Below are positions 1 to 64,000 of a DNA stretch of 64,000 bases, piece after piece. The notes under the pieces are model-generated. The model was not told the origin of the DNA. It searched no databases and saw only the letters and a program-made list of their open reading frames with translations. The stretch is from Bacteroidaceae bacterium (GTDB lineage: Bacteria; Bacteroidota; Bacteroidia; Bacteroidales; Bacteroidaceae): contig JAFUWG010000041.1 in the NCBI GenBank assembly GCA_017483605.1, forward strand, positions 1-64,000, in the 5' to 3' direction. Position 1 is the first letter of the stretch, and each line of letters opens with the position of its first letter. Made by a program: the position numbers and the translations under genes.

Positions 1-123
1 GCAAAGCAGCCAGATGGACTCTTTGCGAGAATGGCTGCCAAAGTGGCGGCTTTCACAATGTTGCAGTATTTCAACTTTCTCAACCATCGCCCTATAGGAC
101 AAGTTAAGTATGCATTTTTTTAA
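1..123 (+). CDS. C-terminal end of a probable IS982-family transposase (partial)
   Basis: The frame is open from the first base to TAA at 121-123, giving 40 residues that end FNFLNHRPIGQVKYAFF. An aromatic stretch followed by N-x-R-P-I-G-x-V-K-x-A is how IS982-family transposases typically end, so I read this as the tail of an insertion sequence whose body lies outside the window. The identification rests on a short tail only; the catalytic DDE residues are not visible. I could not identify a terminal inverted repeat with confidence in the 20 bases before the convergent DUF2752 gene. Confidence 0.5.
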   Translation, partial: AKQPDGLFARMAAKVAAFTMLQYFNFLNHRPIGQVKYAFF

Positions 124-142
124 TTCAACCAACAGGTAAATA

Positions 143-523
143 CTATATATTCCTGATGATTCCCCACAAGAGCAGCACGCCGATGAAGGCAAAAAGAACG
201 CTGTTTCTGTAACACCATTCGCCGAGTCGGCTGGCTCGAAACCGTGGGCTGAGTTGTCCCAACAGCAACAAGAACAGATAAGGATAACTGAGCAGAAGGA
301 CGGGGTTTAACCGCCATGCTTCCGCCCATTGGAAGTGCATGAGGGCATGAAGTTGCCGCTGCATTCCGCACAGGGGACATTGCCATCCCGTCAGCGTGTG
401 GAGCGGACATTTCAACCACCACACCTCGCTGTAGGGATTGCCCAAGAGCAGCACCAGCAGCAAGACAGCCACCGTGCCGAGCACGACGAGTTTATCTGTT
501 GATGCCCAACTGCTTCGTCTCAT
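143..523 (-). CDS. DUF2752 small membrane protein
   Basis: A 126-residue protein with three hydrophobic segments (about residues 12-29, 73-90 and 107-123). Between the first two lies the DUF2752 signature: a Cys-Pro pair near residue 39, then CPLCGMQR around 49-56, then a short helix and a W-RLNP-type motif. The family is widespread in Bacteroidetes and has no assigned function; the paired cysteines could bind metal or form disulfides, which is inference. Its start overlaps the end of the GH3 gene by 32 bp, so it is probably translated from the same message. Nothing in it points to polysaccharide metabolism. Confidence 0.8.
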   Translation of the reverse strand: MRRSSWASTDKLVVLGTVAVLLLVLLLGNPYSEVWWLKCPLHTLTGWQCPLCGMQRQLHALMHFQWAEAWRLNPVLLLSYPYLFLLLLGQLSPRFRASRLGEWCYRNSVLFAFIGVLLLWGIIRNI

Positions 524-2843
524 GGCAACGGAACGCTACGCTCTGCCCTCCGCATGTGGCACGGAAGTCGCCTTTCTCCAGAATCCACTCGTTGTCGATG
601 CCCACAAAAGCAAGGTCGGTGGCAGGGATGGTGAACGTGACGGTTTTTGTTTCGCCCGGTTGCAACTCCACCTTCTCGAAGGCACGCAACCGCTTGTTGT
701 CTGGCGTGATGCTTGCCACGAGGTCGCTCACATAGAGCAGCACCGCCTCTTTGCCGGCACGGTCGCCCGTATTCGTCACATCGATCGTAAAGGTCAACTC
801 GTCTGCCGCCGTGAAGTCGGTCTTGCTGACCGTCAAGTTCTTATATATATAAGATGTGTAACTCAGTCCGTAACCAAACGGGAAAAGTTCATCCACTTTG
901 GCGTCATAATTGTAGTTGCCCGACATCGTGCCCACCTGCTGGCAGGGCTTATAGTCGTAGGTGGCGAAAGAGCCTGTGTACTTTGGATAGGTGAATGGCA
1001 GTTTCGCCGAGAAATTAGCCTCGCCACTGACGAGATTTGCCAACGCCTCACCACCATAGTTGGAGGGTAGCATGGCATCGATGACAGCGGCGGCGTTGTC
1101 AACAAGCGGTGTGATGATGCGTGGGCGGCCTTCGTTGAGAACAAGGATGACGGGCTTGCCCATCTCGGCGACCGTCTCCACCAGTCCCGATTGCATCTGA
1201 CTCAGCGTGAGGTCGTTGATGTTGCCTGGCGTTTCGCAATAGGAGTTCTCGCCGATGAAGGCGAAAATGACATCGGCGGCTTCTGCCTGAGCCTTCAGTT
1301 TCAGCAGTTCTTCCGCATTGGTCTGCTCGTCCTGCCAGTTCTTGCCACCATAGGTCAACACCTTGTTGTAAACGACATTCTCGACTCCAAACTTCTTCTG
1401 CAAAGCCGTGTAGAACGTCTGGTACTTGCCGATAGCACGACAGACGGAATCCGCCTTGTCGCCTTGCCATGAGTATGACCAACCGCCCGTTTGCGAACGG
1501 AAGTTGTCCGCATTCGGTCCCACACAGAGAATCTTCGTTCCTTGCTTCAGCGGCAGGATGTTCTGGTCGTTCTTCAACAGGACGATGCCTTCTTCTGCCA
1601 TCTTCACGGCTTCAGCGGCAAAGGTGTCGCTGCCAAACAAGGGGTACTTCTTGGCGAGTTTCTTAGTGTCGATGTCCCATGTCTTCTTGTCAAACAGCCC
1701 GATACGGTATTTCAGGCGGAGGATGCGACGCACGGCATCGTCAATGCGAGACATCGGCACGGTGCCTTCCTCCACACACTCCTTCAGCAACGTGCAGAAC
1801 GACAGGTCGTAAGGGTCCATGCTCATGTCGATACCTGCGTTGATGGCCAAGGCAATCGCCTCTTTCTTCGTGGCAGCCACATGGTCACGCTTCCACAGGT
1901 TGTCAATGTCTGCCCAGTCGGTCACAATCATGCCGTCCCAATTCAGCCCCTCTTTCAGCCACTCCGTCAGCAGTTTCTTGTTGCTGTGGGTGGAGATTCC
2001 GTTGATGACACCCGAGTTGACCATCACCGTCAGTGCTCCGGCTTCGATGCAACGACGGTATGGCTCAAAATAGCGTTCGCGAAGTTCACGCTCCGGCATG
2101 TAGGCAGGTGTTCTGTCCTTGCCAGAGAAGGGGATGCCGTATGCCATGTAATGTTTCAGCGACACCGCCACATGCTGGTCGTCGATGTGGTTGGGGTCGT
2201 CACCTTGATAGCCTTTGGTGAATGCCACGCCCATCTCGGCATTGACGTAGGAATCTTCGCCAAAACTTTCCCACATGCGTGACCACAAAGGCTGGCGGCC
2301 GATGTCCATCACAGGGTTGTACACCCACGGAATGAGGCAGGCACGCGACTCGTATGCCGTGATTTCACCCACCCGACGAGGAATCTCGCGGTTGAAACTT
2401 GCCGCCATGTTGATTTCCTGCGGGAAGAGTGTGCCGCCCCACGTGTAACTCGCACCGTGGTTCTGGTCAACGCCGATCACCTGTGGAATGCCGTTGCATT
2501 GGTCCAGCGAACGCTGGTTCATCTGACGGATGGCCTGTGCCCACACAGCAGGAGGCTGTGCCAGGGAGAAAGGAACATTGAGGATGGAACCGACCTTATA
2601 CTGGTCAAACGCTTTCTGCAAAGCCTCCTCCGAGAGCGTGAAACTTTGCCGTTTCTCAAAGTCGGTAATCACATCGACGGTCAACTCCAGCATCTGGCCA
2701 ATCTTCTCGTCCAAGGTCATCTGGGCAAGTTTGGCTTCTACTTGAGCCTCTATCTGTTCGTCACGTGGAATAGCAGGTTTCACCTGTGCTGTCATGTAGA
2801 AACAAGCGACACTGCACAGGCTTGTCAAAAGAATCTTTTTCAT
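492..2843 (-). CDS. GH3 family beta-glucosidase/beta-xylosidase (secreted)
   Basis: A 783-residue GH3 enzyme that would release terminal beta-linked sugars from oligosaccharides, probably in the periplasm. The signal peptide is residues 1-19 (MKKILLTSLC start, cleavage near TAQ). The GH3 N-terminal barrel spans about 30-390, with the KH pair in VSLKHYMAYG (K230-H231) and the nucleophile Asp309 in MIVTDWAD. The GH3 C-terminal alpha/beta domain follows, then a fibronectin-III-like domain (about 670-765). Full length and intact. The gene begins 6 bp after the stop of the regulator upstream, and its 3' end overlaps DUF2752, so the three form one operon. Substrate (glucose versus xylose) cannot be fixed from sequence; cellobiose or xyloglucan fragments fit the neighbourhood. 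Confidence 0.92.
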   Translation of the reverse strand: MKKILLTSLCSVACFYMTAQVKPAIPRDEQIEAQVEAKLAQMTLDEKIGQMLELTVDVITDFEKRQSFTLSEEALQKAFDQYKVGSILNVPFSLAQPPAVWAQAIRQMNQRSLDQCNGIPQVIGVDQNHGASYTWGGTLFPQEINMAASFNREIPRRVGEITAYESRACLIPWVYNPVMDIGRQPLWSRMWESFGEDSYVNAEMGVAFTKGYQGDDPNHIDDQHVAVSLKHYMAYGIPFSGKDRTPAYMPERELRERYFEPYRRCIEAGALTVMVNSGVINGISTHSNKKLLTEWLKEGLNWDGMIVTDWADIDNLWKRDHVAATKKEAIALAINAGIDMSMDPYDLSFCTLLKECVEEGTVPMSRIDDAVRRILRLKYRIGLFDKKTWDIDTKKLAKKYPLFGSDTFAAEAVKMAEEGIVLLKNDQNILPLKQGTKILCVGPNADNFRSQTGGWSYSWQGDKADSVCRAIGKYQTFYTALQKKFGVENVVYNKVLTYGGKNWQDEQTNAEELLKLKAQAEAADVIFAFIGENSYCETPGNINDLTLSQMQSGLVETVAEMGKPVILVLNEGRPRIITPLVDNAAAVIDAMLPSNYGGEALANLVSGEANFSAKLPFTYPKYTGSFATYDYKPCQQVGTMSGNYNYDAKVDELFPFGYGLSYTSYIYKNLTVSKTDFTAADELTFTIDVTNTGDRAGKEAVLLYVSDLVASITPDNKRLRAFEKVELQPGETKTVTFTIPATDLAFVGIDNEWILEKGDFRATCGGQSVAFRCHETKQLGINR

Positions 2844-2849
2844 GGTTTC

Positions 2850-4274
2850 TTAAAGTGTCTTTGAAGGCTGTTGTTGCTCTGCACGGAGTTTCCGCAGGTA
2901 CTCAGAAGGCGACATGTTAAATTCCGCCTTGAAATTCTCCGAGAATCGCTTGGGCGTGCTGTAGCCGATGGATGCAGAGATTTCCGTGATTTGCATCGAC
3001 GTCTGCTCCAGCAACTGCTTGCCTCGTTTCAGGCGGATAATGCGGATAAACTCGGCAGGGCCTTTGCCTGTGATGTTCATCAATTTCTTATAGAGGTAAG
3101 TGCGGCTCATGTTCAGTTCGTGACCCAGCACCTCCACCGAGAAGTCGGTGTCTGACATGTGCTCTTCACAAATCTTCGTCGCCTTCTGGATAAACTGCTC
3201 ATCCACCGACGTGATGGTGATTTCGCTCGGAGCCACGTCCATCTTCTCTCTGAACAACTTCTGGCGGCTCTCTTTGATCTCGATGAGTTTCTTCACACGC
3301 AGACGCAACATCTCGGCATTGAACGGCTTTGTGATGTAGTCGTCGGCACCCATCTTCAAGCCTTCCACCTCCATGTCCTCAGCGGTATGCCCCGTGAGGA
3401 GAATCACAGGGATGTGCGACCATCGCAGGTCGTTCTTTACATACTTGCACAGTTCCAGACCGTCCATCTTCGGCATGGTGACATCGCTGACCACCAAGTC
3501 GATGTTGTCGATCTCGTCCAGACACTTCACCGCTTCTTCGCCATTGTTGGCGGTGATGACATTGTACTCGCCGCGGAAGTAGTCACGCACGAAGCGGCAC
3601 ATGTCGGCACTGTCGTCCACCATCAGCATGGTGAAATGGTGATTGCCCGGTATGTCCATGTCCGTCTCTTCCGCCATGTCTGCCGCCTCTGCCGCATTGT
3701 TGTCGTCCACCCCCGTCGTCTCTATGATGGGTGCTGTCTCTTCCGTCGTGTTGGCAGTCCCTTGGCGTTCAGGCTTCTCCGTAGCCGTCCCTGTGGCGGT
3801 GGCAGCAGGATTGGGAGTCAACGCATCTGCAGGTGTGATGTTGGGCATCTGCACATCTACAGAAGACATCATGCCTGACCGCATGCCTACTGGCAGCATG
3901 TTCACCTGATGGAGCAGCATCTGGGCATTCCGCAACACCATGTGCAGTCGCATACGCAGGTCTTCCGACATCGGTTCACTCACCATCTGCTGCAAGGGGC
4001 CAATAATCAAGGTGATGGGTGTCAACAACTCCTGACTGACACCAGCCAAGAGCGTCTGCTTCATGTCGTCCAACTTGTCCGCATGTTCCTTTTGCAAACG
4101 GCTTTTGAGGTCATCCAACTTGCGACGCTCATGGTTACGCATGATATGATATACAATGTATGCACTGGCCATCACCAGCAGCACCACTCCCAACATTGCC
4201 AGCACAGAGAAACGGATGGAAATCTCGCCCCCTGCTGCGGGCATCACTGCATTTGCTACGAAAAAAGTCTTCAT
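2850..4274 (-). CDS. Truncated hybrid two-component regulator (degenerate HisKA, REC, AraC HTH)
   Basis: 474 residues. One membrane segment (about 24-45) precedes a coiled linker and a stretch matching the HisKA helix of hybrid two-component systems, GVSQELLTPITLIIGPLQQM, where the phospho-accepting His is Gln81. No ATP-binding kinase domain follows. Instead there is a low-complexity linker (140-210), a complete receiver domain (about 214-335; acidic pair D220/D221, phospho-Asp D264, T294, K316) and an AraC-type DNA-binding domain (about 357-463). The large periplasmic beta-propeller and Y_Y_Y sensor of normal Bacteroidetes HTCS proteins are missing. It is therefore a membrane-tethered response regulator that cannot autophosphorylate. 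It heads the operon with the GH3 gene and probably controls it and/or the divergent GH43 gene. Confidence 0.85.
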   Translation of the reverse strand: MKTFFVANAVMPAAGGEISIRFSVLAMLGVVLLVMASAYIVYHIMRNHERRKLDDLKSRLQKEHADKLDDMKQTLLAGVSQELLTPITLIIGPLQQMVSEPMSEDLRMRLHMVLRNAQMLLHQVNMLPVGMRSGMMSSVDVQMPNITPADALTPNPAATATGTATEKPERQGTANTTEETAPIIETTGVDDNNAAEAADMAEETDMDIPGNHHFTMLMVDDSADMCRFVRDYFRGEYNVITANNGEEAVKCLDEIDNIDLVVSDVTMPKMDGLELCKYVKNDLRWSHIPVILLTGHTAEDMEVEGLKMGADDYITKPFNAEMLRLRVKKLIEIKESRQKLFREKMDVAPSEITITSVDEQFIQKATKICEEHMSDTDFSVEVLGHELNMSRTYLYKKLMNITGKGPAEFIRIIRLKRGKQLLEQTSMQITEISASIGYSTPKRFSENFKAEFNMSPSEYLRKLRAEQQQPSKTL

Positions 4275-4352
4275 TCAAGAATCATTTATGACCGTTCGCC
4301 CACGTGCCGAATCTACTGCATAGGGCTAAGTCCTGTTGAGCCAATATATGTG

Positions 4353-4360
4353 CAAAGATA
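4353..4360 (-). promoter_or_regulatory. Bacteroidetes -7 promoter element (regulator operon)
   Basis: On the minus strand this is TATCTTTG, matching TAnnTTTG. It lies about 78 bp upstream of the regulator start, giving a leader of roughly 70 nt. It is back to back with the GH43 promoter. The -33 box is not convincing. Confidence 0.55.
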
Positions 4361-4424
4361 CTACAAAATTTTGAGTTGGGGCGAGAAAAGACAATGAAAT
4401 TTCCGTTTTTTATGAGATTATTCG

Positions 4425-4432
4425 TACCTTTG
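4425..4432 (+). promoter_or_regulatory. Bacteroidetes -7 promoter element (GH43 gene)
   Basis: TACCTTTG matches TAnnTTTG and lies 30 bp before the GH43 start codon, giving a short leader. The divergent arrangement with the 4353-4360 box leaves about 65 bp between them, where an AraC-type regulator could bind both. Confidence 0.6.
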
Positions 4433-4462
4433 TGCCCAGAACATGAACAAAATGAATAGAAA

Positions 4463-6007
4463 ATGAAAAAACTTTTGCTGTCGTGCTGCCTTTTGGTCAC
4501 AAGCGTTTTTGTGACGGCACAGAATCAGGGCTATCGCAACCCCATCATCCCAGGATTCCACCCCGACCCTTCCGTCTGCCGTGTGGGCGACGATTTCTAT
4601 CTGGTCAACTCGTCGTTTCAGTATTTCCCGGGCGTGCCCATCTTCCACTCCAAAGACTTGGTCAACTGGGAGCAGATTGGCAATGTGCTCGACCGCCCCT
4701 CTCAGGTGCATCTGAAGGGTGCCACCTCGTGGCTGGGCATTTATGCCCCGGCCATCCGCTACAACGACGGCACATACTATATGATTACCACCAACGTGGG
4801 CAACGGAGGCAACTTCCTCGTGACCGCCAAAGACCCCCAAGGGCCGTGGAGCGAACCCCTCTGGCTGGAGCAGCAGGGCATCGACCCCTCGCTCTACTTC
4901 GAGGACGGCAAGTGCTACATGGTCAGCAATCCCGACAACACCATCATGCTCTGCGAGATTGACCCGCAGACCGGCAAGCAACTGACCCCCAGCAAGGCAC
5001 TGTGGCAAGGCACGGGCGGCCGCTATCCCGAAGGGCCACACCTCTACAAGAAAGACGGGTATTACTACCTGCTCATTTCGGAGGGCGGCACCGAGTTGGC
5101 ACACCGCCTCACCATTGCCCGCAGCAAGAAGATAGACGGCCCATACGAAGCCAACCCTGCCAACCCGATTCTGACCCACTGCTCGAGGGCAGGACAGAGC
5201 AACACCATTCAGGGCACAGGGCATGGCGACTTCGTTCAGGCAAAGGACGGCTCGTGGTGGATTGTCTTCCTCGCCTACCGCAATTACGGCGGCAGTTACC
5301 ACCACTTGGGTCGTGAGACCTACCTTGCCCCGGTGGAATGGAAAAACGGCGAGTGGCCCGTCGTGAACGGCGGACAGCCTGTCGATACTGTGATGGCGGT
5401 CAAGACCTTGCCACAAGTGACGATGCCACAGCCTCCCGTGCGTACCACGTTCGAGACGGGCAAACTGGGTCCCGAATGGGTCTATATCCAGAATCCTCTC
5501 CCCCGCAACTATCAGTTCGCAGACGGGAAACTGCAACTCACGTCGGCGGGTGAAGGGCTCTCGCAGAATGAGCAGCCAACCTTTGTGGGACGTCGCCAAG
5601 AACATGCCGACTTCACGGCACAGACAAGGGTGACGATGCTCAGCGAAGAAAGGGGCGACGAGGCAGGCATCAGCGTCTATCAAATCAACGACGGACACGT
5701 CGATTTCTCCGTGATGAAGACCAGCAGCGGCTACATGCCAGCCTTGCGGTTCAAAATCAAGAGCATAGAACAACTCAAGCATGGCAAGGTGTCCGCATCG
5801 CCCAGCCTGACGCTCCGTGTACGCAGCGACGGCAATCACTACTACTTCGAGTCATCTGCCGACGGCACAGCGTTCGAGTTGGTGGGCACCATCGAGTGCA
5901 GCCTGCTCAGCACCGAAGTGGTCGGCGGATTCACAGGTGTCATCCTCGGCATGTACGCTTCTGGCAATGCCGCTTTCGAGTATTTCGACTATCAAGGGAA
6001 GCAATAA
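4463..6007 (+). CDS. GH43 beta-xylosidase / alpha-L-arabinofuranosidase
   Basis: 514 residues, signal peptide 1-19 (cleavage after VTAQ). The five-bladed GH43 propeller covers about 22-310. The catalytic base Asp is in PGFHPDPSVCR, the pKa-modulating Asp in QGIDPSLYFED and the acid Glu in RYPEGPHLYKKDG. A C-terminal beta-sandwich of the GH43-associated type (about 330-512) follows, as in xylosidases that clip xylo-oligosaccharides. The start chosen is the ATG giving MKKLLLSCC, 31 bp downstream of the promoter box. It is divergent from the regulator/GH3 operon and convergent with GH115, an arrangement suited to glucuronoarabinoxylan. Xylosidase versus arabinofuranosidase activity is not resolvable from sequence. 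Confidence 0.92.
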   Translation: MKKLLLSCCLLVTSVFVTAQNQGYRNPIIPGFHPDPSVCRVGDDFYLVNSSFQYFPGVPIFHSKDLVNWEQIGNVLDRPSQVHLKGATSWLGIYAPAIRYNDGTYYMITTNVGNGGNFLVTAKDPQGPWSEPLWLEQQGIDPSLYFEDGKCYMVSNPDNTIMLCEIDPQTGKQLTPSKALWQGTGGRYPEGPHLYKKDGYYYLLISEGGTELAHRLTIARSKKIDGPYEANPANPILTHCSRAGQSNTIQGTGHGDFVQAKDGSWWIVFLAYRNYGGSYHHLGRETYLAPVEWKNGEWPVVNGGQPVDTVMAVKTLPQVTMPQPPVRTTFETGKLGPEWVYIQNPLPRNYQFADGKLQLTSAGEGLSQNEQPTFVGRRQEHADFTAQTRVTMLSEERGDEAGISVYQINDGHVDFSVMKTSSGYMPALRFKIKSIEQLKHGKVSASPSLTLRVRSDGNHYYFESSADGTAFELVGTIECSLLSTEVVGGFTGVILGMYASGNAAFEYFDYQGKQ

Positions 6008-6015
6008 GCCTAAAA

Positions 6016-6088
6016 CCGTACCCCTCGGGTACGGAAAGGCGAACCCCTCGGGTACGATGTGCCGTACCCGAGGGGTTCGTTTTTTATT
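6016..6088. terminator. Palindromic element acting as bidirectional terminator between convergent genes
   Basis: A 19-bp hairpin (6016-6034) built on GTACCCCTCGGGTAC is followed by a longer perfect hairpin (6041-6078, stem GAACCCCTCGGGTAC, 8-nt loop) and a T-run at 6080-6085, which makes a good intrinsic terminator for the GH43 message. The stop codon of the convergent GH115 gene is inside the T-run. The same core is present at 30402-30442, again between convergent genes. Confidence 0.75.
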
Positions 6089-8510
6089 CGATGATGATTC
6101 GTTCGATGACAATGCCCGGGTCGAGCGGGCTCAACGTAAGGGTGTGCTGCCCTTTGGCACGGGCAGACAACGAGAGGCGTTGCTTGTTGACGCGGGTCGT
6201 CTCCCACTCGTAATTTTGGTCACGATAACCGTTGCGGATGTAGCGGCTGGCTTCGTTCACGTTCAGCGTCTGCAGGGGGCTGCCATCCACGCTGACGGCA
6301 AGCCGCTGCCCACGGCCGCTGTTGAAGGGGAAGGTCGGAGCCAGCAGCAGGGTCAGGTTGACTTGCTCTGCATCGTCGGGCAACTGAAATTCGTAGGTGA
6401 CGGATGCCCCCGTCGTTCCCTTCGTGTAGGGGAACAGGGCGACGCCGCTTTGATAGATGCCAAAGTCGGGAATGACCTGCCAAGCGGCTTCGGCAGCATC
6501 GGTTTTGGCGATGAAGTCTGCCGCCTCAAGCACGATGGAACGAGGCTGGGCGGCAAACTCCTTGGCGGTTTCCTCAGCCGCCTCCACTCGCTTCACCTCC
6601 GGCATGATGTTCTTCGGCGGATTGTTCCACGAGCGATACCCAATGTGTATCTCGTCCATCATGTGGTTCCACTTGCCGCCAGCGGTTTTGTGATTGTAGT
6701 CGTCACACAACTCGGCATCGCGGGTGAAGCAGGTTTGCACCTTCTCTGCCCACTCGTTGGCACGCGGGTCGTTCTGCTCGGCATAATAGCGGTTCATCGC
6801 CACGGCGTAATACATCTCGTAGAGGTTCGCCATCGCACGCACCGGGAAGTAAATCAACTCGTTGTAGGTGTTGCGATACTCCACGGGGAGGCGTTCTCTG
6901 AGGATGGTTGCATCCCGCTCCAACTCGTTGTATTCGTCCACACGCTCCTTCCACTCGCCGCTCTGGAGGTTAAAGGTGTTGGCATCCAGCAGTTCGGGTG
7001 TGCGACGATGGGCATACTTGCATTGCAACGTGAGAATGCGAGCCGCCTCCTTGGCACATTTCTCGCCCAACTGCTGACGGCAGAATGCCTCCGTGTATGC
7101 CTGCAAGTTGCCGGCATGGAACTGCGAAGGATTCCACGCCATCTTGAACCAAAAATCTATCGGGAACTCCATCGGCTTCAGGTCGCCCACGTTGAGAATC
7201 CAGAGTTGATCGACGCCATACGTGTAGGTGAGTTGCAACTGCTCCCACATACGCTGCACCTGCGAGACATTCAGGAACTTGGTGTTGCGAGGGGCACCCA
7301 CATAATCGACATGATAATACATGCCATAGCCGCCAGGATGACGCTTGGCAAAGGCATCCTCTGTCTGAGTGCCATCCAGTTCTGGCAGCACACGCACGTT
7401 GCCCCAGTTGTCGTCGCAGAGGAGCAGAATCACGTCGTCGGGCACGGTCATGCCCTTCTCGTAGTATTCCTGCACCTCCTTGTAGAGTGCCCACACCTGT
7501 GGAGTCTCCTTGGCAGGCTTGCCCGTTGCCTCCTCAATGAGTTGCCGCTGACTGCCCACGATGCGTTCCAACAATGCCACATCTGCCTTCTCGCCCATCG
7601 GTTCATCGCCATTGCCACGCATACCGATGGTCACCACGTCTTCGGTCTCTTTCATTCGCTCCACACCCGTCTTCCAGAAATGATCCAGTTCGTCTTTGTT
7701 GGTGTCGTAGTTCCACGCACCATGACTCTTGTCGCGTGTCCATTCCTTGTGTGCCCGTGCCATCGGCTCATGGTGAGAGGTGCCCATCATGATGCCCATG
7801 TCGTCTGCCGTCTGCATGTTCTGTGGGTCGTCGGCATAGAAGGCGGCGTTCCACATGGCGGGCCACATGAAATTGCCCTTCAGTCGCAGCACCAACTCGA
7901 ACACACGTGCATAAAACTCGTGGTTATAGACACCGCCGTAGTTCTCGTCCACCCATCCCGACAGGCAGGGGGCTTCGTCGTTGAGGAAGATGCCACGGTA
8001 GCGAACGGCTGGCTCGCCATCGGTGAAGACACCTTTTATAATATATAGTTCGTCGTGATGCTCCACCGGCACATCTGCCCAGTCGTACCACGGACTCACG
8101 CCTATCTGCTGGCTGAGTTCGTAGATGCCGTAGATGGTGCCTCGCTTGTCGGAGCCTGCAATGACCAACTGCCCCTTGACCCAGGTGATGATAAACTTCT
8201 CTCGCTTGTCCCTCAGGAGGGAGGCATCGATGAGTTTCTTCTTGGCGAGTTTGTCGATGAGGGCACTCTTGCCCAGGGTGCCTACCACGATGGGATAGTT
8301 GCTGCGACCTGTCACTTTCTTCAAGTCTTCCTTCAGGTTCGTCACAGCGATATGGACACCCTTCCAGTCGTTGGCATCGCACTGGATGTCGCCCTGCTGG
8401 TTGGTCAAACACACGGCATTTTCTTGCCACTTGAAAGTCACGAAAGGCTCGGCAGCAGTCATCGTGACCGCGGCAAGCAGAAACATGGAGAGGAATAGAA
8501 ACTTTTTCAT
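6084..8510 (-). CDS. GH115 xylan alpha-1,2-glucuronidase
   Basis: 808 residues with a signal peptide (1-20, TAA-E cleavage). It matches GH115 throughout: an N-terminal alpha/beta domain with the GSDKRGTIYGIYELS motif near residue 120; then the catalytic barrel with VRYRGIFLNDEAP, LKGNFMWPAMW and MGIMMGTSHHEPM; then the helical region; and a C-terminal beta-sandwich. GH115 enzymes remove (4-O-methyl)-glucuronic acid from internal and terminal xylose units of xylan. Length fits the family, although some members carry an extra C-terminal module not seen here. It is convergent with the GH43 gene and divergent from the GH2 gene. The start is fixed by the -7 box that ends five bases before the ATG, implying a leaderless message. 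Confidence 0.92.
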   Translation of the reverse strand: MKKFLFLSMFLLAAVTMTAAEPFVTFKWQENAVCLTNQQGDIQCDANDWKGVHIAVTNLKEDLKKVTGRSNYPIVVGTLGKSALIDKLAKKKLIDASLLRDKREKFIITWVKGQLVIAGSDKRGTIYGIYELSQQIGVSPWYDWADVPVEHHDELYIIKGVFTDGEPAVRYRGIFLNDEAPCLSGWVDENYGGVYNHEFYARVFELVLRLKGNFMWPAMWNAAFYADDPQNMQTADDMGIMMGTSHHEPMARAHKEWTRDKSHGAWNYDTNKDELDHFWKTGVERMKETEDVVTIGMRGNGDEPMGEKADVALLERIVGSQRQLIEEATGKPAKETPQVWALYKEVQEYYEKGMTVPDDVILLLCDDNWGNVRVLPELDGTQTEDAFAKRHPGGYGMYYHVDYVGAPRNTKFLNVSQVQRMWEQLQLTYTYGVDQLWILNVGDLKPMEFPIDFWFKMAWNPSQFHAGNLQAYTEAFCRQQLGEKCAKEAARILTLQCKYAHRRTPELLDANTFNLQSGEWKERVDEYNELERDATILRERLPVEYRNTYNELIYFPVRAMANLYEMYYAVAMNRYYAEQNDPRANEWAEKVQTCFTRDAELCDDYNHKTAGGKWNHMMDEIHIGYRSWNNPPKNIMPEVKRVEAAEETAKEFAAQPRSIVLEAADFIAKTDAAEAAWQVIPDFGIYQSGVALFPYTKGTTGASVTYEFQLPDDAEQVNLTLLLAPTFPFNSGRGQRLAVSVDGSPLQTLNVNEASRYIRNGYRDQNYEWETTRVNKQRLSLSARAKGQHTLTLSPLDPGIVIERIIIE

Positions 8511-8514
8511 GCTG

Positions 8515-8522
8515 CAAAGTTA
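8515..8522 (-). promoter_or_regulatory. -7 promoter element of the GH115 gene, implying a leaderless mRNA
   Basis: Minus strand TAACTTTG, followed by only CAGC before the ATG of the GH115 gene. With transcription starting about five bases past the box, the message would begin at or next to the start codon. Confidence 0.55.
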
Positions 8523-8620
8523 GTGCTTTTCCTCCACACGCTCTCCGCACGAGGTTACAGGTTTTTGCCTCCATGTAACATCTGCCGCCCTACTATCATC
8601 AATATGTGAAAGATTTTTCG

Positions 8621-8628
8621 TACCTTTG
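8621..8628 (+). promoter_or_regulatory. -7 promoter element of the GH2 gene
   Basis: TACCTTTG matching TAnnTTTG, 23 bp before the ATG at 8652. It is divergent from the GH115 box about 100 bp away. Confidence 0.55.
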
Positions 8629-8651
8629 CCCTGTCAACAAAAATATCGTAC

Positions 8652-10970
8652 ATGAAAAAGACTGGCTTCACCCTTTTGATGTTGCTCTTCGCCGTCCACC
8701 TGATGGCACAGAAGAGCCCACGCACCACGGAGTGCTTCGACGACAACTGGCAGTTCCACCTCACCATGGAGGCTGGCACCGAACAACAGGCAGGACCACG
8801 GCTTGCCGATGCCATCCACGGCTGGGAGACCGTGCAACTGCCCCACGACTGGAGCATCCACATGATTCCCGACTCACGGCTGACAGGCTGCAACGGTCAC
8901 CTGCGGGGCGGCAAGGGAGAGTATAAGAAGACCTTCTCCCTCCCGGCTGCCGACAAGGGCAAAGCCGTCTCCATCCTCTTCGACGGCATCTACAACCGCA
9001 GCCGCGTCTATCTCAACGGACACCTGCTCGGTTTCCGTCCCTACGGCTTCGTGCAGATAGAATATGACCTCACGCCCTACCTGAACTACGGCAAGGAGAA
9101 CGAACTGTATGTGACGGTGAACAATCCTTCCGACAACGACTCCATCGCCCGGTGGTACACGGGCAGCGGCATCTACCGCCACGCCTGGCTGGTGAAGACC
9201 AACCCCGTACACATTGCCACCAACGGCACCTACATCGTGACGCAGGACAACCAGCACGTCGTCATCAAGACCACCTTAGTGGGCACACCTGCCAAGGCGA
9301 GAATCCTCCACCAAATCCTCGATGCCGACGGCAAGGTGGTGGCGAAGGGAGAGGGCGAAGAAAGCATCCGTATCCCCCACCCCCACCTGTGGAACGGCAT
9401 GGAAGACCCCTATCTCTACAAAGCCGTCACCCGACTCTACGACGGCGGCAAGTTGCTCGACACCTACGAAAGCACGTTTGGCATCCGAACCGTCGAGTTC
9501 ACCAACAACGAGGGTTTCCTGCTCAATGGCAAGCGGTTGAAACTGAAGGGCTTCTGTCTGCATCAGGACGATGCCTGTCTGGGCAGTGCCCTGCCTCGCC
9601 GCTCGATGGAACGTCGGCTGGAACTCTTCAAGGCATACGGCGTGAACGCCATCCGCTGCTCTCACAATCCCCCTGCCCCCGAATTTCTCGACCTCTGCGA
9701 CCAGATGGGCTTCATCGTCATCGACGAAGCCTTCGACAAGTGGAAGTCGGGCTATTATAAGGACTATTTCGACGAATGGTGGCAACGCGACATGGAAAAC
9801 ATGATTGAGCGTGACCGCAACCACCCCTCCGTCGCCGTCTGGAGCATCGGCAACGAACTGCAGGAGGCATGGGACGGAAGTGAGGTGGGCGCCAATCGTG
9901 CGAAGATGCTGCAAGACTTCGTGCATCAGATGGAACCTTCCCGTCAGGTCTGCATGGCATGTCAGAACAACCACCAAGACCACTTCGCCGCAGTGACCGA
10001 CGTGGTGGGCTACAACTATCAGGAGCCCCGCATGGTGAGCGACCACAAACGGTTCCCCGAACGCAAGTTCGTCGTGACCGAAGAACTTCCCTACTACTGC
10101 GGTGCCGAGGGCAACATCCGAGCCTACGACACCAACAACCCGTGGAACATCATCGAAGCGAACGACTTCATCGCTGGCGGCTTCCTCTGGACTGGTCAAG
10201 ACTATGTGGGCGAGGCGGGCTGGCCTTCGTGCGGATGGCCGACAGGGCTCATCGACCTCTCCGGCACCGAAAAGGCACAAGCCGTGTGGCACCACGCCAT
10301 CTGGCAGAAGGACAAACCCACCGTAGGCATCGCCGTGAGGGATGAGGGACTGGACATCGACCACGGGCGCGACCTCTGGCAGTGGCCCAACATGGCGAGC
10401 ATCTGGAACTTCCCCTTCCGCTACGAAGGACTGGTCCTCGAGGTACAGACCATCACCAACTGCGAACGCGTGCAACTCCTCATCAACGGCAAAGTGATGG
10501 GCGAGAAACGCACCGCCGACTTCCCCAACCACACCATCGTCTGGCATGTGCCCTACACCCCCGGACACATCGAGGCGAAAGGCATCAACGGCACCGACAC
10601 GGTGGCATCTTATGCCCTCCGCACGGCAGGCGATCCCGTGGCACTAAAGGCGACCCCCGACCGCACGATACTGAATGCCGACGGTCAAGACCTCAGTTAC
10701 ATCCAACTGCAACTGGTGGATAAAGACGGCAATCCTGTTCCTCACAAAAACCGTCGCATCAAAGGCACCATCGAAGGCGAAGGACGGCTCATCGGTCTCA
10801 TCAGCAACGACCTTCGCCGCACCACCCCCTTCACCTCCACCGAAGACATGACCTACTTCGGCAGGGCTTTTGCGGTGGTGCAGAGCACAAAAAAAGTCGG
10901 AAGCATACGCCTCCGACTGGATGTAGATGGGTTCAGCGAACCTGTCTATGTGGAAATGACGACAAAATAG
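8652..10970 (+). CDS. GH2 family beta-galactosidase-like glycosidase
   Basis: 772 residues, signal peptide 1-19. The GH2 sugar-binding jelly roll spans about 25-185 (YKKTFSLP, WYTGSGIYRHAWL) and the immunoglobulin-like domain about 186-280. The TIM barrel is about 281-580, with acid/base Glu402 in WSIGNELQE and nucleophile Glu477 in FVVTEELPYY. C-terminal DUF4982/Ig-like domains follow (about 590-770). This is the usual architecture for Bacteroidetes exo-acting beta-galactosidases, but GH2 also includes beta-mannosidases, beta-glucuronidases and beta-xylosidases, so the substrate is open. It has its own promoter and is convergent with GH9; the 76 bp between them hold two small palindromes. 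Confidence 0.88.
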   Translation: MKKTGFTLLMLLFAVHLMAQKSPRTTECFDDNWQFHLTMEAGTEQQAGPRLADAIHGWETVQLPHDWSIHMIPDSRLTGCNGHLRGGKGEYKKTFSLPAADKGKAVSILFDGIYNRSRVYLNGHLLGFRPYGFVQIEYDLTPYLNYGKENELYVTVNNPSDNDSIARWYTGSGIYRHAWLVKTNPVHIATNGTYIVTQDNQHVVIKTTLVGTPAKARILHQILDADGKVVAKGEGEESIRIPHPHLWNGMEDPYLYKAVTRLYDGGKLLDTYESTFGIRTVEFTNNEGFLLNGKRLKLKGFCLHQDDACLGSALPRRSMERRLELFKAYGVNAIRCSHNPPAPEFLDLCDQMGFIVIDEAFDKWKSGYYKDYFDEWWQRDMENMIERDRNHPSVAVWSIGNELQEAWDGSEVGANRAKMLQDFVHQMEPSRQVCMACQNNHQDHFAAVTDVVGYNYQEPRMVSDHKRFPERKFVVTEELPYYCGAEGNIRAYDTNNPWNIIEANDFIAGGFLWTGQDYVGEAGWPSCGWPTGLIDLSGTEKAQAVWHHAIWQKDKPTVGIAVRDEGLDIDHGRDLWQWPNMASIWNFPFRYEGLVLEVQTITNCERVQLLINGKVMGEKRTADFPNHTIVWHVPYTPGHIEAKGINGTDTVASYALRTAGDPVALKATPDRTILNADGQDLSYIQLQLVDKDGNPVPHKNRRIKGTIEGEGRLIGLISNDLRRTTPFTSTEDMTYFGRAFAVVQSTKKVGSIRLRLDVDGFSEPVYVEMTTK

Positions 10971-10985
10971 CGTTTGGAAAGCGTG

Positions 10986-11037
10986 CTTGGGGGCGTTGCC
11001 TCAAGTTTAGAATTGTTCTTGGGAGCGTTGCCCCAAG
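10986..11037. repeat. Two copies of a 20-bp palindrome between convergent genes
   Basis: CTTGGGGGCGTTGCCTCAAG at 10986-11005 and CTTGGGAGCGTTGCCCCAAG at 11018-11037, 12 bp apart, each able to fold into a short hairpin. They sit between the GH2 stop (+) and the GH9 stop (-). A third, one-base-longer relative lies inside the TonB receptor gene at 43709-43729. Confidence 0.7.
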
Positions 11038-11046
11038 TATCCCTTC

Positions 11047-12774
11047 TCACTTGTCCAACAATGCCGCCAACGCCACCAAGGTCGCATTCCAGTTGATGGC
11101 AATCTCGTTGCTGGCATAACTGCCCTCGTGGTCCATATAGGACTCGTCGGCAAAGTCGCTCGTGTACTTCAAGTGGTCGCCCTTGTCCTGCTGACCAGGG
11201 TTGGGGCCACCCACGAGGAAGCCCGGCAAAGCCCCGCACGTGCTGACTGCCGAAAGCCGCTGGTGCGGATGCTTGGAAGGGTTGGTGCCGAAGCCTGTCA
11301 CATAGCAATAGCCCGTGGCATTCTGTCCCAAGAGATAGTTCATGCACTCGTAGGCTGCCGTTTGGTACGATGCCTCGCCCGTCAACCCGTAGGCATACAT
11401 CAGTTCGATGCCTCGCCATGCACAACCTTCCGAGTTGCAACCCCAGAAGAAGTCCTTCGCCTCGTTGCCGTAGGGTGACTGGAAGCATGACTCACCCACC
11501 TGTGCCAGATAGGGTTTGAGGTGGTCGAGCAGCATTGTCTTCATGTCTGCGGCAATCTTGCTGTCGCCGACAGAGGACGTCTTCAGAAACGCCCATTCGA
11601 GAATGCCCAACTCAGCCACATTTCCCCAAGTGGCAGGTGTGAACCATTTGGGCATATTTTCCAAGGCATCTACCCGATATTCGTCTTTGCCGGTCGTCAT
11701 GTAAAGTTCTGTGGAAGCCCAGAAAAACTCGTCGGCGAATTGGTGATCACCATATTCTCCCGTATTCACATCGGGGTCATACTTTTCGTTCATCTTTCCC
11801 TGCTCGTATGCCACATTCGGATGGGCTTTTGCCCAAGCGTATGCTCGTTCTGCCTGCTCCAAAGCGGTGGCAGAGAATCCAGGGAACGCACTTTCGTACT
11901 CCTTGTAGATACGTGAAGCCTGTGCCATGCTGGCTGCAAAATCGAGCGATGCCGCTGTGCTTTTCATCACCACGTAACGCGGTTGATGACAATCGACGGG
12001 TGCCACAAAGCCCTCGAAATTCGGCGTGGTCAGTTTGTGGTAGAGTCCACCGTCCGTATCCTGCATCGTCTGCATCCACTGGATGTTGTAATACACCTCG
12101 TCAAGCAGGTCGGGCACCCCGTTCCCGCTTTCAGGAATATCGGCCACCTGCTGCTGGAAGTACGCCTTGTTTCGCTCGTATGCCCCCAACATCACACCAA
12201 TGGCAAAGCCCGAATTGACAATATATTTATTGTAGTCACCTGCATCATACCAGCCCTTGCTGCCACTGATGACCGTGCCCGCAGGACGTTCAGGCGTTGC
12301 GGCACTGGGATGAACGAGCACAACGGTGTCCATGTGGGCGGCAGGACGTGCGTGGCAACCTGCATACTGCTCCTCGATGGGCATAGAGGCCCGCTGGAGA
12401 TAGAAGCCCTTGAGTGCCGCCTTCGACAATTCGGCAAATGGCGATTCTTTCACCACGACCTCTGCCGAAACACCTTCGTTCTCCTTGCCCACCACAAGAC
12501 GATACGTCCCTTCTTTCTGCAAGGCGGAAAAATCCACCACCTGACGCACTTTGCCCGAGATGGAAGACGTGGCTACACGCTGTGCCTTCCCCTTCCAAAC
12601 CTTCTTGCCCTGCTGGTCAAGCACCGTCACTTTCAACGGTTTAGCATCTGCCACACTCTCGATGGTGGCAGTCTTCTCACTCGCGGGGGCAAACCCCACC
12701 TGATTCACTCTCACTTGTGCCATTGCCACTCCCGTGAAGGCACAGGCGGCAAAGCATATCATTATCTTTTTCAT
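11047..12774 (-). CDS. GH9 endo-beta-1,4-glucanase with N-terminal Ig-like domain
   Basis: 575 residues from the ATG at 12774 (MKKIMICFAACAF...), signal peptide 1-19 cleaved at AMA-Q. The Ig-like CelD_N domain spans about 20-105 and the GH9 (alpha/alpha)6 catalytic domain about 115-570. The catalytic Asp pair is in WYDAGDYNKY, the HPHQRLSAV substrate-binding motif follows, and the general acid Glu is in NEIAINWNATLV near the C-terminus. These are the hallmarks of theme B/E endoglucanases acting on cellulose, beta-glucan or xyloglucan backbones. The frame stays open a further 159 codons upstream, but that stretch lies inside dcuB on the same strand and is not coding. It is the last gene of the esterase-patatin-transporter run, 41 bp after the transporter. 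Confidence 0.92.
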   Translation of the reverse strand: MKKIMICFAACAFTGVAMAQVRVNQVGFAPASEKTATIESVADAKPLKVTVLDQQGKKVWKGKAQRVATSSISGKVRQVVDFSALQKEGTYRLVVGKENEGVSAEVVVKESPFAELSKAALKGFYLQRASMPIEEQYAGCHARPAAHMDTVVLVHPSAATPERPAGTVISGSKGWYDAGDYNKYIVNSGFAIGVMLGAYERNKAYFQQQVADIPESGNGVPDLLDEVYYNIQWMQTMQDTDGGLYHKLTTPNFEGFVAPVDCHQPRYVVMKSTAASLDFAASMAQASRIYKEYESAFPGFSATALEQAERAYAWAKAHPNVAYEQGKMNEKYDPDVNTGEYGDHQFADEFFWASTELYMTTGKDEYRVDALENMPKWFTPATWGNVAELGILEWAFLKTSSVGDSKIAADMKTMLLDHLKPYLAQVGESCFQSPYGNEAKDFFWGCNSEGCAWRGIELMYAYGLTGEASYQTAAYECMNYLLGQNATGYCYVTGFGTNPSKHPHQRLSAVSTCGALPGFLVGGPNPGQQDKGDHLKYTSDFADESYMDHEGSYASNEIAINWNATLVALAALLDK

Positions 12775-12815
12775 GTCTCTTTTCTGTTTCACTGATGCTG
12801 ACTTTCGAGAAGCCA

Positions 12816-14192
12816 TCAATAAATCATTTGGGTAATCAACGTGGCAACAATCGTGCTGACAATGACGCTCACCATGCCGGGCATCATGAACGAGTGGTTG
12901 AGCAGATACTTGCCAATCACCGTGGTTCCGGAACGGTCGAAGTTCACTGTGGCGATGTCGGAGGGGTAGTTGGGGATGAAGAAGTAGCCATAGACCGAGG
13001 GGAGCACACCGAGGAGCACGGGGCCTGGGATGCCCAGCGAGTATGCCAGCGGCAGCATCGCCACCACCACGGCTCCCTGACTGTTGATGAGCACCGAGAC
13101 GGCAAAGAACGCGATGGAGATTGCCCACGGATATTTGGAGACAATGCCCGTCAGCCCCTCTTCCATCTCTGCGAGGTAGTTGCCGAAGAAGGTGTCTGCC
13201 AGCCAAGCGATGCCATAGATTGCCACCACAGCCACCATGCCCGACTGCCACACGGGACCAGCCACCGCCTTCTTGGGCTGTGCCTTGGCAAAGATAATCA
13301 TGATGGCGGCTGCCGTAATCATCACAATCTGGATGATGATGTTCATGCCGATGGGCTTTAGGATCGGGGTGCCGTCTTCGTTCGTTTTACCTGAATCAAT
13401 GACCGGACGGATGTCATGCCCCAGAATCTGGAAGAGCGAATAGAGCACAATCACAGCCAAGGCGCCGAGGAAGATATAGACGGAGAGTTTGGCGTGCTTG
13501 TCCACCTCCTTGTCCAAGAGCGATGCCGTGTCGCCATACATGTACTGCTTCATCTGGGGGTCAGCCAGACGTGCCTGGAACTGCGGGTCTTTGTCAAGAT
13601 CTTTGCCACGCTTGTAGGAGCACAGGGCGGCAGCCATGAGTCCGCACAGACAGGCAGGGATAGTGACGGCAATGACCTGCAGGTTGTTCACCTCGAAGCC
13701 TGCCTCGTTGCTGATGACCACAAACGACGCCACAGCCGCCGCGATGGGCGAACAGGTGATGCCCACCTGCGAGGCGACCGATGCCACACCACAGGGGCGT
13801 TCGGGTCGGATGCCTTTCTTCAGGGCGATGTCGCAGATGATGGGCATGAGGGTATAGACCACGTGTCCCGTGCCGACCAGCACCGTCAGGAAGAAAGTAC
13901 ACAGCGGCGCAAGAAACGTGACGTGGTCGGGATGTTTTCGCAAGAGTTTTTCCGCCAACTGAATCAGCCAGTCCATGCCGCCTGCCGCCTGCATGATGCC
14001 CGCACAAGTGACGGCAGCGATGATGATGTAAATCACGTCGGTGGGAGGATTGCCGGGTTTCATGCCGAAGCCCAGCACAAGGATGGCGAGTCCGATGCCC
14101 GAGATGGCACCCAACGCCAAACTGCCGTAGCGCGAACCCACATAGAGGGCCAGCAGCACAATCAGCAGTTGCAGAATCATCATGATGTCCAT
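12816..14192 (-). CDS. Anaerobic C4-dicarboxylate transporter (DcuA/DcuB family)
   Basis: 458 residues with about ten to twelve membrane helices and no signal peptide. The family signatures are present: the N-terminal run ending LGFGMKPGNPPTDVIYII, the GTGHVVYTLMPIICDIA region and ASQVGITCSPIAAAVASF. Dcu proteins exchange fumarate, malate or aspartate for succinate in anaerobes, and Bacteroidales excrete succinate as a main fermentation product. Its position 30 bp after a patatin gene and 41 bp before a GH9 cellulase is odd and may tie end-product export to polysaccharide-derived growth (inference). DcuA versus DcuB cannot be told apart here. Confidence 0.9.
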   Translation of the reverse strand: MDIMMILQLLIVLLALYVGSRYGSLALGAISGIGLAILVLGFGMKPGNPPTDVIYIIIAAVTCAGIMQAAGGMDWLIQLAEKLLRKHPDHVTFLAPLCTFFLTVLVGTGHVVYTLMPIICDIALKKGIRPERPCGVASVASQVGITCSPIAAAVASFVVISNEAGFEVNNLQVIAVTIPACLCGLMAAALCSYKRGKDLDKDPQFQARLADPQMKQYMYGDTASLLDKEVDKHAKLSVYIFLGALAVIVLYSLFQILGHDIRPVIDSGKTNEDGTPILKPIGMNIIIQIVMITAAAIMIIFAKAQPKKAVAGPVWQSGMVAVVAIYGIAWLADTFFGNYLAEMEEGLTGIVSKYPWAISIAFFAVSVLINSQGAVVVAMLPLAYSLGIPGPVLLGVLPSVYGYFFIPNYPSDIATVNFDRSGTTVIGKYLLNHSFMMPGMVSVIVSTIVATLITQMIY

Positions 14193-14222
14193 AGGTTAGT
14201 TTTGTTTTGATGGTTAGTATAT

Positions 14223-15023
14223 TTATTTCAATTTTTTCTTCAACTTCTTGAGGTCCTTCATCGCCTTCCGCCCCGCTTCTTCGCCAATGAGAATCATCTC
14301 CCCAATCTTGTTGAAACTGTGGGCACCATACCCTTTCAGTTTCGGATTGATATAGATGTCGGCAGCCGCCACATTCCTGTGGTACTTCTTCAGGTCGGGA
14401 CGAAACAGTGGTGTCGAGTCCTCGTGCTTGTTCACCGTCAGGTCCACCGCTATCACGATGTCGGCACCCATGTCTTTCGCCACATCCACCGGCAGGTTGT
14501 TCAGCACACCCCCGTCCACCAGCCGCCTTCCGTCTATCCTGACAGGCTTGAACACTACCGGAATCGCCATGCTGGCACGCATCGCCTGCGGCAAGTCACC
14601 CTCCTTCAGCACCACCTCCTTCATGCCCTTCACGTCCACCGCCACACAGCGGAACGGCGTGGGCAGGCTGTCAAAGTCCACGCTGCCATACGTGTCCGCC
14701 ATGTCTCTCAACACCCTCACGATGCTGTCGCCCATCAGCGAGCCCATGCCCATCTTCATCCAGTCCTGGTGACGAAACATCGAGTCCAGTTCCGCACTCC
14801 GATACCCCACCGCATAGAGTCCACCCACGATGGAACCAATGCTCGTGCCCACCACCATGTCGATAGGCACTCCCGACTGCTCGATATACTTCAGCACCCC
14901 CACCTCGGCAGCACCTTTCGCACCGCCGCCGCCCAGCACCAGAGCCACCTTCGGGCGTTCCGTCTGTGCCGACAGCGAGACTGCCACCCACAGCAGGCAA
15001 AGCATCATCAGCCACCTTTTCAT
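14223..15023 (-). CDS. Patatin-like phospholipase, exported
   Basis: 266 residues with a signal peptide (1-19). The patatin fold is clear: glycine-rich oxyanion loop LGGGGAKGAAEVGVLKYIE (about 30-48), nucleophile Ser in GTSIG, catalytic Asp in VDGGVLNNLP. It ends in a lysine-rich tail. Short secreted patatins of Bacteroidetes usually have an extra C-terminal Omp85-type barrel; this one ends soon after the patatin domain. Acyl hydrolase activity on lipids is the family role; a link to the surrounding CAZymes is not evident. The octamer repeat array begins right at its start codon, so its whole 41-bp upstream spacer is repeat. Confidence 0.88.
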   Translation of the reverse strand: MKRWLMMLCLLWVAVSLSAQTERPKVALVLGGGGAKGAAEVGVLKYIEQSGVPIDMVVGTSIGSIVGGLYAVGYRSAELDSMFRHQDWMKMGMGSLMGDSIVRVLRDMADTYGSVDFDSLPTPFRCVAVDVKGMKEVVLKEGDLPQAMRASMAIPVVFKPVRIDGRRLVDGGVLNNLPVDVAKDMGADIVIAVDLTVNKHEDSTPLFRPDLKKYHRNVAAADIYINPKLKGYGAHSFNKIGEMILIGEEAGRKAMKDLKKLKKKLK

Positions 15024-15061
15024 GTTTTTGAGTTTTTAAGTTTTTGAGTTCTTGAGTTGAT
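15022..15061 (-). repeat. Octamer array directly upstream of the patatin start codon
   Basis: Five consecutive 8-bp units on the plus strand (ATGTTTTT, GAGTTTTT, AAGTTTTT, GAGTTCTT, GAGTTGAT). On the coding strand this is an A-rich leader of AAAAACTY units whose last unit is joined to the ATG. It fills the intergenic space between the esterase stop and the patatin start, and is a short version of the array at 17030-17239. Confidence 0.8.
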
Positions 15062-15064
15062 GCT

Positions 15065-17023
15065 TCATTTTCCCCTCGCCTCAATTTCAAACTGCGGAGC
15101 AGGAATCCCCTCCACATTATACAATGTCGGTGTCGGATAATCATCCCATCCATACCGCACCGTCGTCTCCGTCACGCCCTCCGGCAGCGTTACCGTCACC
15201 GTCCGTTCGTCCGTCACCTTCGCCTCTGCCCACTGATACTTCCCGTTCACCTTCACCGCAAAGTCCCGCAAGGCATCGCCCTTCACCGTCAGCCGACCGC
15301 CGTCCTTCGCAAACTTGATGACCACCGCACCGTCCTTCACCCGTGCCGCCACAGGCATCGGACCGCCGCTCACCAACTGCCTCTCCCCGTATGCCAACTT
15401 CCTCATCTGCAACGCTGCACGATGTCCAGCCGTCCGCTTGTCCTGCGGATGGATGTCGTTATATTCGCCCGTGTCGAAGGTCGGAGCCAAGGCTGCATTC
15501 GGCAGGTGCTTCGCCGCCAGATACTGCTGATGGCGAATCTGCGTCCATCCCGTCTCCACAGGCTCATTGTGCCTGCTCATGTAGCCCGGCAACTGCATGA
15601 TGACCACCGGCAACTCCTTGCCCCACTGTCCACGCCACGACTGCACCATCGCCTCCAGCATGGCAGCGTATGTAGCCGCACTCCCCACGTTCGACTCTCC
15701 TTGATACCACAGCACACCCTTCACCGGCCAGTCACGCAGCGGAGCAATCATCGCATTGTACAGCCCCGTCGGCGTGTCCACAAAATAGGTGCTGGCAGGT
15801 TTGCGAGGCATCACACTGCCCACCGCCATCTGCAACTGCTCAGAAATAGGGAACGTCTGCCCCTCCACTTCCAACTGATACAACTTGCCCTTCGTGAAGT
15901 TCGCCCTGCCGCTCTGCGACATGAGGTGTACCACGATGTCGTTCTTCCCTGCCCGAAGGATGCCCTCTTTCACCGCATACACACGCGGAGGATACTCGTA
16001 AGTTGTGTTTCCCACCGCCTGCCCATTCACATAGATGGTGTCAGCGTCCTTCATTGCACCGAACCTCAGCACCCCACGCCTGCCAGCCACCTCCTCGGGC
16101 AGCGTCAGCGATGTGCGGAACCAGTAAGAGCCGTTCCGACCCTTGCTCCAGTCGCTAAATAGATCCACCGTCTGCCACCCCTCAAAAGCATAGTCCGCCG
16201 ACTTCCAACGGTTCACGATGGTGTCCTTCGCCATCATCTCTCGCTCCCACGCCATGCCTGCCTCGTTCTCCAGCCGTCGGATAGAATCCACCCAGTTCAC
16301 CTGATGATATTTCCGCTTGCCCAGTTCCTCCGCATAGCCATCAAAGCCACTCAGCACCTCCCTCGGCATCCATGCCTGCACCTGCGTGCCGCCCACCGCC
16401 GAGTTCACGATGCCCACGGGCACACCCTCACGTTCCTGCAACTCGCGAGCCATGAAGTAGCAGATGCCACTCACCTCGCCGCAGTTCTCAGGCGTGATGT
16501 CCTGCCACGGCAACACCGCCACGTCGTCGTTCGGCCGTACATAGTTGAACTGATGCGGCAGTTTCAGGTATCGAATCTTGCTGTTCCTATAGTCCTTCAC
16601 ATCCTCCCGCACCACGTCCATGCAGCGACGGATGGGCAACTCCATGTTCGACTGACCCGAACACAGGAAGACATCGCCCACCAGCACATTCTCCAGTCGC
16701 TCCACATACGTCGTCAGCGGCACCGACCGCATGTCCGTCTGCCCCACTTCCATCACGTAGGGACCGCCCGCCTTCATCCGTGGCAGTTCCACCCTCCACG
16801 TTCCGTCCTCGCCTACCATCGCCACCGCCTTCTTGCCCTGCATCTTCACCGTCACTCGCCGTCCAGGCACACCCCATCCCCACACAGGTACCTTCACGTC
16901 CCTCTGCACCACCATGCCACTCGCGAAAAACCTCGGCAGCCTCGGCTTCTCCGCCTCCAGCCCCTGAGCCTGAGCCATCAGCCATGTCGCCACCGCCCAG
17001 CCTATCAAAAGAATTCTTTTCAT
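15065..17023 (-). CDS. SGNH sialate/acetyl-xylan-type O-acetylesterase with inserted sugar-binding domain
   Basis: 652 residues, signal peptide 1-19. The SGNH catalytic Ser is in VFLCSGQSNMELP, the second block is VLWYQGESNVG, and the Asp-His pair is in NDIHPQDKRTAGHRAA, so the active site looks complete. Between the first two blocks sits a beta-sandwich of about 130 residues (WKSADYAFEGWQ... to ...YQLEVEGQ) resembling GH2 sugar-binding domains, a common insertion in Bacteroidetes sialate O-acetylesterases. In a hemicellulose setting the likely job is removal of acetyl groups from xylan or xyloglucan rather than sialic acid (inference). It is the first gene of a four-gene minus run; its leader carries the long octamer array. 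Confidence 0.87.
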   Translation of the reverse strand: MKRILLIGWAVATWLMAQAQGLEAEKPRLPRFFASGMVVQRDVKVPVWGWGVPGRRVTVKMQGKKAVAMVGEDGTWRVELPRMKAGGPYVMEVGQTDMRSVPLTTYVERLENVLVGDVFLCSGQSNMELPIRRCMDVVREDVKDYRNSKIRYLKLPHQFNYVRPNDDVAVLPWQDITPENCGEVSGICYFMARELQEREGVPVGIVNSAVGGTQVQAWMPREVLSGFDGYAEELGKRKYHQVNWVDSIRRLENEAGMAWEREMMAKDTIVNRWKSADYAFEGWQTVDLFSDWSKGRNGSYWFRTSLTLPEEVAGRRGVLRFGAMKDADTIYVNGQAVGNTTYEYPPRVYAVKEGILRAGKNDIVVHLMSQSGRANFTKGKLYQLEVEGQTFPISEQLQMAVGSVMPRKPASTYFVDTPTGLYNAMIAPLRDWPVKGVLWYQGESNVGSAATYAAMLEAMVQSWRGQWGKELPVVIMQLPGYMSRHNEPVETGWTQIRHQQYLAAKHLPNAALAPTFDTGEYNDIHPQDKRTAGHRAALQMRKLAYGERQLVSGGPMPVAARVKDGAVVIKFAKDGGRLTVKGDALRDFAVKVNGKYQWAEAKVTDERTVTVTLPEGVTETTVRYGWDDYPTPTLYNVEGIPAPQFEIEARGK

Positions 17024-17029
17024 ATTTTT

Positions 17030-17239
17030 GAGTTTTTAAGTTTTTGAGTTTTTGGGTTTTTAAGTTTTTAGGTTTTTAAGTTCTTGAGTTTTTGAGTTTG
17101 TAAGTTCTTAGGTTTTTGAGTTCTTGAGTTTTTAAGTTTGTAAGTTCTTATGTTTTTGAGTTCTTAGGTTTTTCCAACATCCCGAATGGCAAACTCACAA
17201 ACTCAAAAACTTAAAAACTCACAAACTTAAAAAACTTAA
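17030..17239 (-). repeat. Inverted 8-bp-period array forming the leader of the esterase operon
   Basis: Eighteen consecutive octamers of the form RAGTTTTT (variants GAGTTCTT, AAGTTTGT, AGGTTTTT) run without a slip from 17030 to 17173. A 17-bp spacer follows, then at 17191-17239 six octamers of the opposite polarity (AAACTCAC, AAACTCAA, AAACTTAA and so on, with one extra A at 17231). On the minus strand the transcript would first make U-rich units, then 18 A-rich complementary units that end at the ATG of the esterase gene, so many alternative hairpin registers are possible. Confidence 0.85.
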
Positions 17240-17246
17240 ATCTGTG

Positions 17247-17254
17247 CAAATATA
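17247..17254 (-). promoter_or_regulatory. -7 promoter element of the esterase-patatin-transporter-GH9 run
   Basis: Minus strand TATATTTG, matching TAnnTTTG, just outside the right arm of the octamer array. Initiation near 17240 would put the whole array in a leader of about 215 nt. Confidence 0.55.
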
Positions 17255-17392
17255 ACGATTTTTCCCATACAAACTCCATCCCACCCCCACATTTGTTACA
17301 CACCCACAACTTTTTGACCCGAAACCACCCACTTTGTCACATCCTCAGCACGCCCTTCCCTTCTCCTGTTGTCAAAAACACCTTCGTCGTTC
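17255..17392. other. Non-coding spacer, no feature recognised
   Basis: Part of a 468-bp gene-free stretch (17024-17491). Outside the octamer array, the promoter box and the long palindrome I see only C-rich sequence on the plus strand without an open frame, hairpin or promoter I can support. Confidence 0.5.
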
Positions 17393-17466
17393 CCTCGATG
17401 CGTATCAATTCATGCACGGGTGTTGTAATATTACAATACCTCGACACGAATTGATACGTATCGAGG
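17393..17466. repeat. Long palindromic repeat, copy A
   Basis: Left arm begins CCTCGATGCGTATCAATTC; right arm ends GAATTGATACGTATCGAGG, with an inner TTGTAATATTACAA palindrome, about 74 bp in all. It lies 25 bp beyond the stop codon of the GH94 gene. Related copies are at 38237, 53224 and 61570, all with the CGATGCGTATCAATTC arm on the left of the plus strand. Confidence 0.85.
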
Positions 17467-17491
17467 TATTGCGTAGGGGGAAATGGGGGAA

Positions 17492-19981
17492 TCAACCCAA
17501 CACGACTTCTACGGTGTGAACACCGGGGGTGTGGGGGATGAGGTTTCCTGCGGCGGCTTTGCCATCGAGCGTCACCGACTTGACGCCTCGCTGCACGCCG
17601 TGGGGGTTCTTCACCGTGATGTGGAACTCGGCACCACGGAGCACTCGCTTGACGTGGTATTCCTTCATGGTTGAAGGGATGCAGGGGTCAATCTCGATGC
17701 CTTCGTAGGTGGGTTTGATGCCGAGGATGAACTGGGTGATGGTGTACCAGTTCCAGGCGGCGGTGCCGGTCAGCCATGAGTTTTTGCCTTCGCCGGGACG
17801 GGCTGCATCCTTGCCTGCCACCATCTGGGAATAGACGTAAGGCTCGACCTTGTGGAGTGTCTGGTCCTGAATCCATGCGGGGCAAATCTTGGTGTAGTGC
17901 TCCCATGCATCGTTGCCACGTCCGGCGACGGTCTCGCCGATGATGACCCACGGGTTGTTGTGGCAGAAGATGCCGGCATTCTCTTTGTATCCAGCAGGAT
18001 AGGAGGAGATTTCGCCCATCTCGACATGATAGGTGGTGTAGGCGGGCCAGTTGAGCACCATGCCATGTTCGCAGTCGAGGTACTTCTTGCAGGAGTCGAG
18101 GGCTTTATCGACCATGCCGTCTTCGAGTCCGATGCCTGCCATGGTGCAGAAGCCTTGGCTCTCGATGAAGATTTTGCCTTCTTCGTTCTCTTTGGAGCCA
18201 ATCTTGTTGCCATAGAAGTCGTAGGCACGGAGATACCATTCGCCGTCCCAGCCATCTTTCTTCACCGCGTTCACCATGTTGAGGATATGCTGTTGGGCAC
18301 GGGCTGCTTCGTCTTTCTTGCCCATGTGCTCACACAATTCGACATACTGCTTTCCCACGAGCACAAAGAGGCCTGCAATCATCAGACTCTCCGCCTGACT
18401 GCCTTCGGTCTTGTTCTCGGTGGTCTGGAAGGACTCGTTGGGGTCCCAAGAGAAGCAGTTGAGGTTCAGGCAGTCGTTCCAGTCGGCTCGACCGATGAGC
18501 GGCAGGGCATGAGGACCCAGGTTGTTGACCACATGATTGAAGGAAATCTTGAGGTGCTCGAAGAGGGTCACTTCGGTGCCGGGCTGGTTGTCCCACGGCA
18601 CCATCTCGTCGAGGATGGATAGGTCGCCCGTCTCCTTGATGTATGCCACCGTGCCAAAGATGAGCCACATGGGGTCGTCGTTGAATCCGCCGCCAATGTC
18701 GTTGTTGCCTCGCTTCGTGAGGGGCTGGTACTGATGGTAGCATCCGCCGTCGGGGAACTGGGTGGAAGCGATGTCGATGATGCGCTGACGGGCACGGCTG
18801 GGCACCTGATGGACGAATCCGACGAGATCTTGGTTGGAGTCGCGGAAGCCCATGCCACGACCGATGCCACTCTCGAAGAAGGATGCGGAACGGGAGAAGT
18901 TGAAGGTAATCATGCACTGGTACTGGTTCCAGATGTTGACCATACGGTTCAGGCGGTCGTCGTCGCTCTTCACCACATACTTGTCCAAGAGGTCGTCCCA
19001 CATCTGGTGCAACTCGTCGAAGGCGGCATCGACAGCCTCGACGGTGGAGAACCGCTGGATGGTGGCAAGTGCCTTTGCCTTGTTGACAAGAGTCACGTCG
19101 CTCGCCTGCGAAGAGATGAGTTCGCCCGAATGTTTGCGGGCAATGTCAGCCTGCGAGAATTTCTCGTCCTGCTCGTTCTCCACATAGCCCAGCAGGAAGA
19201 TGTAGTCCTTCGATTCGCCTGGCTGGAGCGTCACCTCGATGTAGTGGGAAGCGATGGGCGACCAGCCGTGGGCAAGGGAGTTGGAGGGCTTGCCTGCCAT
19301 GACACACTGGGGGTCGGCGAACTCGTTATAAAGCCCAATGAAGGACTCACGGTCGGTGTCATAACCTTGGATGGGGACGTTGACGGAGTAGTAGGCATAG
19401 TGGTTGCGACGCTCCTTGTATTCGGTCTTGTGGTAGATGACCGAGCCGTCAATCTCCACCTCGCCTGTGGACCAGTTGCGCTGGAAGTTCTCCATGTCGG
19501 TGGCAGCATTCCAAAGGCACCATTCGGCAAAGGAGAAGAGTTTGAGCGTCTTGGGCTGGCCGGTGGTGTTCTTCAGCGTCACCTTCTGCACCTCTGCCCA
19601 TGTCTTGAGGGGCACGAAGAAGAGGACGGAAGCCTCGATGCCATTCTTGGCACCCGTGATGCGGGTGTAGTTCATGCCGTGACGACACTCGTAGTGGTCG
19701 AGCGGTGTCTTGCAGGGCTTCCAACCAGGGTTCCATACGGTGCCGCCATCGTTGATGTAGAAATAGCGGCCGCCATTGTCCATCGGCACGCCATTGTAGC
19801 GGTAGCGGGTGATGCGGCGGAACTTCGCATCCTTGTAGAAGTCGTACCCACCAGCCGTGTTGGAGATGAGTCCGAAGAAGTCCTCGTTGCCGAGGTAGTT
19901 AATCCACGGGAAAGGTGTGGCAGGGTCGGTGATGACGTACTCACGGTGAGCGTCATCGAAATGTCCAAATTCTTGTTTCAT
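17492..19981 (-). CDS. GH94 cellobiose phosphorylase
   Basis: 829 residues without a signal peptide, so cytoplasmic. It opens with [18 protein letters not shown] and [11 protein letters not shown], the typical start of GH94 phosphorylases. It has the N-terminal beta-sandwich (to about 290), a helical linker, the (alpha/alpha)6 catalytic domain with the catalytic Asp in [12 protein letters not shown] (about residue 495), and a C-terminal beta domain with the [10 protein letters not shown] phosphate-site motif. It splits cellobiose with phosphate into glucose-1-phosphate and glucose, saving ATP. Length is right for cellobiose phosphorylase. It is last in the six-gene operon, 12 bp after the CE7 gene. 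A related disaccharide specificity (for example laminaribiose or cellobionate) cannot be excluded. Confidence 0.92.
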
Positions 19982-19993
19982 ATTTTTATAGTT

Positions 19994-21313
19994 TTATTGT
20001 TTAATTCCCAATTTCTGAAGAAGGAAAGCGTTCCACTCATCCCACTGCTCCTGATACCAGAAGTGAGCCGTCTGTGGATAGGGGGTGAGGGTCTTGTCGC
20101 CACCAGCCACGTTGTAGGTGCCATAGGCGGTGGTGGGAGGCACGACGTTGTCGTTGAAACCGAAGGAGAAGTAACCAGGCACGGTGATGCGACGGGCAAA
20201 ATTGACGCCGTCGTAGTAGCGGGTCTGCTCGACGATGCGCATATCGACATCGGTGCGAGGCTTCTGCTTGCCCTCGTCATAGAAGTAGTGTGGCCAACCA
20301 CAAGCCACACCTTTCAAGGATGCCTCATGGTCGCACAGAGCGGCATGAACTGCCCCATAGCAAGACACACGCTTGTCGAGGGCGGTCGTGGCGAGGGTGA
20401 GAAAACCACCCTGCGAAGAGCCTGTGACGGCAAGGTTCTTGCCATCCCATGCCACATCTTTCAACAGGGGATGGCTGCCAATGGACTCAATAAAATCCAC
20501 AGAACGGACACACCCCGTCACAACGTGCTTGTAGTAGTTGCGGTCACGGTCGTACACACCACTGTGCCAATAATCAGCAAGAGCAGCGGAGAAAAGGTTG
20601 TCATAATAGGCCTGCGGGTTGGTGGCAGGGATGCCGTGGATGCCGATTTCGAGCACGATGGCTCCCTGCTTGCAGAACCACTCATCGCCGCCGTAGGGAC
20701 GCACACCGGCACCCGGCACACGCAAGAGGGCGGGATACTTGCCCGGACGGGTGGGCACATTGAGGATGCCATACACCCTACGACCCCAACGGTCGTTCTG
20801 GAAAGAGACGTGGTAGGTGTTCACTTCGGGTGTGCTGCGGTCGGGCAGAAACTCGACATGAGGTTCCAGAGCCGTCCAACGGGCTTCCTCGATGGCTTTT
20901 GCCCAGAACTCGTCAAAGTCCTTAGGGCATTGAGCCGTGGGCACTATCTGTTCAGGAGACACGGCAACGGTACACCAACTGTCGTAGACTTGACCATTGA
21001 CCGTCGCCTTGACATAAAGTTTGTAAAAACCGGGCTTGTTCATCTTCGCCTTGATGGTGGCAGTACCATCCTTCAGGGTCATGTCTTTCTTCACATCAAG
21101 ATACATCTCGGGACCCATCTCGTAGTGGATGGCGACATTGTCGAGCAACGTGCCCGACTTCCGCACATTGACGGTATAGGTAATCGTCTCTCCGGTCTTA
21201 TACACCCAGTCCTTATGGTCTGGCGTAACGGCCACGGTGATGTTCTTGCCGATAATCTGAGCCTGGGCGACTGTCGCCACCAGCATCAGGAAGGTAAAAA
21301 GTAGTTTCTTCAT
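19994..21313 (-). CDS. CE7-type acetyl-xylan esterase with N-terminal Ig-like domain
   Basis: 439 residues, signal peptide 1-19. An Ig-like domain (about 22-118) precedes an alpha/beta-hydrolase of the AXE1/CE7 family (about 125-437). The nucleophile is Ser300 in VTGSSQGGF, with Asp388 in FGFNDNVVPP and His417 in PQTAHFWYQEQW, and the family RGQ-like segment is replaced by the Bacteroidetes variant around 255-270. The enzyme removes acetyl groups from xylo- or manno-oligosaccharides. It lies between the mannanase and cellobiose phosphorylase genes with gaps of 4 and 12 bp, so acetylated glucomannan is a plausible target. Confidence 0.88.
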   Translation of the reverse strand: MKKLLFTFLMLVATVAQAQIIGKNITVAVTPDHKDWVYKTGETITYTVNVRKSGTLLDNVAIHYEMGPEMYLDVKKDMTLKDGTATIKAKMNKPGFYKLYVKATVNGQVYDSWCTVAVSPEQIVPTAQCPKDFDEFWAKAIEEARWTALEPHVEFLPDRSTPEVNTYHVSFQNDRWGRRVYGILNVPTRPGKYPALLRVPGAGVRPYGGDEWFCKQGAIVLEIGIHGIPATNPQAYYDNLFSAALADYWHSGVYDRDRNYYKHVVTGCVRSVDFIESIGSHPLLKDVAWDGKNLAVTGSSQGGFLTLATTALDKRVSCYGAVHAALCDHEASLKGVACGWPHYFYDEGKQKPRTDVDMRIVEQTRYYDGVNFARRITVPGYFSFGFNDNVVPPTTAYGTYNVAGGDKTLTPYPQTAHFWYQEQWDEWNAFLLQKLGIKQ

Positions 21314-21317
21314 GCTA

Positions 21318-22694
21318 TCACTTGGTTATTTGTTGAGTCATCTCTCTAATAATTTCCATCGTGCTCCCATCGGCGGCAAAGACAGAATTGAGTCCTTGCT
21401 CCTCTTGGGCAGGGTCGCACACATAGTCGTCGTAGGGTTGCCAGATGGTGTGCTGCACGTTGGCACGTCCACCCCATCCCCAGAAGTTGCAACCCGCAAT
21501 CTTGCCAGAGTCGCGGATGATGGAGAACACATATTTATAATAAGTATCGCGGCCAACCGTGGGCGAGCCCGGCGTGAAGACGAAGCCATCACGCGGATAG
21601 CCGAACTCCTCCAGCACCATCGGACGACCTGCCTTGTGCATCAACTCATACGCCTCGTCGATGTAGGCGAGGGTGCTGTCGCAGGCGGCATCGACCTTCG
21701 TCACGATGGGGTCATCGCCCTCCACGGTCTTGTCGGCATCATAATTCTGATTATACTGTCCCAGCCAACCCCAGTTGTAGGGCCAGATGTGGATGCAGGC
21801 ATAGTCGATGTTGGGCAGGGTGTGGATGGCGTTGAACAACTCCATGCTTTCTTCGCAACCATGCTTCCCTTCGCTGCCTGTCGTGACAAGGTGATGGGGG
21901 TCGAGTTGCTTGATGAGGGTGGACTGCTCGTCAATCCACTCCACAAATTTGGCACGGTGGAGGGAGTCGTTGACGAAGCAACGTGGTTCGTTGGCGATTT
22001 CCCATGCCATGATGGCAGGAGAGTCGGTGTAAGGTTTGCCCGTGACGGTGTTGGTGCGGGTGACGATGTTCCTAACATGTTGTGCCGCCAACGCCTTGGC
22101 AGAGTCGTTGAGGATAAAGTTGCCAGCATACTGCATGTATTCCCACCAACCGTCGAGTGTGGGCACTGGGGTCTGGTCGAAATGCTTCATCTGGCCGCTG
22201 CCGTCACTGCTCATCACATCGCCAGAGAAGCCCACCCAATCGAGGTAGGCACCATAGCCGCCGCTCCACTCCCAAGCGTTGTTGAAGTAGAGCACCGCCT
22301 TCATGTTGCGTTTTTCCAACTCTGCCATGAGGTAGTCAAGTCCTTGCAGGATGGTGTCGTTATACACGCCTGGTTCGGTCTGCAACTTCGGAGCAATGTG
22401 GCTGGGAATACCCTCTCTGCCGTCGCCACCCACGAGGACACGCAGGTTGTCGATGCCGATGGCCTGAAGGTCATCCAATTCTTGAAGGAGGCGTTCACGA
22501 TTGCCTCCCCTACCCTCGCTTGCCAAGATGGCACCATACCAGAAGTTGGTGCCCACATAGCGGTATTCCTTGTCACCAATGTAGAACTTGCCATCCTTGA
22601 CGGTGACAAATGCGGGGTCGTCTGTCTTCACGGATGAACAAGCCGCCAAGAGCAGTACCGTCCCTATACAGATTAACGATAAAATCTTTTTCAT
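21318..22694 (-). CDS. GH5 subfamily 7 endo-beta-1,4-mannanase lipoprotein
   Basis: 458 residues from the ATG at 22694; the frame opens eight codons earlier but the lipoprotein signal begins at MKKILSLIC. The lipobox is LLAAC with Cys19. The GH5_7 barrel follows: YRYVGTNFWYGAIL, NNAWEWSGGYGAYL, acid/base Glu235 in MAWEIANEPRC, nucleophile Glu362 in MVLEEFGYPRDG, and a C-terminal WGWGG loop. These match Bacteroides and Prevotella mannanases that cut mannan, glucomannan and galactomannan. Being lipid-anchored, it acts at the outer membrane or in the periplasm. It is the best evidence that this operon addresses mannan. Confidence 0.92.
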   Translation of the reverse strand: MKKILSLICIGTVLLLAACSSVKTDDPAFVTVKDGKFYIGDKEYRYVGTNFWYGAILASEGRGGNRERLLQELDDLQAIGIDNLRVLVGGDGREGIPSHIAPKLQTEPGVYNDTILQGLDYLMAELEKRNMKAVLYFNNAWEWSGGYGAYLDWVGFSGDVMSSDGSGQMKHFDQTPVPTLDGWWEYMQYAGNFILNDSAKALAAQHVRNIVTRTNTVTGKPYTDSPAIMAWEIANEPRCFVNDSLHRAKFVEWIDEQSTLIKQLDPHHLVTTGSEGKHGCEESMELFNAIHTLPNIDYACIHIWPYNWGWLGQYNQNYDADKTVEGDDPIVTKVDAACDSTLAYIDEAYELMHKAGRPMVLEEFGYPRDGFVFTPGSPTVGRDTYYKYVFSIIRDSGKIAGCNFWGWGGRANVQHTIWQPYDDYVCDPAQEEQGLNSVFAADGSTMEIIREMTQQITK

Positions 22695-22736
22695 CTTTTC
22701 CTTCTTTGTTTCAAACAAAACAATGTCTGCCTCTTG

Positions 22737-24230
22737 TTACTTGTCGGTTCTGAAAGGCACCACAGGCAGACCACGAGAGTTGTGGAGTTTGCCCAACGCA
22801 AAATTCTTGAAATTATATCTCACGCTCTTCACCTCGGGTACTTCGGGGCATACCAACTTGAGGAAACAGCCTTGAGGCTGAGTTCGCCACTCGGACGATG
22901 ACCACACGATGGCAGGATGGAAGACCCCGTCCTCGCCTGCCGCCTCGAAACCTTCGATGTCGTCCATACGGTCGAATCCGTCGAAACTATTGGTGAAGTA
23001 GAGGAGGGTCACCTTGCCCGTAGCGTTAGGGTTCTCGCTGACAGCCGTACCGGCAATGACCATCTGGTCGTCCTTCGACACCTCCACGGTCTTCATGAAG
23101 TCGAACTCTGGGAACTCTGCCATCAGCCCCTTCATGCCATAGTCGCGAGAGGCAGCCATGTAGGCGAGCCGCTGCCCAATTTCCAACTTCTTGGCTCCGT
23201 GAATCTGCTTAGACTCGTATGGATAGATGAGGTCGCTGGTGCAGACGCAGCCACAATTGTCCAACTGCTTGGCGATGACGTGCTGTGCCTCACGGAACTT
23301 AGCACCCCAGTCACCCTCAGCGTTGTCATACCAATAGGGAGGCAATTCCACCGTGTAGATGGGCAACTTGTCGCCTGGCTGATTCCACATCTTGCGCCAG
23401 AGGTTCACCATGGTGGTGAAGCGTTCGATGTACTCCCCTTCACGCCCCACATTGCTCTCGCCCTGATTCCAGAGGAAGCCCTTGATGGTGTAGCCTGCCA
23501 GGGGATAGAGCATACCATTGTACATGACCATCTTGCGGTGGTAGTCGGCATCGGAACAGGGAGTGAGTCCGTCGGGATAGGTGAGCAGGATTTCTTTGGG
23601 CATCCAACCCTCCACACAACTGCCGCCCCACGAGCAGTTGATGACACCCACCGGCACGTCCAAGAGGTCGGTGAGAGTGCGGGCAAAGAAGTAGGCACAA
23701 GCCGAAAAAGCAGGTGCGTTCTCCGGTTCGCAGGTCATCCATTTGCCACCCACCTTCTCCTGAGGTTCGAGCGGGTCTGCCTTCGGGATGGTGGCGACAC
23801 GAATGGCTCGCTTGTATTTGCCCGACAAGGCGATGGCTTCGTTGGCACCCTCGATGGGACAGTTCCAGAAACCACCCAACGGCATCTCCATATTCGACTG
23901 ACCAGAGCAGAACCACACTTCGCCAATAAGCACATTGTCGAGGGTGATGGTCTCGCCATCGCCTCGCACAGTGACGGTCTGAGGGTCGTAGGAAGCAGCA
24001 GGAGTGTTGAGTTTCACCATCCACTTGCCTTTCTTGTCAGCCGTGGCTGTGTATTTCTCCGTCGTCCAACTGGCGGTCACTTCCACCTTGCTGTCCGCCT
24101 TTGCCCAGCCCCACATCTTGGCTTGGGTCTGCTGCTGCAACATCATGTTGCTGCCAAAAATCTCTGGCAGTTCCAATGCGTGGGCACTCCATGTCACCAA
24201 CGCAAAAAGTAATAAAAAGATTTTTCTCAT
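22737..24230 (-). CDS. SGNH O-acetylesterase, short form with altered DxxH block
   Basis: 497 residues from MRKIFLLLF (ATG at 24230; an upstream in-frame start would overlap the AraC gene and is not needed). Signal peptide 1-19. The catalytic Ser is in VWFCSGQSNMEMP, and the second block is FLWNQGESNVG. Where relatives read D-I-H-P, this protein reads QIHGAKKLEIGQRLA, so the His is kept but the adjacent acidic partner is Gln. There is no inserted jelly-roll domain, unlike the 652-residue relative at 15065-17023. Likely role: deacetylation of mannan or xylan oligosaccharides, with the reservation that the active site is atypical. Confidence 0.83.
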   Translation of the reverse strand: MRKIFLLLFALVTWSAHALELPEIFGSNMMLQQQTQAKMWGWAKADSKVEVTASWTTEKYTATADKKGKWMVKLNTPAASYDPQTVTVRGDGETITLDNVLIGEVWFCSGQSNMEMPLGGFWNCPIEGANEAIALSGKYKRAIRVATIPKADPLEPQEKVGGKWMTCEPENAPAFSACAYFFARTLTDLLDVPVGVINCSWGGSCVEGWMPKEILLTYPDGLTPCSDADYHRKMVMYNGMLYPLAGYTIKGFLWNQGESNVGREGEYIERFTTMVNLWRKMWNQPGDKLPIYTVELPPYWYDNAEGDWGAKFREAQHVIAKQLDNCGCVCTSDLIYPYESKQIHGAKKLEIGQRLAYMAASRDYGMKGLMAEFPEFDFMKTVEVSKDDQMVIAGTAVSENPNATGKVTLLYFTNSFDGFDRMDDIEGFEAAGEDGVFHPAIVWSSSEWRTQPQGCFLKLVCPEVPEVKSVRYNFKNFALGKLHNSRGLPVVPFRTDK

Positions 24231-24243
24231 ATCAGTTAGTTTT

Positions 24244-25119
24244 TTACACAATCACTTTTGTCTTCCGATAGTTCTCGCGGAACGCACTCGGCGTGCATCC
24301 TTTCTTCTTCTTAAAGATGCGGTTGAAGTTGCTCACATTGTTGAAGCCACAGTCGTAGCAGATTTCGACAATCGAGTTCGTGCTGTCAGCCAACAATCGG
24401 GCAGCATGTCCCAAACGAACATCAATGATGTAGTCGCTGATACTTCTGCCGGTACGCAACTTGAAGAAACGGCTGAATGCCGTAGGAGTCATGCTGGCAA
24501 TGTCGGCAAGGCTCTGCAGACGAATCTCGTCCCGAAAGTGCATGTCTATATACTCTTCCACTTTCTTCACCCGACGACTTTCAGCAACGTTCTGCACATG
24601 GGCAAATGCCGAACTGGTCAACAGGTGGTAGTCTTCCTGCAAGGAGAGTTCGTAGAGAATCTCGAAGAGTTTCAACACCCGATAGAAACCTGGCTGGGTA
24701 CGGGTGATTTCGTTGATGCGGTCGTAAAGTCGCATGATGGACGGCAAGCCAAACGCAATGCCGTTCTGAGCATTCTGGAAGAGTTTCCTCACGCTGCTCA
24801 TCTGGTTTTTCTCCAGCAGCGTCTTGCCAAAGAGGTCGGAAGAGAACTGAATGGTGATTTCATGCACCCTGTCCATCTTGCACTCATGCTGTTCCCACGA
24901 ATGCTCCAATCCACTGCCCAGCAGCACCAAGTCATAGTTCTTCAGCACCTCTATCGAGTCGCCAACAATGCGTTTGGCACCGCTGCAATTTTCGATAAAG
25001 TTCAACTCCATCTCATCATGCTTATGCAACGGATAGGTGAAACTTTCTTTCTGCCTGTCCACCAAGTAGAAGCAATCCCGTTCTGACAAGGGCGTTATTT
25101 CGGTGATGACGTTGTTCAT
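24244..25119 (-). CDS. AraC-family transcriptional regulator with cupin sensor
   Basis: 291 residues, cytoplasmic. The N-terminal cupin (about 15-110) contains the FTYPLHKHDEMELNFIE metal/sugar-pocket strand. The C-terminal AraC domain (about 190-287) has two helix-turn-helix units (LQSLADIASMTPTAFSRFFK and ICYDCGFNNVSNFNRIFKKK). Such one-component regulators bind small sugars in the cupin. It sits in the middle of an operon, 2 bp after the GH2 gene and 13 bp before the esterase, so it probably autoregulates the unit, for example through the promoter at 27998-28005. Confidence 0.9.
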   Translation of the reverse strand: MNNVITEITPLSERDCFYLVDRQKESFTYPLHKHDEMELNFIENCSGAKRIVGDSIEVLKNYDLVLLGSGLEHSWEQHECKMDRVHEITIQFSSDLFGKTLLEKNQMSSVRKLFQNAQNGIAFGLPSIMRLYDRINEITRTQPGFYRVLKLFEILYELSLQEDYHLLTSSAFAHVQNVAESRRVKKVEEYIDMHFRDEIRLQSLADIASMTPTAFSRFFKLRTGRSISDYIIDVRLGHAARLLADSTNSIVEICYDCGFNNVSNFNRIFKKKKGCTPSAFRENYRKTKVIV

Positions 25120-25121
25120 GG

Positions 25122-27968
25122 TTACTTCTTTTCTTTATAGTCGGTCAAGTTTTTCACACCCTGAATGTCACGCACTTTCGTCTCGCTATACAGCAAGGAG
25201 CGGAGAGCATCCACCGTGATGGCTGTTTCTGGATGGAAGTCGGCACTAAGCATGTACTGACGCACGGCATCGACGTATGCCCTACCCTCCACGCAGGACG
25301 TGATAGCATCGAAGTCGGTGGTCGAGATGAGCAATTTGCCCTTCCCTACCTTAAACTCCATCAGGATGCCCAACTTGTGGTTACGTTCCACATTATCTAC
25401 GGTCTGGATGAGGGGACGGTAGTCTTTATCCAACGAGTTGAGGATGAGGGGGCGAGAGTTCAAGGCGATGCTCCACCACTGCCAGTCGCTCCTGCCCTCG
25501 GTGGGGAAGTGGTCGAAAAGTGGGTGGGTGGGATTCATCAACATGCCGAGTGTGCCTGGCGAGACAGGCTTGTTGTTGTTCTCGCTGATGGTCTTGAACA
25601 TGGCATAATTCCAATAGTCAGGGGTGAAGAGTCCACCCACACTCTGTTTCTCGATGCTGGCATGACGAGGCGAGAGCAGCACCGACTTGCCTTGCTGCAA
25701 GGCTTTAAGGGTCGGTGCATCGAGCGTGTCTGCCACCACCAGTTCTGGATTCATGGCAAGGAGTCTGTACACCCACAACTTATAATAATTATGGTATTCC
25801 CCAGTCTTCAAGTCCAGACGAAGTTGCGTAGATTGCTGGATGTCGCTGAGTGGCAGGGTGATACTGCCCACCGTCGCCACATCACCTTGCCACACATCCA
25901 CATAGTCCTCTTCGCCCGAACGGCTGAAAAGGTCGGTGCGGTGGCCTTCTTCGTCCACGCTATAGAGTTCCCACGAGAGGGGCTTGTGGTAGTCGTCTTC
26001 GGTGTAATTGCTGATGGCGAGATCCACCCTGAGCGTGTCGAGGGCGTTCCAGCAATAAGTGTCCATGCGTGCCAACGGAACGACCGGTGCGTTCCATCCT
26101 CGGAAATCATCAGGAGTGACCAGTCCTTTGCTGTCCATGAAGGCATCGAGAATGCCGCAGAGAGCACTTCCCTGCCCCGGATAGTCCTTGAGGTCAAGCA
26201 GTTGATAGCCACCGAAGCCAGGGGTGCGGAGACAATACTCCATGTCTGCCTTGTAGCAATCGACCGCCCATGTGCCGGTTGACCAGTGGAAGAGGTCAAT
26301 CATTGGGGTCAGCCCGTTCTCTTGCAGGCGGTCGCGGAAGATTTCGAGGTTGTAGGGATAGAGTACCCCTGTGTATTTCGGAATCTCCTTGTAGTCGGGA
26401 TAAATCTGGAACTGGCAAGTCTCATGGCTCACGATGGGCACAGGAGAGAGCGGCACGACGTTGCTGAAGTCTGCACGAGTCGTCGGGCGGTTCCAGTTGA
26501 GGATGCCCCCGTGGTCGGCATCGGCAAAGGAGAAGGAGGTGCGGGCATGAGTGGAGAAGCCGTCGCCACCACCCACACGGCACGTGATGTAAAAGTCTTC
26601 GGCAGGCTCGCCATCTGCCGTTTTTTTCGGTCCCTTCCAGCCGAGGTCGTTGTTGCTGCCCTGACTATACAGATGACGTGGGTCTTTCTTTCGGAAGTTG
26701 TCGAGCCACTGTGCCATCATGTCGTTGTCGCCCCACAGTTCGTTGCCTAAGCCAAGTCCCATGAACGAAGGATGGTCGCCCAGAAAGTCAAGCAGGGTGA
26801 AGGCTTCGTTGCCAAGAAACTTGTTTTGTTCCACAGTGGTGGAGTCGATGGTACCCCACAGGGGAAGTTCCGTATGCAGGTAGATGCCCAACTCGTCCGC
26901 CGCAATGAAAGCCGCCTCGGTCGGTGTGTAAGAATGGAAACGATAGTGGTTGATGCCATACTGCTTGGCGATGATGAAGACACGCCGCCACTCGTCAACC
27001 GAGGTGGGGCAGTAGGCGGTCAACGGAAACACACATCCATCGTGAGTGCCACGCAAAAACGTCTTGTTGCCGTTGATGGTGAACTGCGTGCCTTCGGTCG
27101 CAAATTTCCTCATGCCGAAGGTCTTGGCAACACTATCCGTCGCGGTCTTGCTGCTCACGGTTGCCGCCAGCGTGTAGAGGTCGGGGTGAAACTCGCTCCA
27201 GAGGTGAGGATTCTCGCCCATGTCCATCGTCAGTTCCACGGTGTTGAGCGTAGCGTTAAGTTTCACCTTTTTCTTGATGGTTACCAAGCGTTTGTCCTCG
27301 TCATCAAAAGCCGTTCGCGACAGCGTAACGATACGGCTGCCGGGCTTTTCCGTCGTGAATATCTCCAGCCTTACCTTCACCTCGTTCATGTCCACGTCGG
27401 GATATATCTGCATCTTGCGGATATAGGTGGTGGGCATAGAAACCAGTTCCATCCGTCCCAAAATGCCGTTCCAGTTGGTTTGTGTGGCATCCGTCCATGC
27501 GTGAGAGCCGTGAACCCCGTCGGGCACACTTCCCTCGGTGTTGTCCACCTCAATGCGGATGTGGTGCTTGCCTGGCGTCACATTGTCGGGCAGCGTGTAA
27601 TGATGAGGGGCATACAGATGGGTCAACACGCCAACTTCCTCATCGTCCCACCACAACGTCGTTTTCTTCGTGCGTTCCAAATCGAGGAACATCATCCGTC
27701 CTCGACCCGTCATGTCGGCAGGGATGTCCACATCACGTTCATACACAACCTTGCCCACGTAGGGATAAAGTCGAGTCAACTGAGTGGTCACGTTGGTCGG
27801 GTGTTCGCCCGTACCCAAGTGGTTCTCGTCAGTAGTACCTGGCAGACGGCATTCGCCCAGCGACGACTGCCACACGCCCGACAAATCCAACGTCTGTCGT
27901 TGGGCGGCGACATGCAGCACACCCCACATCAAGAGGCTGCAGCATATTATTGTACATCTCAGTTTCAT
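25122..27968 (-). CDS. Large GH2-superfamily glycosidase
   Basis: 948 residues from the ATG at 27968 (MKLRCTIICC), chosen because it starts a clear signal peptide (1-22) and lies 30 bp from a promoter box; 34 further codons upstream are open but would overlap that promoter. The sugar-binding domain starts at LDLSGVWQSSLGEC, Ig-like domains follow, and the barrel has LRGTHDGCVFPLT, the acid/base Glu in GLGNELWGD and a candidate nucleophile Glu in IVSHETCQFQIYPD. Several beta domains make up the C-terminal 300 residues. It belongs to a divergent Bacteroidetes GH2 branch. With the mannanase downstream, beta-mannosidase or beta-galactosidase activity is possible but unproven. First gene of the operon. 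Confidence 0.82.
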   Translation of the reverse strand: MKLRCTIICCSLLMWGVLHVAAQRQTLDLSGVWQSSLGECRLPGTTDENHLGTGEHPTNVTTQLTRLYPYVGKVVYERDVDIPADMTGRGRMMFLDLERTKKTTLWWDDEEVGVLTHLYAPHHYTLPDNVTPGKHHIRIEVDNTEGSVPDGVHGSHAWTDATQTNWNGILGRMELVSMPTTYIRKMQIYPDVDMNEVKVRLEIFTTEKPGSRIVTLSRTAFDDEDKRLVTIKKKVKLNATLNTVELTMDMGENPHLWSEFHPDLYTLAATVSSKTATDSVAKTFGMRKFATEGTQFTINGNKTFLRGTHDGCVFPLTAYCPTSVDEWRRVFIIAKQYGINHYRFHSYTPTEAAFIAADELGIYLHTELPLWGTIDSTTVEQNKFLGNEAFTLLDFLGDHPSFMGLGLGNELWGDNDMMAQWLDNFRKKDPRHLYSQGSNNDLGWKGPKKTADGEPAEDFYITCRVGGGDGFSTHARTSFSFADADHGGILNWNRPTTRADFSNVVPLSPVPIVSHETCQFQIYPDYKEIPKYTGVLYPYNLEIFRDRLQENGLTPMIDLFHWSTGTWAVDCYKADMEYCLRTPGFGGYQLLDLKDYPGQGSALCGILDAFMDSKGLVTPDDFRGWNAPVVPLARMDTYCWNALDTLRVDLAISNYTEDDYHKPLSWELYSVDEEGHRTDLFSRSGEEDYVDVWQGDVATVGSITLPLSDIQQSTQLRLDLKTGEYHNYYKLWVYRLLAMNPELVVADTLDAPTLKALQQGKSVLLSPRHASIEKQSVGGLFTPDYWNYAMFKTISENNNKPVSPGTLGMLMNPTHPLFDHFPTEGRSDWQWWSIALNSRPLILNSLDKDYRPLIQTVDNVERNHKLGILMEFKVGKGKLLISTTDFDAITSCVEGRAYVDAVRQYMLSADFHPETAITVDALRSLLYSETKVRDIQGVKNLTDYKEKK

Positions 27969-27997
27969 GTTCACGGTATTCAGAGGGTTTCCGTGTG

Positions 27998-28005
27998 CAA
28001 ATATA
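27998..28005 (-). promoter_or_regulatory. -7 promoter element of the mannan-type operon
   Basis: Minus strand TATATTTG matching TAnnTTTG, 30 bp before the GH2 start codon. The six genes down to GH94 have gaps of only 2-42 bp and no other convincing box. Confidence 0.6.
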
Positions 28006-28048
28006 AGGAAAAGTCTCAAAAAAAGCCTTTCTTTTTCGACATTTTTTG

Positions 28049-28056
28049 TAACTTTG
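28049..28056 (+). promoter_or_regulatory. -7 promoter element of the BtuF/BtuC-type genes
   Basis: TAACTTTG matching TAnnTTTG, about 40 bp upstream of the lipoprotein start at 28097 and divergent from the 27998 box. I see no cobalamin riboswitch in this short leader. Confidence 0.55.
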
Positions 28057-28096
28057 TGGGTCAATATCAAGGATTCGCTAAAAAAAGGAAAGATTT

Positions 28097-29272
28097 ATGC
28101 GGAAGATTTCAAGTTTACAAACCATTCTTTGGCTTTTGCCAACAGTTGTCATGAGTCTGTTGCTGCTCTCTTGCCAACAGTCCAAAACACCATCGTCATC
28201 CACCGCCACAGAGCAGGCGGCTGATTCGGCAGAGCAAGTCACGCTGAAATATGCCAAAGGCTTCACCGTCAAGACCCTCGCAGGCGGCGTGCGGCTCGTC
28301 GATGTCGCCGACCCTCAGAAGGACAAAGACAAGATGCCCGTGAGTTACCACTTTGCCTTGGTGCCGAGGGGTGCCGATGTGACGGTGCCCGACAACTACA
28401 CGAGGGTGGAAGTGCCCTTGCAGCGTACCATCGTCATGACCATGCTGCAACTCTCCAACTTCACCGCCCTTGATGCCCACGACGTGGTGAAGGGCATCAC
28501 CGGCACGAAAAACCTCTACAATCAGGACATCCTTCGCCGCGTAAAGGAAGGCAGCATCGTGAAAATCGGCATGGAGGGAAACTTCGACACCGAACTGATT
28601 CTGGCAGCCCATCCCGATGTCATCTTCATCTCGCCTTTCAAACGCGGTGGCTACGATGCCATCAAGGAGACGGGCATCCTCTTGGTGCCCCACCTCGGCT
28701 ACAAGGAACTTGACCCGCTCGGACAGGCTGAATGGGTGAAATACGTCGGCTTGTTCCTCGGCAAAGAAAAAGAAGCCAACGAGGTGTTCGATGGCATTGA
28801 GAAACGCTACAACGAAGCGAAGAAACTGGCTGCCGACACCCCAACCCGCCCCACCGTCTTCAGCGGCGAGATGCACGGCGGCAACTGGTTTGCCGTGGGC
28901 GGCAAGAATCACTTGGCACAGATTTTCCGCGATGCCGGTGCCGACTACATCATGAAGGACGACAACACCGGCGGCGTGCCTATCGAATACGAGCAGATGT
29001 ATGCCACGGCAGCCAATGCCGACTATTGGCGTATCCTCAACAGTTTCCCCGGCGATTTCTCCTACGACGCCCTGAAAGCCTCCGAACCCCGCAATGCCCT
29101 GTTCAAAGCGTTCAAGGAGCGGCACGTCATCTACTGCAACATGAAGCAGACCCCCTACTACGAGACTTCGCCCGTCGAGCCTGACGTGGTGCTCACCGAC
29201 CTCATCGCCATCTTCCATCCCGAGGTGATGCCAGCCGACTATGTGCCACGTTATTACCGACTCCTGAAATGA
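28097..29272 (+). CDS. ABC transporter substrate-binding lipoprotein (BtuF/FecB type)
   Basis: 391 residues with a lipoprotein signal ending LLLLSC (Cys26). The rest is a cluster A-II periplasmic binding protein: two lobes joined by a long helix (about 235-255, YVGLFLGKEKEANEVFDGIEK), the kind that binds cobalamin, haem or siderophores. The local context of cobalamin genes favours a corrinoid, but the sequence alone does not separate this from ferric siderophore or haem binding. Its TGA overlaps the ATG of the permease by four bases, so the two are translationally coupled. The usual ATPase gene does not follow. Confidence 0.85.
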   Translation: MRKISSLQTILWLLPTVVMSLLLLSCQQSKTPSSSTATEQAADSAEQVTLKYAKGFTVKTLAGGVRLVDVADPQKDKDKMPVSYHFALVPRGADVTVPDNYTRVEVPLQRTIVMTMLQLSNFTALDAHDVVKGITGTKNLYNQDILRRVKEGSIVKIGMEGNFDTELILAAHPDVIFISPFKRGGYDAIKETGILLVPHLGYKELDPLGQAEWVKYVGLFLGKEKEANEVFDGIEKRYNEAKKLAADTPTRPTVFSGEMHGGNWFAVGGKNHLAQIFRDAGADYIMKDDNTGGVPIEYEQMYATAANADYWRILNSFPGDFSYDALKASEPRNALFKAFKERHVIYCNMKQTPYYETSPVEPDVVLTDLIAIFHPEVMPADYVPRYYRLLK

Positions 29273-30324
29273 AACGCTTTTACGTCCCCAAGTTCATCCT
29301 GCTCCTTTTGAGCATCCTCGTCTTCTTTGTGCTCAACCTCCTGTTGGGCACGGTGAAGATTCCGCTCGATGCCATTCTGGCGATTCTGATGGGTGGTTCC
29401 ATCGCCGACACACCTGCCGAGCAGCAGGTCATCTGGTCCAACATCATCTGGAGTTCCCGTGTGCCTCAAGCCCTCACCGCCACGGTGGCAGGTGCAGGCT
29501 TGGCGGTGAGCGGTTTGCAGATGCAGACCGTCTTCCGCAATCCCCTGGCAGGCCCCTCCGTCTTGGGCATTTCCAACGGTGCCTCCCTCGGCGTTGCCTT
29601 TGTGGTGTTGCTGTCGGGGTCGTTAGGCGGTGTGGCACTGAGCCGATTGGGCTATATGGGCGATGTCGCCATGTCCATCGCTGCCATCGTCGGTGCTTTG
29701 GCGGTCATGGGGTTGATTCTGTTCGTATCCCAACGTGTGAAAGGAAACGTGACCCTGCTCATCATCGGCGTGATGATTGGCTACCTTGCCAATGCCGTCA
29801 TCGGTGTGCTCAAGTTCTTTTCGGCTGAGGAGGACATCAAGGCATACGTGGTGTGGGGACTTGGATCCTTCGCTCGCGTCAGCGGCGACCAGATGGTGCT
29901 TTTCGTGATACTCATGGCGGTGTTGCTCCCCCTGAGCATGTTGCTGGTCAAGCCCATGAACCTGCTGCTCTTGGGCGACTATTATGCCCTCAATTTGGGA
30001 CTGAACCTTCGCCGTGCCCGACTGCTCGTCATCGGCTCCAGCGGCATCCTTGTCGCCATCGTCACCGCCTATTGCGGACCCATCATGTTCATCGGACTGG
30101 CGGTGCCTCACCTCTGCCGTGCCCTTTTCCGCACAGCCGACCACCGCATCCTCATGCCCGCCACCATGCTGGTCGGTGCCAGCCTTGCCCTGCTGTGCAA
30201 TCTCGTTGCCCGAATGCCAGGGTTTGAAGGTGCCTTGCCCGTCAATTCGGTCACGGCACTCATCGGCGCACCCATCATCGCCAGCGTGTTGTTCAGCAGG
30301 CGGAATGACGACATGAGAGAATAA
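29269..30324 (+). CDS. FecCD/BtuC-family ABC transporter permease
   Basis: 351 residues, about ten membrane helices. The family motifs are present: RVPQALTATVAGAGLAVSG near residue 65, then QTVFRNPLAGPSVLGISNGA, the PIMFIGLAVPHLCRALF coupling region and an ending at SVLFSRRNDDMRE. It forms the membrane pore with the binding protein encoded just upstream (4-base overlap). Corrinoid import is the best guess from context. A palindromic terminator element and a convergent cbi gene follow directly, so BtuD-type ATPase must be supplied from elsewhere in the genome. Confidence 0.9.
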   Translation: MKRFYVPKFILLLLSILVFFVLNLLLGTVKIPLDAILAILMGGSIADTPAEQQVIWSNIIWSSRVPQALTATVAGAGLAVSGLQMQTVFRNPLAGPSVLGISNGASLGVAFVVLLSGSLGGVALSRLGYMGDVAMSIAAIVGALAVMGLILFVSQRVKGNVTLLIIGVMIGYLANAVIGVLKFFSAEEDIKAYVVWGLGSFARVSGDQMVLFVILMAVLLPLSMLLVKPMNLLLLGDYYALNLGLNLRRARLLVIGSSGILVAIVTAYCGPIMFIGLAVPHLCRALFRTADHRILMPATMLVGASLALLCNLVARMPGFEGALPVNSVTALIGAPIIASVLFSRRNDDMRE

Positions 30325-30337
30325 GGGAAAAAGCGGA

Positions 30338-30396
30338 GTGCCCCACATCGAGGAGCCGATGTGCCCCACATCGGTCGGGCGGAGTGCCCCACATCG
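30338..30396. repeat. Three direct copies of GTGCCCCACATCG
   Basis: Copies at 30338-30350, 30361-30373 and 30384-30396. The first and third are each preceded by GCGGA, the middle one forms a palindrome with the preceding GCCGAT. They lie between the permease stop and the terminator palindrome. Confidence 0.7.
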
Positions 30397-30401
30397 TTTA
30401 G

Positions 30402-30470
30402 GCGTACCCCTCGGGTACGATGTGCCGTACCCGAGGGGTACGCTTTATCGGAGTCGAGGGGTACGCCTTT
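30402..30470. terminator. Palindrome shared with 6041-6078, between convergent genes
   Basis: A perfect hairpin at 30402-30442 (stem GCGTACCCCTCGGGTAC, loop GATGTGCC) has the same core and loop as 6041-6078. It is followed by a third GAGGGGTACGC arm at 30456-30466 and a T-run, the stop of the CbiJ-CbiD gene lying just beyond. It can end transcription from both sides. Confidence 0.7.
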
Positions 30471-32264
30471 TTAGTGTGCTGTCGTGTGCGTGTGACCTTC
30501 GTCGTCAATCAGCAGAATCGTCAACGGATGATGGGGCATCAGCGGTTGACAATGTCGGTGACAATGCTGAATGACGGCGTGACAGAACGCTTCCAGATGC
30601 GGTGCAGGAATCAGTTGCCACAGTTCGCGGGCAAGCGTGATGCTTTCGGCTTTTCGGATGATGTCTTCAGGACAAGATGCCTCTCGCAACAGGCTGATGA
30701 TGAACGACTTGTTCATCACTACTTTCTTGCTGTGCGTGTCCAGATGCCCCTCTGCCAACTTCACCGCCTTCCCCAACATGATGCCGAGTGTCACCTCCCC
30801 GTGCCACCCTTTGTCGTGGTGAAGTTCTTCCACCATCTTGAGCGTCTCGCCAATGGCATTGCCGTATTCGACAAACGCCTGAGGGGGCAAATCGGGTGCC
30901 ATGCGACGAAGTGCCGCCTCGCTTTTGGCACCGCTGTGGACGACGATGCGAGGACTGCCGCTTGCCATCGCCACGGTCATGCACTTGCGGATGCTCTCGA
31001 TGAAAGCCGCCTCGGAGAAGGGTTTCACAATGCCCGACACACCGATGATGCTGATGCCGCCCGTGATGCCCAGACGGGGGTTGAAGGTCTTTCGGGCAAT
31101 CTCTTCGCCCTGGGGGACGGAGAGGGTGACCGTGAAGGGGGTGCCGAATCCTTGCAGGTTGCGGACAATCATCTGGCGGGGCGACAGGTTGATGGCTGGT
31201 TCGCCCACGGGATAGTCGAAGCCGGGCAGGGTGAATCGGCCTACACCTATGCCACCCTTGATGTCAAAACGGGTGGCGGGAGCGACAGATGCTCGGACTT
31301 CGATGCCATCAGTCACATCGGGGTCGTCGCCTGCCTGCTTGACGACGGAGGCATAGCCGTCGCCATACTGCACCGGCACCATGATGGTTTCGCCGTTTGG
31401 CAAAACGACAGGCACTTCGCCAGGTGTCTCGCCCTTCAGCAGTCGGGTGGCGGCGGCGACGGCGGCGGCTGTGGCACACGTGCCGGTTGTCCATCCGCTG
31501 TGGAGGGGGAAAAAGTCGGGAAGGAGTTTTTCGACCATCAAACGAAGCCCGTGTTCGCCGTTCACTCGGTGGAACATGGCGGGTGTGGGCGGTCTTTTGA
31601 TGGCGAAGACCGAGATGCCCAAGACTTTCGCTGCTTCCACCTTTTCGGTGAAACCACCTGTTTCGCCGCTCTCTTTCAAGAGGATGGCATCGGGCTTCAG
31701 TTCTTGCAAAATCGTTCTTTCGTCCTCCCCTTCGTGATAGTAGCATAATTGCTCGTCGGTCGCCCCTTGCTGATGGGCAAGCCGGATGGAACTTTCCCGC
31801 GGGAGGATGCGATAAAAGACCTTCACGCCCTCCGCTTCGAGGGGCTTGAGAGTGGCGATGCTCTGCACGCCTGTGGTGGCAAGAAGGGTGAAGCCCTGTC
31901 CCCCAAGGGGGAGGTTGTTCTGCAGGTCGGCATAACCGTCGAGCCAATGAATGGACGGGTCGCGGGGAGGGAAGATGCGTTCAAAACGGATGGCGGGCAG
32001 ATGCAGCCTTTCGGCGACAAGGGCCACCGTCTGATGCAACACTTGGGCAAAGGGATGGGCGGCATCTACGAGCAGTTGGATGGCGTGACGCTGGCAAAAG
32101 AGGGTCATGGCGGTTTCGTCCATCGCCCCATCCACACGGATGCCGTGGTGGAGCACCATGTCCTGCTCCCCCGTCTTCGTGCTGTAGTAGAAGGGCGTTC
32201 CTGCCTCTTCCAACTCAGCCACCGCTTTACGCCCTTCGGTCGTGCCTCCCAATACGAGTATCAT
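30471..32264 (-). CDS. cbiJ-cbiD: Fused cobalt-precorrin-6A reductase (CbiJ) and cobalt-precorrin-5B methyltransferase (CbiD)
   Basis: 597 residues, cytoplasmic. Residues 1-250 are CbiJ/CobK: nucleotide-binding start MILVLGGTTEGRKAVAEL, then VDAAHPFA and the AIKRPP block. Residues about 255-560 are CbiD: GWTTGTCATAAAVAAATRL, then NPRLGITGGISIIGVSG and IVVHSGAKSEAALR. CbiD performs C1 methylation and ring-contraction chemistry, CbiJ reduces precorrin-6A, both in the anaerobic corrin-ring pathway. The last 40 residues are unusually rich in His and Cys (CHAVIQHCHRHC ... HTHTTAH). Its ATG overlaps the stop of the CbiG-CbiF gene by four bases. Confidence 0.93.
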   Translation of the reverse strand: MILVLGGTTEGRKAVAELEEAGTPFYYSTKTGEQDMVLHHGIRVDGAMDETAMTLFCQRHAIQLLVDAAHPFAQVLHQTVALVAERLHLPAIRFERIFPPRDPSIHWLDGYADLQNNLPLGGQGFTLLATTGVQSIATLKPLEAEGVKVFYRILPRESSIRLAHQQGATDEQLCYYHEGEDERTILQELKPDAILLKESGETGGFTEKVEAAKVLGISVFAIKRPPTPAMFHRVNGEHGLRLMVEKLLPDFFPLHSGWTTGTCATAAAVAAATRLLKGETPGEVPVVLPNGETIMVPVQYGDGYASVVKQAGDDPDVTDGIEVRASVAPATRFDIKGGIGVGRFTLPGFDYPVGEPAINLSPRQMIVRNLQGFGTPFTVTLSVPQGEEIARKTFNPRLGITGGISIIGVSGIVKPFSEAAFIESIRKCMTVAMASGSPRIVVHSGAKSEAALRRMAPDLPPQAFVEYGNAIGETLKMVEELHHDKGWHGEVTLGIMLGKAVKLAEGHLDTHSKKVVMNKSFIISLLREASCPEDIIRKAESITLARELWQLIPAPHLEAFCHAVIQHCHRHCQPLMPHHPLTILLIDDEGHTHTTAH

Positions 32265-34030
32265 CGGTCGCCCTTTCTGAACAAGTGGGTAAAATGTTTT
32301 GAATAAAGTTCGGAAAGACCTTTTCGGTTGTCAATCGCTTCGCCCACCACGAGCATGGTGGTGAGGGTCAGGTGGTTGTCGTGTACGATGCTGGCAAGGT
32401 CTTTCAATTGACCCCGATAGACGCGTTGGTCGGGCCATGTCAGGTGGTAGCAGGCGGCAACGGGCGTGTCTTCGGGATATTCCATCAGCAACTCCCTCTG
32501 TACATCATCGACGATGGCGGCACTGAGGAAGATGCACATGGTCGATTGGCTGCGGGCAAGGAGGTGGAGTTGCTCCTTTTCGGGCATGGGGGTGCGACCT
32601 TCGCCACGGGTGAGGATGATGGTCTGTGTGCGTTCGGGGATGGTGAACTGGCTACGGAGTTCGGCAGCGGCGGCAAGGAAGGAAGAGATGCCGGGGGTGA
32701 TGTGGTAGGACATCTGGTGGCGGTCGAAGAAAGCCATCTGCTCTTGGATGGCACCGAAGATGCAGGGGTCACCCGTGTGGAGACGAACGATGAACTTGCC
32801 TCGGTCGTAAAAGTCTTTCATCAGTTCACATTGTTCCTCCAACGCCATAGAGGCTGAAGAACGCACCACGGCACCCGACTTCGCACAGAGCGTCAACTCG
32901 CGAGGCACCAGACTTCCGGCATACAGGATGAGGTCGGCACGTTCGAGCATCTGCCTGCCCCGCACACTGACAAGGTCGGGGTCGCCAGGGCCTGCACCCA
33001 CTATCTCGATGTGCCCTTCACGCAAGTAGCGGCGGTCGATGGCGACGGCAAGCGTGTAGTCTTTCTCCGTTCCTTTCTGCTTGGGGATGAGGAGTTTGCC
33101 GCTGTTCGTCGCCACGAGGGCGGCGGCCTCGCTCACGCTGGGTGTGCCGACATGCTTGGCAACGGTATCGCTGGGCGTGGGCACCTCCACTTCGCCGAGT
33201 TGTTCCGAGGTAAAGAACACGACCTCTTTGCCCTGTTCCTGCAATGCCTTCACCACGGGCTCGTCCGCCTTCACGTCGATGGTGGCATAGCGGCGAACGG
33301 CATCTGGGGAGAAGCCGTTGGTCAGCAAATGCTGCCGGAAATCGGCAAGAATGCCTTCCACACGCCCTGCCTGATGAGCCAAGCCGATGCCGAGGGTGAG
33401 GACCGGAGGAACGTATTGAACGGCTGTGACTCCTTGCAGTTGCTGCACACGGGGCGAAACCAGAATGGCGAGTCGGAAACGTTCGGGCGTGATGTCCTCG
33501 ATGTGACGCACAAGGGTCACATGGGCAGGAAGGGTTCGCTCCAGCGTGTCGGTGCCTTCGTCGCGAATGTCGAGCCACAATGCGGTGGGTTCGCCATTGA
33601 CAAAGGCGGTGATGGGTGTGTTCAGGTCGTTGCCCGTGAGGCAAGTCCAACCGAACCGCTGAGCCAGCGTGTCGAGTGCCCAAAGACCCGTGTTGTCGCT
33701 TTGCGTGGTGATGACAGGTGCGGCTCCGAGGGCAGAGGCGACGATTTTCGTCAGGTCGTTGGCACCGCCGACATGCCCCGACAGCACCGAGATGGCGTGC
33801 CGACATGCCGTGTCAACACACACGACGGCAGGGTCGGTATGCTTGTCCTCCACCAACGAGGCGATGGTGCGGATGCAGATGCCGAGGGCACCGATGAAGA
33901 TAAAGGCATCAAAGTCGTGCCAATGGGCAGCCACGTCTTGACGGGTGATATGTTCGGCTTTCAGTTCCCCGCGAAGAATCGCAGCGGGCTTTACGCCTGC
34001 TTCGCCGATGGGGATGAGGGCAATTCGCAT
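32261..34030 (-). CDS. cbiG-cbiF: Fused cobalt-precorrin-5A hydrolase (CbiG) and cobalt-precorrin-4 methyltransferase (CbiF)
   Basis: 589 residues. Residues 1-335 are CbiG: FIGALGICIRTIASLVEDK, then VCVDTACRHAISVLSGHVGG, a middle domain, and the C-terminal ALVATNSGKLLIPKQK. Residues about 342-585 are CbiF/CobM: IEIVGAGPGDPDLVSVRG, LHTGDPCIFGAI and ILTRGEGRTPMPEKE, the SAM-binding precorrin methyltransferase motifs. CbiF methylates C11, and CbiG then opens the delta-lactone and releases acetaldehyde, so the fusion joins successive steps. The start overlaps the end of the CbiE-CbiT gene by 40 bp. Confidence 0.93.
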   Translation of the reverse strand: MRIALIPIGEAGVKPAAILRGELKAEHITRQDVAAHWHDFDAFIFIGALGICIRTIASLVEDKHTDPAVVCVDTACRHAISVLSGHVGGANDLTKIVASALGAAPVITTQSDNTGLWALDTLAQRFGWTCLTGNDLNTPITAFVNGEPTALWLDIRDEGTDTLERTLPAHVTLVRHIEDITPERFRLAILVSPRVQQLQGVTAVQYVPPVLTLGIGLAHQAGRVEGILADFRQHLLTNGFSPDAVRRYATIDVKADEPVVKALQEQGKEVVFFTSEQLGEVEVPTPSDTVAKHVGTPSVSEAAALVATNSGKLLIPKQKGTEKDYTLAVAIDRRYLREGHIEIVGAGPGDPDLVSVRGRQMLERADLILYAGSLVPRELTLCAKSGAVVRSSASMALEEQCELMKDFYDRGKFIVRLHTGDPCIFGAIQEQMAFFDRHQMSYHITPGISSFLAAAAELRSQFTIPERTQTIILTRGEGRTPMPEKEQLHLLARSQSTMCIFLSAAIVDDVQRELLMEYPEDTPVAACYHLTWPDQRVYRGQLKDLASIVHDNHLTLTTMLVVGEAIDNRKGLSELYSKHFTHLFRKGDR

Positions 34031-35229
34031 GATAGGATGGTGATGGGATTAAAATCGTTGAGTTGAATATGGAGCGGAGGAAGTTGCGTAAGGTGCTGTT
34101 CCTCGCACGCCTCGTCCCAAAGTTGGTGGCTTTGGGCTGTGACGGAGTTCATGACAATGCGACCCTGTGGGGGCATGATGGAAACGAGTTGAGCCATGAT
34201 GTCCTTGAGTTTGCCGCCATGACCGCCGATGAAGGCGGCATCGGGAGGGGTGTGGGTGGTCGCAAGGGCATCGCTACACACGGAACAGAAGTCGCCAATG
34301 AAGGTGGTGATGCCCGGGGCATGATGGCGACGGGTGTTTTCGTGCATGAGGGTTTCACCTTCAGGGCGAATTTCAAAGGCGGTGATGTCGAGATGAGGGA
34401 AGAGAAGACGGGCTTCGATGGAGACGGAGCCTGTGCAGAAGCCGATGTCCCAGAAGGTATGACGACGAGGGAGGTCAAGGGCTTGGAGGGTGAGGAGACG
34501 AATGGGCATTTTGGTGATCATCTTCTCGCGGCCATCGAGGAGGGAAAAGGAGGAATCGGGAATGCCAAAAGGAGCCAGTGTGGTTGCGACTGTGTCGCAA
34601 CATAGAGGACAGAGAATGAGGCAGTTGGGATGGGAGAAGTCCATACGGGCGGCTTCCTCCAAGGAGAGAGAGGTGACTTTCTCCTGAGTAGGGTTGCCAA
34701 GATGTTCGCCGACGTGCATCTGGTAGTGGGTGTAGCCATAATCAAGCATCCGTCGGGCTATGGTGGCAGGGGTGTGCTCCTTGTCGGTGAGGATGCCGAT
34801 TTTGGGAGCACCTTCGATGAGGGCACGGTCAAACGCTTTCCATGGGCGGCCAGTCAGCGAGACAATCCGCATATCATGGTAGGGCATGACCAACCGATGT
34901 GCCAGCATTTGCAAGGAGTTGAACGAGGGGAAAACCTTGATTGGCGAATCGGGAAACTCGCGTTGGAGGGTGTTGGCGAAGCCGAAGAAAAGCGGGTCAC
35001 CCGATGCGAAAACCACCACTTCCTCATGAGGCAGATACTGCTCGAAGACTGCCGAAAGGGGCACGGTGATGTCAATCCACACCGACCCTTCGGGCAAGAG
35101 CGGAGCCACAATGTCGTGGTGCCGTTTGCCACCTGAGAAGACCTTCCCCCTGCGTATCACCTCCTGCACTTCGGGAGGGAAGAACGGTTGCGGATGGTCG
35201 GTGATGCCTATAACGATGAATCTACTCAT
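33991..35229 (-). CDS. cbiE-cbiT: Cobalt-precorrin-7/-6B methyltransferase CbiE-CbiT (CobL-like)
   Basis: 412 residues from the ATG at 35229 (MSRFIVIGITDH). A TTG three codons earlier is in frame but less likely. Residues 1-215 form the CbiE tetrapyrrole methylase (VVVFASGDPLFFGFAN, MRIVSLTGRPWKAFDRAL), residues about 235-405 the CbiT Rossmann methyltransferase (TFWDIGFCTGSVSIEARLLF, AAFIGGHGGKLKDI). Together they methylate C5 and C15 and decarboxylate the ring. It is the long form known as CobL in aerobic bacteria. The spacer to the CbiH-CbiC gene (84 bp) contains octamer repeats. Confidence 0.93.
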   Translation of the reverse strand: MSRFIVIGITDHPQPFFPPEVQEVIRRGKVFSGGKRHHDIVAPLLPEGSVWIDITVPLSAVFEQYLPHEEVVVFASGDPLFFGFANTLQREFPDSPIKVFPSFNSLQMLAHRLVMPYHDMRIVSLTGRPWKAFDRALIEGAPKIGILTDKEHTPATIARRMLDYGYTHYQMHVGEHLGNPTQEKVTSLSLEEAARMDFSHPNCLILCPLCCDTVATTLAPFGIPDSSFSLLDGREKMITKMPIRLLTLQALDLPRRHTFWDIGFCTGSVSIEARLLFPHLDITAFEIRPEGETLMHENTRRHHAPGITTFIGDFCSVCSDALATTHTPPDAAFIGGHGGKLKDIMAQLVSIMPPQGRIVMNSVTAQSHQLWDEACEEQHLTQLPPLHIQLNDFNPITILSCELPSSPSAKQA

Positions 35230-35253
35230 AACTTTCAATCATTCAACTTTTTG

Positions 35254-35299
35254 AAGTAGTTAAGTAGTCAGAAATGAAGTAATTAAGCCGATACTCTGG
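35254..35299 (-). repeat. AAGTAGTT-type octamer element before CbiE-CbiT
   Basis: AAGTAGTT (35254-35261), AAGTAGTC (35262-35269), then AGAAATGA and AGTAATTAAGCC, ending in GATACTCTGG. The reverse complement begins CCAGAGTATCGGCTTAA and is nearly identical to CCAGAGTCTCGGCTTAA found at about 36886-36902 on the plus strand. Confidence 0.7.
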
Positions 35300-35313
35300 T
35301 TGATGAAAGGTCA

Positions 35314-36786
35314 TTACAAATCGCGTCCCGGTTTCAGCCCCTCGGCATCGTCGAAGGTGAGGATGGCGTTGCAAAGGGTGGCAGCGAGGTTGGAGCCGCC
35401 CTTTCTGCCTTCGACGATGATTTTAGGAATCTCGGTGAAGGGCTTGACCATGTGCTTCGATTCCTTCACGTGTACGAAGCCGACGGGAGCGGCAATGATG
35501 CCGGCAGGAGTCGCCTTGCCCTTGCGGATGAGGTCGCAGAGTTCCATGAGGGCTGTCGGGGCATTGCCAAAGACGAAGAGGGCGTCGGGATGCTCCTCGA
35601 CAGCGAGACGAATGGCGGCTTGGGTGCGGGTGAGACCGTTGGCAGCCGAACACTCCGCCACACGGGGGTCGCCCAAGTAGCACTTGGCTTCGATGCCGAG
35701 ACGGGCGAGGGCACCTTTGCGGATGCCGCTTTGCGCCATGGTCACATCGGTGACGATGGTGGTGATGGAACCGTCTTTGACTTTCTCATAGAGCCGCTCC
35801 ACCGCCCTTTCGTCGGTGTGGAGAATCTTCTCCATGTCGAAGTCGGCAGTCGTGTGAATGGCATGGAGAAGTGCCCATTTATGGCCAAGCGGGATGTCCT
35901 TGTTCCGCAGTTCACTTTCGATGGTTCGGAATGACTCCATCATAATGAGTTGACCAAGACCCCTTCTGTCCTGCAGGACATCTCCCCCTCTATGGGGAGA
36001 ACCATCCGGACAGGCTCCCTCCCCATAGAGGGGGAGGGTTGGGGAGAGGGTCTGATAGTAGCCACGGGGGGTGATGAAGGTTTTTCCCCATTGATACGAC
36101 TGCGAGTTGCCGATGAGCACCACAGTGAACATATCCACCTCTTCGGGGTCGAACGCACCGAGGGTGGTGAGCCTCACTTCCTCTTCGGAACGGCCTGCCT
36201 GACGGACATAGCCGACAGGTGTGTCCGCTGCCCTACCCTCCGACAGAAAGACTTCCTTCAGCCGATACAGTTGCCAGTACCTGCCATGCGATTTGGGGTT
36301 GTAGATGGCGGTGACAAAATCGCCCACGGCGGCGGCACGGATGCGGCGTTCGATGACTTCCCACGGGGTCATCAGGTCGCTCAGGGAAATGACACAGAAG
36401 TCGTGCCCCACGGGTGCCCCCAGCAGCGATGCCGCCTTCTGGAACGCCGAAATGCCCGGCAGAGAGGCGACTTCCACCTCGCTGTTCCGCTCCTTCTTCA
36501 TCTCATAGACCAGCGGCGTCATGCCGTAGATGCCTGCATCGCCCGACGAGATGACCACCACGTTCTTGCCCTGTTCCGCCAGATTGAAAGCCTGTTTGGC
36601 ACGGTCACGCTCTTTCTTCATGCCCGTGTCGATGCACTCGCACCCTGCCTTCAGGTAGGGTTGTACAAACTGAAAATAATACCTGTAGCCCACCACGGCA
36701 TCCGCTTCGCCCACCGCCTTCAAGACGGCAGGCGTGATGTCCTCGGGACTTCCTGGCCCTATGCCAACCACTGTGATTTTACTCAT
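35314..36786 (-). CDS. cbiH-cbiC: Fused cobalt-precorrin-3 methyltransferase (CbiH) and precorrin-8X methylmutase (CbiC)
   Basis: 490 residues. Residues 1-245 are CbiH/CobJ (VVGIGPGSPEDITPAV, VVISSGDAGIYGM, FVTAIYNPKSHGRY, VVLIGNSQSY). Residues about 283-488 are CbiC/CobH (LLHAIHTTADFDMEKIL with the catalytic His, TIVTDVTMAQSGI, GNAPTALMELCDLI, PAGIIAAPVGFVHVKESK, EGRKGGSNLAAT). CbiH does ring contraction with C17 methylation, CbiC moves a methyl from C11 to C12. The linker, residues 246-279, is low-complexity and is encoded by a perfect inverted repeat, see 35982-36036. The leader carries inverted octamers and no cobalamin riboswitch. Confidence 0.93.
   Translation of the reverse strand: MSKITVVGIGPGSPEDITPAVLKAVGEADAVVGYRYYFQFVQPYLKAGCECIDTGMKKERDRAKQAFNLAEQGKNVVVISSGDAGIYGMTPLVYEMKKERNSEVEVASLPGISAFQKAASLLGAPVGHDFCVISLSDLMTPWEVIERRIRAAAVGDFVTAIYNPKSHGRYWQLYRLKEVFLSEGRAADTPVGYVRQAGRSEEEVRLTTLGAFDPEEVDMFTVVLIGNSQSYQWGKTFITPRGYYQTLSPTLPLYGEGACPDGSPHRGGDVLQDRRGLGQLIMMESFRTIESELRNKDIPLGHKWALLHAIHTTADFDMEKILHTDERAVERLYEKVKDGSITTIVTDVTMAQSGIRKGALARLGIEAKCYLGDPRVAECSAANGLTRTQAAIRLAVEEHPDALFVFGNAPTALMELCDLIRKGKATPAGIIAAPVGFVHVKESKHMVKPFTEIPKIIVEGRKGGSNLAATLCNAILTFDDAEGLKPGRDL
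35982..36036. repeat. REP-like inverted repeat inside the CbiH-CbiC linker
   Basis: CTCCCCCTCTATGGGGAG at 35982-35999 and its exact reverse complement CTCCCCATAGAGGGGGAG at 36019-36036, separated by 19 bp, with GGGTTGGGGAGAGGG beyond. This GC-rich palindrome is of the type seen between genes in Bacteroidetes, yet here it is in frame and coding, precisely where the two enzyme domains join. Confidence 0.85.
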
Positions 36787-36805
36787 GTCGCAAACAGCGT
36801 TTTTA

Positions 36806-36930
36806 GGGTAGTTAAGTAGTTAAGTAGTTATCGCTACGCTCAGAAGTTAAGCCATTACCATATACGGAGTCAAGCATTCATTTGCCAGAGTCTCGGCTTA
36901 ACTACTTAACTACTGACTACTTAACTACCC
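36806..36930 (-). repeat. Inverted AAGTAGTT octamer arrays in the leader of CbiH-CbiC
   Basis: Near the start codon, GGGTAGTT-AAGTAGTT-AAGTAGTT occupies 36806-36829. About 70 bp away, 36897-36930 reads as the opposite polarity and ends CTACTTAACTACCC, pairing exactly with 36806-36819. The layout (inverted 8-bp units, one arm next to the ATG) parallels the AAAAACTY array before the esterase gene. I find no TAnnTTTG box in this leader, so transcription may enter from the alcohol dehydrogenase gene. Confidence 0.75.
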
Positions 36931-36965
36931 CGTAAAACATATTCTTCTTTTCCACATTTCCTTTC

Positions 36966-38147
36966 CTACCGTGCCATCCTGTAGATAGCCTCGATGTCCT
37001 CAGGTTTCAACACCTTGAACTTGCCTTGCGTGATGGTGTAGTCGCGGCTGCACTTGCGGGTCATCTCCTTGATTTCCTCGTCCGTCACCTCACGGCCAAT
37101 CAGTTCGTGGATGTTAATGGGCATACCGATGGCATGGTAGAAACGCTCCATCGCCTCGATGCCTTTCAGGGCAGTGCCTTCGGGGTCGGTGAAGTCGTTC
37201 GGCACGCCCATCACATTGACCGCAAAGCGAACAAAACGGCTCACGTTCTCGCCCATCACGTAGCGTGCCCAACTGGGCCAGATGGCAGCCAGTCCTGCTC
37301 CGTGCGTCACGTCGAAGAGTCCGCTCAGTTCGTGCTCAATCTGGTGCGTCGCCCAGTCGCCGTTCGTGCGGTCGCCCGTGATGTCGTTGTGTGCGAGCGA
37401 ACCCGCCCACATGATTTGTGCCCGATTGCGGTAGTCCTCGGGATTCTTCAGCACGGCAAAGACACACTCCTTCACCGTCCGCATCAGGGTCTCGGCTATC
37501 TCGTCCGTCAGCGTCATGTCGCAGTCGGGATTGAAGTAGCGTTCCATCGTGTGCATCATGATGTCGGTCACACCTGCCGCCGTCTGATAGGGAGGCAGGG
37601 TGAACGTGCGTCGAGGGTTCATGATGGCAAACTTCGGACGTGAGATGTTGTTGGAATAGCCCAACTTCACCATGCCGTCCTCGTTGGTGATGACACTCGC
37701 CTCGCTCATCTCGCTGCCAGCGGCAGGGATGGTCAGCACGCTTGCCACTGGCAGACAGGTCTCTGCCTGAGCCTTGCCCAGATAGAAGTCCCACACGTTG
37801 CCCTCGTAGGGCACACCGTAGGCAATCGCCTTCGACGAGTCAATCACGCTGCCGCCGCCGATGGCGAGGATGAAGTCCACCCTTTCGCGACGGCACAGGT
37901 CGATGCCTTCCTGCACCTTGGACAGCCTCGGATTGGGCACCACGCCGCCCAGACTGACCGACTCGACGCCGCCCTCGCGGAGCAAGCCGCAAATCTTGTC
38001 GAGCAAGCCCGACCGCACGGCACTCTGACCGCCGAAATGTACCAACACTTTTGTGCCGCCATAGCGTTTCACCAGGGCTGCCACCTGCTCTTCGGACTTC
38101 TCGCCGAACACGACTTCCGTCGGAGCATAGAACTTAAAATCTTTCAT
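36966..38147 (-). CDS. Iron-containing alcohol dehydrogenase (butanol dehydrogenase/YqhD type)
   Basis: 393 residues, cytoplasmic. The family pattern is full: FYAPTEVVFGEKSEEQ start, nucleotide loop ILAIGGGSVIDSSKAIAYG, TIPAAGSEMSEASVI, metal ligands in GVTDIMMHTMERYF and in IEHELSGLFDVTHGAGLA, and the C-terminal LKPEDIEAIYR. It reduces aldehydes to alcohols with NAD(P)H. The closest type is the NADPH-dependent BDH/YqhD group. It is upstream of and codirectional with the cbi genes (179-bp gap), but has no obvious pathway link; disposal of acetaldehyde released by CbiG is a speculative connection. Confidence 0.9.
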   Translation of the reverse strand: MKDFKFYAPTEVVFGEKSEEQVAALVKRYGGTKVLVHFGGQSAVRSGLLDKICGLLREGGVESVSLGGVVPNPRLSKVQEGIDLCRRERVDFILAIGGGSVIDSSKAIAYGVPYEGNVWDFYLGKAQAETCLPVASVLTIPAAGSEMSEASVITNEDGMVKLGYSNNISRPKFAIMNPRRTFTLPPYQTAAGVTDIMMHTMERYFNPDCDMTLTDEIAETLMRTVKECVFAVLKNPEDYRNRAQIMWAGSLAHNDITGDRTNGDWATHQIEHELSGLFDVTHGAGLAAIWPSWARYVMGENVSRFVRFAVNVMGVPNDFTDPEGTALKGIEAMERFYHAIGMPINIHELIGREVTDEEIKEMTRKCSRDYTITQGKFKVLKPEDIEAIYRMAR

Positions 38148-38236
38148 GGTTGTATGGTTTTGGTTTCTACGTTACATTTCTCGCCGCCTCTTTCCCGATT
38201 TCTCAGCCCCTCTTTCGCCCTTGCAGGAGAGACCCC

Positions 38237-38332
38237 CTTCGTCGTTACCTCGATGCGTATCAATTCGTGTACCCGATTTGTAATCATACAATACCCGTGC
38301 ATGAATTGATACGAGACGAGGTAACGACGAAG
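38237..38332. repeat. Long palindromic repeat, copy B
   Basis: A 96-bp imperfect palindrome: left end CTTCGTCGTTACCTCGATG, right end GACGAGGTAACGACGAAG, with the shared CGATGCGTATCAATTC arm. The outer arms extend further than in copy A. It lies between the alcohol dehydrogenase start and its promoter box, so here it would be within a 5' leader. Confidence 0.85.
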
Positions 38333-38363
38333 CGGTCATGCCAAAAATGACCACTTATGCGTG

Positions 38364-38371
38364 CAAAGATA
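38364..38371 (-). promoter_or_regulatory. -7 promoter element of the alcohol dehydrogenase gene
   Basis: Minus strand TATCTTTG matching TAnnTTTG, 58 bp past the stop of the TonB receptor and 217 bp before the dehydrogenase ATG. The leader would contain palindrome copy B. Confidence 0.5.
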
Positions 38372-38429
38372 ACAAAAAACTGAAGGCTGGGCAAACGAAA
38401 CACCGTTTTTTTTGCCACAGCCTTCATGT

Positions 38430-40502
38430 TTACTGCTTGAACTTCACCTTCAGTCCCACCACCAACATTCTGCCCGGCGAATAGAGGGCATACTTGCGGG
38501 CGGAGGAATCGATGCGGCGGTCCACACGGTCGAAGAGATTGTCCACGCCGATGGAGGGCTCCAGCAATGCCCAACGCACACAGTCGAAGGTGTGGGTGGT
38601 CTGCAAGTTCCAGATGCCGAAGCCGGGGGCGTTCTCGTAGGAACCCATATAGTAGGTCTTGGACTGGAGTCGCCCGTTGAGGTTGACGTTCAACGCATAC
38701 TTGCCCCACACGTGATGATAGTTGGCAGCGAGGATTGCCGTGTTGCGGATGCTGCGTTCGAGCACGCTCCACTCGTCGCCGCTCTTCGTGCGAGCGTAGG
38801 TGTAGGCATAGTTGGCAGAGAGGTTGAAGCCTCGGAAGAGGTTGGCAGACACGTTGACCTGAATGCCTTTCACGTCGCCACGGTCGCTGTTCTGATAGAG
38901 CGAGTAGCGTTCCAACTTACCCGCCTCGTCGTCGGTCATCTCGGGGAACTCGCCTCGGAGCATGGCAAGCGAGGCATCGTCGGTGTCGATGGTCTGACGC
39001 ACCACCATGTCGTTGATGCGGTTCAGGTAGCCCGTCAGGCTGACCACCAGCGCCTTGGTGTGGTACTCGGCATTGAGCGAGAGGTAATGGCTCTTCTCGG
39101 GAGAAAGGCCTGTGTTGCCGAAAATAATCTGCGGTTTGCCACGACTGACGGCATAATAGTGGTAGTACAGTTCATCAAGCCCCGGGGCACGGAAACCTGC
39201 CGAATAGGTGGCACGGAAGTTGAACGCCCCGGGCGAGTACATGAGCGTCGCCTTGGGTGTGAAGTGGTCGCCGAAGGTCTCGTGGTGCGTATAGCGGGCA
39301 CCGAGGGTGGCAGTGAAGTCGCGAAGGAACTTCTGCTCATGCTGGGCATAGGCGGCAAGCGTGTAGGCGTTCTTGTCGATGTTGCCCGAGGTGGCAAAGA
39401 GATAGTCCTTTCGCCAGTCGGCTCCGAAGATGGTCGTGCCGCCTTCGGTCAGCCCAAGGATGGCTTTCAGTTCTCCGTCTATCTGCCGCTGCTTCTTCGA
39501 GAGGGTGTAGTCGCCCACCTGATAGGTCTTTGTCTCCACGTCATATTCGCGTCCGTAGCGGAAATTGTCCACCACGAAGTCTGCCTGCACGGAGTTCCTG
39601 TCGGTGAACTTATAGATGCCGCCCACGTTCCACCGAAGCCCCTTGTAGCGCATCTCATAGTCGGTGCCGCCCGTGATGTCTGTGCGAGAGTTGGGGCGGT
39701 CGGTGATTTTGTAGGAATAGTCGATGCCTGCATTGAGTGCCAGGTGCTTGTCGGGCGAATAGGTGAACTTCTGACCGAGCACATCGGAACGGTAGCCCGT
39801 GAAGAGGGGGGCGATGGTCTGCTGCGTTTCGGTGTCGGAGCCTTTCACATATTCGAGGTCGGTCGTCTGGTAACTGTCGGCACGGTCGTGCGTGTAGGAC
39901 GTGTAGGAGCCGAAGCCGTGGGTGTAGATGTCGAGTGTTGCCGACTCGGTGAGTTGCCCATGACCGCTGATGCGGGTGTCGCTCATGACGGAGACGAGTT
40001 GCTGTGTGGGCTGGTCGGTGATGATGTTGATGACACCTGCAATGGCGTCGCTGCCGTAGAGGGAGGATGCGGCACCGTCGAGCACCTCGATTCGCTTCAC
40101 CCGCGCCATGTTGATGCGGTTGAGGTCCACGTTGTTGGAGATGTCGCCCGAGAGTTTCTGTCCGTTGACAAGGATGAGGATATACTTATTGCCCAAGCCG
40201 TTCAGACGCAGGAAGGTGCCCATCGAACTGGGCGCCATCGACACCTGCGGCATCATGCGGGTGAGGGCTGCATCGAATGTGCTGATGCCTTGCTCGCTGA
40301 TTTCACGGCTGGAAAGCACGTGTACGGGGGTGGCGGTTGCCTTCAACCGCTGGTGGTGTCCCGAGCCAGTCACCACCACTGGATTCAAATTATAAGTACG
40401 CTCTGTTGCGGTGGAGTCGCGATGCTCCATCCGGTGCACCTGGGCAAAAGCGGCACTCCCAAAGGAGAGTGCCGCCGCCAGCATGATAACTCTGCTGTTC
40501 AT
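38430..40502 (-). CDS. TonB-dependent outer-membrane receptor, BtuB-like
   Basis: 690 residues, signal peptide 1-20. A TonB-box/plug begins near YNLNPVVVTGSGHH (about 36-50), the plug runs to about 165 (LNGLGNKYILILVNGQKLSG, VLDGAASSLYGSDAIAGVINI), and the 22-strand barrel ends with the expected aromatic-type strand GLKVKFKQ. The size and the absence of an N-terminal carboxypeptidase-like domain or adjacent SusD exclude a SusC protein. It follows the CbiK-like lipoprotein by 25 bp in the unit headed by the cobalamin riboswitch, so corrinoid or related tetrapyrrole uptake is likely. Confidence 0.9.
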   Translation of the reverse strand: MNSRVIMLAAALSFGSAAFAQVHRMEHRDSTATERTYNLNPVVVTGSGHHQRLKATATPVHVLSSREISEQGISTFDAALTRMMPQVSMAPSSMGTFLRLNGLGNKYILILVNGQKLSGDISNNVDLNRINMARVKRIEVLDGAASSLYGSDAIAGVINIITDQPTQQLVSVMSDTRISGHGQLTESATLDIYTHGFGSYTSYTHDRADSYQTTDLEYVKGSDTETQQTIAPLFTGYRSDVLGQKFTYSPDKHLALNAGIDYSYKITDRPNSRTDITGGTDYEMRYKGLRWNVGGIYKFTDRNSVQADFVVDNFRYGREYDVETKTYQVGDYTLSKKQRQIDGELKAILGLTEGGTTIFGADWRKDYLFATSGNIDKNAYTLAAYAQHEQKFLRDFTATLGARYTHHETFGDHFTPKATLMYSPGAFNFRATYSAGFRAPGLDELYYHYYAVSRGKPQIIFGNTGLSPEKSHYLSLNAEYHTKALVVSLTGYLNRINDMVVRQTIDTDDASLAMLRGEFPEMTDDEAGKLERYSLYQNSDRGDVKGIQVNVSANLFRGFNLSANYAYTYARTKSGDEWSVLERSIRNTAILAANYHHVWGKYALNVNLNGRLQSKTYYMGSYENAPGFGIWNLQTTHTFDCVRWALLEPSIGVDNLFDRVDRRIDSSARKYALYSPGRMLVVGLKVKFKQ

Positions 40503-40527
40503 TTATAATCAGGTAAAAAGAATGGTT

Positions 40528-41625
40528 TTATTCTTCTGGGTTCTTAGAGTGATAGTAGTCGAGTGGTTCGCCTGCGATAGCGTCGGCTGTGTGGTTCATC
40601 CAGATTTGGCGAACTGTAGGCAACTCAAGCAGACCCTTCTCAATCATGGTGCTGTTGTCGCAGGTGTAACCCATGTGAGAGAAGTACATCTTCCAAGAAG
40701 TGTCTTCCACTTCACCTTCCTCGTTAGCCTCGAAGCCATTGTCCCAAGCATCGTCGTCGCCAGCCATGTCGTTGTGACCGTGGTCACCGTCGATGGACAT
40801 GAGTGGGTGGCAGTAAACCTTGCCGGATGTGATGCCTGCTGCCTGCATACGAGCGAGCACGTGGGTCTTGAAGTTCTCCATCATATCGACTGTGCCGACG
40901 AAGTAGTTGGGGCTGAGTGTCTGCAAAGCCTCTTCCAACTCGGTGTAGCGAATGTTTGCCTTGTAAGTGTCGTAAGAGTCAGGATTACCGTGACCCATGA
41001 AGGCAACCACGCTGTTGGCAGCCTTGTCCTTGTAGAGATTGTCAAGAGCCTTGGCTACGGCAGGAACGTCCTCGTCCTTGTCCTGAAGAAGTGGCACGCC
41101 GAGTTTCAAGGTCACGTTGGCCAAGTAGTCATCGTCGATGTCGCCGTTGGCATTGTTGGCGAAGTCCTTGATGTAATTGATGACACGGGTATATTCCTCA
41201 CCAGGGATGACCTGAAGAGACTGCACCACGATTTCGCTGTACTGCACACCCTCCTGAGCAAAGGCTGCGAGCCAGAATGGAGGTGCATAGAAGTTGCGAG
41301 GTGCTACATTCTCGCCAGCGGCTGCACGGTTGATGCAGATGGCTGAAGAGAAAGAAAGATACACGTCGTAGCCAGGGAATGCGGTCTTGTAGGCTGCCAC
41401 GGTGCTGTCAAATGCATCGTAAGCCTGCTGCCAAGTGGAGCCGAATGCCACGAGCAGGATGGCCTTTGAATTCCTCTTCTGTGCCTTGACGGTCTGATTG
41501 ACTGCATCTTGATAGACGGTGTAGTTGTTCTTCACATCGTCATCGTCGTCGTCGCTACAAGCGGTGAAACTTACAGCGGTCATGATGGCAACGGCTGCCA
41601 TCATCAAATACTTAATCGCTTTCAT
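40528..41625 (-). CDS. CbiK-like (IhtB/FetB-like) chelatase-fold surface lipoprotein
   Basis: 365 residues. The lipoprotein signal ends SFTAC (Cys23), immediately followed by SDDDDDD, an acidic stretch of the kind that sends Bacteroidetes lipoproteins to the cell surface. The remainder is the CbiK sirohydrochlorin cobaltochelatase fold: AILLVAFGSTWQQAYDAFD, VQSLQVIPGEEYTRV (His of SLH is Gln138), AFMGHGNPD (H212), YFVGTVDMMENF (Asp247 where CbiK usually has Glu), and SIDGDHGHNDMAGDD (H282). The best known relatives outside the cytoplasm are the haem-binding lipoprotein IhtB/FetB of Porphyromonas and periplasmic CbiK of Desulfovibrio. Lying between two BtuB-like receptors behind a B12 riboswitch, it may capture or metal-exchange corrinoids or tetrapyrroles. 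Confidence 0.85.
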   Translation of the reverse strand: MKAIKYLMMAAVAIMTAVSFTACSDDDDDDVKNNYTVYQDAVNQTVKAQKRNSKAILLVAFGSTWQQAYDAFDSTVAAYKTAFPGYDVYLSFSSAICINRAAAGENVAPRNFYAPPFWLAAFAQEGVQYSEIVVQSLQVIPGEEYTRVINYIKDFANNANGDIDDDYLANVTLKLGVPLLQDKDEDVPAVAKALDNLYKDKAANSVVAFMGHGNPDSYDTYKANIRYTELEEALQTLSPNYFVGTVDMMENFKTHVLARMQAAGITSGKVYCHPLMSIDGDHGHNDMAGDDDAWDNGFEANEEGEVEDTSWKMYFSHMGYTCDNSTMIEKGLLELPTVRQIWMNHTADAIAGEPLDYYHSKNPEE

Positions 41626-43819
41626 TGTTGTTTGAATTAGAGTTATTAAATGTTGATTGATATGTGTTCTTGAGTTTCTTTCCCTGATGGAACCGCACGG
41701 TCAGCGACGCATAAATGGTGGTGCCTGGCGTGGTGGTGCCCAGATGCAACCCGTGAGGGGTCTTGTCGATGTAGTTGAAAAGATTATCGACACCTGCCTC
41801 CACGCGATAGTCGCACGACTTGGCATGTCCGAGGTCGTGGGAGGTGGAGAGTCGCCAAATCTGATACCCCTTGCCGTTGCCGTCAATCTGGTAAAAGCGT
41901 GTGGAAGACATACGGCCATAGATGCCGACGCCAAGGCGATAACTGGGGGAGAATGTGTGATTCCACGTGGCGAAGAGGTTGCCCTTGTGGTGGGCGGTTC
42001 CGTCGATGACAACGGTGTGCATACGGTCGTGGTTGGTGTCGTACTGGTTGGCTTCGGTGTCGAGATAACTATAGCCCACACCGAAGGCAAAGTGCTTGAT
42101 GGAATACCGCACGTTCACATCCATGCCGCAGGTCCGCACGTCTTCGATGTTCTGATACTGGCGGGTCTTCACGGGGTCGTACTGCAGGATGTACTCGTCG
42201 GGGGCTTGATAGTTGGGGATGGTCACAAGGGCTATCATGTCGCGTACCTTATTATAATAGCCCGACACGGTGACGGAGAGTCCGCCACGGGTGTATTCGC
42301 CACTGAGGGAGAAGTAATTGCTTGCCTGTGGCTTCAGGTTGGTATTGCCCAGATAGAGGTAGGTGCCGCTCATCTGACGGACGTAGCGATAATGAAGTTC
42401 TTTGGTTGTCGGGGTCTTGAAGCCTTGGCTCCATGTGGCACGGATACGCCACGGTTCGCCCACTTTCAGCATGGCAGAAACCTTGGGGGTGAGCCGCCAG
42501 CCAAACTGCTGGTTGTCGTTCAGGCGGAGACCTGCGGTGAGGTGTGCTGCCACCGTGCTGCTACACAGCCAACGCCACTCGTCCTGCACATAGAGGGCAC
42601 CCGTCCAGTCGCTCACCTTGCCACCTGCCACACGCGTGGGGGCTTTCAGCCAGTCGTAGCGATACTCCAGACCGGCACTCAACTGATTGTCGTAGGGCAG
42701 GGTGAAGATGCCCTTCAGGTTCGCCATCGTGCGTTGCTGGTCGCTCTGCAGTTCGGTCTGATCAGGCAGATAGGGGAAGTATGGATAATAGAGGGTGCCG
42801 CGGCTCTTCTCATAGTCTTCCACCAGCGTGTTGGCGGTGAAATAATAGTAATAAGCATGGCGGTTCCAATCCAGGTCGAGGGTCACTTGGTCGGTCTGGT
42901 TCAGTTTCCACTTGCCACCTACCGACGCACTCTGATTGCTGTATTGGAGGTCGTAGGTATGAACATCATATCGGGGGTACTTGCCGCTGGGGCGGTAGAT
43001 TCGTTTGCCGTAAGTGCTACCCTCGGCATAGAGTTCCATGTCTTTGCTGAAGGTGTAAGTGAGGCGTTCTGCCACCTGCCAGTTGGTGTGACGATTGACG
43101 GTCTTGTTGCGTGAATCGGTAATAGGATCTTCCCCCACTGACGTATGCTCCACCGCCGTGTTCTGCCAGCCATCGGAATGTTGCAACTGGAAGTTGGTAT
43201 AACTGCTCCACTTCCCCAGATTGAGGGCAATGCCGTTGTGCTGACGCAAGTCACCGTAAGAGCCACCACGGGTGGTGTTCTCCAGCAGCAACCCTTCCTT
43301 GTCATGCTTTTTGGTGATGATGTTGATGACGCCCGCAATGGCATCGCTGCCATAAAGTGCGGAAGAGGCTCCTTTCACAATCTCTATCTTCTCGATGTTC
43401 TGAGGGTCGATGAGCGAAAGGTCATTCTCGCCACCCACATCGCCATGGATGCGTTTGCCGTCAATCAGGATGAGAATGTAGGAGTTGCCCAGACCGTTCA
43501 ACTGCATCTGGCTGCCCATGTCGTCCTCGTTGAATGCAAACGACGCAGTCAACCCACCGAGGATATCCTCGATGGAACGTCCGGCATAGTTTTGCAACAT
43601 CTTGCCGCTGATGACTTCCGTCTGGACGGGTGCGTCCTTCAGCAAGTGCTGGGTGCCGGTTCCGGTCACAACGACTTCCTGCAAGGTGCCCGCATTCTGT
43701 TCGTCTGCTTTGGGAGCGTTACCCCAAGCGGCTTGCGGTATCCCACCCTTCAAGGTGTCTTGTGCCAACAATGTCTGGGCAAGGCACAATAATGCCAACC
43801 CAATGAACCATCTTTTCAT
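41612..43819 (-). CDS. TonB-dependent outer-membrane receptor, BtuB-like, under riboswitch control
   Basis: 735 residues from the ATG at 43819 (MKRWFIGLAL; eight more codons are open upstream). Signal peptide 1-20. A short linker (GGIPQAAWGNAPKADEQ) precedes the plug, which starts near LQEVVVTGTGTQH and runs to about 165 (LNGLGNSYILILIDGKRIHG, IVKGASSALYGSDAIAGVIN). The barrel fills the rest and ends GTTIYASLTVRFH, after which about 24 residues rich in Asn and Ser follow, an unusual tail for a barrel that normally ends with its last strand. First gene after the cobalamin riboswitch, so corrinoid import is well supported. Its 3' end overlaps the CbiK-like gene by 14 bp. Confidence 0.92.
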   Translation of the reverse strand: MKRWFIGLALLCLAQTLLAQDTLKGGIPQAAWGNAPKADEQNAGTLQEVVVTGTGTQHLLKDAPVQTEVISGKMLQNYAGRSIEDILGGLTASFAFNEDDMGSQMQLNGLGNSYILILIDGKRIHGDVGGENDLSLIDPQNIEKIEIVKGASSALYGSDAIAGVINIITKKHDKEGLLLENTTRGGSYGDLRQHNGIALNLGKWSSYTNFQLQHSDGWQNTAVEHTSVGEDPITDSRNKTVNRHTNWQVAERLTYTFSKDMELYAEGSTYGKRIYRPSGKYPRYDVHTYDLQYSNQSASVGGKWKLNQTDQVTLDLDWNRHAYYYYFTANTLVEDYEKSRGTLYYPYFPYLPDQTELQSDQQRTMANLKGIFTLPYDNQLSAGLEYRYDWLKAPTRVAGGKVSDWTGALYVQDEWRWLCSSTVAAHLTAGLRLNDNQQFGWRLTPKVSAMLKVGEPWRIRATWSQGFKTPTTKELHYRYVRQMSGTYLYLGNTNLKPQASNYFSLSGEYTRGGLSVTVSGYYNKVRDMIALVTIPNYQAPDEYILQYDPVKTRQYQNIEDVRTCGMDVNVRYSIKHFAFGVGYSYLDTEANQYDTNHDRMHTVVIDGTAHHKGNLFATWNHTFSPSYRLGVGIYGRMSSTRFYQIDGNGKGYQIWRLSTSHDLGHAKSCDYRVEAGVDNLFNYIDKTPHGLHLGTTTPGTTIYASLTVRFHQGKKLKNTYQSTFNNSNSNNNESD
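43709..43729. repeat. Coding copy of the small palindrome also found at 10986-11037
   Basis: CTTTGGGAGCGTTACCCCAAG; on the coding strand it gives WGNAPK between signal peptide and plug of the receptor. The intergenic copies read the same peptide in one frame. Confidence 0.65.
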
Positions 43820-43877
43820 AAATGTCGTTGTTTCGCCCCGCATGTTCCTGTGCGTGCGTACATACTTTAATATAGGA

Positions 43878-44040
43878 CATTGGCAGGTCTCCTGGCTTTC
43901 CCCCTGTCTGCCTACCTTCCCGATGTTGTCATCAGTGGCTTGTCTCGAACAGACGTTTACAAGAGGGGATTACAGTTGCAGGTACAGCCCAGGTTTTTCA
44001 CCTGATTCCCTTGCATCGGCTGATGCCGATTACCAAATTC
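43878..44040 (-). ncRNA. Cobalamin (B12) riboswitch
   Basis: On the minus strand the conserved core is complete: GGGAATCAGGTG, then CCTGGGCTGTACCTGCAACTG with GTAATCCCC (about 43954-44014), GCCACTG, GGGAAGG and the B12 box AGCCAGGAGACCTGCC (43882-43897). It starts at the predicted transcription start near 44040 and ends about 60 bp before the receptor ATG. When adenosylcobalamin or another cobalamin binds, receptor, CbiK-like lipoprotein and second receptor should be shut down. The spacing does not show a clear terminator, which fits control by masking the translation start, as is common in Bacteroidetes (inference). Confidence 0.95.
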
Positions 44041-44046
44041 TGACTG

Positions 44047-44054
44047 CAAATATA
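44047..44054 (-). promoter_or_regulatory. -7 promoter element feeding the cobalamin riboswitch
   Basis: Minus strand TATATTTG matching TAnnTTTG, directly upstream of the riboswitch core; a TTTG at 44077-44080 (minus strand) is a possible -33 box at a slightly long spacing of 22 bp. Confidence 0.6.
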
Positions 44055-44096
44055 CAACTTTTTTGTGATTCCCTCACAAATTCAAATTATTTTTTC

Positions 44097-44104
44097 TACT
44101 TTTG
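44097..44104 (+). promoter_or_regulatory. -7 promoter element of the CbiA-CobQ gene
   Basis: TACTTTTG matching TAnnTTTG, ending seven bases before the ATG, so the message has essentially no leader and cannot carry a riboswitch. The divergent riboswitch promoter is only about 45 bp away. Confidence 0.6.
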
Positions 44105-44110
44105 CACCCT

Positions 44111-46906
44111 ATGAAGTCAAGTTTTCTCATCGCAGCCCCTCAAAGTGGCTCTGGCAAGACAACGATTGCCAGAGGTTTGATGGCGTTGTTTGTGCAACAA
44201 GGATTGACGGTGCAGCCGTTCAAATGTGGGCCTGACTACATCGACACGAAGTTTCATGCTGCCGTGTGTGGACGCCCAAGCATCAATCTGGACACGTTCA
44301 TGGCAACAAAAAACCATGTGAAGGCTCTGTTTGGCTATTATGGAAAAGAGGCAGACGTTTGTGTGGTGGAGGGCATGATGGGACTGTTCGACGGCTATGA
44401 CCAAGACCACGGCTCGTCGGCAGAGATTGCCCAAGTGTTGGGACTGCCAATTGTGCTGGTGGTGGATGCCAGGTCTGCTGCCTATTCGATGGCGGCTCTG
44501 CTGAGTGGCTTCCTGCATTTTCGGGAGGACACGCACATTGCAGGGGTCATCTTCAACAAAGTGGGTTCGGCAAAACATCGTGCCATGCTGCAGCGGGTGT
44601 GCGATGACCTCGGAGTGACGTGCTTCGGCTTCTTGCCAAAGAGTCCGTCGCTCGAAACAGGGTCTCGTTATCTGGGGCTGGACTTTTCGGAGGAGACTCG
44701 CCACCGAGAACTGGTCGCGATGCTGCACGAGCAGGTGGATTGGCAACGGCTCTTGCAACTGCATTCTTCCTTAGACTTCACCACCTGTCCACCCTTTCAA
44801 CCGACCCTTTCTTCTGGGAAAGTGCTCGTTGCCCGCACGGCAGAATCGTTCTCGTTTCTCTACCAAGAAACGCTGGACCAATGGGAACAGGTCACATTTT
44901 TCAATCCAGAAGAAAACCGTCCCATCCCCGACGACACGGAACTGCTCTACCTGCCTGGAGGTTATCCCGAGAAACACCTGGAGGCGTTGGCAAATGCCTC
45001 GAAAACACGGGAATCCATTCGCCGCTATGCGGAAAGGGGCGGGCGTATCCTTGCGGAATGTGGCGGAATGATGTACCTGTGCCGCCACATCGTGACAGAC
45101 GAAGGTGAATACCCCATGTGCGGCGTACTCCCCTACTCCATCAGTGCCCGACAAGCCGACCGTAAACTTTCGCTCGGCTATCGGCGTTTCGTGCTGGATG
45201 GCAAGGAATATCGTGGGCATGAGTTCCACTACACACAATTTCTGGAAGAGACGCCTCCCTCCGCCGCACAGGTCTATAACGCCACGGGCGAGCCGGTATC
45301 AACTCCTATCTTAAAGTATAAAAATGTGCTGGCAAGTTATACGCATTTGAGCCCCACATCCCCACAAGGGGAAAAGCATTCGCTGTGGAAATCAAGTGAG
45401 AGGCATCGCGTCAGCCCTTCCCCTTTGGGGGTCGGGAGGCTTCACCCTGTGATGTTGGCAGGAACGGGCAGCGACGTGGGCAAGAGTGTGCTGGCAGCGG
45501 CTTTCTGTCGAATCTTCCGTCAGGATGGTTACCAACCAGCCCCGTTCAAGGCTCAAAACATGGCACTCAACTCTTACGCCACACCCGAAGGTCTGGAAAT
45601 CGGCAGGGCACAGGCGGTGCAGGCTGAGGCGGCGGGCATCCCTTGCCACACAGACATGAACCCCCTGCTGCTGAAGCCTCAGAGCGACCACACCAGTCAG
45701 GTGGTGCTGAATGGACGCCCCATCGGCAATCGGGATGCCTACGACTATTTCCGCAAGGAGGGGCGAGAAGAATTGCGGCGTGAGGTCTGTGCGGCTTTCG
45801 ACCGCCTGTCTCAACGGTTCAACCCCATTGTGATGGAAGGGGCTGGCAGCATCTCCGAACTGAACCTGCGTGACCACGACTTGGTCAATTTGCCGATGGC
45901 ACGACATGCCGATGCCGATGTCTTTCTGGTGGGCGACATCGACCGCGGCGGCGTGTTTGCCTCGGTCTATGGCAGCATCGCCTTGCAGACACCCGAGGAC
46001 AGGCGACGAATCAAAGGTATCATCATCAACAAGTTCAGAGGCGACCTGCGGCTGTTTGACGACGGTCGGAAGATGCTGGAAGACTTGTGCCAAGTGCCGG
46101 TACTGGGTGTGGTGCCTTATTATCATCAAATCTATGTGGAGGAGGAAGACAGCGTGGACTTGGCACAAAAGTCTATGCAGGCTCAGCGAGGCAAGGTCAA
46201 CGTGGCGGTGGTGCTTTTGCGGCATTTGTCCAACTTTACCGACTTCAATGTGCTGGAACGTGACCCACGGGTACACTTGTTCTACACCAACAATACCGAG
46301 GACTTGCTGAAGAGCGACATCATCATCCTGCCTGGCTCCAAATCGACCCTCAGCGACCTTTATGAACTGCGTCGCAACGGAGTGGCACAGGCGATTATCC
46401 GTGCCCATCGAAAGGGAACGAGCGTGATGGGCATCTGCGGAGGCTATCAGATGATGGGTGTGGAAGTGTGCGACCCGCATCATCTGGAGGGGGACATCGA
46501 GCGTCTGCCCGGATTGGGACTGCTGCCTGTCAGCACGACCATGACGGACGAAAAGACCACCCGTCAAGTCACCTTCAACGGAGGAATGCACGGCTACGAG
46601 ATTCATTGCGGCGAAACCCGACCCTTCGGCACGGCGGAAGAAAGCCCGCTTGCCACTTTCGACGACGGACACACTGACGGCTACGTGGTGGACGACAAGT
46701 GCATGGGCACCTATATTCATGGCATCCTCGACAACCCTGCGTTCATCGACCGACTGCTGCAGCCTTTTGCCGACAAGATGGAGGAGGCAAGCACAGCGTT
46801 CGACTACCACGCCTTCAAAGAGCAGCAATATGACCTCCTTGCCGACCACGTGCGGCAGCACATCGACATGGAGCGAGTCTATCAAATACTGAAAGGAGAA
46901 TCATGA
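44111..46906 (+). CDS. cbiA-cobQ: Fused cobyrinate a,c-diamide synthase (CbiA) and cobyric acid synthase (CobQ/CbiP)
   Basis: 931 residues from the ATG at 44111 (MKSSFLIAAPQ); a TTG three codons earlier overlaps the promoter box. The CbiA half (1-410) has P-loop APQSGSGKTT, PFKCGPDYIDTKFH, VVEGMMGLFDGYD and a glutaminase domain with Cys in ILAECGGMMYL. The CobQ half (about 440-925) has AGTGSDVGKS, APFKAQNMALNSYAT, LVGDIDRGGVFAS, LPGSKSTLSDL and glutaminase Cys in VMGICGGYQMM. CbiA amidates side chains a and c, CobQ b, d, e and g, with ATP and glutamine. The linker (about 412-441) is encoded by an imperfect palindrome, see 45360-45431. It overlaps cobU by four bases. Confidence 0.95.
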   Translation: MKSSFLIAAPQSGSGKTTIARGLMALFVQQGLTVQPFKCGPDYIDTKFHAAVCGRPSINLDTFMATKNHVKALFGYYGKEADVCVVEGMMGLFDGYDQDHGSSAEIAQVLGLPIVLVVDARSAAYSMAALLSGFLHFREDTHIAGVIFNKVGSAKHRAMLQRVCDDLGVTCFGFLPKSPSLETGSRYLGLDFSEETRHRELVAMLHEQVDWQRLLQLHSSLDFTTCPPFQPTLSSGKVLVARTAESFSFLYQETLDQWEQVTFFNPEENRPIPDDTELLYLPGGYPEKHLEALANASKTRESIRRYAERGGRILAECGGMMYLCRHIVTDEGEYPMCGVLPYSISARQADRKLSLGYRRFVLDGKEYRGHEFHYTQFLEETPPSAAQVYNATGEPVSTPILKYKNVLASYTHLSPTSPQGEKHSLWKSSERHRVSPSPLGVGRLHPVMLAGTGSDVGKSVLAAAFCRIFRQDGYQPAPFKAQNMALNSYATPEGLEIGRAQAVQAEAAGIPCHTDMNPLLLKPQSDHTSQVVLNGRPIGNRDAYDYFRKEGREELRREVCAAFDRLSQRFNPIVMEGAGSISELNLRDHDLVNLPMARHADADVFLVGDIDRGGVFASVYGSIALQTPEDRRRIKGIIINKFRGDLRLFDDGRKMLEDLCQVPVLGVVPYYHQIYVEEEDSVDLAQKSMQAQRGKVNVAVVLLRHLSNFTDFNVLERDPRVHLFYTNNTEDLLKSDIIILPGSKSTLSDLYELRRNGVAQAIIRAHRKGTSVMGICGGYQMMGVEVCDPHHLEGDIERLPGLGLLPVSTTMTDEKTTRQVTFNGGMHGYEIHCGETRPFGTAEESPLATFDDGHTDGYVVDDKCMGTYIHGILDNPAFIDRLLQPFADKMEEASTAFDYHAFKEQQYDLLADHVRQHIDMERVYQILKGES
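45360..45431. repeat. REP-like inverted repeat inside the CbiA-CobQ linker
   Basis: CCCCACAAGGGGAAAAGC (45360-45377) pairs with GCCCTTCCCCTTTGGGGG (45414-45431) with 14 of 18 positions matching, and each arm also contains its own small palindrome. It encodes a Ser/Pro/Gly/His-rich stretch between the two enzyme halves. Confidence 0.7.
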
Positions 46907-47409
46907 GAAAAATCATACTCATCACAGGCGGTCAGCGTTCGGGCAAGAGCCGCCACGCGGAGGAATTGGCATTGTCGCTGAGTGCCAACCCCGTGTATGT
47001 GGCAACCGCCCACGTGTGGGACGAGGAGTTTCGTGAGCGGGTGAAGATACACCAGCAGCGGAGAGGCAACGAGTGGACGAACATCGAGGAGGAACGCTAC
47101 CTGAGCCATCATGACCTCATGGGACGGGTGGCTGTCATCGACTGCATCACGTTGTGGTGTACCAACTTCTTTTTTGAGTTGCAAGACGTCACCTCGTCGC
47201 TCGATGCCTTGAAGAAAGAGTTTGACCTGTTTACAGCACAAGACGCCACATTCATTTTCGTGACCAACGAGATTGGTTCGGGCGGCGTAAGCGACAACGC
47301 CGTTCAGCGAAAGTTCACCGACCTGCAAGGCTGGATGAACCAATATGTTGCCCAACATGCTGACGAGGTCATCCTCATGGTCAGTGGAATACCCGTCAAA
47401 ATCAAATGA
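46903..47409 (+). CDS. cobU: Adenosylcobinamide kinase / adenosylcobinamide-phosphate guanylyltransferase
   Basis: 168 residues. P-loop ITGGQRSGKSRHAEELAL near the start, the guanylyltransferase His region in RVKIHQQRRGNEW, VAVIDCITLWCTN and the VTNEIGSGGVSDN motif make this CobU. It phosphorylates adenosylcobinamide and transfers GMP to it during nucleotide-loop assembly. It overlaps the CbiA-CobQ gene and the cobT gene by four bases each, so the three are translationally coupled. CobS, which should use its product, is not in the window. Confidence 0.95.
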   Translation: MRKIILITGGQRSGKSRHAEELALSLSANPVYVATAHVWDEEFRERVKIHQQRRGNEWTNIEEERYLSHHDLMGRVAVIDCITLWCTNFFFELQDVTSSLDALKKEFDLFTAQDATFIFVTNEIGSGGVSDNAVQRKFTDLQGWMNQYVAQHADEVILMVSGIPVKIK

Positions 47410-48452
47410 AAACGTTCAACATACAACAACCTGACGAGACGCTGCGTCTCGCCATTCAAGACAAGATAGACAACCTGAACAAGCCCAAAGGCTCGCTCGG
47501 CCGATTGGAGGGGCTTGCCATGCAGGTATGCCTCATTCAGCAGACACTCACCCCTTCGCTCGCCTACCCTTGCCACCTGCTGCTGGGTGGCGACCACGGC
47601 ATCGAACGAGAGGGCGTCAGCGTGAGTCCTCGCGAGGTGACATGGCAGCAAATGGTGAACTTCACCCGTGGCGGTGGCGGTGTGAACATGTTCTGCCGCC
47701 AGCATGGGTTTGACCTGCGGATTGTGGATGTGGGTGTTGACCACGACCTGTCGGGAGTGGACGGCATCATCGACCGTAAGATTGCCCGTGGCACCAAGAA
47801 TTTTCTCTACGAGCCCGCCATGTCGGAGGCAGAAATGGAGCAAGCCATCCACATCGGCATCGACCTAGTGGATGACTGCATCGGCGAGGGCTGCCGGGTG
47901 CTTTGCATCGGCGAGATGGGCATTGCCAACACCTCGCCATCCAGCGTGTGGATGAGCCTCTTTGGGCAAATTCCGCTTGCCGAATGCATCGGGGCTGGGG
48001 CAGGGCTTGACTCGCCTGGCATCAGACATAAATGTGAAGTGCTGACCCAAGCGGTAGAGCGGTTTTTGAAGACCTCTCCACACTACACGACAGAGGAAGC
48101 CATCCGCTATTTTGGAGGATTCGAAATGGTCGTTGCCATCGGTGCCATGCTGCGGGCAGCGGAGCGGCATCTGGTCATCCTTGTGGACGGTTTCATCATG
48201 ACAGCCTGTGCATTGGCGGCTTGCCAAATTGCTCCTGCCGCACAACCTTACATGGTTTTCACCCATTGCGGCGACGAGAGCGGACACCGCAAGATGCTCG
48301 ACCTCTTGCACGCCCAGCCCTTGCTGCACCTTGGGCTGCGACTAGGCGAAGGAACAGGGGCTCTGTGTGCCTTCCCCATCGTGGACTCTGCCGTCCGCAT
48401 GATGAACGAGATGAACAACTTTAACAACGCAAAAATCACTAAATATTTCTAA
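47406..48452 (+). CDS. cobT: Nicotinate-nucleotide-dimethylbenzimidazole phosphoribosyltransferase
   Basis: 348 residues. CobT features: LNKPKGSLGRLEGLAMQV at the start, LLGGDHGIEREGVSVSP, the GEMGIANTSPSS block, VDGFIMTACALAA, and the C-terminal LGLRLGEGTGA with the catalytic Glu. It activates the lower-ligand base with nicotinate mononucleotide to give the alpha-ribotide added to GDP-cobinamide. Base specificity is not set by sequence alone; no bza genes for anaerobic dimethylbenzimidazole synthesis are nearby, so adenine or scavenged bases may be used. Confidence 0.95.
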   Translation: MKTFNIQQPDETLRLAIQDKIDNLNKPKGSLGRLEGLAMQVCLIQQTLTPSLAYPCHLLLGGDHGIEREGVSVSPREVTWQQMVNFTRGGGGVNMFCRQHGFDLRIVDVGVDHDLSGVDGIIDRKIARGTKNFLYEPAMSEAEMEQAIHIGIDLVDDCIGEGCRVLCIGEMGIANTSPSSVWMSLFGQIPLAECIGAGAGLDSPGIRHKCEVLTQAVERFLKTSPHYTTEEAIRYFGGFEMVVAIGAMLRAAERHLVILVDGFIMTACALAACQIAPAAQPYMVFTHCGDESGHRKMLDLLHAQPLLHLGLRLGEGTGALCAFPIVDSAVRMMNEMNNFNNAKITKYF

Positions 48453-48457
48453 ACAAA

Positions 48458-49306
48458 ATGAAACACGGATTAGTGCTGGAAGGCGGCGGCATGAGGTCGC
48501 TCTTCTCCGAAGGAGTCATCGACGTGATGCAAGAACACGGCATCAGCATGGATGGCATGGTTGGCGTATCGGCAGGCGCCTTGTTTGGCTGCAACTTCAA
48601 GTCGCACCAGCCAGGTCGAGGACTGCGATACAACACCCGCTTCAAGGACGACCCCCGCTACATGGGCATGAAGTCATTCCTCACCACCGGCAACTATGTG
48701 AACGCCCAGTTTGCCTACCACACCATGCCGCTGGAACTTGACCTGTTCGACATTGCCGCCTTCGAGGCTGACCCGATGGAGTTTCACCTTGTCGCCACCG
48801 ACATCAGCACGGGCAAACCCGTCTATCGCCGCATCGAACACGTGGATGACCAAGCCCTCGAGTGGTTCCGTGCCACAGGCTCCATGCCTGTGGTCTCCCG
48901 ACCCGTCCGCATTGACGGCATGAGTCTGCTCGACGGCGGCATGACCGACTGCATCCCCCTGCAATATTTCCAGAGCGTTGGCTTCGAGCGAAATATCGTT
49001 GTTCTGACTCGTCCGAAAGGCTATCAGAAACAACCGACCAACATCGTGCCACTCTTCCGCCTTTTCCATCCGCAACACCCCAAAGTGGCAGCGTGCATGG
49101 CTCGGCGACACGAGATGTACAATGCTCAGTTGCAATACATCGAGGCAGAGGCACAGAAAGGCAACACCCTGCTCATCTATCCCGACCAGCCCTTAGAGAT
49201 TGGCAGGACGGAACGGGATGCGGACAAGATGCGAGCCATCTACGAAGCAGGCAAACAGAAAGCCCTTGCTATGCTTCAAGACATCCAGGCGTTTCTTGCT
49301 GACTGA
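48458..49306 (+). CDS. Patatin family protein, cytoplasmic (YjjU-like)
   Basis: 282 residues without signal peptide. The patatin motifs are GLVLEGGGMRSLFSEGVIDVM (oxyanion loop), nucleophile Ser in GVSAGALFG and the dyad Asp in LLDGGMTDCIPL. The C-terminal helical portion resembles the YjjU/RssA-like bacterial patatins. An acyl-ester hydrolase role is expected, but the substrate is unknown. It starts 5 bp after cobT, hence shares its transcript, though nothing known links patatins with cobalamin. Confidence 0.88.
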   Translation: MKHGLVLEGGGMRSLFSEGVIDVMQEHGISMDGMVGVSAGALFGCNFKSHQPGRGLRYNTRFKDDPRYMGMKSFLTTGNYVNAQFAYHTMPLELDLFDIAAFEADPMEFHLVATDISTGKPVYRRIEHVDDQALEWFRATGSMPVVSRPVRIDGMSLLDGGMTDCIPLQYFQSVGFERNIVVLTRPKGYQKQPTNIVPLFRLFHPQHPKVAACMARRHEMYNAQLQYIEAEAQKGNTLLIYPDQPLEIGRTERDADKMRAIYEAGKQKALAMLQDIQAFLAD

Positions 49307-49313
49307 CCCCCTA

Positions 49314-49347
49314 CAAAAAGAAAAGAGGTTTACGCCATGTAAACCTC
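49314..49347 (-). terminator. Intrinsic terminator of the CinA-like gene
   Basis: On the minus strand the hairpin GAGGTTTACATGGCGTAAACCTC (49347-49325; stem GAGGTTTAC) is followed by TTTTCTTTTT. The TAA stop codon is within the stem. Convergent patatin transcription may also end here. Confidence 0.7.
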
Positions 49348-49836
49348 GCTGATGTGATGAAGATTCTGCCGCTGCATCACATATTTCTGAAACTCGTCGA
49401 GCACACATTGCGTGGCGATGTCCACGTTCTTCACCCTGCCGAAGTCCTCACGCAGACAGAGCGAATGCACATCGTCGACACATCCCCATGCCACCCAGAT
49501 TTCCACCTCATGACCTTCCCACTCCTCGGCATAGCCCGTCGAGGCAAGGGCGTACTCCGTGTGGAACAGTTCGCACGCCCCCTTCACCATCTGCTCTGCC
49601 ACTTCACGCGACACCACGCCATACTCCCGAATCATCTCCGCCGGCACACCCAGCATACGCACCTTCACCTCGTCCTGATAAGCCACCAGTCCTCCCTGAA
49701 AGTATTTGCTCGCACCGCTCCTTGCCGTGATGGCTGCGGCAATTCTGCCGCCCGTACACGATTCCGCTGTTGATACTGTCATCTTTTCTTCCGTTCTTTT
49801 TCGTTGCTGTCTATCGAGAAAAACCACACCCGTCAC
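49330..49836 (-). CDS. CinA C-terminal domain (nicotinamide-nucleotide amidase-like) protein, divergent
   Basis: 168 residues from a GTG at 49836 that overlaps the preceding stop as GTGA; an ATG at 49782 would remove the first helix. The PncC/CinA core is seen in TVSTAESCTGGRIAAAITA (catalytic Ser), SKYFQGGLVAYQDEVKVRMLGV and YGVVSREVAEQMVKGA. However, the usual tGiAGP-GG block reads LASTGYAEEWEGHEVE, so the AGP loop is lost. The family deamidates NMN to NaMN; whether this variant does is uncertain. Confidence 0.75.
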   Translation of the reverse strand: MTGVVFLDRQQRKRTEEKMTVSTAESCTGGRIAAAITARSGASKYFQGGLVAYQDEVKVRMLGVPAEMIREYGVVSREVAEQMVKGACELFHTEYALASTGYAEEWEGHEVEIWVAWGCVDDVHSLCLREDFGRVKNVDIATQCVLDEFQKYVMQRQNLHHISEVYMA

Positions 49837-50465
49837 TCGCCACGTCGGTCGATGAACTTGTAATTGCGATACTGACTGCGAGGGAAGGTGAAGACTTCAT
49901 CCTTGAGATTGCCTGATTTGAGGTCTGAAATGAGCACATTCGCCCAGATGAAGGCGACCTTGATGCGGACAGAGACGGGGTCGCGGGTTGTCTTGTCGAG
50001 CAAGGCGCGAATCTCTTTCATCGCCTTCACCCCCTTCTTGCCACACAAAGTGATGAGGATGCCCTCGTCCACATTTTCTATCTGATAGGTGTAATTTTCC
50101 GGTTCAAACTTGAAGTCGTCGCCAAAACGGCTCTGCTTGCTGGAGTTGGCATCGAACATCTCCACCGTCTTTTTCTTGTCCTTCACCACGTAGGCAACCA
50201 CCCCGTCGTTCCAACTCTTGCTGCTGGCAGAGAGGTACTTGCTTTTCTTGCCCTTATACCAGATGGTGCCCTCGGTTTTGTAGATGCTGGCGACATCCAC
50301 CTTGTAGTGCAGACTCGCCCCCTGATTGCCGAAAACCTTCTGATACACTTCATCAAAGATGCGTCGAGCCTGTTTTGCGTTAGGTGTTTCCTGTGCCTGC
50401 ACACCGAGGCTCAGCAGCATCGCCCACAAGCCAATCCAAAAAATCTTTTTTCTCATTTTCTTCAT
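49833..50465 (-). CDS. LolA-like exported protein
   Basis: 210 residues from the ATG at 50465 (MKKMRKKIFWIG; the ATG at 50456 is an equally good start). Signal peptide cleaved at VQAQ. The rest has the half-barrel pattern of Bacteroidetes LolA-like proteins (ASLHYKVDVASIYKTEGTIW, MKEIRALLDKTTRDPVSVRI, DEVFTFPRSQYRNYKFIDRR). LolA ferries lipoproteins across the periplasm; this subgroup is only a remote relative, so the cargo is not known. It is translationally coupled to the CinA-like gene downstream. Confidence 0.75.
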   Translation of the reverse strand: MKKMRKKIFWIGLWAMLLSLGVQAQETPNAKQARRIFDEVYQKVFGNQGASLHYKVDVASIYKTEGTIWYKGKKSKYLSASSKSWNDGVVAYVVKDKKKTVEMFDANSSKQSRFGDDFKFEPENYTYQIENVDEGILITLCGKKGVKAMKEIRALLDKTTRDPVSVRIKVAFIWANVLISDLKSGNLKDEVFTFPRSQYRNYKFIDRRGE

Positions 50466-50473
50466 TTTGGTTG

Positions 50474-50481
50474 CAAAGGTA
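50474..50481 (-). promoter_or_regulatory. -7 promoter element of the LolA-like gene
   Basis: Minus strand TACCTTTG ending nine bases before the first ATG, so the leader is four bases or fewer if 50465 is used. Confidence 0.55.
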
Positions 50482-50486
50482 CTCAA

Positions 50487-50525
50487 AATCCCCGAAACAT
50501 CGGCTGATGTTTCGGGGATTTTTTA
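50487..50525. terminator. Strong hairpin between two minus-strand genes
   Basis: AATCCCCGAAACATC and its exact complement flank a GGCT loop (50487-50520). The six-T run lies on the plus strand (50519-50524), while the gene it follows (50551-51258) is on the minus strand, where only ATTTTG comes after the stem. Confidence 0.7.
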
Positions 50526-50550
50526 TTGAAATAGACCAATTGCTGTCTGC

Positions 50551-51258
50551 TTATGCCCAGTTGTCACGCAACTGATAGTAGGCAGCCACCTCAGCGAAGA
50601 GGATGACAACTGCTGCAAAGTAAGCACCCACGCAGCAGCAAAGGAAGCCGACAAGGATGATGCCGATGAAGGCGAAGCCCAAGCCGATGAGGGCGAGGAG
50701 ATTGCCTTTCGTCATGCCCCAACTTGCCTTGATGGCCTCAAACACGCCTGCCTCTGGGTTGTTGATGACATAGAGCGGAGCGAAGACCAGACGAGGTGCC
50801 ACAAAGAAGAATGGCACAACGCAGCAGAGCAATGCGATACTGTCGATGATGTTCACAAGGATTTGTACGACGAAATACTTCACGTACACTCCCACAGGAA
50901 GTTTGAAGGCGTTGAAAGAAACGCTGTCCATCGTGCCGCCCACGAGGCCGAGGGCGAGGTTGTAAAGACCCACGTAGAGCAGGATGTCAATCAGCGCACC
51001 AAGAAGGACGCCGAAGGTGGCACCACCACTTGTGTAGAGATCGGAGAACTGCTGCAGAGCCTCCATGTCACCCTGAGCCATACGCTCGCTCATACGCTGT
51101 ATTTCAGCAGCATCCATGCTGGGACCGAAAAGGCTCTGAATACCGTTCGTCAACAAACTGATAATCAGAATAATTACTGCAACGACGAGACCATGCTTCT
51201 TCGCATATTCCCATCCCGTGCCGATGGCACCACTTACACTTAATGAATAATTTGCCAT
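50551..51258 (-). CDS. Integral membrane protein (DUF975-like)
   Basis: 235 residues with about five hydrophobic segments (residues 24-45, 83-105, 128-160, 186-205, 208-230) and an amphipathic Met/Glu/Gln-rich stretch (49-73). The block FVAPRLVFAPLYVINNPEAG followed by AIKASWGMTKGN resembles DUF975 and glycerophosphodiesterase-membrane-domain proteins, in which the F-x-x-Y-x-I-x-D/N-P motif recurs. Function unknown. No promoter recognised in the 31-bp gap behind the peptidase gene, with which it may be co-transcribed. Confidence 0.75.
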   Translation of the reverse strand: MANYSLSVSGAIGTGWEYAKKHGLVVAVIILIISLLTNGIQSLFGPSMDAAEIQRMSERMAQGDMEALQQFSDLYTSGGATFGVLLGALIDILLYVGLYNLALGLVGGTMDSVSFNAFKLPVGVYVKYFVVQILVNIIDSIALLCCVVPFFFVAPRLVFAPLYVINNPEAGVFEAIKASWGMTKGNLLALIGLGFAFIGIILVGFLCCCVGAYFAAVVILFAEVAAYYQLRDNWA

Positions 51259-51289
51259 AATTTGTTGTTATTAAGTAATGAATGAATGT

Positions 51290-52183
51290 TTACAATTCAT
51301 TGTAGTTGTACGAGAACGTGTCGCCCTGCGAGAGTTGACCCGTGGTGAAGCCTCGCTTGAACCACTTGATACGCTGCTGGCTGGTGCCGTGGTTGAACGA
51401 CTCGGGCACGGTATAACCCTGTGCCTTCTTCTGCAGGTAGTCGTCGCCGATGACCTGGGCGGTGCTGATGGCTTCCTCCAGGTCGCCCTCTTCGAGCGAA
51501 CCGAACATGTGCTGCTCGTGGTATGCCCAGATGCCCGCATAGCAGTCGGCTTGCAACTCTATCTGCACACTCACCTTGTTGGCGTCGCTCTGCGAGAGCC
51601 TTGCCATCTTCTCGTGTGCCCTGCCGAGGTTGCCGAGCAGATACTGCACGTGGTGACCCACCTCGTGAGCAATCACGTAGGCGTAGGCAAAGTCGCCGTC
51701 AGCCCCAAGGGACTGCTTCATGGTGGTGAAGAAGGAGAGGTCGATATAGACACACTGGTCTGCCGAGCAGTAGAAAGGACCTACGCTGGCGGTTGCGCCA
51801 CCGCAGCCCGACTGCACGGAGCCGTTGAAGAAAACAAGTGTGGGAGCCTCGTAGGTCTTGCCGAGTTTCTTGAACTCTGCCGTCCACACATCCTCAGTGG
51901 AGGCAAGCACCTGCTTGGCAAAGTGCTCCAGTTCCTGCTCCTGGGCGGTAGGCTCGTAGGGCTCGTTCTGCCCGTTAGCACCCATCGTCACGCTGGTCAG
52001 GTCGCCTGCCGAAGTGGCTGCCTGAAAGGCTGTGCCGAGGTCACCCGTGGTGAAGTAGGTGATCAGACCAATCACAATCATTGCACCGATGCCAAGTCCA
52101 CCCTTGCCACCGAGTTTCAAACCGCCACCGCCACTTCGGCGGTCTTGCACGTTCGAACTTTCTCTTCTTCCGTCAAGTCTCAT
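51290..52183 (-). CDS. YpfJ/KPN_02809-family zinc metallopeptidase
   Basis: 297 residues. A basic, Gly-rich N-terminus (to about 28) is followed by one membrane helix (about 29-45), then a peptidase domain. It has CGGATASVGPFYCSADQCVY, the zinc motif HEVGHH (about 172-177) and the third ligand Glu in ELQADCYAG. The family is predicted neutral zinc peptidase, unlinked to a defined substrate. The single helix suggests an inner-membrane-anchored domain facing the periplasm. Confidence 0.9.
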   Translation of the reverse strand: MRLDGRRESSNVQDRRSGGGGLKLGGKGGLGIGAMIVIGLITYFTTGDLGTAFQAATSAGDLTSVTMGANGQNEPYEPTAQEQELEHFAKQVLASTEDVWTAEFKKLGKTYEAPTLVFFNGSVQSGCGGATASVGPFYCSADQCVYIDLSFFTTMKQSLGADGDFAYAYVIAHEVGHHVQYLLGNLGRAHEKMARLSQSDANKVSVQIELQADCYAGIWAYHEQHMFGSLEEGDLEEAISTAQVIGDDYLQKKAQGYTVPESFNHGTSQQRIKWFKRGFTTGQLSQGDTFSYNYNEL

Positions 52184-52214
52184 AATCTTGTCATTTTAAG
52201 GTTCGTAATTTGTG

Positions 52215-52222
52215 CAAAGTTA
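52215..52222 (-). promoter_or_regulatory. -7 promoter element of the peptidase gene
   Basis: Minus strand TAACTTTG, 32 bp before the peptidase ATG, matching TAnnTTTG. Confidence 0.6.
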
Positions 52223-52274
52223 AGAATCTTTTTTCTTTTTTTAACAAAAAGTATGTTATAAAATAGAAATTCAG

Positions 52275-52305
52275 TTGCTTAATATCGCCAAAGTCACTAA
52301 CTTTG
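52275..52305 (+). promoter_or_regulatory. Promoter of ridA, with -33 and -7 elements
   Basis: TTG at 52275-52277 and TAACTTTG at 52298-52305 are 20 bp apart, the spacing expected for Bacteroidetes sigma-ABfr promoters. The leader is about 30 nt. Confidence 0.65.
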
Positions 52306-52340
52306 CCCCGAAAATAACACATATTTAGCATGTTTTAAAG

Positions 52341-52715
52341 ATGAAAGCACTGAACACAACTAATGCACCTGCTGCCATCGGCCCCTACAGCCAGGCTATC
52401 GAGGCGAATGGCACCGTGTACGTGAGCGGACAACTCCCCATCAATCCTGCCACGGGCGAATTTGCCGAGGGCGGCATTCAAGCGGAGGCACGCCAGAGCC
52501 TGACAAACATTCAGAACATCCTCGCCACCGAGGGGCTGACCATGCAGAACGTGGTGAAAGTCACGGTGCTGCTGGCAGACATCGGCAACTTCGCCGCAGT
52601 GAATGAGGTCTATGCCGAGTTCTTCAAGGCGCCCTACCCTGCCCGCTCTGCCTTTGCCGTGGCTGCACTGCCCAAGGGCGCGAACATCGAGATTGAGGCG
52701 ATTGCCGTGAAGTAG
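52341..52715 (+). CDS. ridA: RidA family enamine/imine deaminase
   Basis: 124 residues, the normal size. APAAIGPYSQAIEANGTVYVSGQ at the start, the conserved Arg in YPARSAFAVAALPKGANIEIEAIAV near the end and the GGIQAEARQSLTNIQNIL helix identify the YjgF/RidA fold. The trimer hydrolyses reactive 2-aminoacrylate and related imines from pyridoxal-phosphate enzymes. Cytoplasmic. It is 38 bp before the TonB-domain protein and may share its message. Confidence 0.95.
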   Translation: MKALNTTNAPAAIGPYSQAIEANGTVYVSGQLPINPATGEFAEGGIQAEARQSLTNIQNILATEGLTMQNVVKVTVLLADIGNFAAVNEVYAEFFKAPYPARSAFAVAALPKGANIEIEAIAVK

Positions 52716-52753
52716 AATTTCCATTCCATTAAAACTGAAAAAATAGAACGAAA

Positions 52754-53212
52754 ATGAAAATGAGCAGAATCATGGCGGTGCTCATGCTGAGTGCCGTGGC
52801 CGTGGGTGCCAACGCACAGGCCGAAGCCAAGATGAAGGAACTGCAGGCACAGGGATTCGGCGCCCGCAACACGGCTGCACAGGCTGCCGCCAACAACGAG
52901 GCTGTCGCCGAGGTGGCAGAGGGCGATACCGACCCGTCGTTTCCGGGCGGCGAAATGTTTCTTCAGGCATACTTGAAGAAGAAACTCATGCACTCTGGCG
53001 TGAGCGGCAAGGGCGATGTGGTCATCAGTTTCAAGGTGGACAAGAAGGGCAACATCTATGGTGCCGAAGTGACCCAGTCGGCTGGCAGCACACTGGACAC
53101 CGCCGCCTTCAACATCGTCACAGGTATGCCACGTTGGAAGCCAGGACTGACCAACGGCGAACCTGCCGACAAGCCGGCACAGGTGACCGTCAGTTTTGGA
53201 AAAGAAGATTAA
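52754..53212 (+). CDS. Exported protein with a TonB C-terminal-like domain
   Basis: 152 residues. Signal peptide (1-22, cleavage near NAQA), an Ala/Glu-rich spacer (to about 60), then FPGGEMFLQAYLKKKLMH and the TonB C-terminal fold: VVISFKVDKKGNIYGAEVTQ and PRWKPGLTNGEPADKPAQVTVSF (a motif common in Bacteroidetes TonB-like proteins). It lacks the Pro-rich spacer and uncleaved anchor of real TonB, so energy transduction is unlikely; it may bind receptor plugs or peptidoglycan. Palindrome copy C follows within 12 bp. Confidence 0.8.
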   Translation: MKMSRIMAVLMLSAVAVGANAQAEAKMKELQAQGFGARNTAAQAAANNEAVAEVAEGDTDPSFPGGEMFLQAYLKKKLMHSGVSGKGDVVISFKVDKKGNIYGAEVTQSAGSTLDTAAFNIVTGMPRWKPGLTNGEPADKPAQVTVSFGKED

Positions 53213-53223
53213 GTGCTAGTTGC

Positions 53224-53301
53224 TACCTCGATGCGTATCAATTCATGTCGAGGTCACAAATGAATACAATACCTCGACACGAATTAACTCGTGTCGAGGT
53301 A
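53224..53301. repeat. Long palindromic repeat, copy C
   Basis: Left arm TACCTCGATGCGTATCAATTC as in the other copies, but the right arm has diverged (ACACGAATTAACTCGTGTCG) and now makes its own inner palindrome. It lies between convergent genes (TonB-domain protein and GH2). Confidence 0.8.
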
Positions 53302-53331
53302 TTATCGTTTGACGCTTCGGAAAAAGCGGCA

Positions 53332-56034
53332 TCAAGGCTTGGAGGTCAAGCCGACACAGGGAATTTCTATCGCACAACCCGCCAAGCCTTCACTCGTGGC
53401 TGTAAGTGTCGCTTTGCCTTCCATGCCAGCAATGCCTTGCAAAACGACCAAGCACTTGCCATAGAAGGCTCGACGCTTTTCGTCTTGGAAGCGTTCCAGC
53501 GAAATGGGGGAGCCATTGTCCACACCTACAATGATGGCGGGACCGAACGCATGGAACTGAATGAGGTTGGAGGCGTTCGGGCAGGGATTGCCCTCTGCAT
53601 CGCACACCTGCACCTCCACAAACATCAAGTCACGCCCGTCGGCAAACATTCGAGCCCTGCTGGGCGACAGGGAGACGATGGCGGGTTTGCCTGCCGTCTT
53701 CGTCACGGTCTCGGTCACGACCGCACCGTTCTTGTAGGAAACCGCCTTGATTTCGCCCGGTGCGTACTTCACTCGCCACCACACATGCAGCGAGTCCAGC
53801 CCGTCGCCCTTGCTCTTCCTGCCTTGGCTTTCGCCGTTCACGAAGAGTTCCACTTCGTCGGCGTTGTTGTAGTATGCCCAGAGGTCCACCATGCCGTTCT
53901 CGTCGAGAAGGCTCGGCGCGATGTCGTCGCCAGCGTAGGTCTCGTCGCCCCAGTTCCAGTGAGGGAAAAGGTGCAGCACGGTGTCGGTGGTCAGTTCCGA
54001 CTTGTAGAGATATGCCACGTCCTTGGGGAAGCCGGCAAGGTCGAAGATGCCGAAGTAACTGCTGCGGGCAGGCCATCCGTAGGGGGTGGGCTCGCCGATG
54101 TAGTCAAAGCCTGTCCAGACGTATTGCCCTGTTATCCAAGGGTTTTTCTTCATCAGCAGCAGGGTCTCCTCGTGGGTGTTGCCCCACGGCGCGTGACAAT
54201 TGTCGTAGGCGGAGCAGGAGAAGGTGGGGTCCTCAAAAGGCTTGTCCCAACGCTCGGGCCAGAGGAACTCATGGTTGGACGGCATACGGTAGTAGCCACG
54301 GGTCATCAGCGCCGAATTGCTCTCGGTGATGATGAACGGCTTGCCGGGGAAGTTCTTGTGTACGTCGGGGATGTTCTGGTTGTGGTAGTTGTAGCCGATG
54401 ATGTCGAGGGCACCCGACTTGAAGAGGTGGTTGCCGGGGTTCGGTTCGTTGCATCCCGCCGTGATGGGACGGGTCGGGTCGAGGTTCCGCACGAAGTCAG
54501 CCAACTTCTTGGTCAGGAGGGAATTGACGCTCATCTCACCGTCTTCGCCAGCCAGCATCTCCGGCGAATGGCCGAAGTTGAGAATAAGGTTCGCCTCCTC
54601 TAATGAGAGGGTGTCGGCATTGGCATCGCTCCACTGCTCCAGCACCTCGTTGCCGATGCTCCACATGAGGATGGAAGGATGGTTGCGGTCTCTCACCACG
54701 AAGTCGTGCAGGTCACGCTCGTGCCACTCGTTGAAGTAACGGGCATAGTCGTTCGCCGTCTTCTTCTTTCGCCACATGTCGAAGGACTCGTCCATGACGA
54801 TGAAGCCCATCTCGTCGCACAAATCGAGCAGTTCGGGTGATGGCGGATTGTGGGAACAGCGGATGCCGTTGATGCCGATTTCTTTCAGTTTCCGCAACTG
54901 CCGATAGAGTGCCGCCGTGTTGAAGGCCGCGCCCAGGCAGCCCAGGTCGTGGTGGTTGCACACGCCCTGAATCTGGAGGGGCTTGCCGTTGAGTGTCAGC
55001 CCCTGGTCGGTGAAGGAGAATTTGCGGAAACCGACGGTGGTCATATACGTGTCGAGGGCTGTTGTCTTGTCGGTGGCAACCGCCAAAAAACCGAAGCCTG
55101 TCACCAGCGCGAGCGCTGTGCCAATGCCCGAGGCAACGGCGGTTTTCTTCGCGTTGATTTTGGTGCCGTCGCCTTTCGACGAGACGGACGTGGCGAGACG
55201 GTAGAGCGAAGGATGCTCGGGCGACCACAGCCGCACGTTCGTCAGTTGCAGCGTCTGCTCCACCGTGAGGGCTTCGCCCGGCTGCACCTTCACGATTTGC
55301 AAATCGCTCTTGCCCACAAACTTCCCTGCCTCGTTGTACAATGTTTGGCTCACGGTTGCCTTCCCTGCTTTGACGCCGTCATTTCGCACCGTCGTCCGCA
55401 CGGTCAGCGTGGTGCGCGTCGAGATGGCGTTCCCCTTCTTGTCGGTGCTGAGCCCGTTCACAGAGGTGGTCACCTGCACGCCATTCGTGTCCACGTGCAC
55501 CTTCGGTTGCACGGTCATCCAAACGTTGCGATAGATGCCGCAGCCCGAATACCAACGGCTGTTGGGCTGGTCGCTGTTATCGACTCGCACAGCCACCACA
55601 TTCTCCTTACCTATATTTATATAAGGAGTGATGTCGTAGCCAAAGGAGATGTAGCCATAAGGACGGGTGCCAAGTTTGTGGCCGTTCACCCAAACGGTGG
55701 CATTCATGTATGCCCCGTCGAAGTCGAGTCGGAAACGGTCTTTTGCACCATTCTCGTTGATGGTGAACGTCTTCCTGTACCACCCCACTCCACCGGGCAA
55801 GGCACCGCCGCCCGTGCCCGAGGGGTTGTCCTTGTCGAAGTCGCCCTCAATCGCCCAATCATGCGGCAAGTTCAGTCGCCTCCATGTGGAGTCGTTCACC
55901 TCTGTGCCACTATAGTCGGCAGCCTTGTCTGCCAACATAAAACGCCAGTCGGCAGTGAACAACTGTCGCCCGGCGTCTTGAGCATGGACAGCCACACAGA
56001 CCGCCCATGCCATCAGTATCAAAAGTTTCTTCAT
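53332..56034 (-). CDS. GH2 beta-galactosidase-like enzyme with a hydrophobic insertion
   Basis: 900 residues, signal peptide 1-18. Sugar-binding domain about 28-180 (NLPHDWAIEGDFDKDNPSG, GCGIYRNVWMTV) and Ig-like domain to about 340. The barrel has acid/base Glu463 in WSIGNEVLEQW and nucleophile Glu571 in FIITESNSA. C-terminal DUF4982 and Ig-like domains follow. Within the Ig-like domain, residues 288-326 (55057-55172) carry an extra stretch including GIGTALALVTGFGFLAVAT, hydrophobic like a membrane helix and absent from the other GH2 proteins in this window. It is 6 bp downstream of the GH31 gene, pointing to xyloglucan side chains (galactose, then xylose). Confidence 0.88.
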   Translation of the reverse strand: MKKLLILMAWAVCVAVHAQDAGRQLFTADWRFMLADKAADYSGTEVNDSTWRRLNLPHDWAIEGDFDKDNPSGTGGGALPGGVGWYRKTFTINENGAKDRFRLDFDGAYMNATVWVNGHKLGTRPYGYISFGYDITPYINIGKENVVAVRVDNSDQPNSRWYSGCGIYRNVWMTVQPKVHVDTNGVQVTTSVNGLSTDKKGNAISTRTTLTVRTTVRNDGVKAGKATVSQTLYNEAGKFVGKSDLQIVKVQPGEALTVEQTLQLTNVRLWSPEHPSLYRLATSVSSKGDGTKINAKKTAVASGIGTALALVTGFGFLAVATDKTTALDTYMTTVGFRKFSFTDQGLTLNGKPLQIQGVCNHHDLGCLGAAFNTAALYRQLRKLKEIGINGIRCSHNPPSPELLDLCDEMGFIVMDESFDMWRKKKTANDYARYFNEWHERDLHDFVVRDRNHPSILMWSIGNEVLEQWSDANADTLSLEEANLILNFGHSPEMLAGEDGEMSVNSLLTKKLADFVRNLDPTRPITAGCNEPNPGNHLFKSGALDIIGYNYHNQNIPDVHKNFPGKPFIITESNSALMTRGYYRMPSNHEFLWPERWDKPFEDPTFSCSAYDNCHAPWGNTHEETLLLMKKNPWITGQYVWTGFDYIGEPTPYGWPARSSYFGIFDLAGFPKDVAYLYKSELTTDTVLHLFPHWNWGDETYAGDDIAPSLLDENGMVDLWAYYNNADEVELFVNGESQGRKSKGDGLDSLHVWWRVKYAPGEIKAVSYKNGAVVTETVTKTAGKPAIVSLSPSRARMFADGRDLMFVEVQVCDAEGNPCPNASNLIQFHAFGPAIIVGVDNGSPISLERFQDEKRRAFYGKCLVVLQGIAGMEGKATLTATSEGLAGCAIEIPCVGLTSKP

Positions 56035-56040
56035 AAAATC

Positions 56041-59000
56041 TTACAGTTTCACATCGACCTTCTTGCCGCTATACTTCACCTCCACGCCTGCTGCTTCAGG
56101 GTCATAGCCCTGTGCCTTGTCGGCACTGACGGCAACCACGGTGAACGTGCGTTCCTTCAGCATACCAGGGAACTCGCCTGTGCGGTCGCCGATGGTGAGG
56201 GTCTTGGTTGCCTCGTTGTAAGTGACAGGGATGCGGGCGAAGCGACCTGCCTCATACCCGTAGTTCGTGCCCTCGTCTTCGTAGAGCGTGAACTTGCCGT
56301 CGGCTCCCTCATAGACATAGAGACGGATGTTGTCAGCCTTCTTCTGCTGGGTGTACTCGATGGCGGGGCCATAAGGAATGATGCTGCCGGCACGCACATA
56401 GAGTGGGATGTGGTCGTAAGGGGCTGGCACGGTCTTTGCCTCACCGCCCTGCGATGCCACCTTGCCCGTGAAGAAGTCATACCACACGTTGTCCTTCGGG
56501 AAGTACACCTCACGCTGACGGGCACCATACTGATAGACAGGGTTCACCATGATGGCAGGACCAAACATGAACTGATAACCGATGTTCTGCACCGCCTTGT
56601 CCTTGCCGAAGTCCATAATGAGCGGACGCATGATGGTATAGTCGTTGAAATGAACGTCGGCAGCCAACGAATAAATGTATGGCATGAGGCGGTAACGAAG
56701 TTCGAGACACGCCTTGATGACGTTGTAGGCAGGATGACCTTCGGGAGCGATGTTCCAAGGCTCACGGAACGGGAACTGACCGTGTGCACGATAAATCGGT
56801 GCGAACATGCCCACCTGATGCCAACGGGCATTCAACTCACGCCAGTCACGCAGGTCGTTGCTCTCGATGCCCTTCTCGTCGTAGAGGCTCTGGGCGGCGG
56901 CATAACGCTTCTCCACTGAGAAACCGCCGATGTCCTGACTCCAATAGGGCACACCCGAGATGGAGAAGTTCAGACCTGCCGTAATCTGTGCCTTCAGGTC
57001 TTCCCAACGCGTACCGATGTCGCCCGACCATGTGGCTGTCGAATAACGCTGCTCGGCGGCAAAACCGTTGCGGGTCAAGAGGAAGACGCGGTTGTTGTTA
57101 GGCGAGAAGTCGTTGCCGAAGCCCCACTGGTTCCACTTGGCGGTCTTCATCAGCGTCTGGCTGTCTTTGGGGTCGATGCCCTTCTGCTCGATGGCGGTCT
57201 CGTAGGCACGCTGACCGTCGTAGATGGCCTCGGCATTCACGATGCTGTAGGCATTGAAGAACTCATCGGATGAGCCGTACTTGGTCGGTCCGCAAAGAAG
57301 TTTGCGATACTCAAGGTCGGTACAGTCACGCACGTTCGGCTCGGAAGCGTCCATCCACCAGGCATCCATGCCGATGGTGCCCAACTTCTCGTAGAGTTGC
57401 CGCCAGAAAATCTTGCGGGCATCCTCGTCATAAGCATCGTAGAAAGCATACTTGTAGCCCAGCCAGTCGTAGAGCGAGTCCTTGATGCTCTGCTGGTAGA
57501 TCATGCCCTTGTCGTTCAGTTCCTTGAAGTTGTCCACCGTCAAGTAGTACTTGGGCCAGCAGGAAATCATGATTTTGGCATGGTTCTGATGGATGGTGTC
57601 AATCATGCCGGCAGGGTCGGAGAAGCGTTCGGGGTCGAACTCGAAGGCACCCCACGAGTCGAACACCCAGTAATTCCAGTCCATCACGATGTTATCGATG
57701 GGCAGATGACGCTCGCGGAAGCCAGCCAACGCATCCAATATCTCGCTTTGTGTCTTATAGCGTTCACGGCTCTGCCAGTAGCCCAAGAGCCAGTCGGGCA
57801 TGATTTGCGCCTTGCCTGTCAGGGTGCGGTAGCCACTGATGACCTCGTCCGCATTGTCGCCGGCAATGAAGTAATAGTCAAGTTGCTTCGTCATCTCGCT
57901 CCAGAAGGAGAGTTTGCCCTGCTCTGCCTCGTCCACAGGAGCGTAGGCACGAAGTCCGCAGTAGGCTTCGCCACCGTCGGGAATCCACTCCAGACGGAAA
58001 CTGTACTGCTTGCCAGCCTCGAGGTTCACCGAGAACTTGCGGGCGTTGGGGTTCCAGGCGGTTCGCCAGATAGTCTGCTCGCCGCTGCCAGTGCCTGCCA
58101 CGTCTTCCGTATAGACATCCTTGCCATCGATATACACTTTCTGATAGCCTGAATAGTAGTGGCAGAACTTGTATTCGCCGCTCTCGTAGGGCTCGATGGT
58201 GCCTTCATACACCACCTTGGCATTGTCCATCTTGAAGGTCGGCAGGTTCTTCGCCGACTTCAGGTTCTCGAAGTAGATGGAGTCCTCACGACGCACCAGT
58301 GTCTCTTGGTCGGGAGAAGTATAGGTGCCTGTCAAGGCTCCTTCCTTGCCATCCTTGTCGGTCAACTTGAACACTTTCTGCAGTTGGCTGTAGTCGTTCG
58401 GGTTGCCAAAACGGCAGAGGGAGTAACTGTCGAAGAGGATGCCGTAGTTGTTGGACGAAACGATGAAGGGGATGCTGACCTTGGTGTTGTACTGGAACAA
58501 CTCTTCGTTCTTGCCCTTGTAGTTCCACTCGTCTGCCTGATGCTGGCCGAGTCCGTAGAAGGCTTCGTCTTCGGGACTCTCAAACACCTGACGGATGCTC
58601 CAGCCCTTGTAGGTCTCTTCCTTGCCGTCGGCATGAGTCTGGGTACACTCGTAGGGGGTGAACTCCTTGCCACCGCCATCCTGTTCATGGATGATGAGGT
58701 TGCCCACGCTATCCGTGAACCACACTTCGCCCGTCGATGCCAACACATGGGCACTCAACTGGCTGGTGCTCAGGGTCACGGTGTCGCCATGTTCCACCAC
58801 GCTACACTCCACTTTCCGTTCCTGGGGCACGACTATCAGGCTCTGAGGGTCGGCAAACTTCTTTTCTCGGGTGGCGGACACACGGATGATTTTCTCACTC
58901 ACAGCCTCCAGACGCACCAGGCGAGGGGTGCTTTCGTCTAACTCCGACTGGGCGATGTGTACGATGGCACCGTCTCTCATCACTTCGGTGGTCTCCGAAC

Positions 59001-59055
59001 CGCAACCTGCCAGCAGCAGCGAGGCAAGTGCGAGGCATACAAGATTCTTCTTCAT
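56041..59055 (-). CDS. GH31 alpha-xylosidase-like lipoprotein with PA14 domain
   Basis: 1004 residues. Lipobox LLLAGC (Cys18). N-terminal beta-sandwich interrupted by a PA14 carbohydrate-binding domain (about 243-370, PYESGEYKFCHYYSGYQKVY). The barrel has DNIVMDWNYW, nucleophile Asp in WWMDASEPN and acid/base Asp in TWSGDIGTRW. C-terminal beta domains and a YEDEGTNYGYEAG motif follow. The PA14 insertion and the WWMDASEP loop are typical of xyloglucan-active alpha-xylosidases such as Cellvibrio Xyl31A and its Bacteroides counterpart; alpha-glucosidase cannot be fully excluded. It releases xylose that the adjacent XylA/XylB pathway can use. Confidence 0.9.
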   Translation of the reverse strand: MKKNLVCLALASLLLAGCGSETTEVMRDGAIVHIAQSELDESTPRLVRLEAVSEKIIRVSATREKKFADPQSLIVVPQERKVECSVVEHGDTVTLSTSQLSAHVLASTGEVWFTDSVGNLIIHEQDGGGKEFTPYECTQTHADGKEETYKGWSIRQVFESPEDEAFYGLGQHQADEWNYKGKNEELFQYNTKVSIPFIVSSNNYGILFDSYSLCRFGNPNDYSQLQKVFKLTDKDGKEGALTGTYTSPDQETLVRREDSIYFENLKSAKNLPTFKMDNAKVVYEGTIEPYESGEYKFCHYYSGYQKVYIDGKDVYTEDVAGTGSGEQTIWRTAWNPNARKFSVNLEAGKQYSFRLEWIPDGGEAYCGLRAYAPVDEAEQGKLSFWSEMTKQLDYYFIAGDNADEVISGYRTLTGKAQIMPDWLLGYWQSRERYKTQSEILDALAGFRERHLPIDNIVMDWNYWVFDSWGAFEFDPERFSDPAGMIDTIHQNHAKIMISCWPKYYLTVDNFKELNDKGMIYQQSIKDSLYDWLGYKYAFYDAYDEDARKIFWRQLYEKLGTIGMDAWWMDASEPNVRDCTDLEYRKLLCGPTKYGSSDEFFNAYSIVNAEAIYDGQRAYETAIEQKGIDPKDSQTLMKTAKWNQWGFGNDFSPNNNRVFLLTRNGFAAEQRYSTATWSGDIGTRWEDLKAQITAGLNFSISGVPYWSQDIGGFSVEKRYAAAQSLYDEKGIESNDLRDWRELNARWHQVGMFAPIYRAHGQFPFREPWNIAPEGHPAYNVIKACLELRYRLMPYIYSLAADVHFNDYTIMRPLIMDFGKDKAVQNIGYQFMFGPAIMVNPVYQYGARQREVYFPKDNVWYDFFTGKVASQGGEAKTVPAPYDHIPLYVRAGSIIPYGPAIEYTQQKKADNIRLYVYEGADGKFTLYEDEGTNYGYEAGRFARIPVTYNEATKTLTIGDRTGEFPGMLKERTFTVVAVSADKAQGYDPEAAGVEVKYSGKKVDVKL

Positions 59056-59114
59056 AAAAGTTTTTTGATGGTTATTTAGTCAGTAATTTCTTCACGTATC
59101 TTCATGTGTGAGCA

Positions 59115-59122
59115 CAAAGTTA
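59115..59122 (-). promoter_or_regulatory. -7 promoter element of the GH31-GH2 operon
   Basis: Minus strand TAACTTTG; TTTG at 59143-59146 (minus strand) gives a -33 box at 20-bp spacing. The leader is about 50 nt. Confidence 0.65.
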
Positions 59123-59187
59123 GCACTTTCTTTTTGTTCTCACAAAATTTCACCGCCAAAAAGTTTCTCAACCAGCCCAATACGACA

Positions 59188-59226
59188 AGTCCCCGACGGC
59201 AAACGATGCCATCGGGGACTTTTTTA
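59188..59226. terminator. Hairpin downstream of xylA
   Basis: Stem AGTCCCCGA-GGCA with one G-T/C-A variation around an AACGA loop (59188-59220). The six-T run is on the plus strand (59220-59225), just as at 50487, although xylA is on the minus strand and ends 20 bp away. Confidence 0.65.
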
Positions 59227-59245
59227 TATAAAGATGTGTAGAGAC

Positions 59246-60559
59246 TTATGCGTACATCGCAACGATAGCCTCGTAGAGTTCCTGCTTGCCAGAAGTCTGC
59301 TTTGGCTCGCCCACCTTCTTGCCGTACTCGTAAGCCTGTTCGAGGGTCAACTTGCCATCCTCGAAGTCCTTACCGATACCGCTGTCGAAGGAAGCATAGC
59401 GCTCTGCCTTCATCTTGCAGTATGGAGACTCTTCAAGCAACTTGGCAGCAGACTCAAGACCGCGTGCCATAGCGTCCATACCGGCGATGTGGGCGATGAA
59501 GATGTCCTCAAGGTCGGTAGAGTTACGACGAGTCTTAGCGTCGAAGTTGGTACCACCTGTTCCGAGACCGCCGCCACGGATGATTTCCATCCAAGCCTGA
59601 GTCAACTCATAGTTGTCGATTGGGAACTGGTCAGTGTCCCAGCCGTTCTGGTAGTCACCACGGTTAGCGTCGATAGAGCCGAGCATACCTGCGTCAACAG
59701 CACAAGCCAACTCATGCTCGAAGGTGTGACCTGCGAGTGTAGCGTGGTTCACCTCGATGTTCACCTTGAAGTCCTTGTCGAGACCATGTGCACGGAGGAA
59801 GCCGATGACTGTCTCTGTGTCCACGTCATACTGGTGCTTAGATGGCTCCATTGGCTTTGGCTCGATGAGGAATGTGCCTTTGAAGCCCTTGCTGCGAGCG
59901 TAGTCGCGTGCCATGCCGAGCATGGTTGCCATGTGCTCCTTCTCACGCTTCTGGTCGGTGTTCAAGAGGCTCATGTAACCCTCGCGACCGCCCCAGAATA
60001 CGTAGTTCTCAGCGCCCAGTTTGATACCAGCGTCGATGGCGTTCTTGATCTGAACGATAGCACGAGCCACCACGTCGAAGTCTGGGTTGGTAGAAGCACC
60101 GTTCATGTAGCGAGCATTGCCGAACACGTTGGCAGTTGACCACAAGAGTTTGATGCCTGTCTCTTCCATCTTCACCTTCAGATAGTCGGTGATTGCCTTG
60201 AGGTTTGCCTCATACTCCTCGACAGATGCACCCTCGCTGACGAGGTCAACATCGTGGAAACAGAAGTATGGAATGCCGAGTTTCTGCATGATTTCGAAAC
60301 CTGCGTCAGCCTTCTGCTTAGCGATTTCAACCGCGTCGCCACCGTTGTTCCATGGGAACTTCTTGGTGCCGCCACCGAACTGGTCGCCACCCTCTGCACA
60401 GAGTGTGTGCCACCATGCCATAGCGAAACGGAGCCACTCCTTCATAGGCTTGCCCATGATGACCTTCTCGGCATCATAGTAGTGGAATGCCATTGGATTC
60501 TTGGAATCCTTACCTTCGAACTTGATTTTACCAATCTGTGGAAAATACTCTTTAGCCAT
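59246..60559 (-). CDS. xylA: Xylose isomerase
   Basis: 437 residues from the ATG at 60559 ([16 protein letters not shown]); a TTG three codons earlier is not needed. The class II isomerase motifs are intact: [64 protein letters not shown] and [18 protein letters not shown], which supply the two metal sites. It converts D-xylose to D-xylulose in the cytoplasm. Codon use here differs slightly (more AAG/GAG, fewer rare choices), as in strongly expressed genes. It has its own promoter and lies between the GH31 gene and mgtC. Confidence 0.97.
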
Positions 60560-60644
60560 AATCGTCAATTTTTTTAGATTTAGATATTGATTTATTGAGT
60601 TAATGATGTTTTTCTGTTGTGCGAGTCGGATGACTTTTCGGCTG

Positions 60645-60652
60645 CAAAGTTA
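60645..60652 (-). promoter_or_regulatory. -7 promoter element of xylA
   Basis: Minus strand TAACTTTG, about 86 bp before the xylA ATG. The resulting leader of about 80 nt is A/T-rich and has no hairpin I can support. Confidence 0.6.
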
Positions 60653-60711
60653 CGACGTTTCTTTCGCACGGCTTTTCAAGCATGTAACAAAGACTTTCAC
60701 TTCTGTTACAA

Positions 60712-61428
60712 CTAATTGTTCACCTCATTGGTGAGGGTGAGCGAAAGCACGTCGCCCATGGCATGGATGCGGTCGAACATGCTGATGAAGTCGGTCTTGT
60801 CTTGGCTCCTCACCATTAAATTGATGATGGTCGTGCCCTGGGTGTAGTCGTAGCGGAAAAACTCGTCGGAGATGTGGACGTTGAAGTCTTTGAAACACTG
60901 CCGATAGGGTGCGGCATCCTGAAGGATGCGGTTGACTTTCAGCCGCACAATCTTCTGTTCCTTGCCTCGGAAAAGTTTCCGTTCGAAGAGTTCCAACGAG
61001 GTGAGCACCAAGATGATGAGCAGTGCCGCCACCACCGAGACGAGATACATGCCGGCTCCGACTGCCAGACCTATACATGCCGTCATCCACATGCCTGCCG
61101 CCGTGGTGAGCCCCCTGACGGAGCCTTTCATCTGGATGATGGCACCGGCACCGAGGAAACCGATACCGCTGATGACCTGTGCGGCGATACGCCCGGGATC
61201 GCCATTTGCCGTACTGAAGAAAAGTTTCTGCGGGATGTAGATGGACACCAGCATCGCCAACGTCGCACCCATGCTGATGAGGGCGAAGGTTCTCATGCCG
61301 GCTATCTGCCCCTTGTGGCGACGTTCCAACCCCACCAACGAGCCCAGCACCAGGCTGAGCAGCAACTTAAAGATGGAACTGACCAGGTCCATCTGTTCGC
61401 CATTGAGTTGTTCGATAAATTCTTCCAC
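60712..61428 (-). CDS. MgtC/SapB family membrane protein
   Basis: 238 residues. Four to five N-terminal helices contain the MgtC signature (SLVGLERRHKGQIAGMRTFA, ISGIGFLGAGAIIQMKGSVRGLTTAAGMW, IGLAVGAGMYLVSV). The soluble C-terminal part (about 155-236) is ACT-like, as in long MgtC proteins. MgtC proteins help cells cope with low magnesium or influence the F-type ATPase. No reason for its place between the xylose genes is visible; it has its own promoter. Confidence 0.92.
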   Translation of the reverse strand: MEEFIEQLNGEQMDLVSSIFKLLLSLVLGSLVGLERRHKGQIAGMRTFALISMGATLAMLVSIYIPQKLFFSTANGDPGRIAAQVISGIGFLGAGAIIQMKGSVRGLTTAAGMWMTACIGLAVGAGMYLVSVVAALLIILVLTSLELFERKLFRGKEQKIVRLKVNRILQDAAPYRQCFKDFNVHISDEFFRYDYTQGTTIINLMVRSQDKTDFISMFDRIHAMGDVLSLTLTNEVNN

Positions 61429-61456
61429 GGTATCTTGATTCTATTTTTTCAACCCC

Positions 61457-61464
61457 CAAATTTA
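61457..61464 (-). promoter_or_regulatory. -7 promoter element of the mgtC-type gene
   Basis: Minus strand TAAATTTG matching TAnnTTTG, 29 bp before the ATG, giving a leader of about 22 nt, too short for a magnesium riboswitch. Confidence 0.55.
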
Positions 61465-61569
61465 CTTCTTATTTTTATTCTGAACAAACAATTTCAGAAG
61501 TTTTTGTAAAGGAAGGGGATTTTCGGGCTGTTTGTTGGCACAAAAATGCCTTTTTGGCAAAAATGACTA

Positions 61570-61657
61570 GTCGTTACCCCGATGCGTATCAATTCATGTC
61601 GAGGTGTTGTATGATTACAATACCCGTACACGAATTGATACGCATCGAGGTAACGAC
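61570..61657. repeat. Long palindromic repeat, copy D
   Basis: An 88-bp imperfect palindrome: left end GTCGTTACCCCGATGCG, right end CGCATCGAGGTAACGAC, inner arms CGATGCGTATCAATTC and GAATTGATACGCATCG. It lies 62 bp beyond the xylulokinase stop and before the mgtC promoter. It is the best-matched copy of the four. Confidence 0.88.
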
Positions 61658-61719
61658 CACTGACCCTTCGGATGGAAAACACCTTCGGGGCAAAGGGGGT
61701 CAAGGCTCAAGCGACGGAG

Positions 61720-63201
61720 TTACTTGCCCAGACGCTCCACCCAGAGTTGATAGGCTGCCTTGTAAGGAGCAGGGTCGGCCTCGGGGTGAATGGTTGCCTT
61801 GTGCTTGAGGGTCTTGAAGGCTTCGTCGCTGTCTTTGTAGATGCCGGCACCGATGCCTGCACCGTATGCGGCGCCCACAGAACCGTCGGTTTCGTAGAGT
61901 TCGATGGTGGCTCCTGTGACAGAGGCGAGGGTCCTGCAGAAGAGTGGATTGAGGAACATATTGGCGTGGCCAGCCTTGATGGTCTGGATGTCCATGCCCA
62001 TGCCCTTCATGATTTCCATGCCGTAGGCGAAGGAGAAAGCAATACCCTCGTGGGCAGCACGGATGAGGTGTGCCTTCTTGTGGATATTGAAGTTGATGCC
62101 GTGGATGGAGGCTCCGACGTTCTCGTTCTGCAACACACGCTCAGCACCGTTGCCGAAGGGGATGACGGTGAGTCCGTCGGCACCAATGGGGGTGGTCTCT
62201 GCCAAGTCGTTCATCTCTGGATAACTCATGCCCTCGGGTGCCACGGTGCGACGCATCCAAGCGTTGAGGATGCCGGTGCCGTTGATGCAGAGGAGGACAC
62301 CCAGACGGGTTGCCCCACCCTCGCCGTGGTTGACATGGGCGAAGGTGTTGACACGGGAGAGTTTGTCGTAGTTGACCTCGCCGAGCACACCGTAAACAAC
62401 GCCTGACGTGCCGCCTGTAGCAGCGATTTCGCCGGGCTTCATCACATTGAGGGAGAGGGCATTGTTGGGCTGGTCGCCACCTCGGTAGGAGATGGGCGTG
62501 CCGACGGGGATGCCGAGTTCGTCAGCGATGGCTTGGCAGACGGTGCTCTGCACGGAGAAGGTGGGCACGATGTCGGCGATGATATCTTCGGGGAAGCCGA
62601 AGAACTGCATCACGTCCTTGCTCACCTCGTTGTTCTTGAAGTCCCAGAACATACCCTCGGAGAGTCCCGAAACGGTGGTCTGCTTCTTGCCGCCCGAGAG
62701 ACGCATGGCGATGTAGTCGCCCGGAAGCATGATCTTGTCAATCTTGGCGAAAAGTTCTGGCTCGTTCTCCTTCACCCACGCGAGTTTGGCTGCCGTGAAG
62801 TTGCCCGGAGAGTTGAGCAGGTGCTGCAGGCACTTCTCACCACCGATGCCCTCGAATGCCTTGTTGCCGTAGGGAACGGCACGGCCGTCACACCAAATGA
62901 TGGAAGGACGGAGGGGCGTGCCCTCTTTGTCCACGCAAACGAGTCCGTGCATCTGGTAAGAGATGCCGATGGCTTTCACTTCGGCAAGGCTGCCCCCTGC
63001 CTTGGCTGCCACACGTGCGGTGGCTTGTTTCAACTCATCCCACCACATCTGTGGGTCTTGCTCTGCCCAGCCTGGCTGCTTCGCCGTGATGGGGGCTTCG
63101 CTGTCGGGATATTGTGCACTTGCTACGGTCTGTCCTGTTTGAGCATCAACGAGGGACGCCTTGACAGACGATGTGCCTATGTCGTAACCTAATAAATACA
63201 T
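61720..63201 (-). CDS. xylB: Xylulokinase
   Basis: 493 residues, FGGY carbohydrate kinase. N-terminal phosphate loop YLLGYDIGTSSVKASLVD, the catalytic Asp region SIIWCDGRAVPYG, the AATGGTSGVVYG hinge and the C-terminal GHANMFLNPLFCRTLA. It phosphorylates D-xylulose to xylulose-5-phosphate for the pentose phosphate pathway. Other FGGY substrates (L-ribulose, fuculose) are less likely given xylA nearby. It starts 29 bp downstream of the GH43 gene, with which it is probably co-transcribed. Confidence 0.93.
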   Translation of the reverse strand: MYLLGYDIGTSSVKASLVDAQTGQTVASAQYPDSEAPITAKQPGWAEQDPQMWWDELKQATARVAAKAGGSLAEVKAIGISYQMHGLVCVDKEGTPLRPSIIWCDGRAVPYGNKAFEGIGGEKCLQHLLNSPGNFTAAKLAWVKENEPELFAKIDKIMLPGDYIAMRLSGGKKQTTVSGLSEGMFWDFKNNEVSKDVMQFFGFPEDIIADIVPTFSVQSTVCQAIADELGIPVGTPISYRGGDQPNNALSLNVMKPGEIAATGGTSGVVYGVLGEVNYDKLSRVNTFAHVNHGEGGATRLGVLLCINGTGILNAWMRRTVAPEGMSYPEMNDLAETTPIGADGLTVIPFGNGAERVLQNENVGASIHGINFNIHKKAHLIRAAHEGIAFSFAYGMEIMKGMGMDIQTIKAGHANMFLNPLFCRTLASVTGATIELYETDGSVGAAYGAGIGAGIYKDSDEAFKTLKHKATIHPEADPAPYKAAYQLWVERLGK

Positions 63202-63230
63202 TTCCTTTTATATTTTTACATGATACATCA

Positions 63231-64000
63231 TTACTTGTCCAGGCCTTCGATGGTCTGGATGGTGCCGTCGGCATTGTAGTGCAGTTCGCACACCTTGAGG
63301 GAGCGAAGCCACGTCTTGTCGTTGGAGGGCACACAGTCGTGGTGGAAGAGATACCACTTGCCCTTGTACTCGGCAATGGCATGGTGGGTGGTCCAACCAA
63401 CGACAGGGGTGAGGATGACACCCTGATAGGTGAAGGGACCGTAGGGGTTGTCGCCGATGGCGTAGCAAAGGAAGTGGCTGTCGCCCGTTGAGTAGGAGAA
63501 GTAGTACTTGCCCTGATACTTGTGCATCCACGAAGCCTCGAAGAAGCGGTGTGGGTCGCTCGCCTTGAGAGGCTGTCCGTCCTTGTCGAGGATGACCACG
63601 CGGCGGGGTGCCTCGGAGAACTGCAACACATCGTCGCTCATCTTCACGACAAAACTGGGCAGAGCGGGTGCATCGGGCTGAGCGAAGAGTTCGCCTTGGC
63701 GTGTGGGCTCGGAACCCAAATCAACCAGCCCGTTCTCGTCGCCATGCTTGCCGTGGATGGGAGCAAAGCCGGGTGCGAGGGGCTGCCACCACTGGAGTTG
63801 TCCGCCCCAGAGACCACCGAAGTAGGTGTAGATGCTGCCATCGTCGTCCTTGAAGACGCAGGGGTCGATGGAGAAGGAACCACGGATGGGCTGTGGCTGT
63901 GGAACGAAGGGACCTTCAGGTTTGTCGGCAACTGCCACACCGAGACGGAAGACGCCGTCGTAGCCCTTGGCTGAGAAGATGTAGTAATACTTGCCGTCTT
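63231..64000 (-). CDS. GH43 family glycosidase, C-terminal part (5' end outside window)
   Basis: About 256 residues are visible; the frame is open to the right edge of the window, so the start is missing. It reads GKYYYIFSAKGYDGVFRLG at the edge, then the pKa-modulating Asp in GSFSIDPCVFKDDDGS and the acid Glu in HRFFEASWMHKYQGKYY, followed by the late blades with TTHHAIAEYKGKWYLFHHD. This is GH43, probably beta-xylosidase or arabinofuranosidase, ending after the propeller with no extra C-terminal domain. Being next to xylB and xylA, it should feed xylose into that pathway. Confidence 0.88.
   Translation of the reverse strand, partial: DGKYYYIFSAKGYDGVFRLGVAVADKPEGPFVPQPQPIRGSFSIDPCVFKDDDGSIYTYFGGLWGGQLQWWQPLAPGFAPIHGKHGDENGLVDLGSEPTRQGELFAQPDAPALPSFVVKMSDDVLQFSEAPRRVVILDKDGQPLKASDPHRFFEASWMHKYQGKYYFSYSTGDSHFLCYAIGDNPYGPFTYQGVILTPVVGWTTHHAIAEYKGKWYLFHHDCVPSNDKTWLRSLKVCELHYNADGTIQTIEGLDK

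Follow-up and report, generated by a model that had tools for sequence, protein, structure and literature searches.

What does a protein with the CbiK fold do when it is encoded as a lipoprotein between two TonB-dependent receptors, behind a cobalamin riboswitch? This arrangement occurs in a 64,000-nt stretch of DNA from a Bacteroidaceae bacterium (assembly GCA_017483605.1, contig JAFUWG010000041.1, positions 1 to 64,000), referred to here as the window. The riboswitch (43865..44052, minus strand) was the single RF00174 match in the window search and covered the full model (1-189) at 90 bits, with a cut-off of 31.5 bits. Behind it, all on the minus strand, follow TonB-dependent receptor 1, the partner receptor (41612..43843, 743 aa; likely start at the ATG at 43819, with a signal peptide), the CbiK-fold lipoprotein (40528..41625, 365 aa; PF06180), and TonB-dependent receptor 2 (38430..40502, 690 aa), with both receptors matching PF00593/PF07715. 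The receptor 1 and lipoprotein genes overlap by exactly 14 bp, and a gap of exactly 25 bp separates the lipoprotein gene from that of receptor 2. The coordinates and the RF00174 match confirm the first-pass annotation, which had described this trio with the same overlap and gap. A chance or artefactual origin is ruled out by the exact coordinates together with conservation across tens of genomes. The receptors had also been called BtuB type. They are TonB-dependent receptors with distant similarity to BtuB, but the label is loose: against TIGR01779 (TonB-B12), receptor 2 scored 155.1 bits and receptor 1 122.3 bits, far under a cut-off of 599.7 that is set at the level of the BtuB equivalog and that Bacteroides BtuB proteins may or may not pass.

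The middle protein matched the PF06180 CbiK model with an E value of 1.8e-40 (139.3 bits; cut-off, 26.2), and profile and fold comparison both assign it the class II chelatase fold. It did not pass the enzyme equivalog model NF047852 (99.8 bits; cut-off, 400). Its lipobox reads FTAC-SDDDDDD, with Cys23 as the lipobox Cys, and this lipoprotein signal contradicts the cytoplasmic location expected of a CbiK enzyme. The earlier reader was right that a surface protein cannot serve as an ordinary cytoplasmic cobaltochelatase. Salmonella CbiK (1qgo, 2xwp) is a cytoplasmic enzyme, and the window lipoprotein matches its sequence at only 1.5e-12; Desulfovibrio vulgaris CbiKP (2xvx, 2xvy, 2xvz) is a periplasmic cobaltochelatase, whereas the window protein is, by sequence, a surface lipoprotein. 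We take the metal ligands of CbiKP to be His/Glu/His. The candidate metal site in the window lipoprotein consists of His212, Asp247, and His282, with Asp247 at the position of Glu184 of D. vulgaris CbiKP, so that the Glu ligand is replaced by Asp. These three residues, Gln138, and the lipobox Cys with its SDDDDDD are all as first described.

We surveyed 201 genomes of the family and assigned their PF06180 matches to classes A, B, and C by a scripted motif search; class A corresponds to the catalytic CbiK of the periplasm. The class count leaves out a second piece from each of three split matches (G002, G062, and G091) and a weak 60-aa frame (G150); the window's own match row was removed and then re-entered as WINDOW_B. 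Besides the window's protein, there are 60 further class B lipoproteins. His212, Asp247, and His282 are invariant in all 61 class B proteins (the window's and 60 homologues from other genomes of the family), the lipobox column holds Cys in 59, and at position 138, 51 proteins have Gln and 10 have His. A signal-like hydrophobic stretch, called by a simple hydrophobicity rule and no signal-peptide predictor, precedes the CbiK domain in 94 of 94 placed proteins, and none of them looked cytoplasmic on inspection by eye. The exported class A protein of G191, the one class A protein compared, is much closer to Salmonella CbiK than the window lipoprotein is (1.5e-38).

Riboswitches were searched with Rfam in 69 relatives, comprising every genome with a placed CbiK (G150 was left out). 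Rfam was preferred over a text pattern, which missed two of the three riboswitches known in the window's own genome. Upstream of 58 of the 60 class B genes, on the same strand and within 8 kb, lies a cobalamin riboswitch; 56 loci scored above the Rfam cut-off and two (G171, G199) only below it, at 24 to 27 bits. The two loci with no match have only 165 and 3110 bases ahead of the gene. Among the 80 named loci, a riboswitch was upstream in all 8 that were searched. The first-pass annotation had named homologues mostly lacking a B12 riboswitch as grounds for rejecting its corrinoid role, and these counts show no such lack. The gene immediately before that of the lipoprotein encodes a TBDR1-type receptor in 55 of the 60 family loci and in 79 of the 80 named loci, and the junction is the same 14-bp overlap in 34 of the 55 measurable class B loci. 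A gap of -242 (L058) and the largest overlaps among the named loci are products of over-long reading frames.

Bacteroides BtuB-BtuG loci, with the BtuG propeller and the accessory lipoproteins BtuH and BtuJ, share with the window a cobalamin riboswitch, a TonB receptor, and adjoining surface-lipoprotein genes. One reading of the trio is salvage of finished cobamides or cobinamide by a BtuB-type system in which the CbiK fold replaces BtuG. The riboswitch, the distant BtuB likeness of both receptors, and a gene overlap reminiscent of BtuB-BtuG are all in keeping with it. However, the window lipoprotein is of an unrelated fold and is tied to corrin-ring synthesis, not salvage; no BtuG propeller stands beside a receptor in the trio, where the lipoprotein between the receptors has the CbiK fold. 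Moreover, the same genome holds a separate locus (L008) in which a riboswitch of its own is followed by DUF4465, DUF5074, receptor, and BtuF-type genes. We take DUF5074 (PF16819) to be the BtuG propeller. In PMC13398666, DUF5074 is a propeller domain found beside DUF4465, with no further identity given, and the DUF4465 proteins of B. theta are named BtuJ1 and BtuJ2; BtuH was dropped as a candidate identity for the L008 DUF4465 gene on the latter ground. It had been claimed that BtuG/BtuH-type lipoproteins are absent and that the CbiK-fold lipoprotein stands in for them. The absence holds for the window but not for the genome, and the stand-in reading is unsupported because L008 exists there. 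PMC6143338 gives BtuG in 106 of 109 btuB operons, which also argues against a btuB system built on another fold. CbiK was found in only 5 of 132 genomes without CbiD, though auxotrophs should gain equally from salvage. Class II chelatases are not known to bind cobalamin, and we consider the salvage of finished cobamides or cobinamide distinctly unlikely.

The genes around the trio belong to corrin-ring synthesis. On the minus strand lie four fusions: CbiH-CbiC (35314..36786; TIGR01466 and CbiC models), CbiE-CbiT (33991..35238; TIGR02467, TIGR02469), CbiG-CbiF (32261..34030; TIGR01465 and CbiG models), and CbiJ-CbiD (30471..32264; TIGR00312, PF02571), with CbiD marking the cobalt-early pathway. 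A CbiA-CbiP fusion (44111..46906; TIGR00313, NF002204) runs divergently from the riboswitch on the plus strand, followed there by CobU (46903..47409; NF004469, PF02283) and CobT (47406..48452; TIGR03160). The ring enzymes CbiH through CbiP are thus all present in the window. A BtuF-like periplasmic binding protein (28097..29272; PF01497) and a BtuC-like permease (29269..30324; PF01032; NF003001 at 189.6 bits, under its cut-off of 334) are also encoded on the plus strand, about 10 kb from the module and opposite to it; in 18 of 60 family loci, a BtuF-type gene comes next. Across the family, the class B module is often inside or adjoining a corrin-ring gene cluster. CbiK and CbiD were both present in 66 of the 201 genomes and both missing from 127, with CbiK alone in 5 and CbiD alone in 3 (Fisher p 5.6e-43, merely indicative because the genomes are related). 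These counts and the frequent clustering leave the earlier view of a module apart from de novo synthesis unsupported. Two genomes (G058 and G094) have CbiD and CbiL in the absence of CbiK, which counts against an uptake role.

We then considered the steps ahead of CbiH. CbiL and SUMT (precorrin-2 synthase) were sought with one Pfam model, PF00590, in largely draft genomes, using two TP-methylase searches with E cut-offs of 1e-15 and 0.01; the weakest CbiL row stood at 2.8e-25. In the window's own genome (81.5% complete), the PF00590 search found neither SUMT nor CbiL, and the first corrin-ring step detected is CbiH. We sampled 26 of the 50 class B genomes without class A and 16 of the 20 genomes with class A. 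CbiL was found in 2 and SUMT in 1 of the 26; both CbiF and CbiH were detected in 24 of these, and among the 24, CbiL was absent from 22 and SUMT from 23, where an unrelated enzyme replacing CbiL would escape PF00590. Class A genomes had CbiL in 15 of 16 cases (Fisher p 2.1e-8 for the CbiL comparison), with SUMT mostly undetected. An extra row in G152 is a truncated second CbiG-CbiF copy. From the near-general absence of CbiL and SUMT, the pathway in class B genomes without class A appears to begin at CbiH. Class B is not strictly linked to the missing steps, since G002 and G091, both without class A, carry CbiL, G183 has a HemC-SUMT-HemD fusion, and classes A and B co-occur in nine genomes. 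Searches for a cytoplasmic class II chelatase (PF06180 in 201 genomes; CbiX in the window's own genome, which had none, and in 41 relatives at least 90% complete) gave no clear candidate. In 16 of the 41, the protein matching CbiX above the cut-off was the exported class A CbiK; two marginal matches elsewhere (G032 and G177) reached 22.4 bits against a cut-off of 22.

These absences bear on another explanation, in which Co2+ or a cobalt complex would bind to the lipoprotein at His212/Asp247/His282 and then go to the receptor, supplying metal for B12 synthesis. The invariance of the three ligand positions would suit such a role, as would the B12 riboswitch and the corrin genes close by, and PMC7689651 mentions predictions of cobalt specificity for some TonB receptors, one of them behind an adenosylcobalamin riboswitch, with none confirmed. 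However, most of the tested class B genomes that have no class A lack SUMT, CbiL, and a class II chelatase to put cobalt on sirohydrochlorin, and an entire tetrapyrrole-binding fold would have been retained merely to hold an ion. We regard cobalt acquisition as unlikely.

The sequences themselves show the riboswitch, the conserved receptor-lipoprotein pairing, and the link to corrin genes, and nearly all the genomes of this kind that were tested have no detectable SUMT or CbiL. On this footing, the trio plausibly, if not quite probably, takes up an unfinished cobalt tetrapyrrole (e.g., cobalt-factor III) at the outer membrane, and the cell then completes it to B12. The riboswitch suggests that the module is made mainly under cobalamin shortage, and the lipobox and acidic export signal would place the lipoprotein at the cell surface. 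There, the old chelatase pocket with its His/Asp/His site may bind an isobacteriochlorin already loaded with cobalt, which would be handed to receptor 1 and/or receptor 2; the likeliest candidate is cobalt-factor III or a precursor close to it. BtuFC-type proteins would bring the molecule across the inner membrane, and CbiH with the later Cbi enzymes would complete the ring in the cytoplasm. This keeps the outline of the first-pass proposal, B12-controlled capture or exchange by an exported protein of the CbiK fold, without the stand-in role or the separateness from de novo synthesis.

Tetrapyrrole precursor salvagers have been described, and P. gingivalis lacks precorrin-2 synthesis (Shelton et al., PMC6461909). 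Such organisms have corrin-ring and nucleotide-loop genes with the earliest steps missing, a pattern that the window's genome and most relatives tested may share. The cases described there are mostly Firmicutes tested with ALA, whereas here the missing block appears to extend to SUMT and CbiL and class B genomes have a dedicated outer-membrane module. PMC12654859 describes CbiK in rumen genomes as both a sirohydrochlorin transporter and a cobalt inserter, citing Lobo 2008, and notes one organism that may require uptake of pathway intermediates. Beyond these statements, we found no description of a receptor-lipoprotein module as a precursor-uptake system in searches of the open-licence PMC literature. 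The module occurs in many Prevotella-like gut and rumen bacteria whose B12 pathway seems to lack its first steps, which suggests that these bacteria may finish B12 from the half-made molecules of their neighbors.

The P. gingivalis Iht system consists of the IhtA receptor, a CbiK-like lipoprotein called IhtB or FetB (presumably the same protein), and an ABC transporter, and it is annotated as a haem system. Class B is the sister of Porphyromonas FetB in our tree with support of 100/97, a join that the program flags as long branch, and FetB is a top sequence and fold match. As reported for the Iht type, a B12 riboswitch stands ahead of a TonB receptor and the lipoprotein behind it in the window and 58 of 60 relatives. 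That this nearest relative is reported as haem related was counted against precursor uptake. Unlike class B, which has Asp in 61 of 61 proteins, FetB keeps the Glu ligand, and unlike Iht, the window has a second receptor after the lipoprotein and corrin-ring genes nearby. The haem ligand of Desulfovibrio CbiKP, which we take to be His96, aligns with Thr146, at a position that is variable in class B and His in only 2 of 61. Acquisition of haem or haem iron, the role proposed for IhtAB/FetB, finds support in the kinship with FetB and in reports that IhtB is a putative haem-binding lipoprotein that may strip iron from haem (PMC10913741), that HaeR, a haem-responsive two-component regulator, binds the promoter of ihtA, especially when haemin is low (PMC3764172), and that IhtB decreases in an hmuS mutant (PMC13227078). 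However, the same sources place a B12 riboswitch upstream of P. gingivalis ihtA itself (PMC3764172) and report IhtB to be outside Fur regulation (PMC10913741). Together with the riboswitches at class B loci, the variable haem-ligand position, and a CobN-type locus (L011) elsewhere in the genome that may serve haem, this makes a haem role very unlikely for the trio. Pfam did not support HmuY as the identity of the L011 lipoprotein beside CobN (PF13944, 25.9 bits; cut-off, 30).

Class A genomes keep CbiL with SUMT mostly undetected, so their pathway may be entered one or two steps earlier, with cobalt perhaps inserted in the periplasm. Precursor uptake by class B could then be part of a wider picture, which we offer as possible yet doubtful: in this family of Bacteroidales, cobalt insertion would have moved outside the cytoplasm, with periplasmic class A loading imported sirohydrochlorin, class B, the same kind of enzyme, turned into a surface receptor for a loaded early intermediate of the cobalt-factor III type that enters the pathway at CbiH, and class C being a periplasmic relic or carrier. 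Rumen and gut communities would share half-made B12 through riboswitch-controlled uptake, and Porphyromonas iht would be a member. If true, this would explain the later corrin pathway in Bacteroidales without precorrin-2 synthesis, the P. gingivalis puzzle; it would also name the uptake proteins for cross-feeding on early B12 intermediates, not the finished vitamin, and it suggests a re-reading of the iht locus. Exported CbiK proteins annotated as “sirohydrochlorin cobaltochelatase” may inflate the count of gut and rumen Bacteroidota that make B12 de novo. In class C, both His ligands are lost. Class A is not a single clade, since its members from G029, G052, and G071 fall with class C in the tree.

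We identified a PF06180 (CbiK-fold) match in 71 of 201 genomes of the family, the one bacterial family covered by our unbiased survey, with many of these genomes being drafts assembled from metagenomes. Neighborhoods were fetched for 94 placed CbiK-fold proteins, which were then sorted into three classes; under a simple rule, every one of them shows a hydrophobic, signal-like segment ahead of the domain. Class A is periplasmic and retains His/Glu/His in 20 of 20 proteins. Class C is also periplasmic, and both His are gone in all 14, with an acidic residue persisting at the third position in 3. Class B, the window type, comprises 60 proteins plus that of the window, and the Glu is Asp in 61 of 61. 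This substitution would be compatible with a role in binding, and also with a chelatase that is slower or different. A tandem pair of CbiK-fold genes behind a single receptor was seen in two closely similar genomes (locus L065, 8498-10662, minus strand; locus L067, 8216-10380, plus strand), the second copy being without a clear lipobox.

A cobalamin riboswitch was counted if an Rfam search placed it upstream of the CbiK-fold gene, on the same strand and within 8 kb. One precedes 58 of 60 class B genes, 56 above the Rfam cut-off and two (genomes G171 and G199) only at 24 to 27 bits, and the two misses are genes with 165 and 3110 bases of sequence available upstream. For class A, the count was 15 of 20, and by this definition it was 0 of 14 for class C. 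The junction between receptor 1 and the lipoprotein is a 14-bp overlap in 34 of 55 measurable cases and an 11-bp overlap in 7. We also scanned the best 80 of 556 named relatives (record titles include Prevotella, Prevotellaceae, Bacteroidaceae, and Bacteroidales; several are from ruminant stomachs). Among these best 80, receptor 1 lies directly upstream of the lipoprotein in 79, the remaining locus being cut there; a corrin gene falls inside the examined stretch in 54, many contigs being short; and a riboswitch was present in all 8 loci scanned for it.

Across the same 201 genomes, CbiK and CbiD occur together in 66, CbiK only in 5 (G003, G030, G145, G150, and G169), CbiD only in 3 (G058, G076, and G094), and neither in 127, with p-values inflated by kinship among genomes. 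A salvage system would be expected to be equally common in genomes without corrin-ring genes. The module appears linked to synthesis rather than to salvage.

The PF00590 model was used to look for TP-methylases in 44 genomes; where a protein was short or additional, its class came from NCBIfam (10 proteins) or from a phmmer comparison with those 10. Among the 26 genomes tested of 50 with class B and no class A, CbiL was detected in 2 (G002 and G091), SUMT in 1 (G183), and CbiF and CbiH together in 24 (exceptions, G169 and G030). Within those 24, the PF00590 search did not find CbiL in 22 or SUMT in 23. Of the 20 class A genomes, 16 were tested; CbiL was present in 15 and SUMT in 4 (G177, G191, G032, and G037). 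In the one exception for CbiL, G003, the searches also found no CbiD, CbiF, or CbiH. G058 and G094 have CbiL, with SUMT not found. CbiX was not found in the window's own genome (81.5% complete). The CbiX search also covered 41 genomes that are 90% complete or better; in 16 of them, matches above the cut-off fall on the exported class A CbiK itself, and two marginal matches elsewhere (22.4 bits versus a cut-off of 22) come from the class A genomes G032 and G177. From these CbiL, SUMT, and CbiX outcomes, the window type appears to have no visible route to precorrin-2, cytoplasmic cobalt insertion into sirohydrochlorin, or C20 methyl addition.

In two genomes of genus g3 (G177, locus L212, 2593-8457, minus strand; G191, locus L214, 2109-8075, minus strand), the neighbors of SUMT (precorrin-2 synthase) resemble by eye genes for a TonB receptor, a periplasmic binding protein, and an ABC system, which would fit import of a tetrapyrrole from a still earlier stage. 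G032 has a third such SUMT (L248). G183, from the window's genus, has a fused HemC-SUMT-HemD gene alongside a Met8-like one (L209, 4277-9796, plus strand), with HemB-, HemA-, and HemL-like frames by eye, but the TP-methylase search found no CbiL there. G152 has a truncated second CbiG-CbiF copy (L211, 3551-4861, plus strand) separate from its main cluster.

Within the window, 28-48.5 kb is occupied by a cobalt-early gene cluster for the corrin ring and the loop (BtuF-like, BtuC-like, CbiJ-CbiD, CbiG-CbiF, CbiE-CbiT, CbiH-CbiC, CbiA-CbiP, CobU, and CobT), in which every ring enzyme from CbiH to CbiP is retained. Since the early steps are not visible, yet all of these are kept, the simplest account would be supply from outside at about cobalt-factor III. 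In our model, whose functional steps are all deduced from sequence, low cobalamin would open the riboswitch, and receptor 1 and the lipoprotein would be co-produced through their gene overlap. The lipoprotein may capture a cobalt isobacteriochlorin in its chelatase pocket and, by analogy with BtuG and BtuB, load the receptor; import by BtuFC-type proteins and completion by CbiH onward would follow. An iron-containing alcohol dehydrogenase gene (36966-38147, minus strand) separates receptor 2 from CbiH-CbiC. Because no reading frame had this enzyme as its top match in 103 surveyed loci or in the loci of the best 80 of 556 named relatives, the gene looks like a local insertion.

Class B forms a single clade, sister to FetB, its Porphyromonas relative (100/97, in a tree with long-branch warnings). 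In P. gingivalis, ihtA is reported to encode a BtuB homologue with a coenzyme B12 riboswitch upstream, ihtB is described as an outer-membrane chelatase taking iron out of haem, and a haem-responsive regulator was reported to bind the ihtA promoter (PMC3764172). Elsewhere, the Iht system is termed hardly characterised and IhtB is given as not Fur-regulated (PMC10913741). Going by these descriptions, the module type is therefore already known from one pathogen, labelled haem. Precursor salvagers have been defined, with P. gingivalis described as being without precorrin-2 synthesis (PMC6461909), and sirohydrochlorin transport has been ascribed to CbiK in a rumen genome (PMC12654859). The new elements are the close association, throughout one family, between the module and a corrin pathway that is incomplete, and the reading to which this leads.

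Two further cobalamin riboswitches lie elsewhere in the window's own genome, which is 81.5% complete. The one at locus L008 leads a row of genes for a DUF4465 lipoprotein, one DUF5074 and one PKD protein, a receptor, and a BtuF-type protein. DUF4465 proteins are reported B12 binders that often adjoin PF16819 (DUF5074) propellers (PMC13398666). From this content and the reported binding, L008 has the appearance of a typical locus for cobamide salvage, carried in addition to the trio. The genes downstream of the other riboswitch (L009, 3468-3787, plus strand, contig C8) resemble biotin carboxylase and carboxyltransferase by eye. A second exported CbiK-fold protein, with both His ligands gone (L010, 10140-11024, plus strand, contig C45), is flanked by an M6-type peptidase, a BtuD-like ATPase, and CobS; its class is present in 14 genomes, 12 from the window's genus. 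Finally, a CobN-family chelatase (L011, 5306-10027, minus strand, contig C33; 981.5 bits) has a lipoprotein gene close by and is possibly an HmuS-type haem protein.
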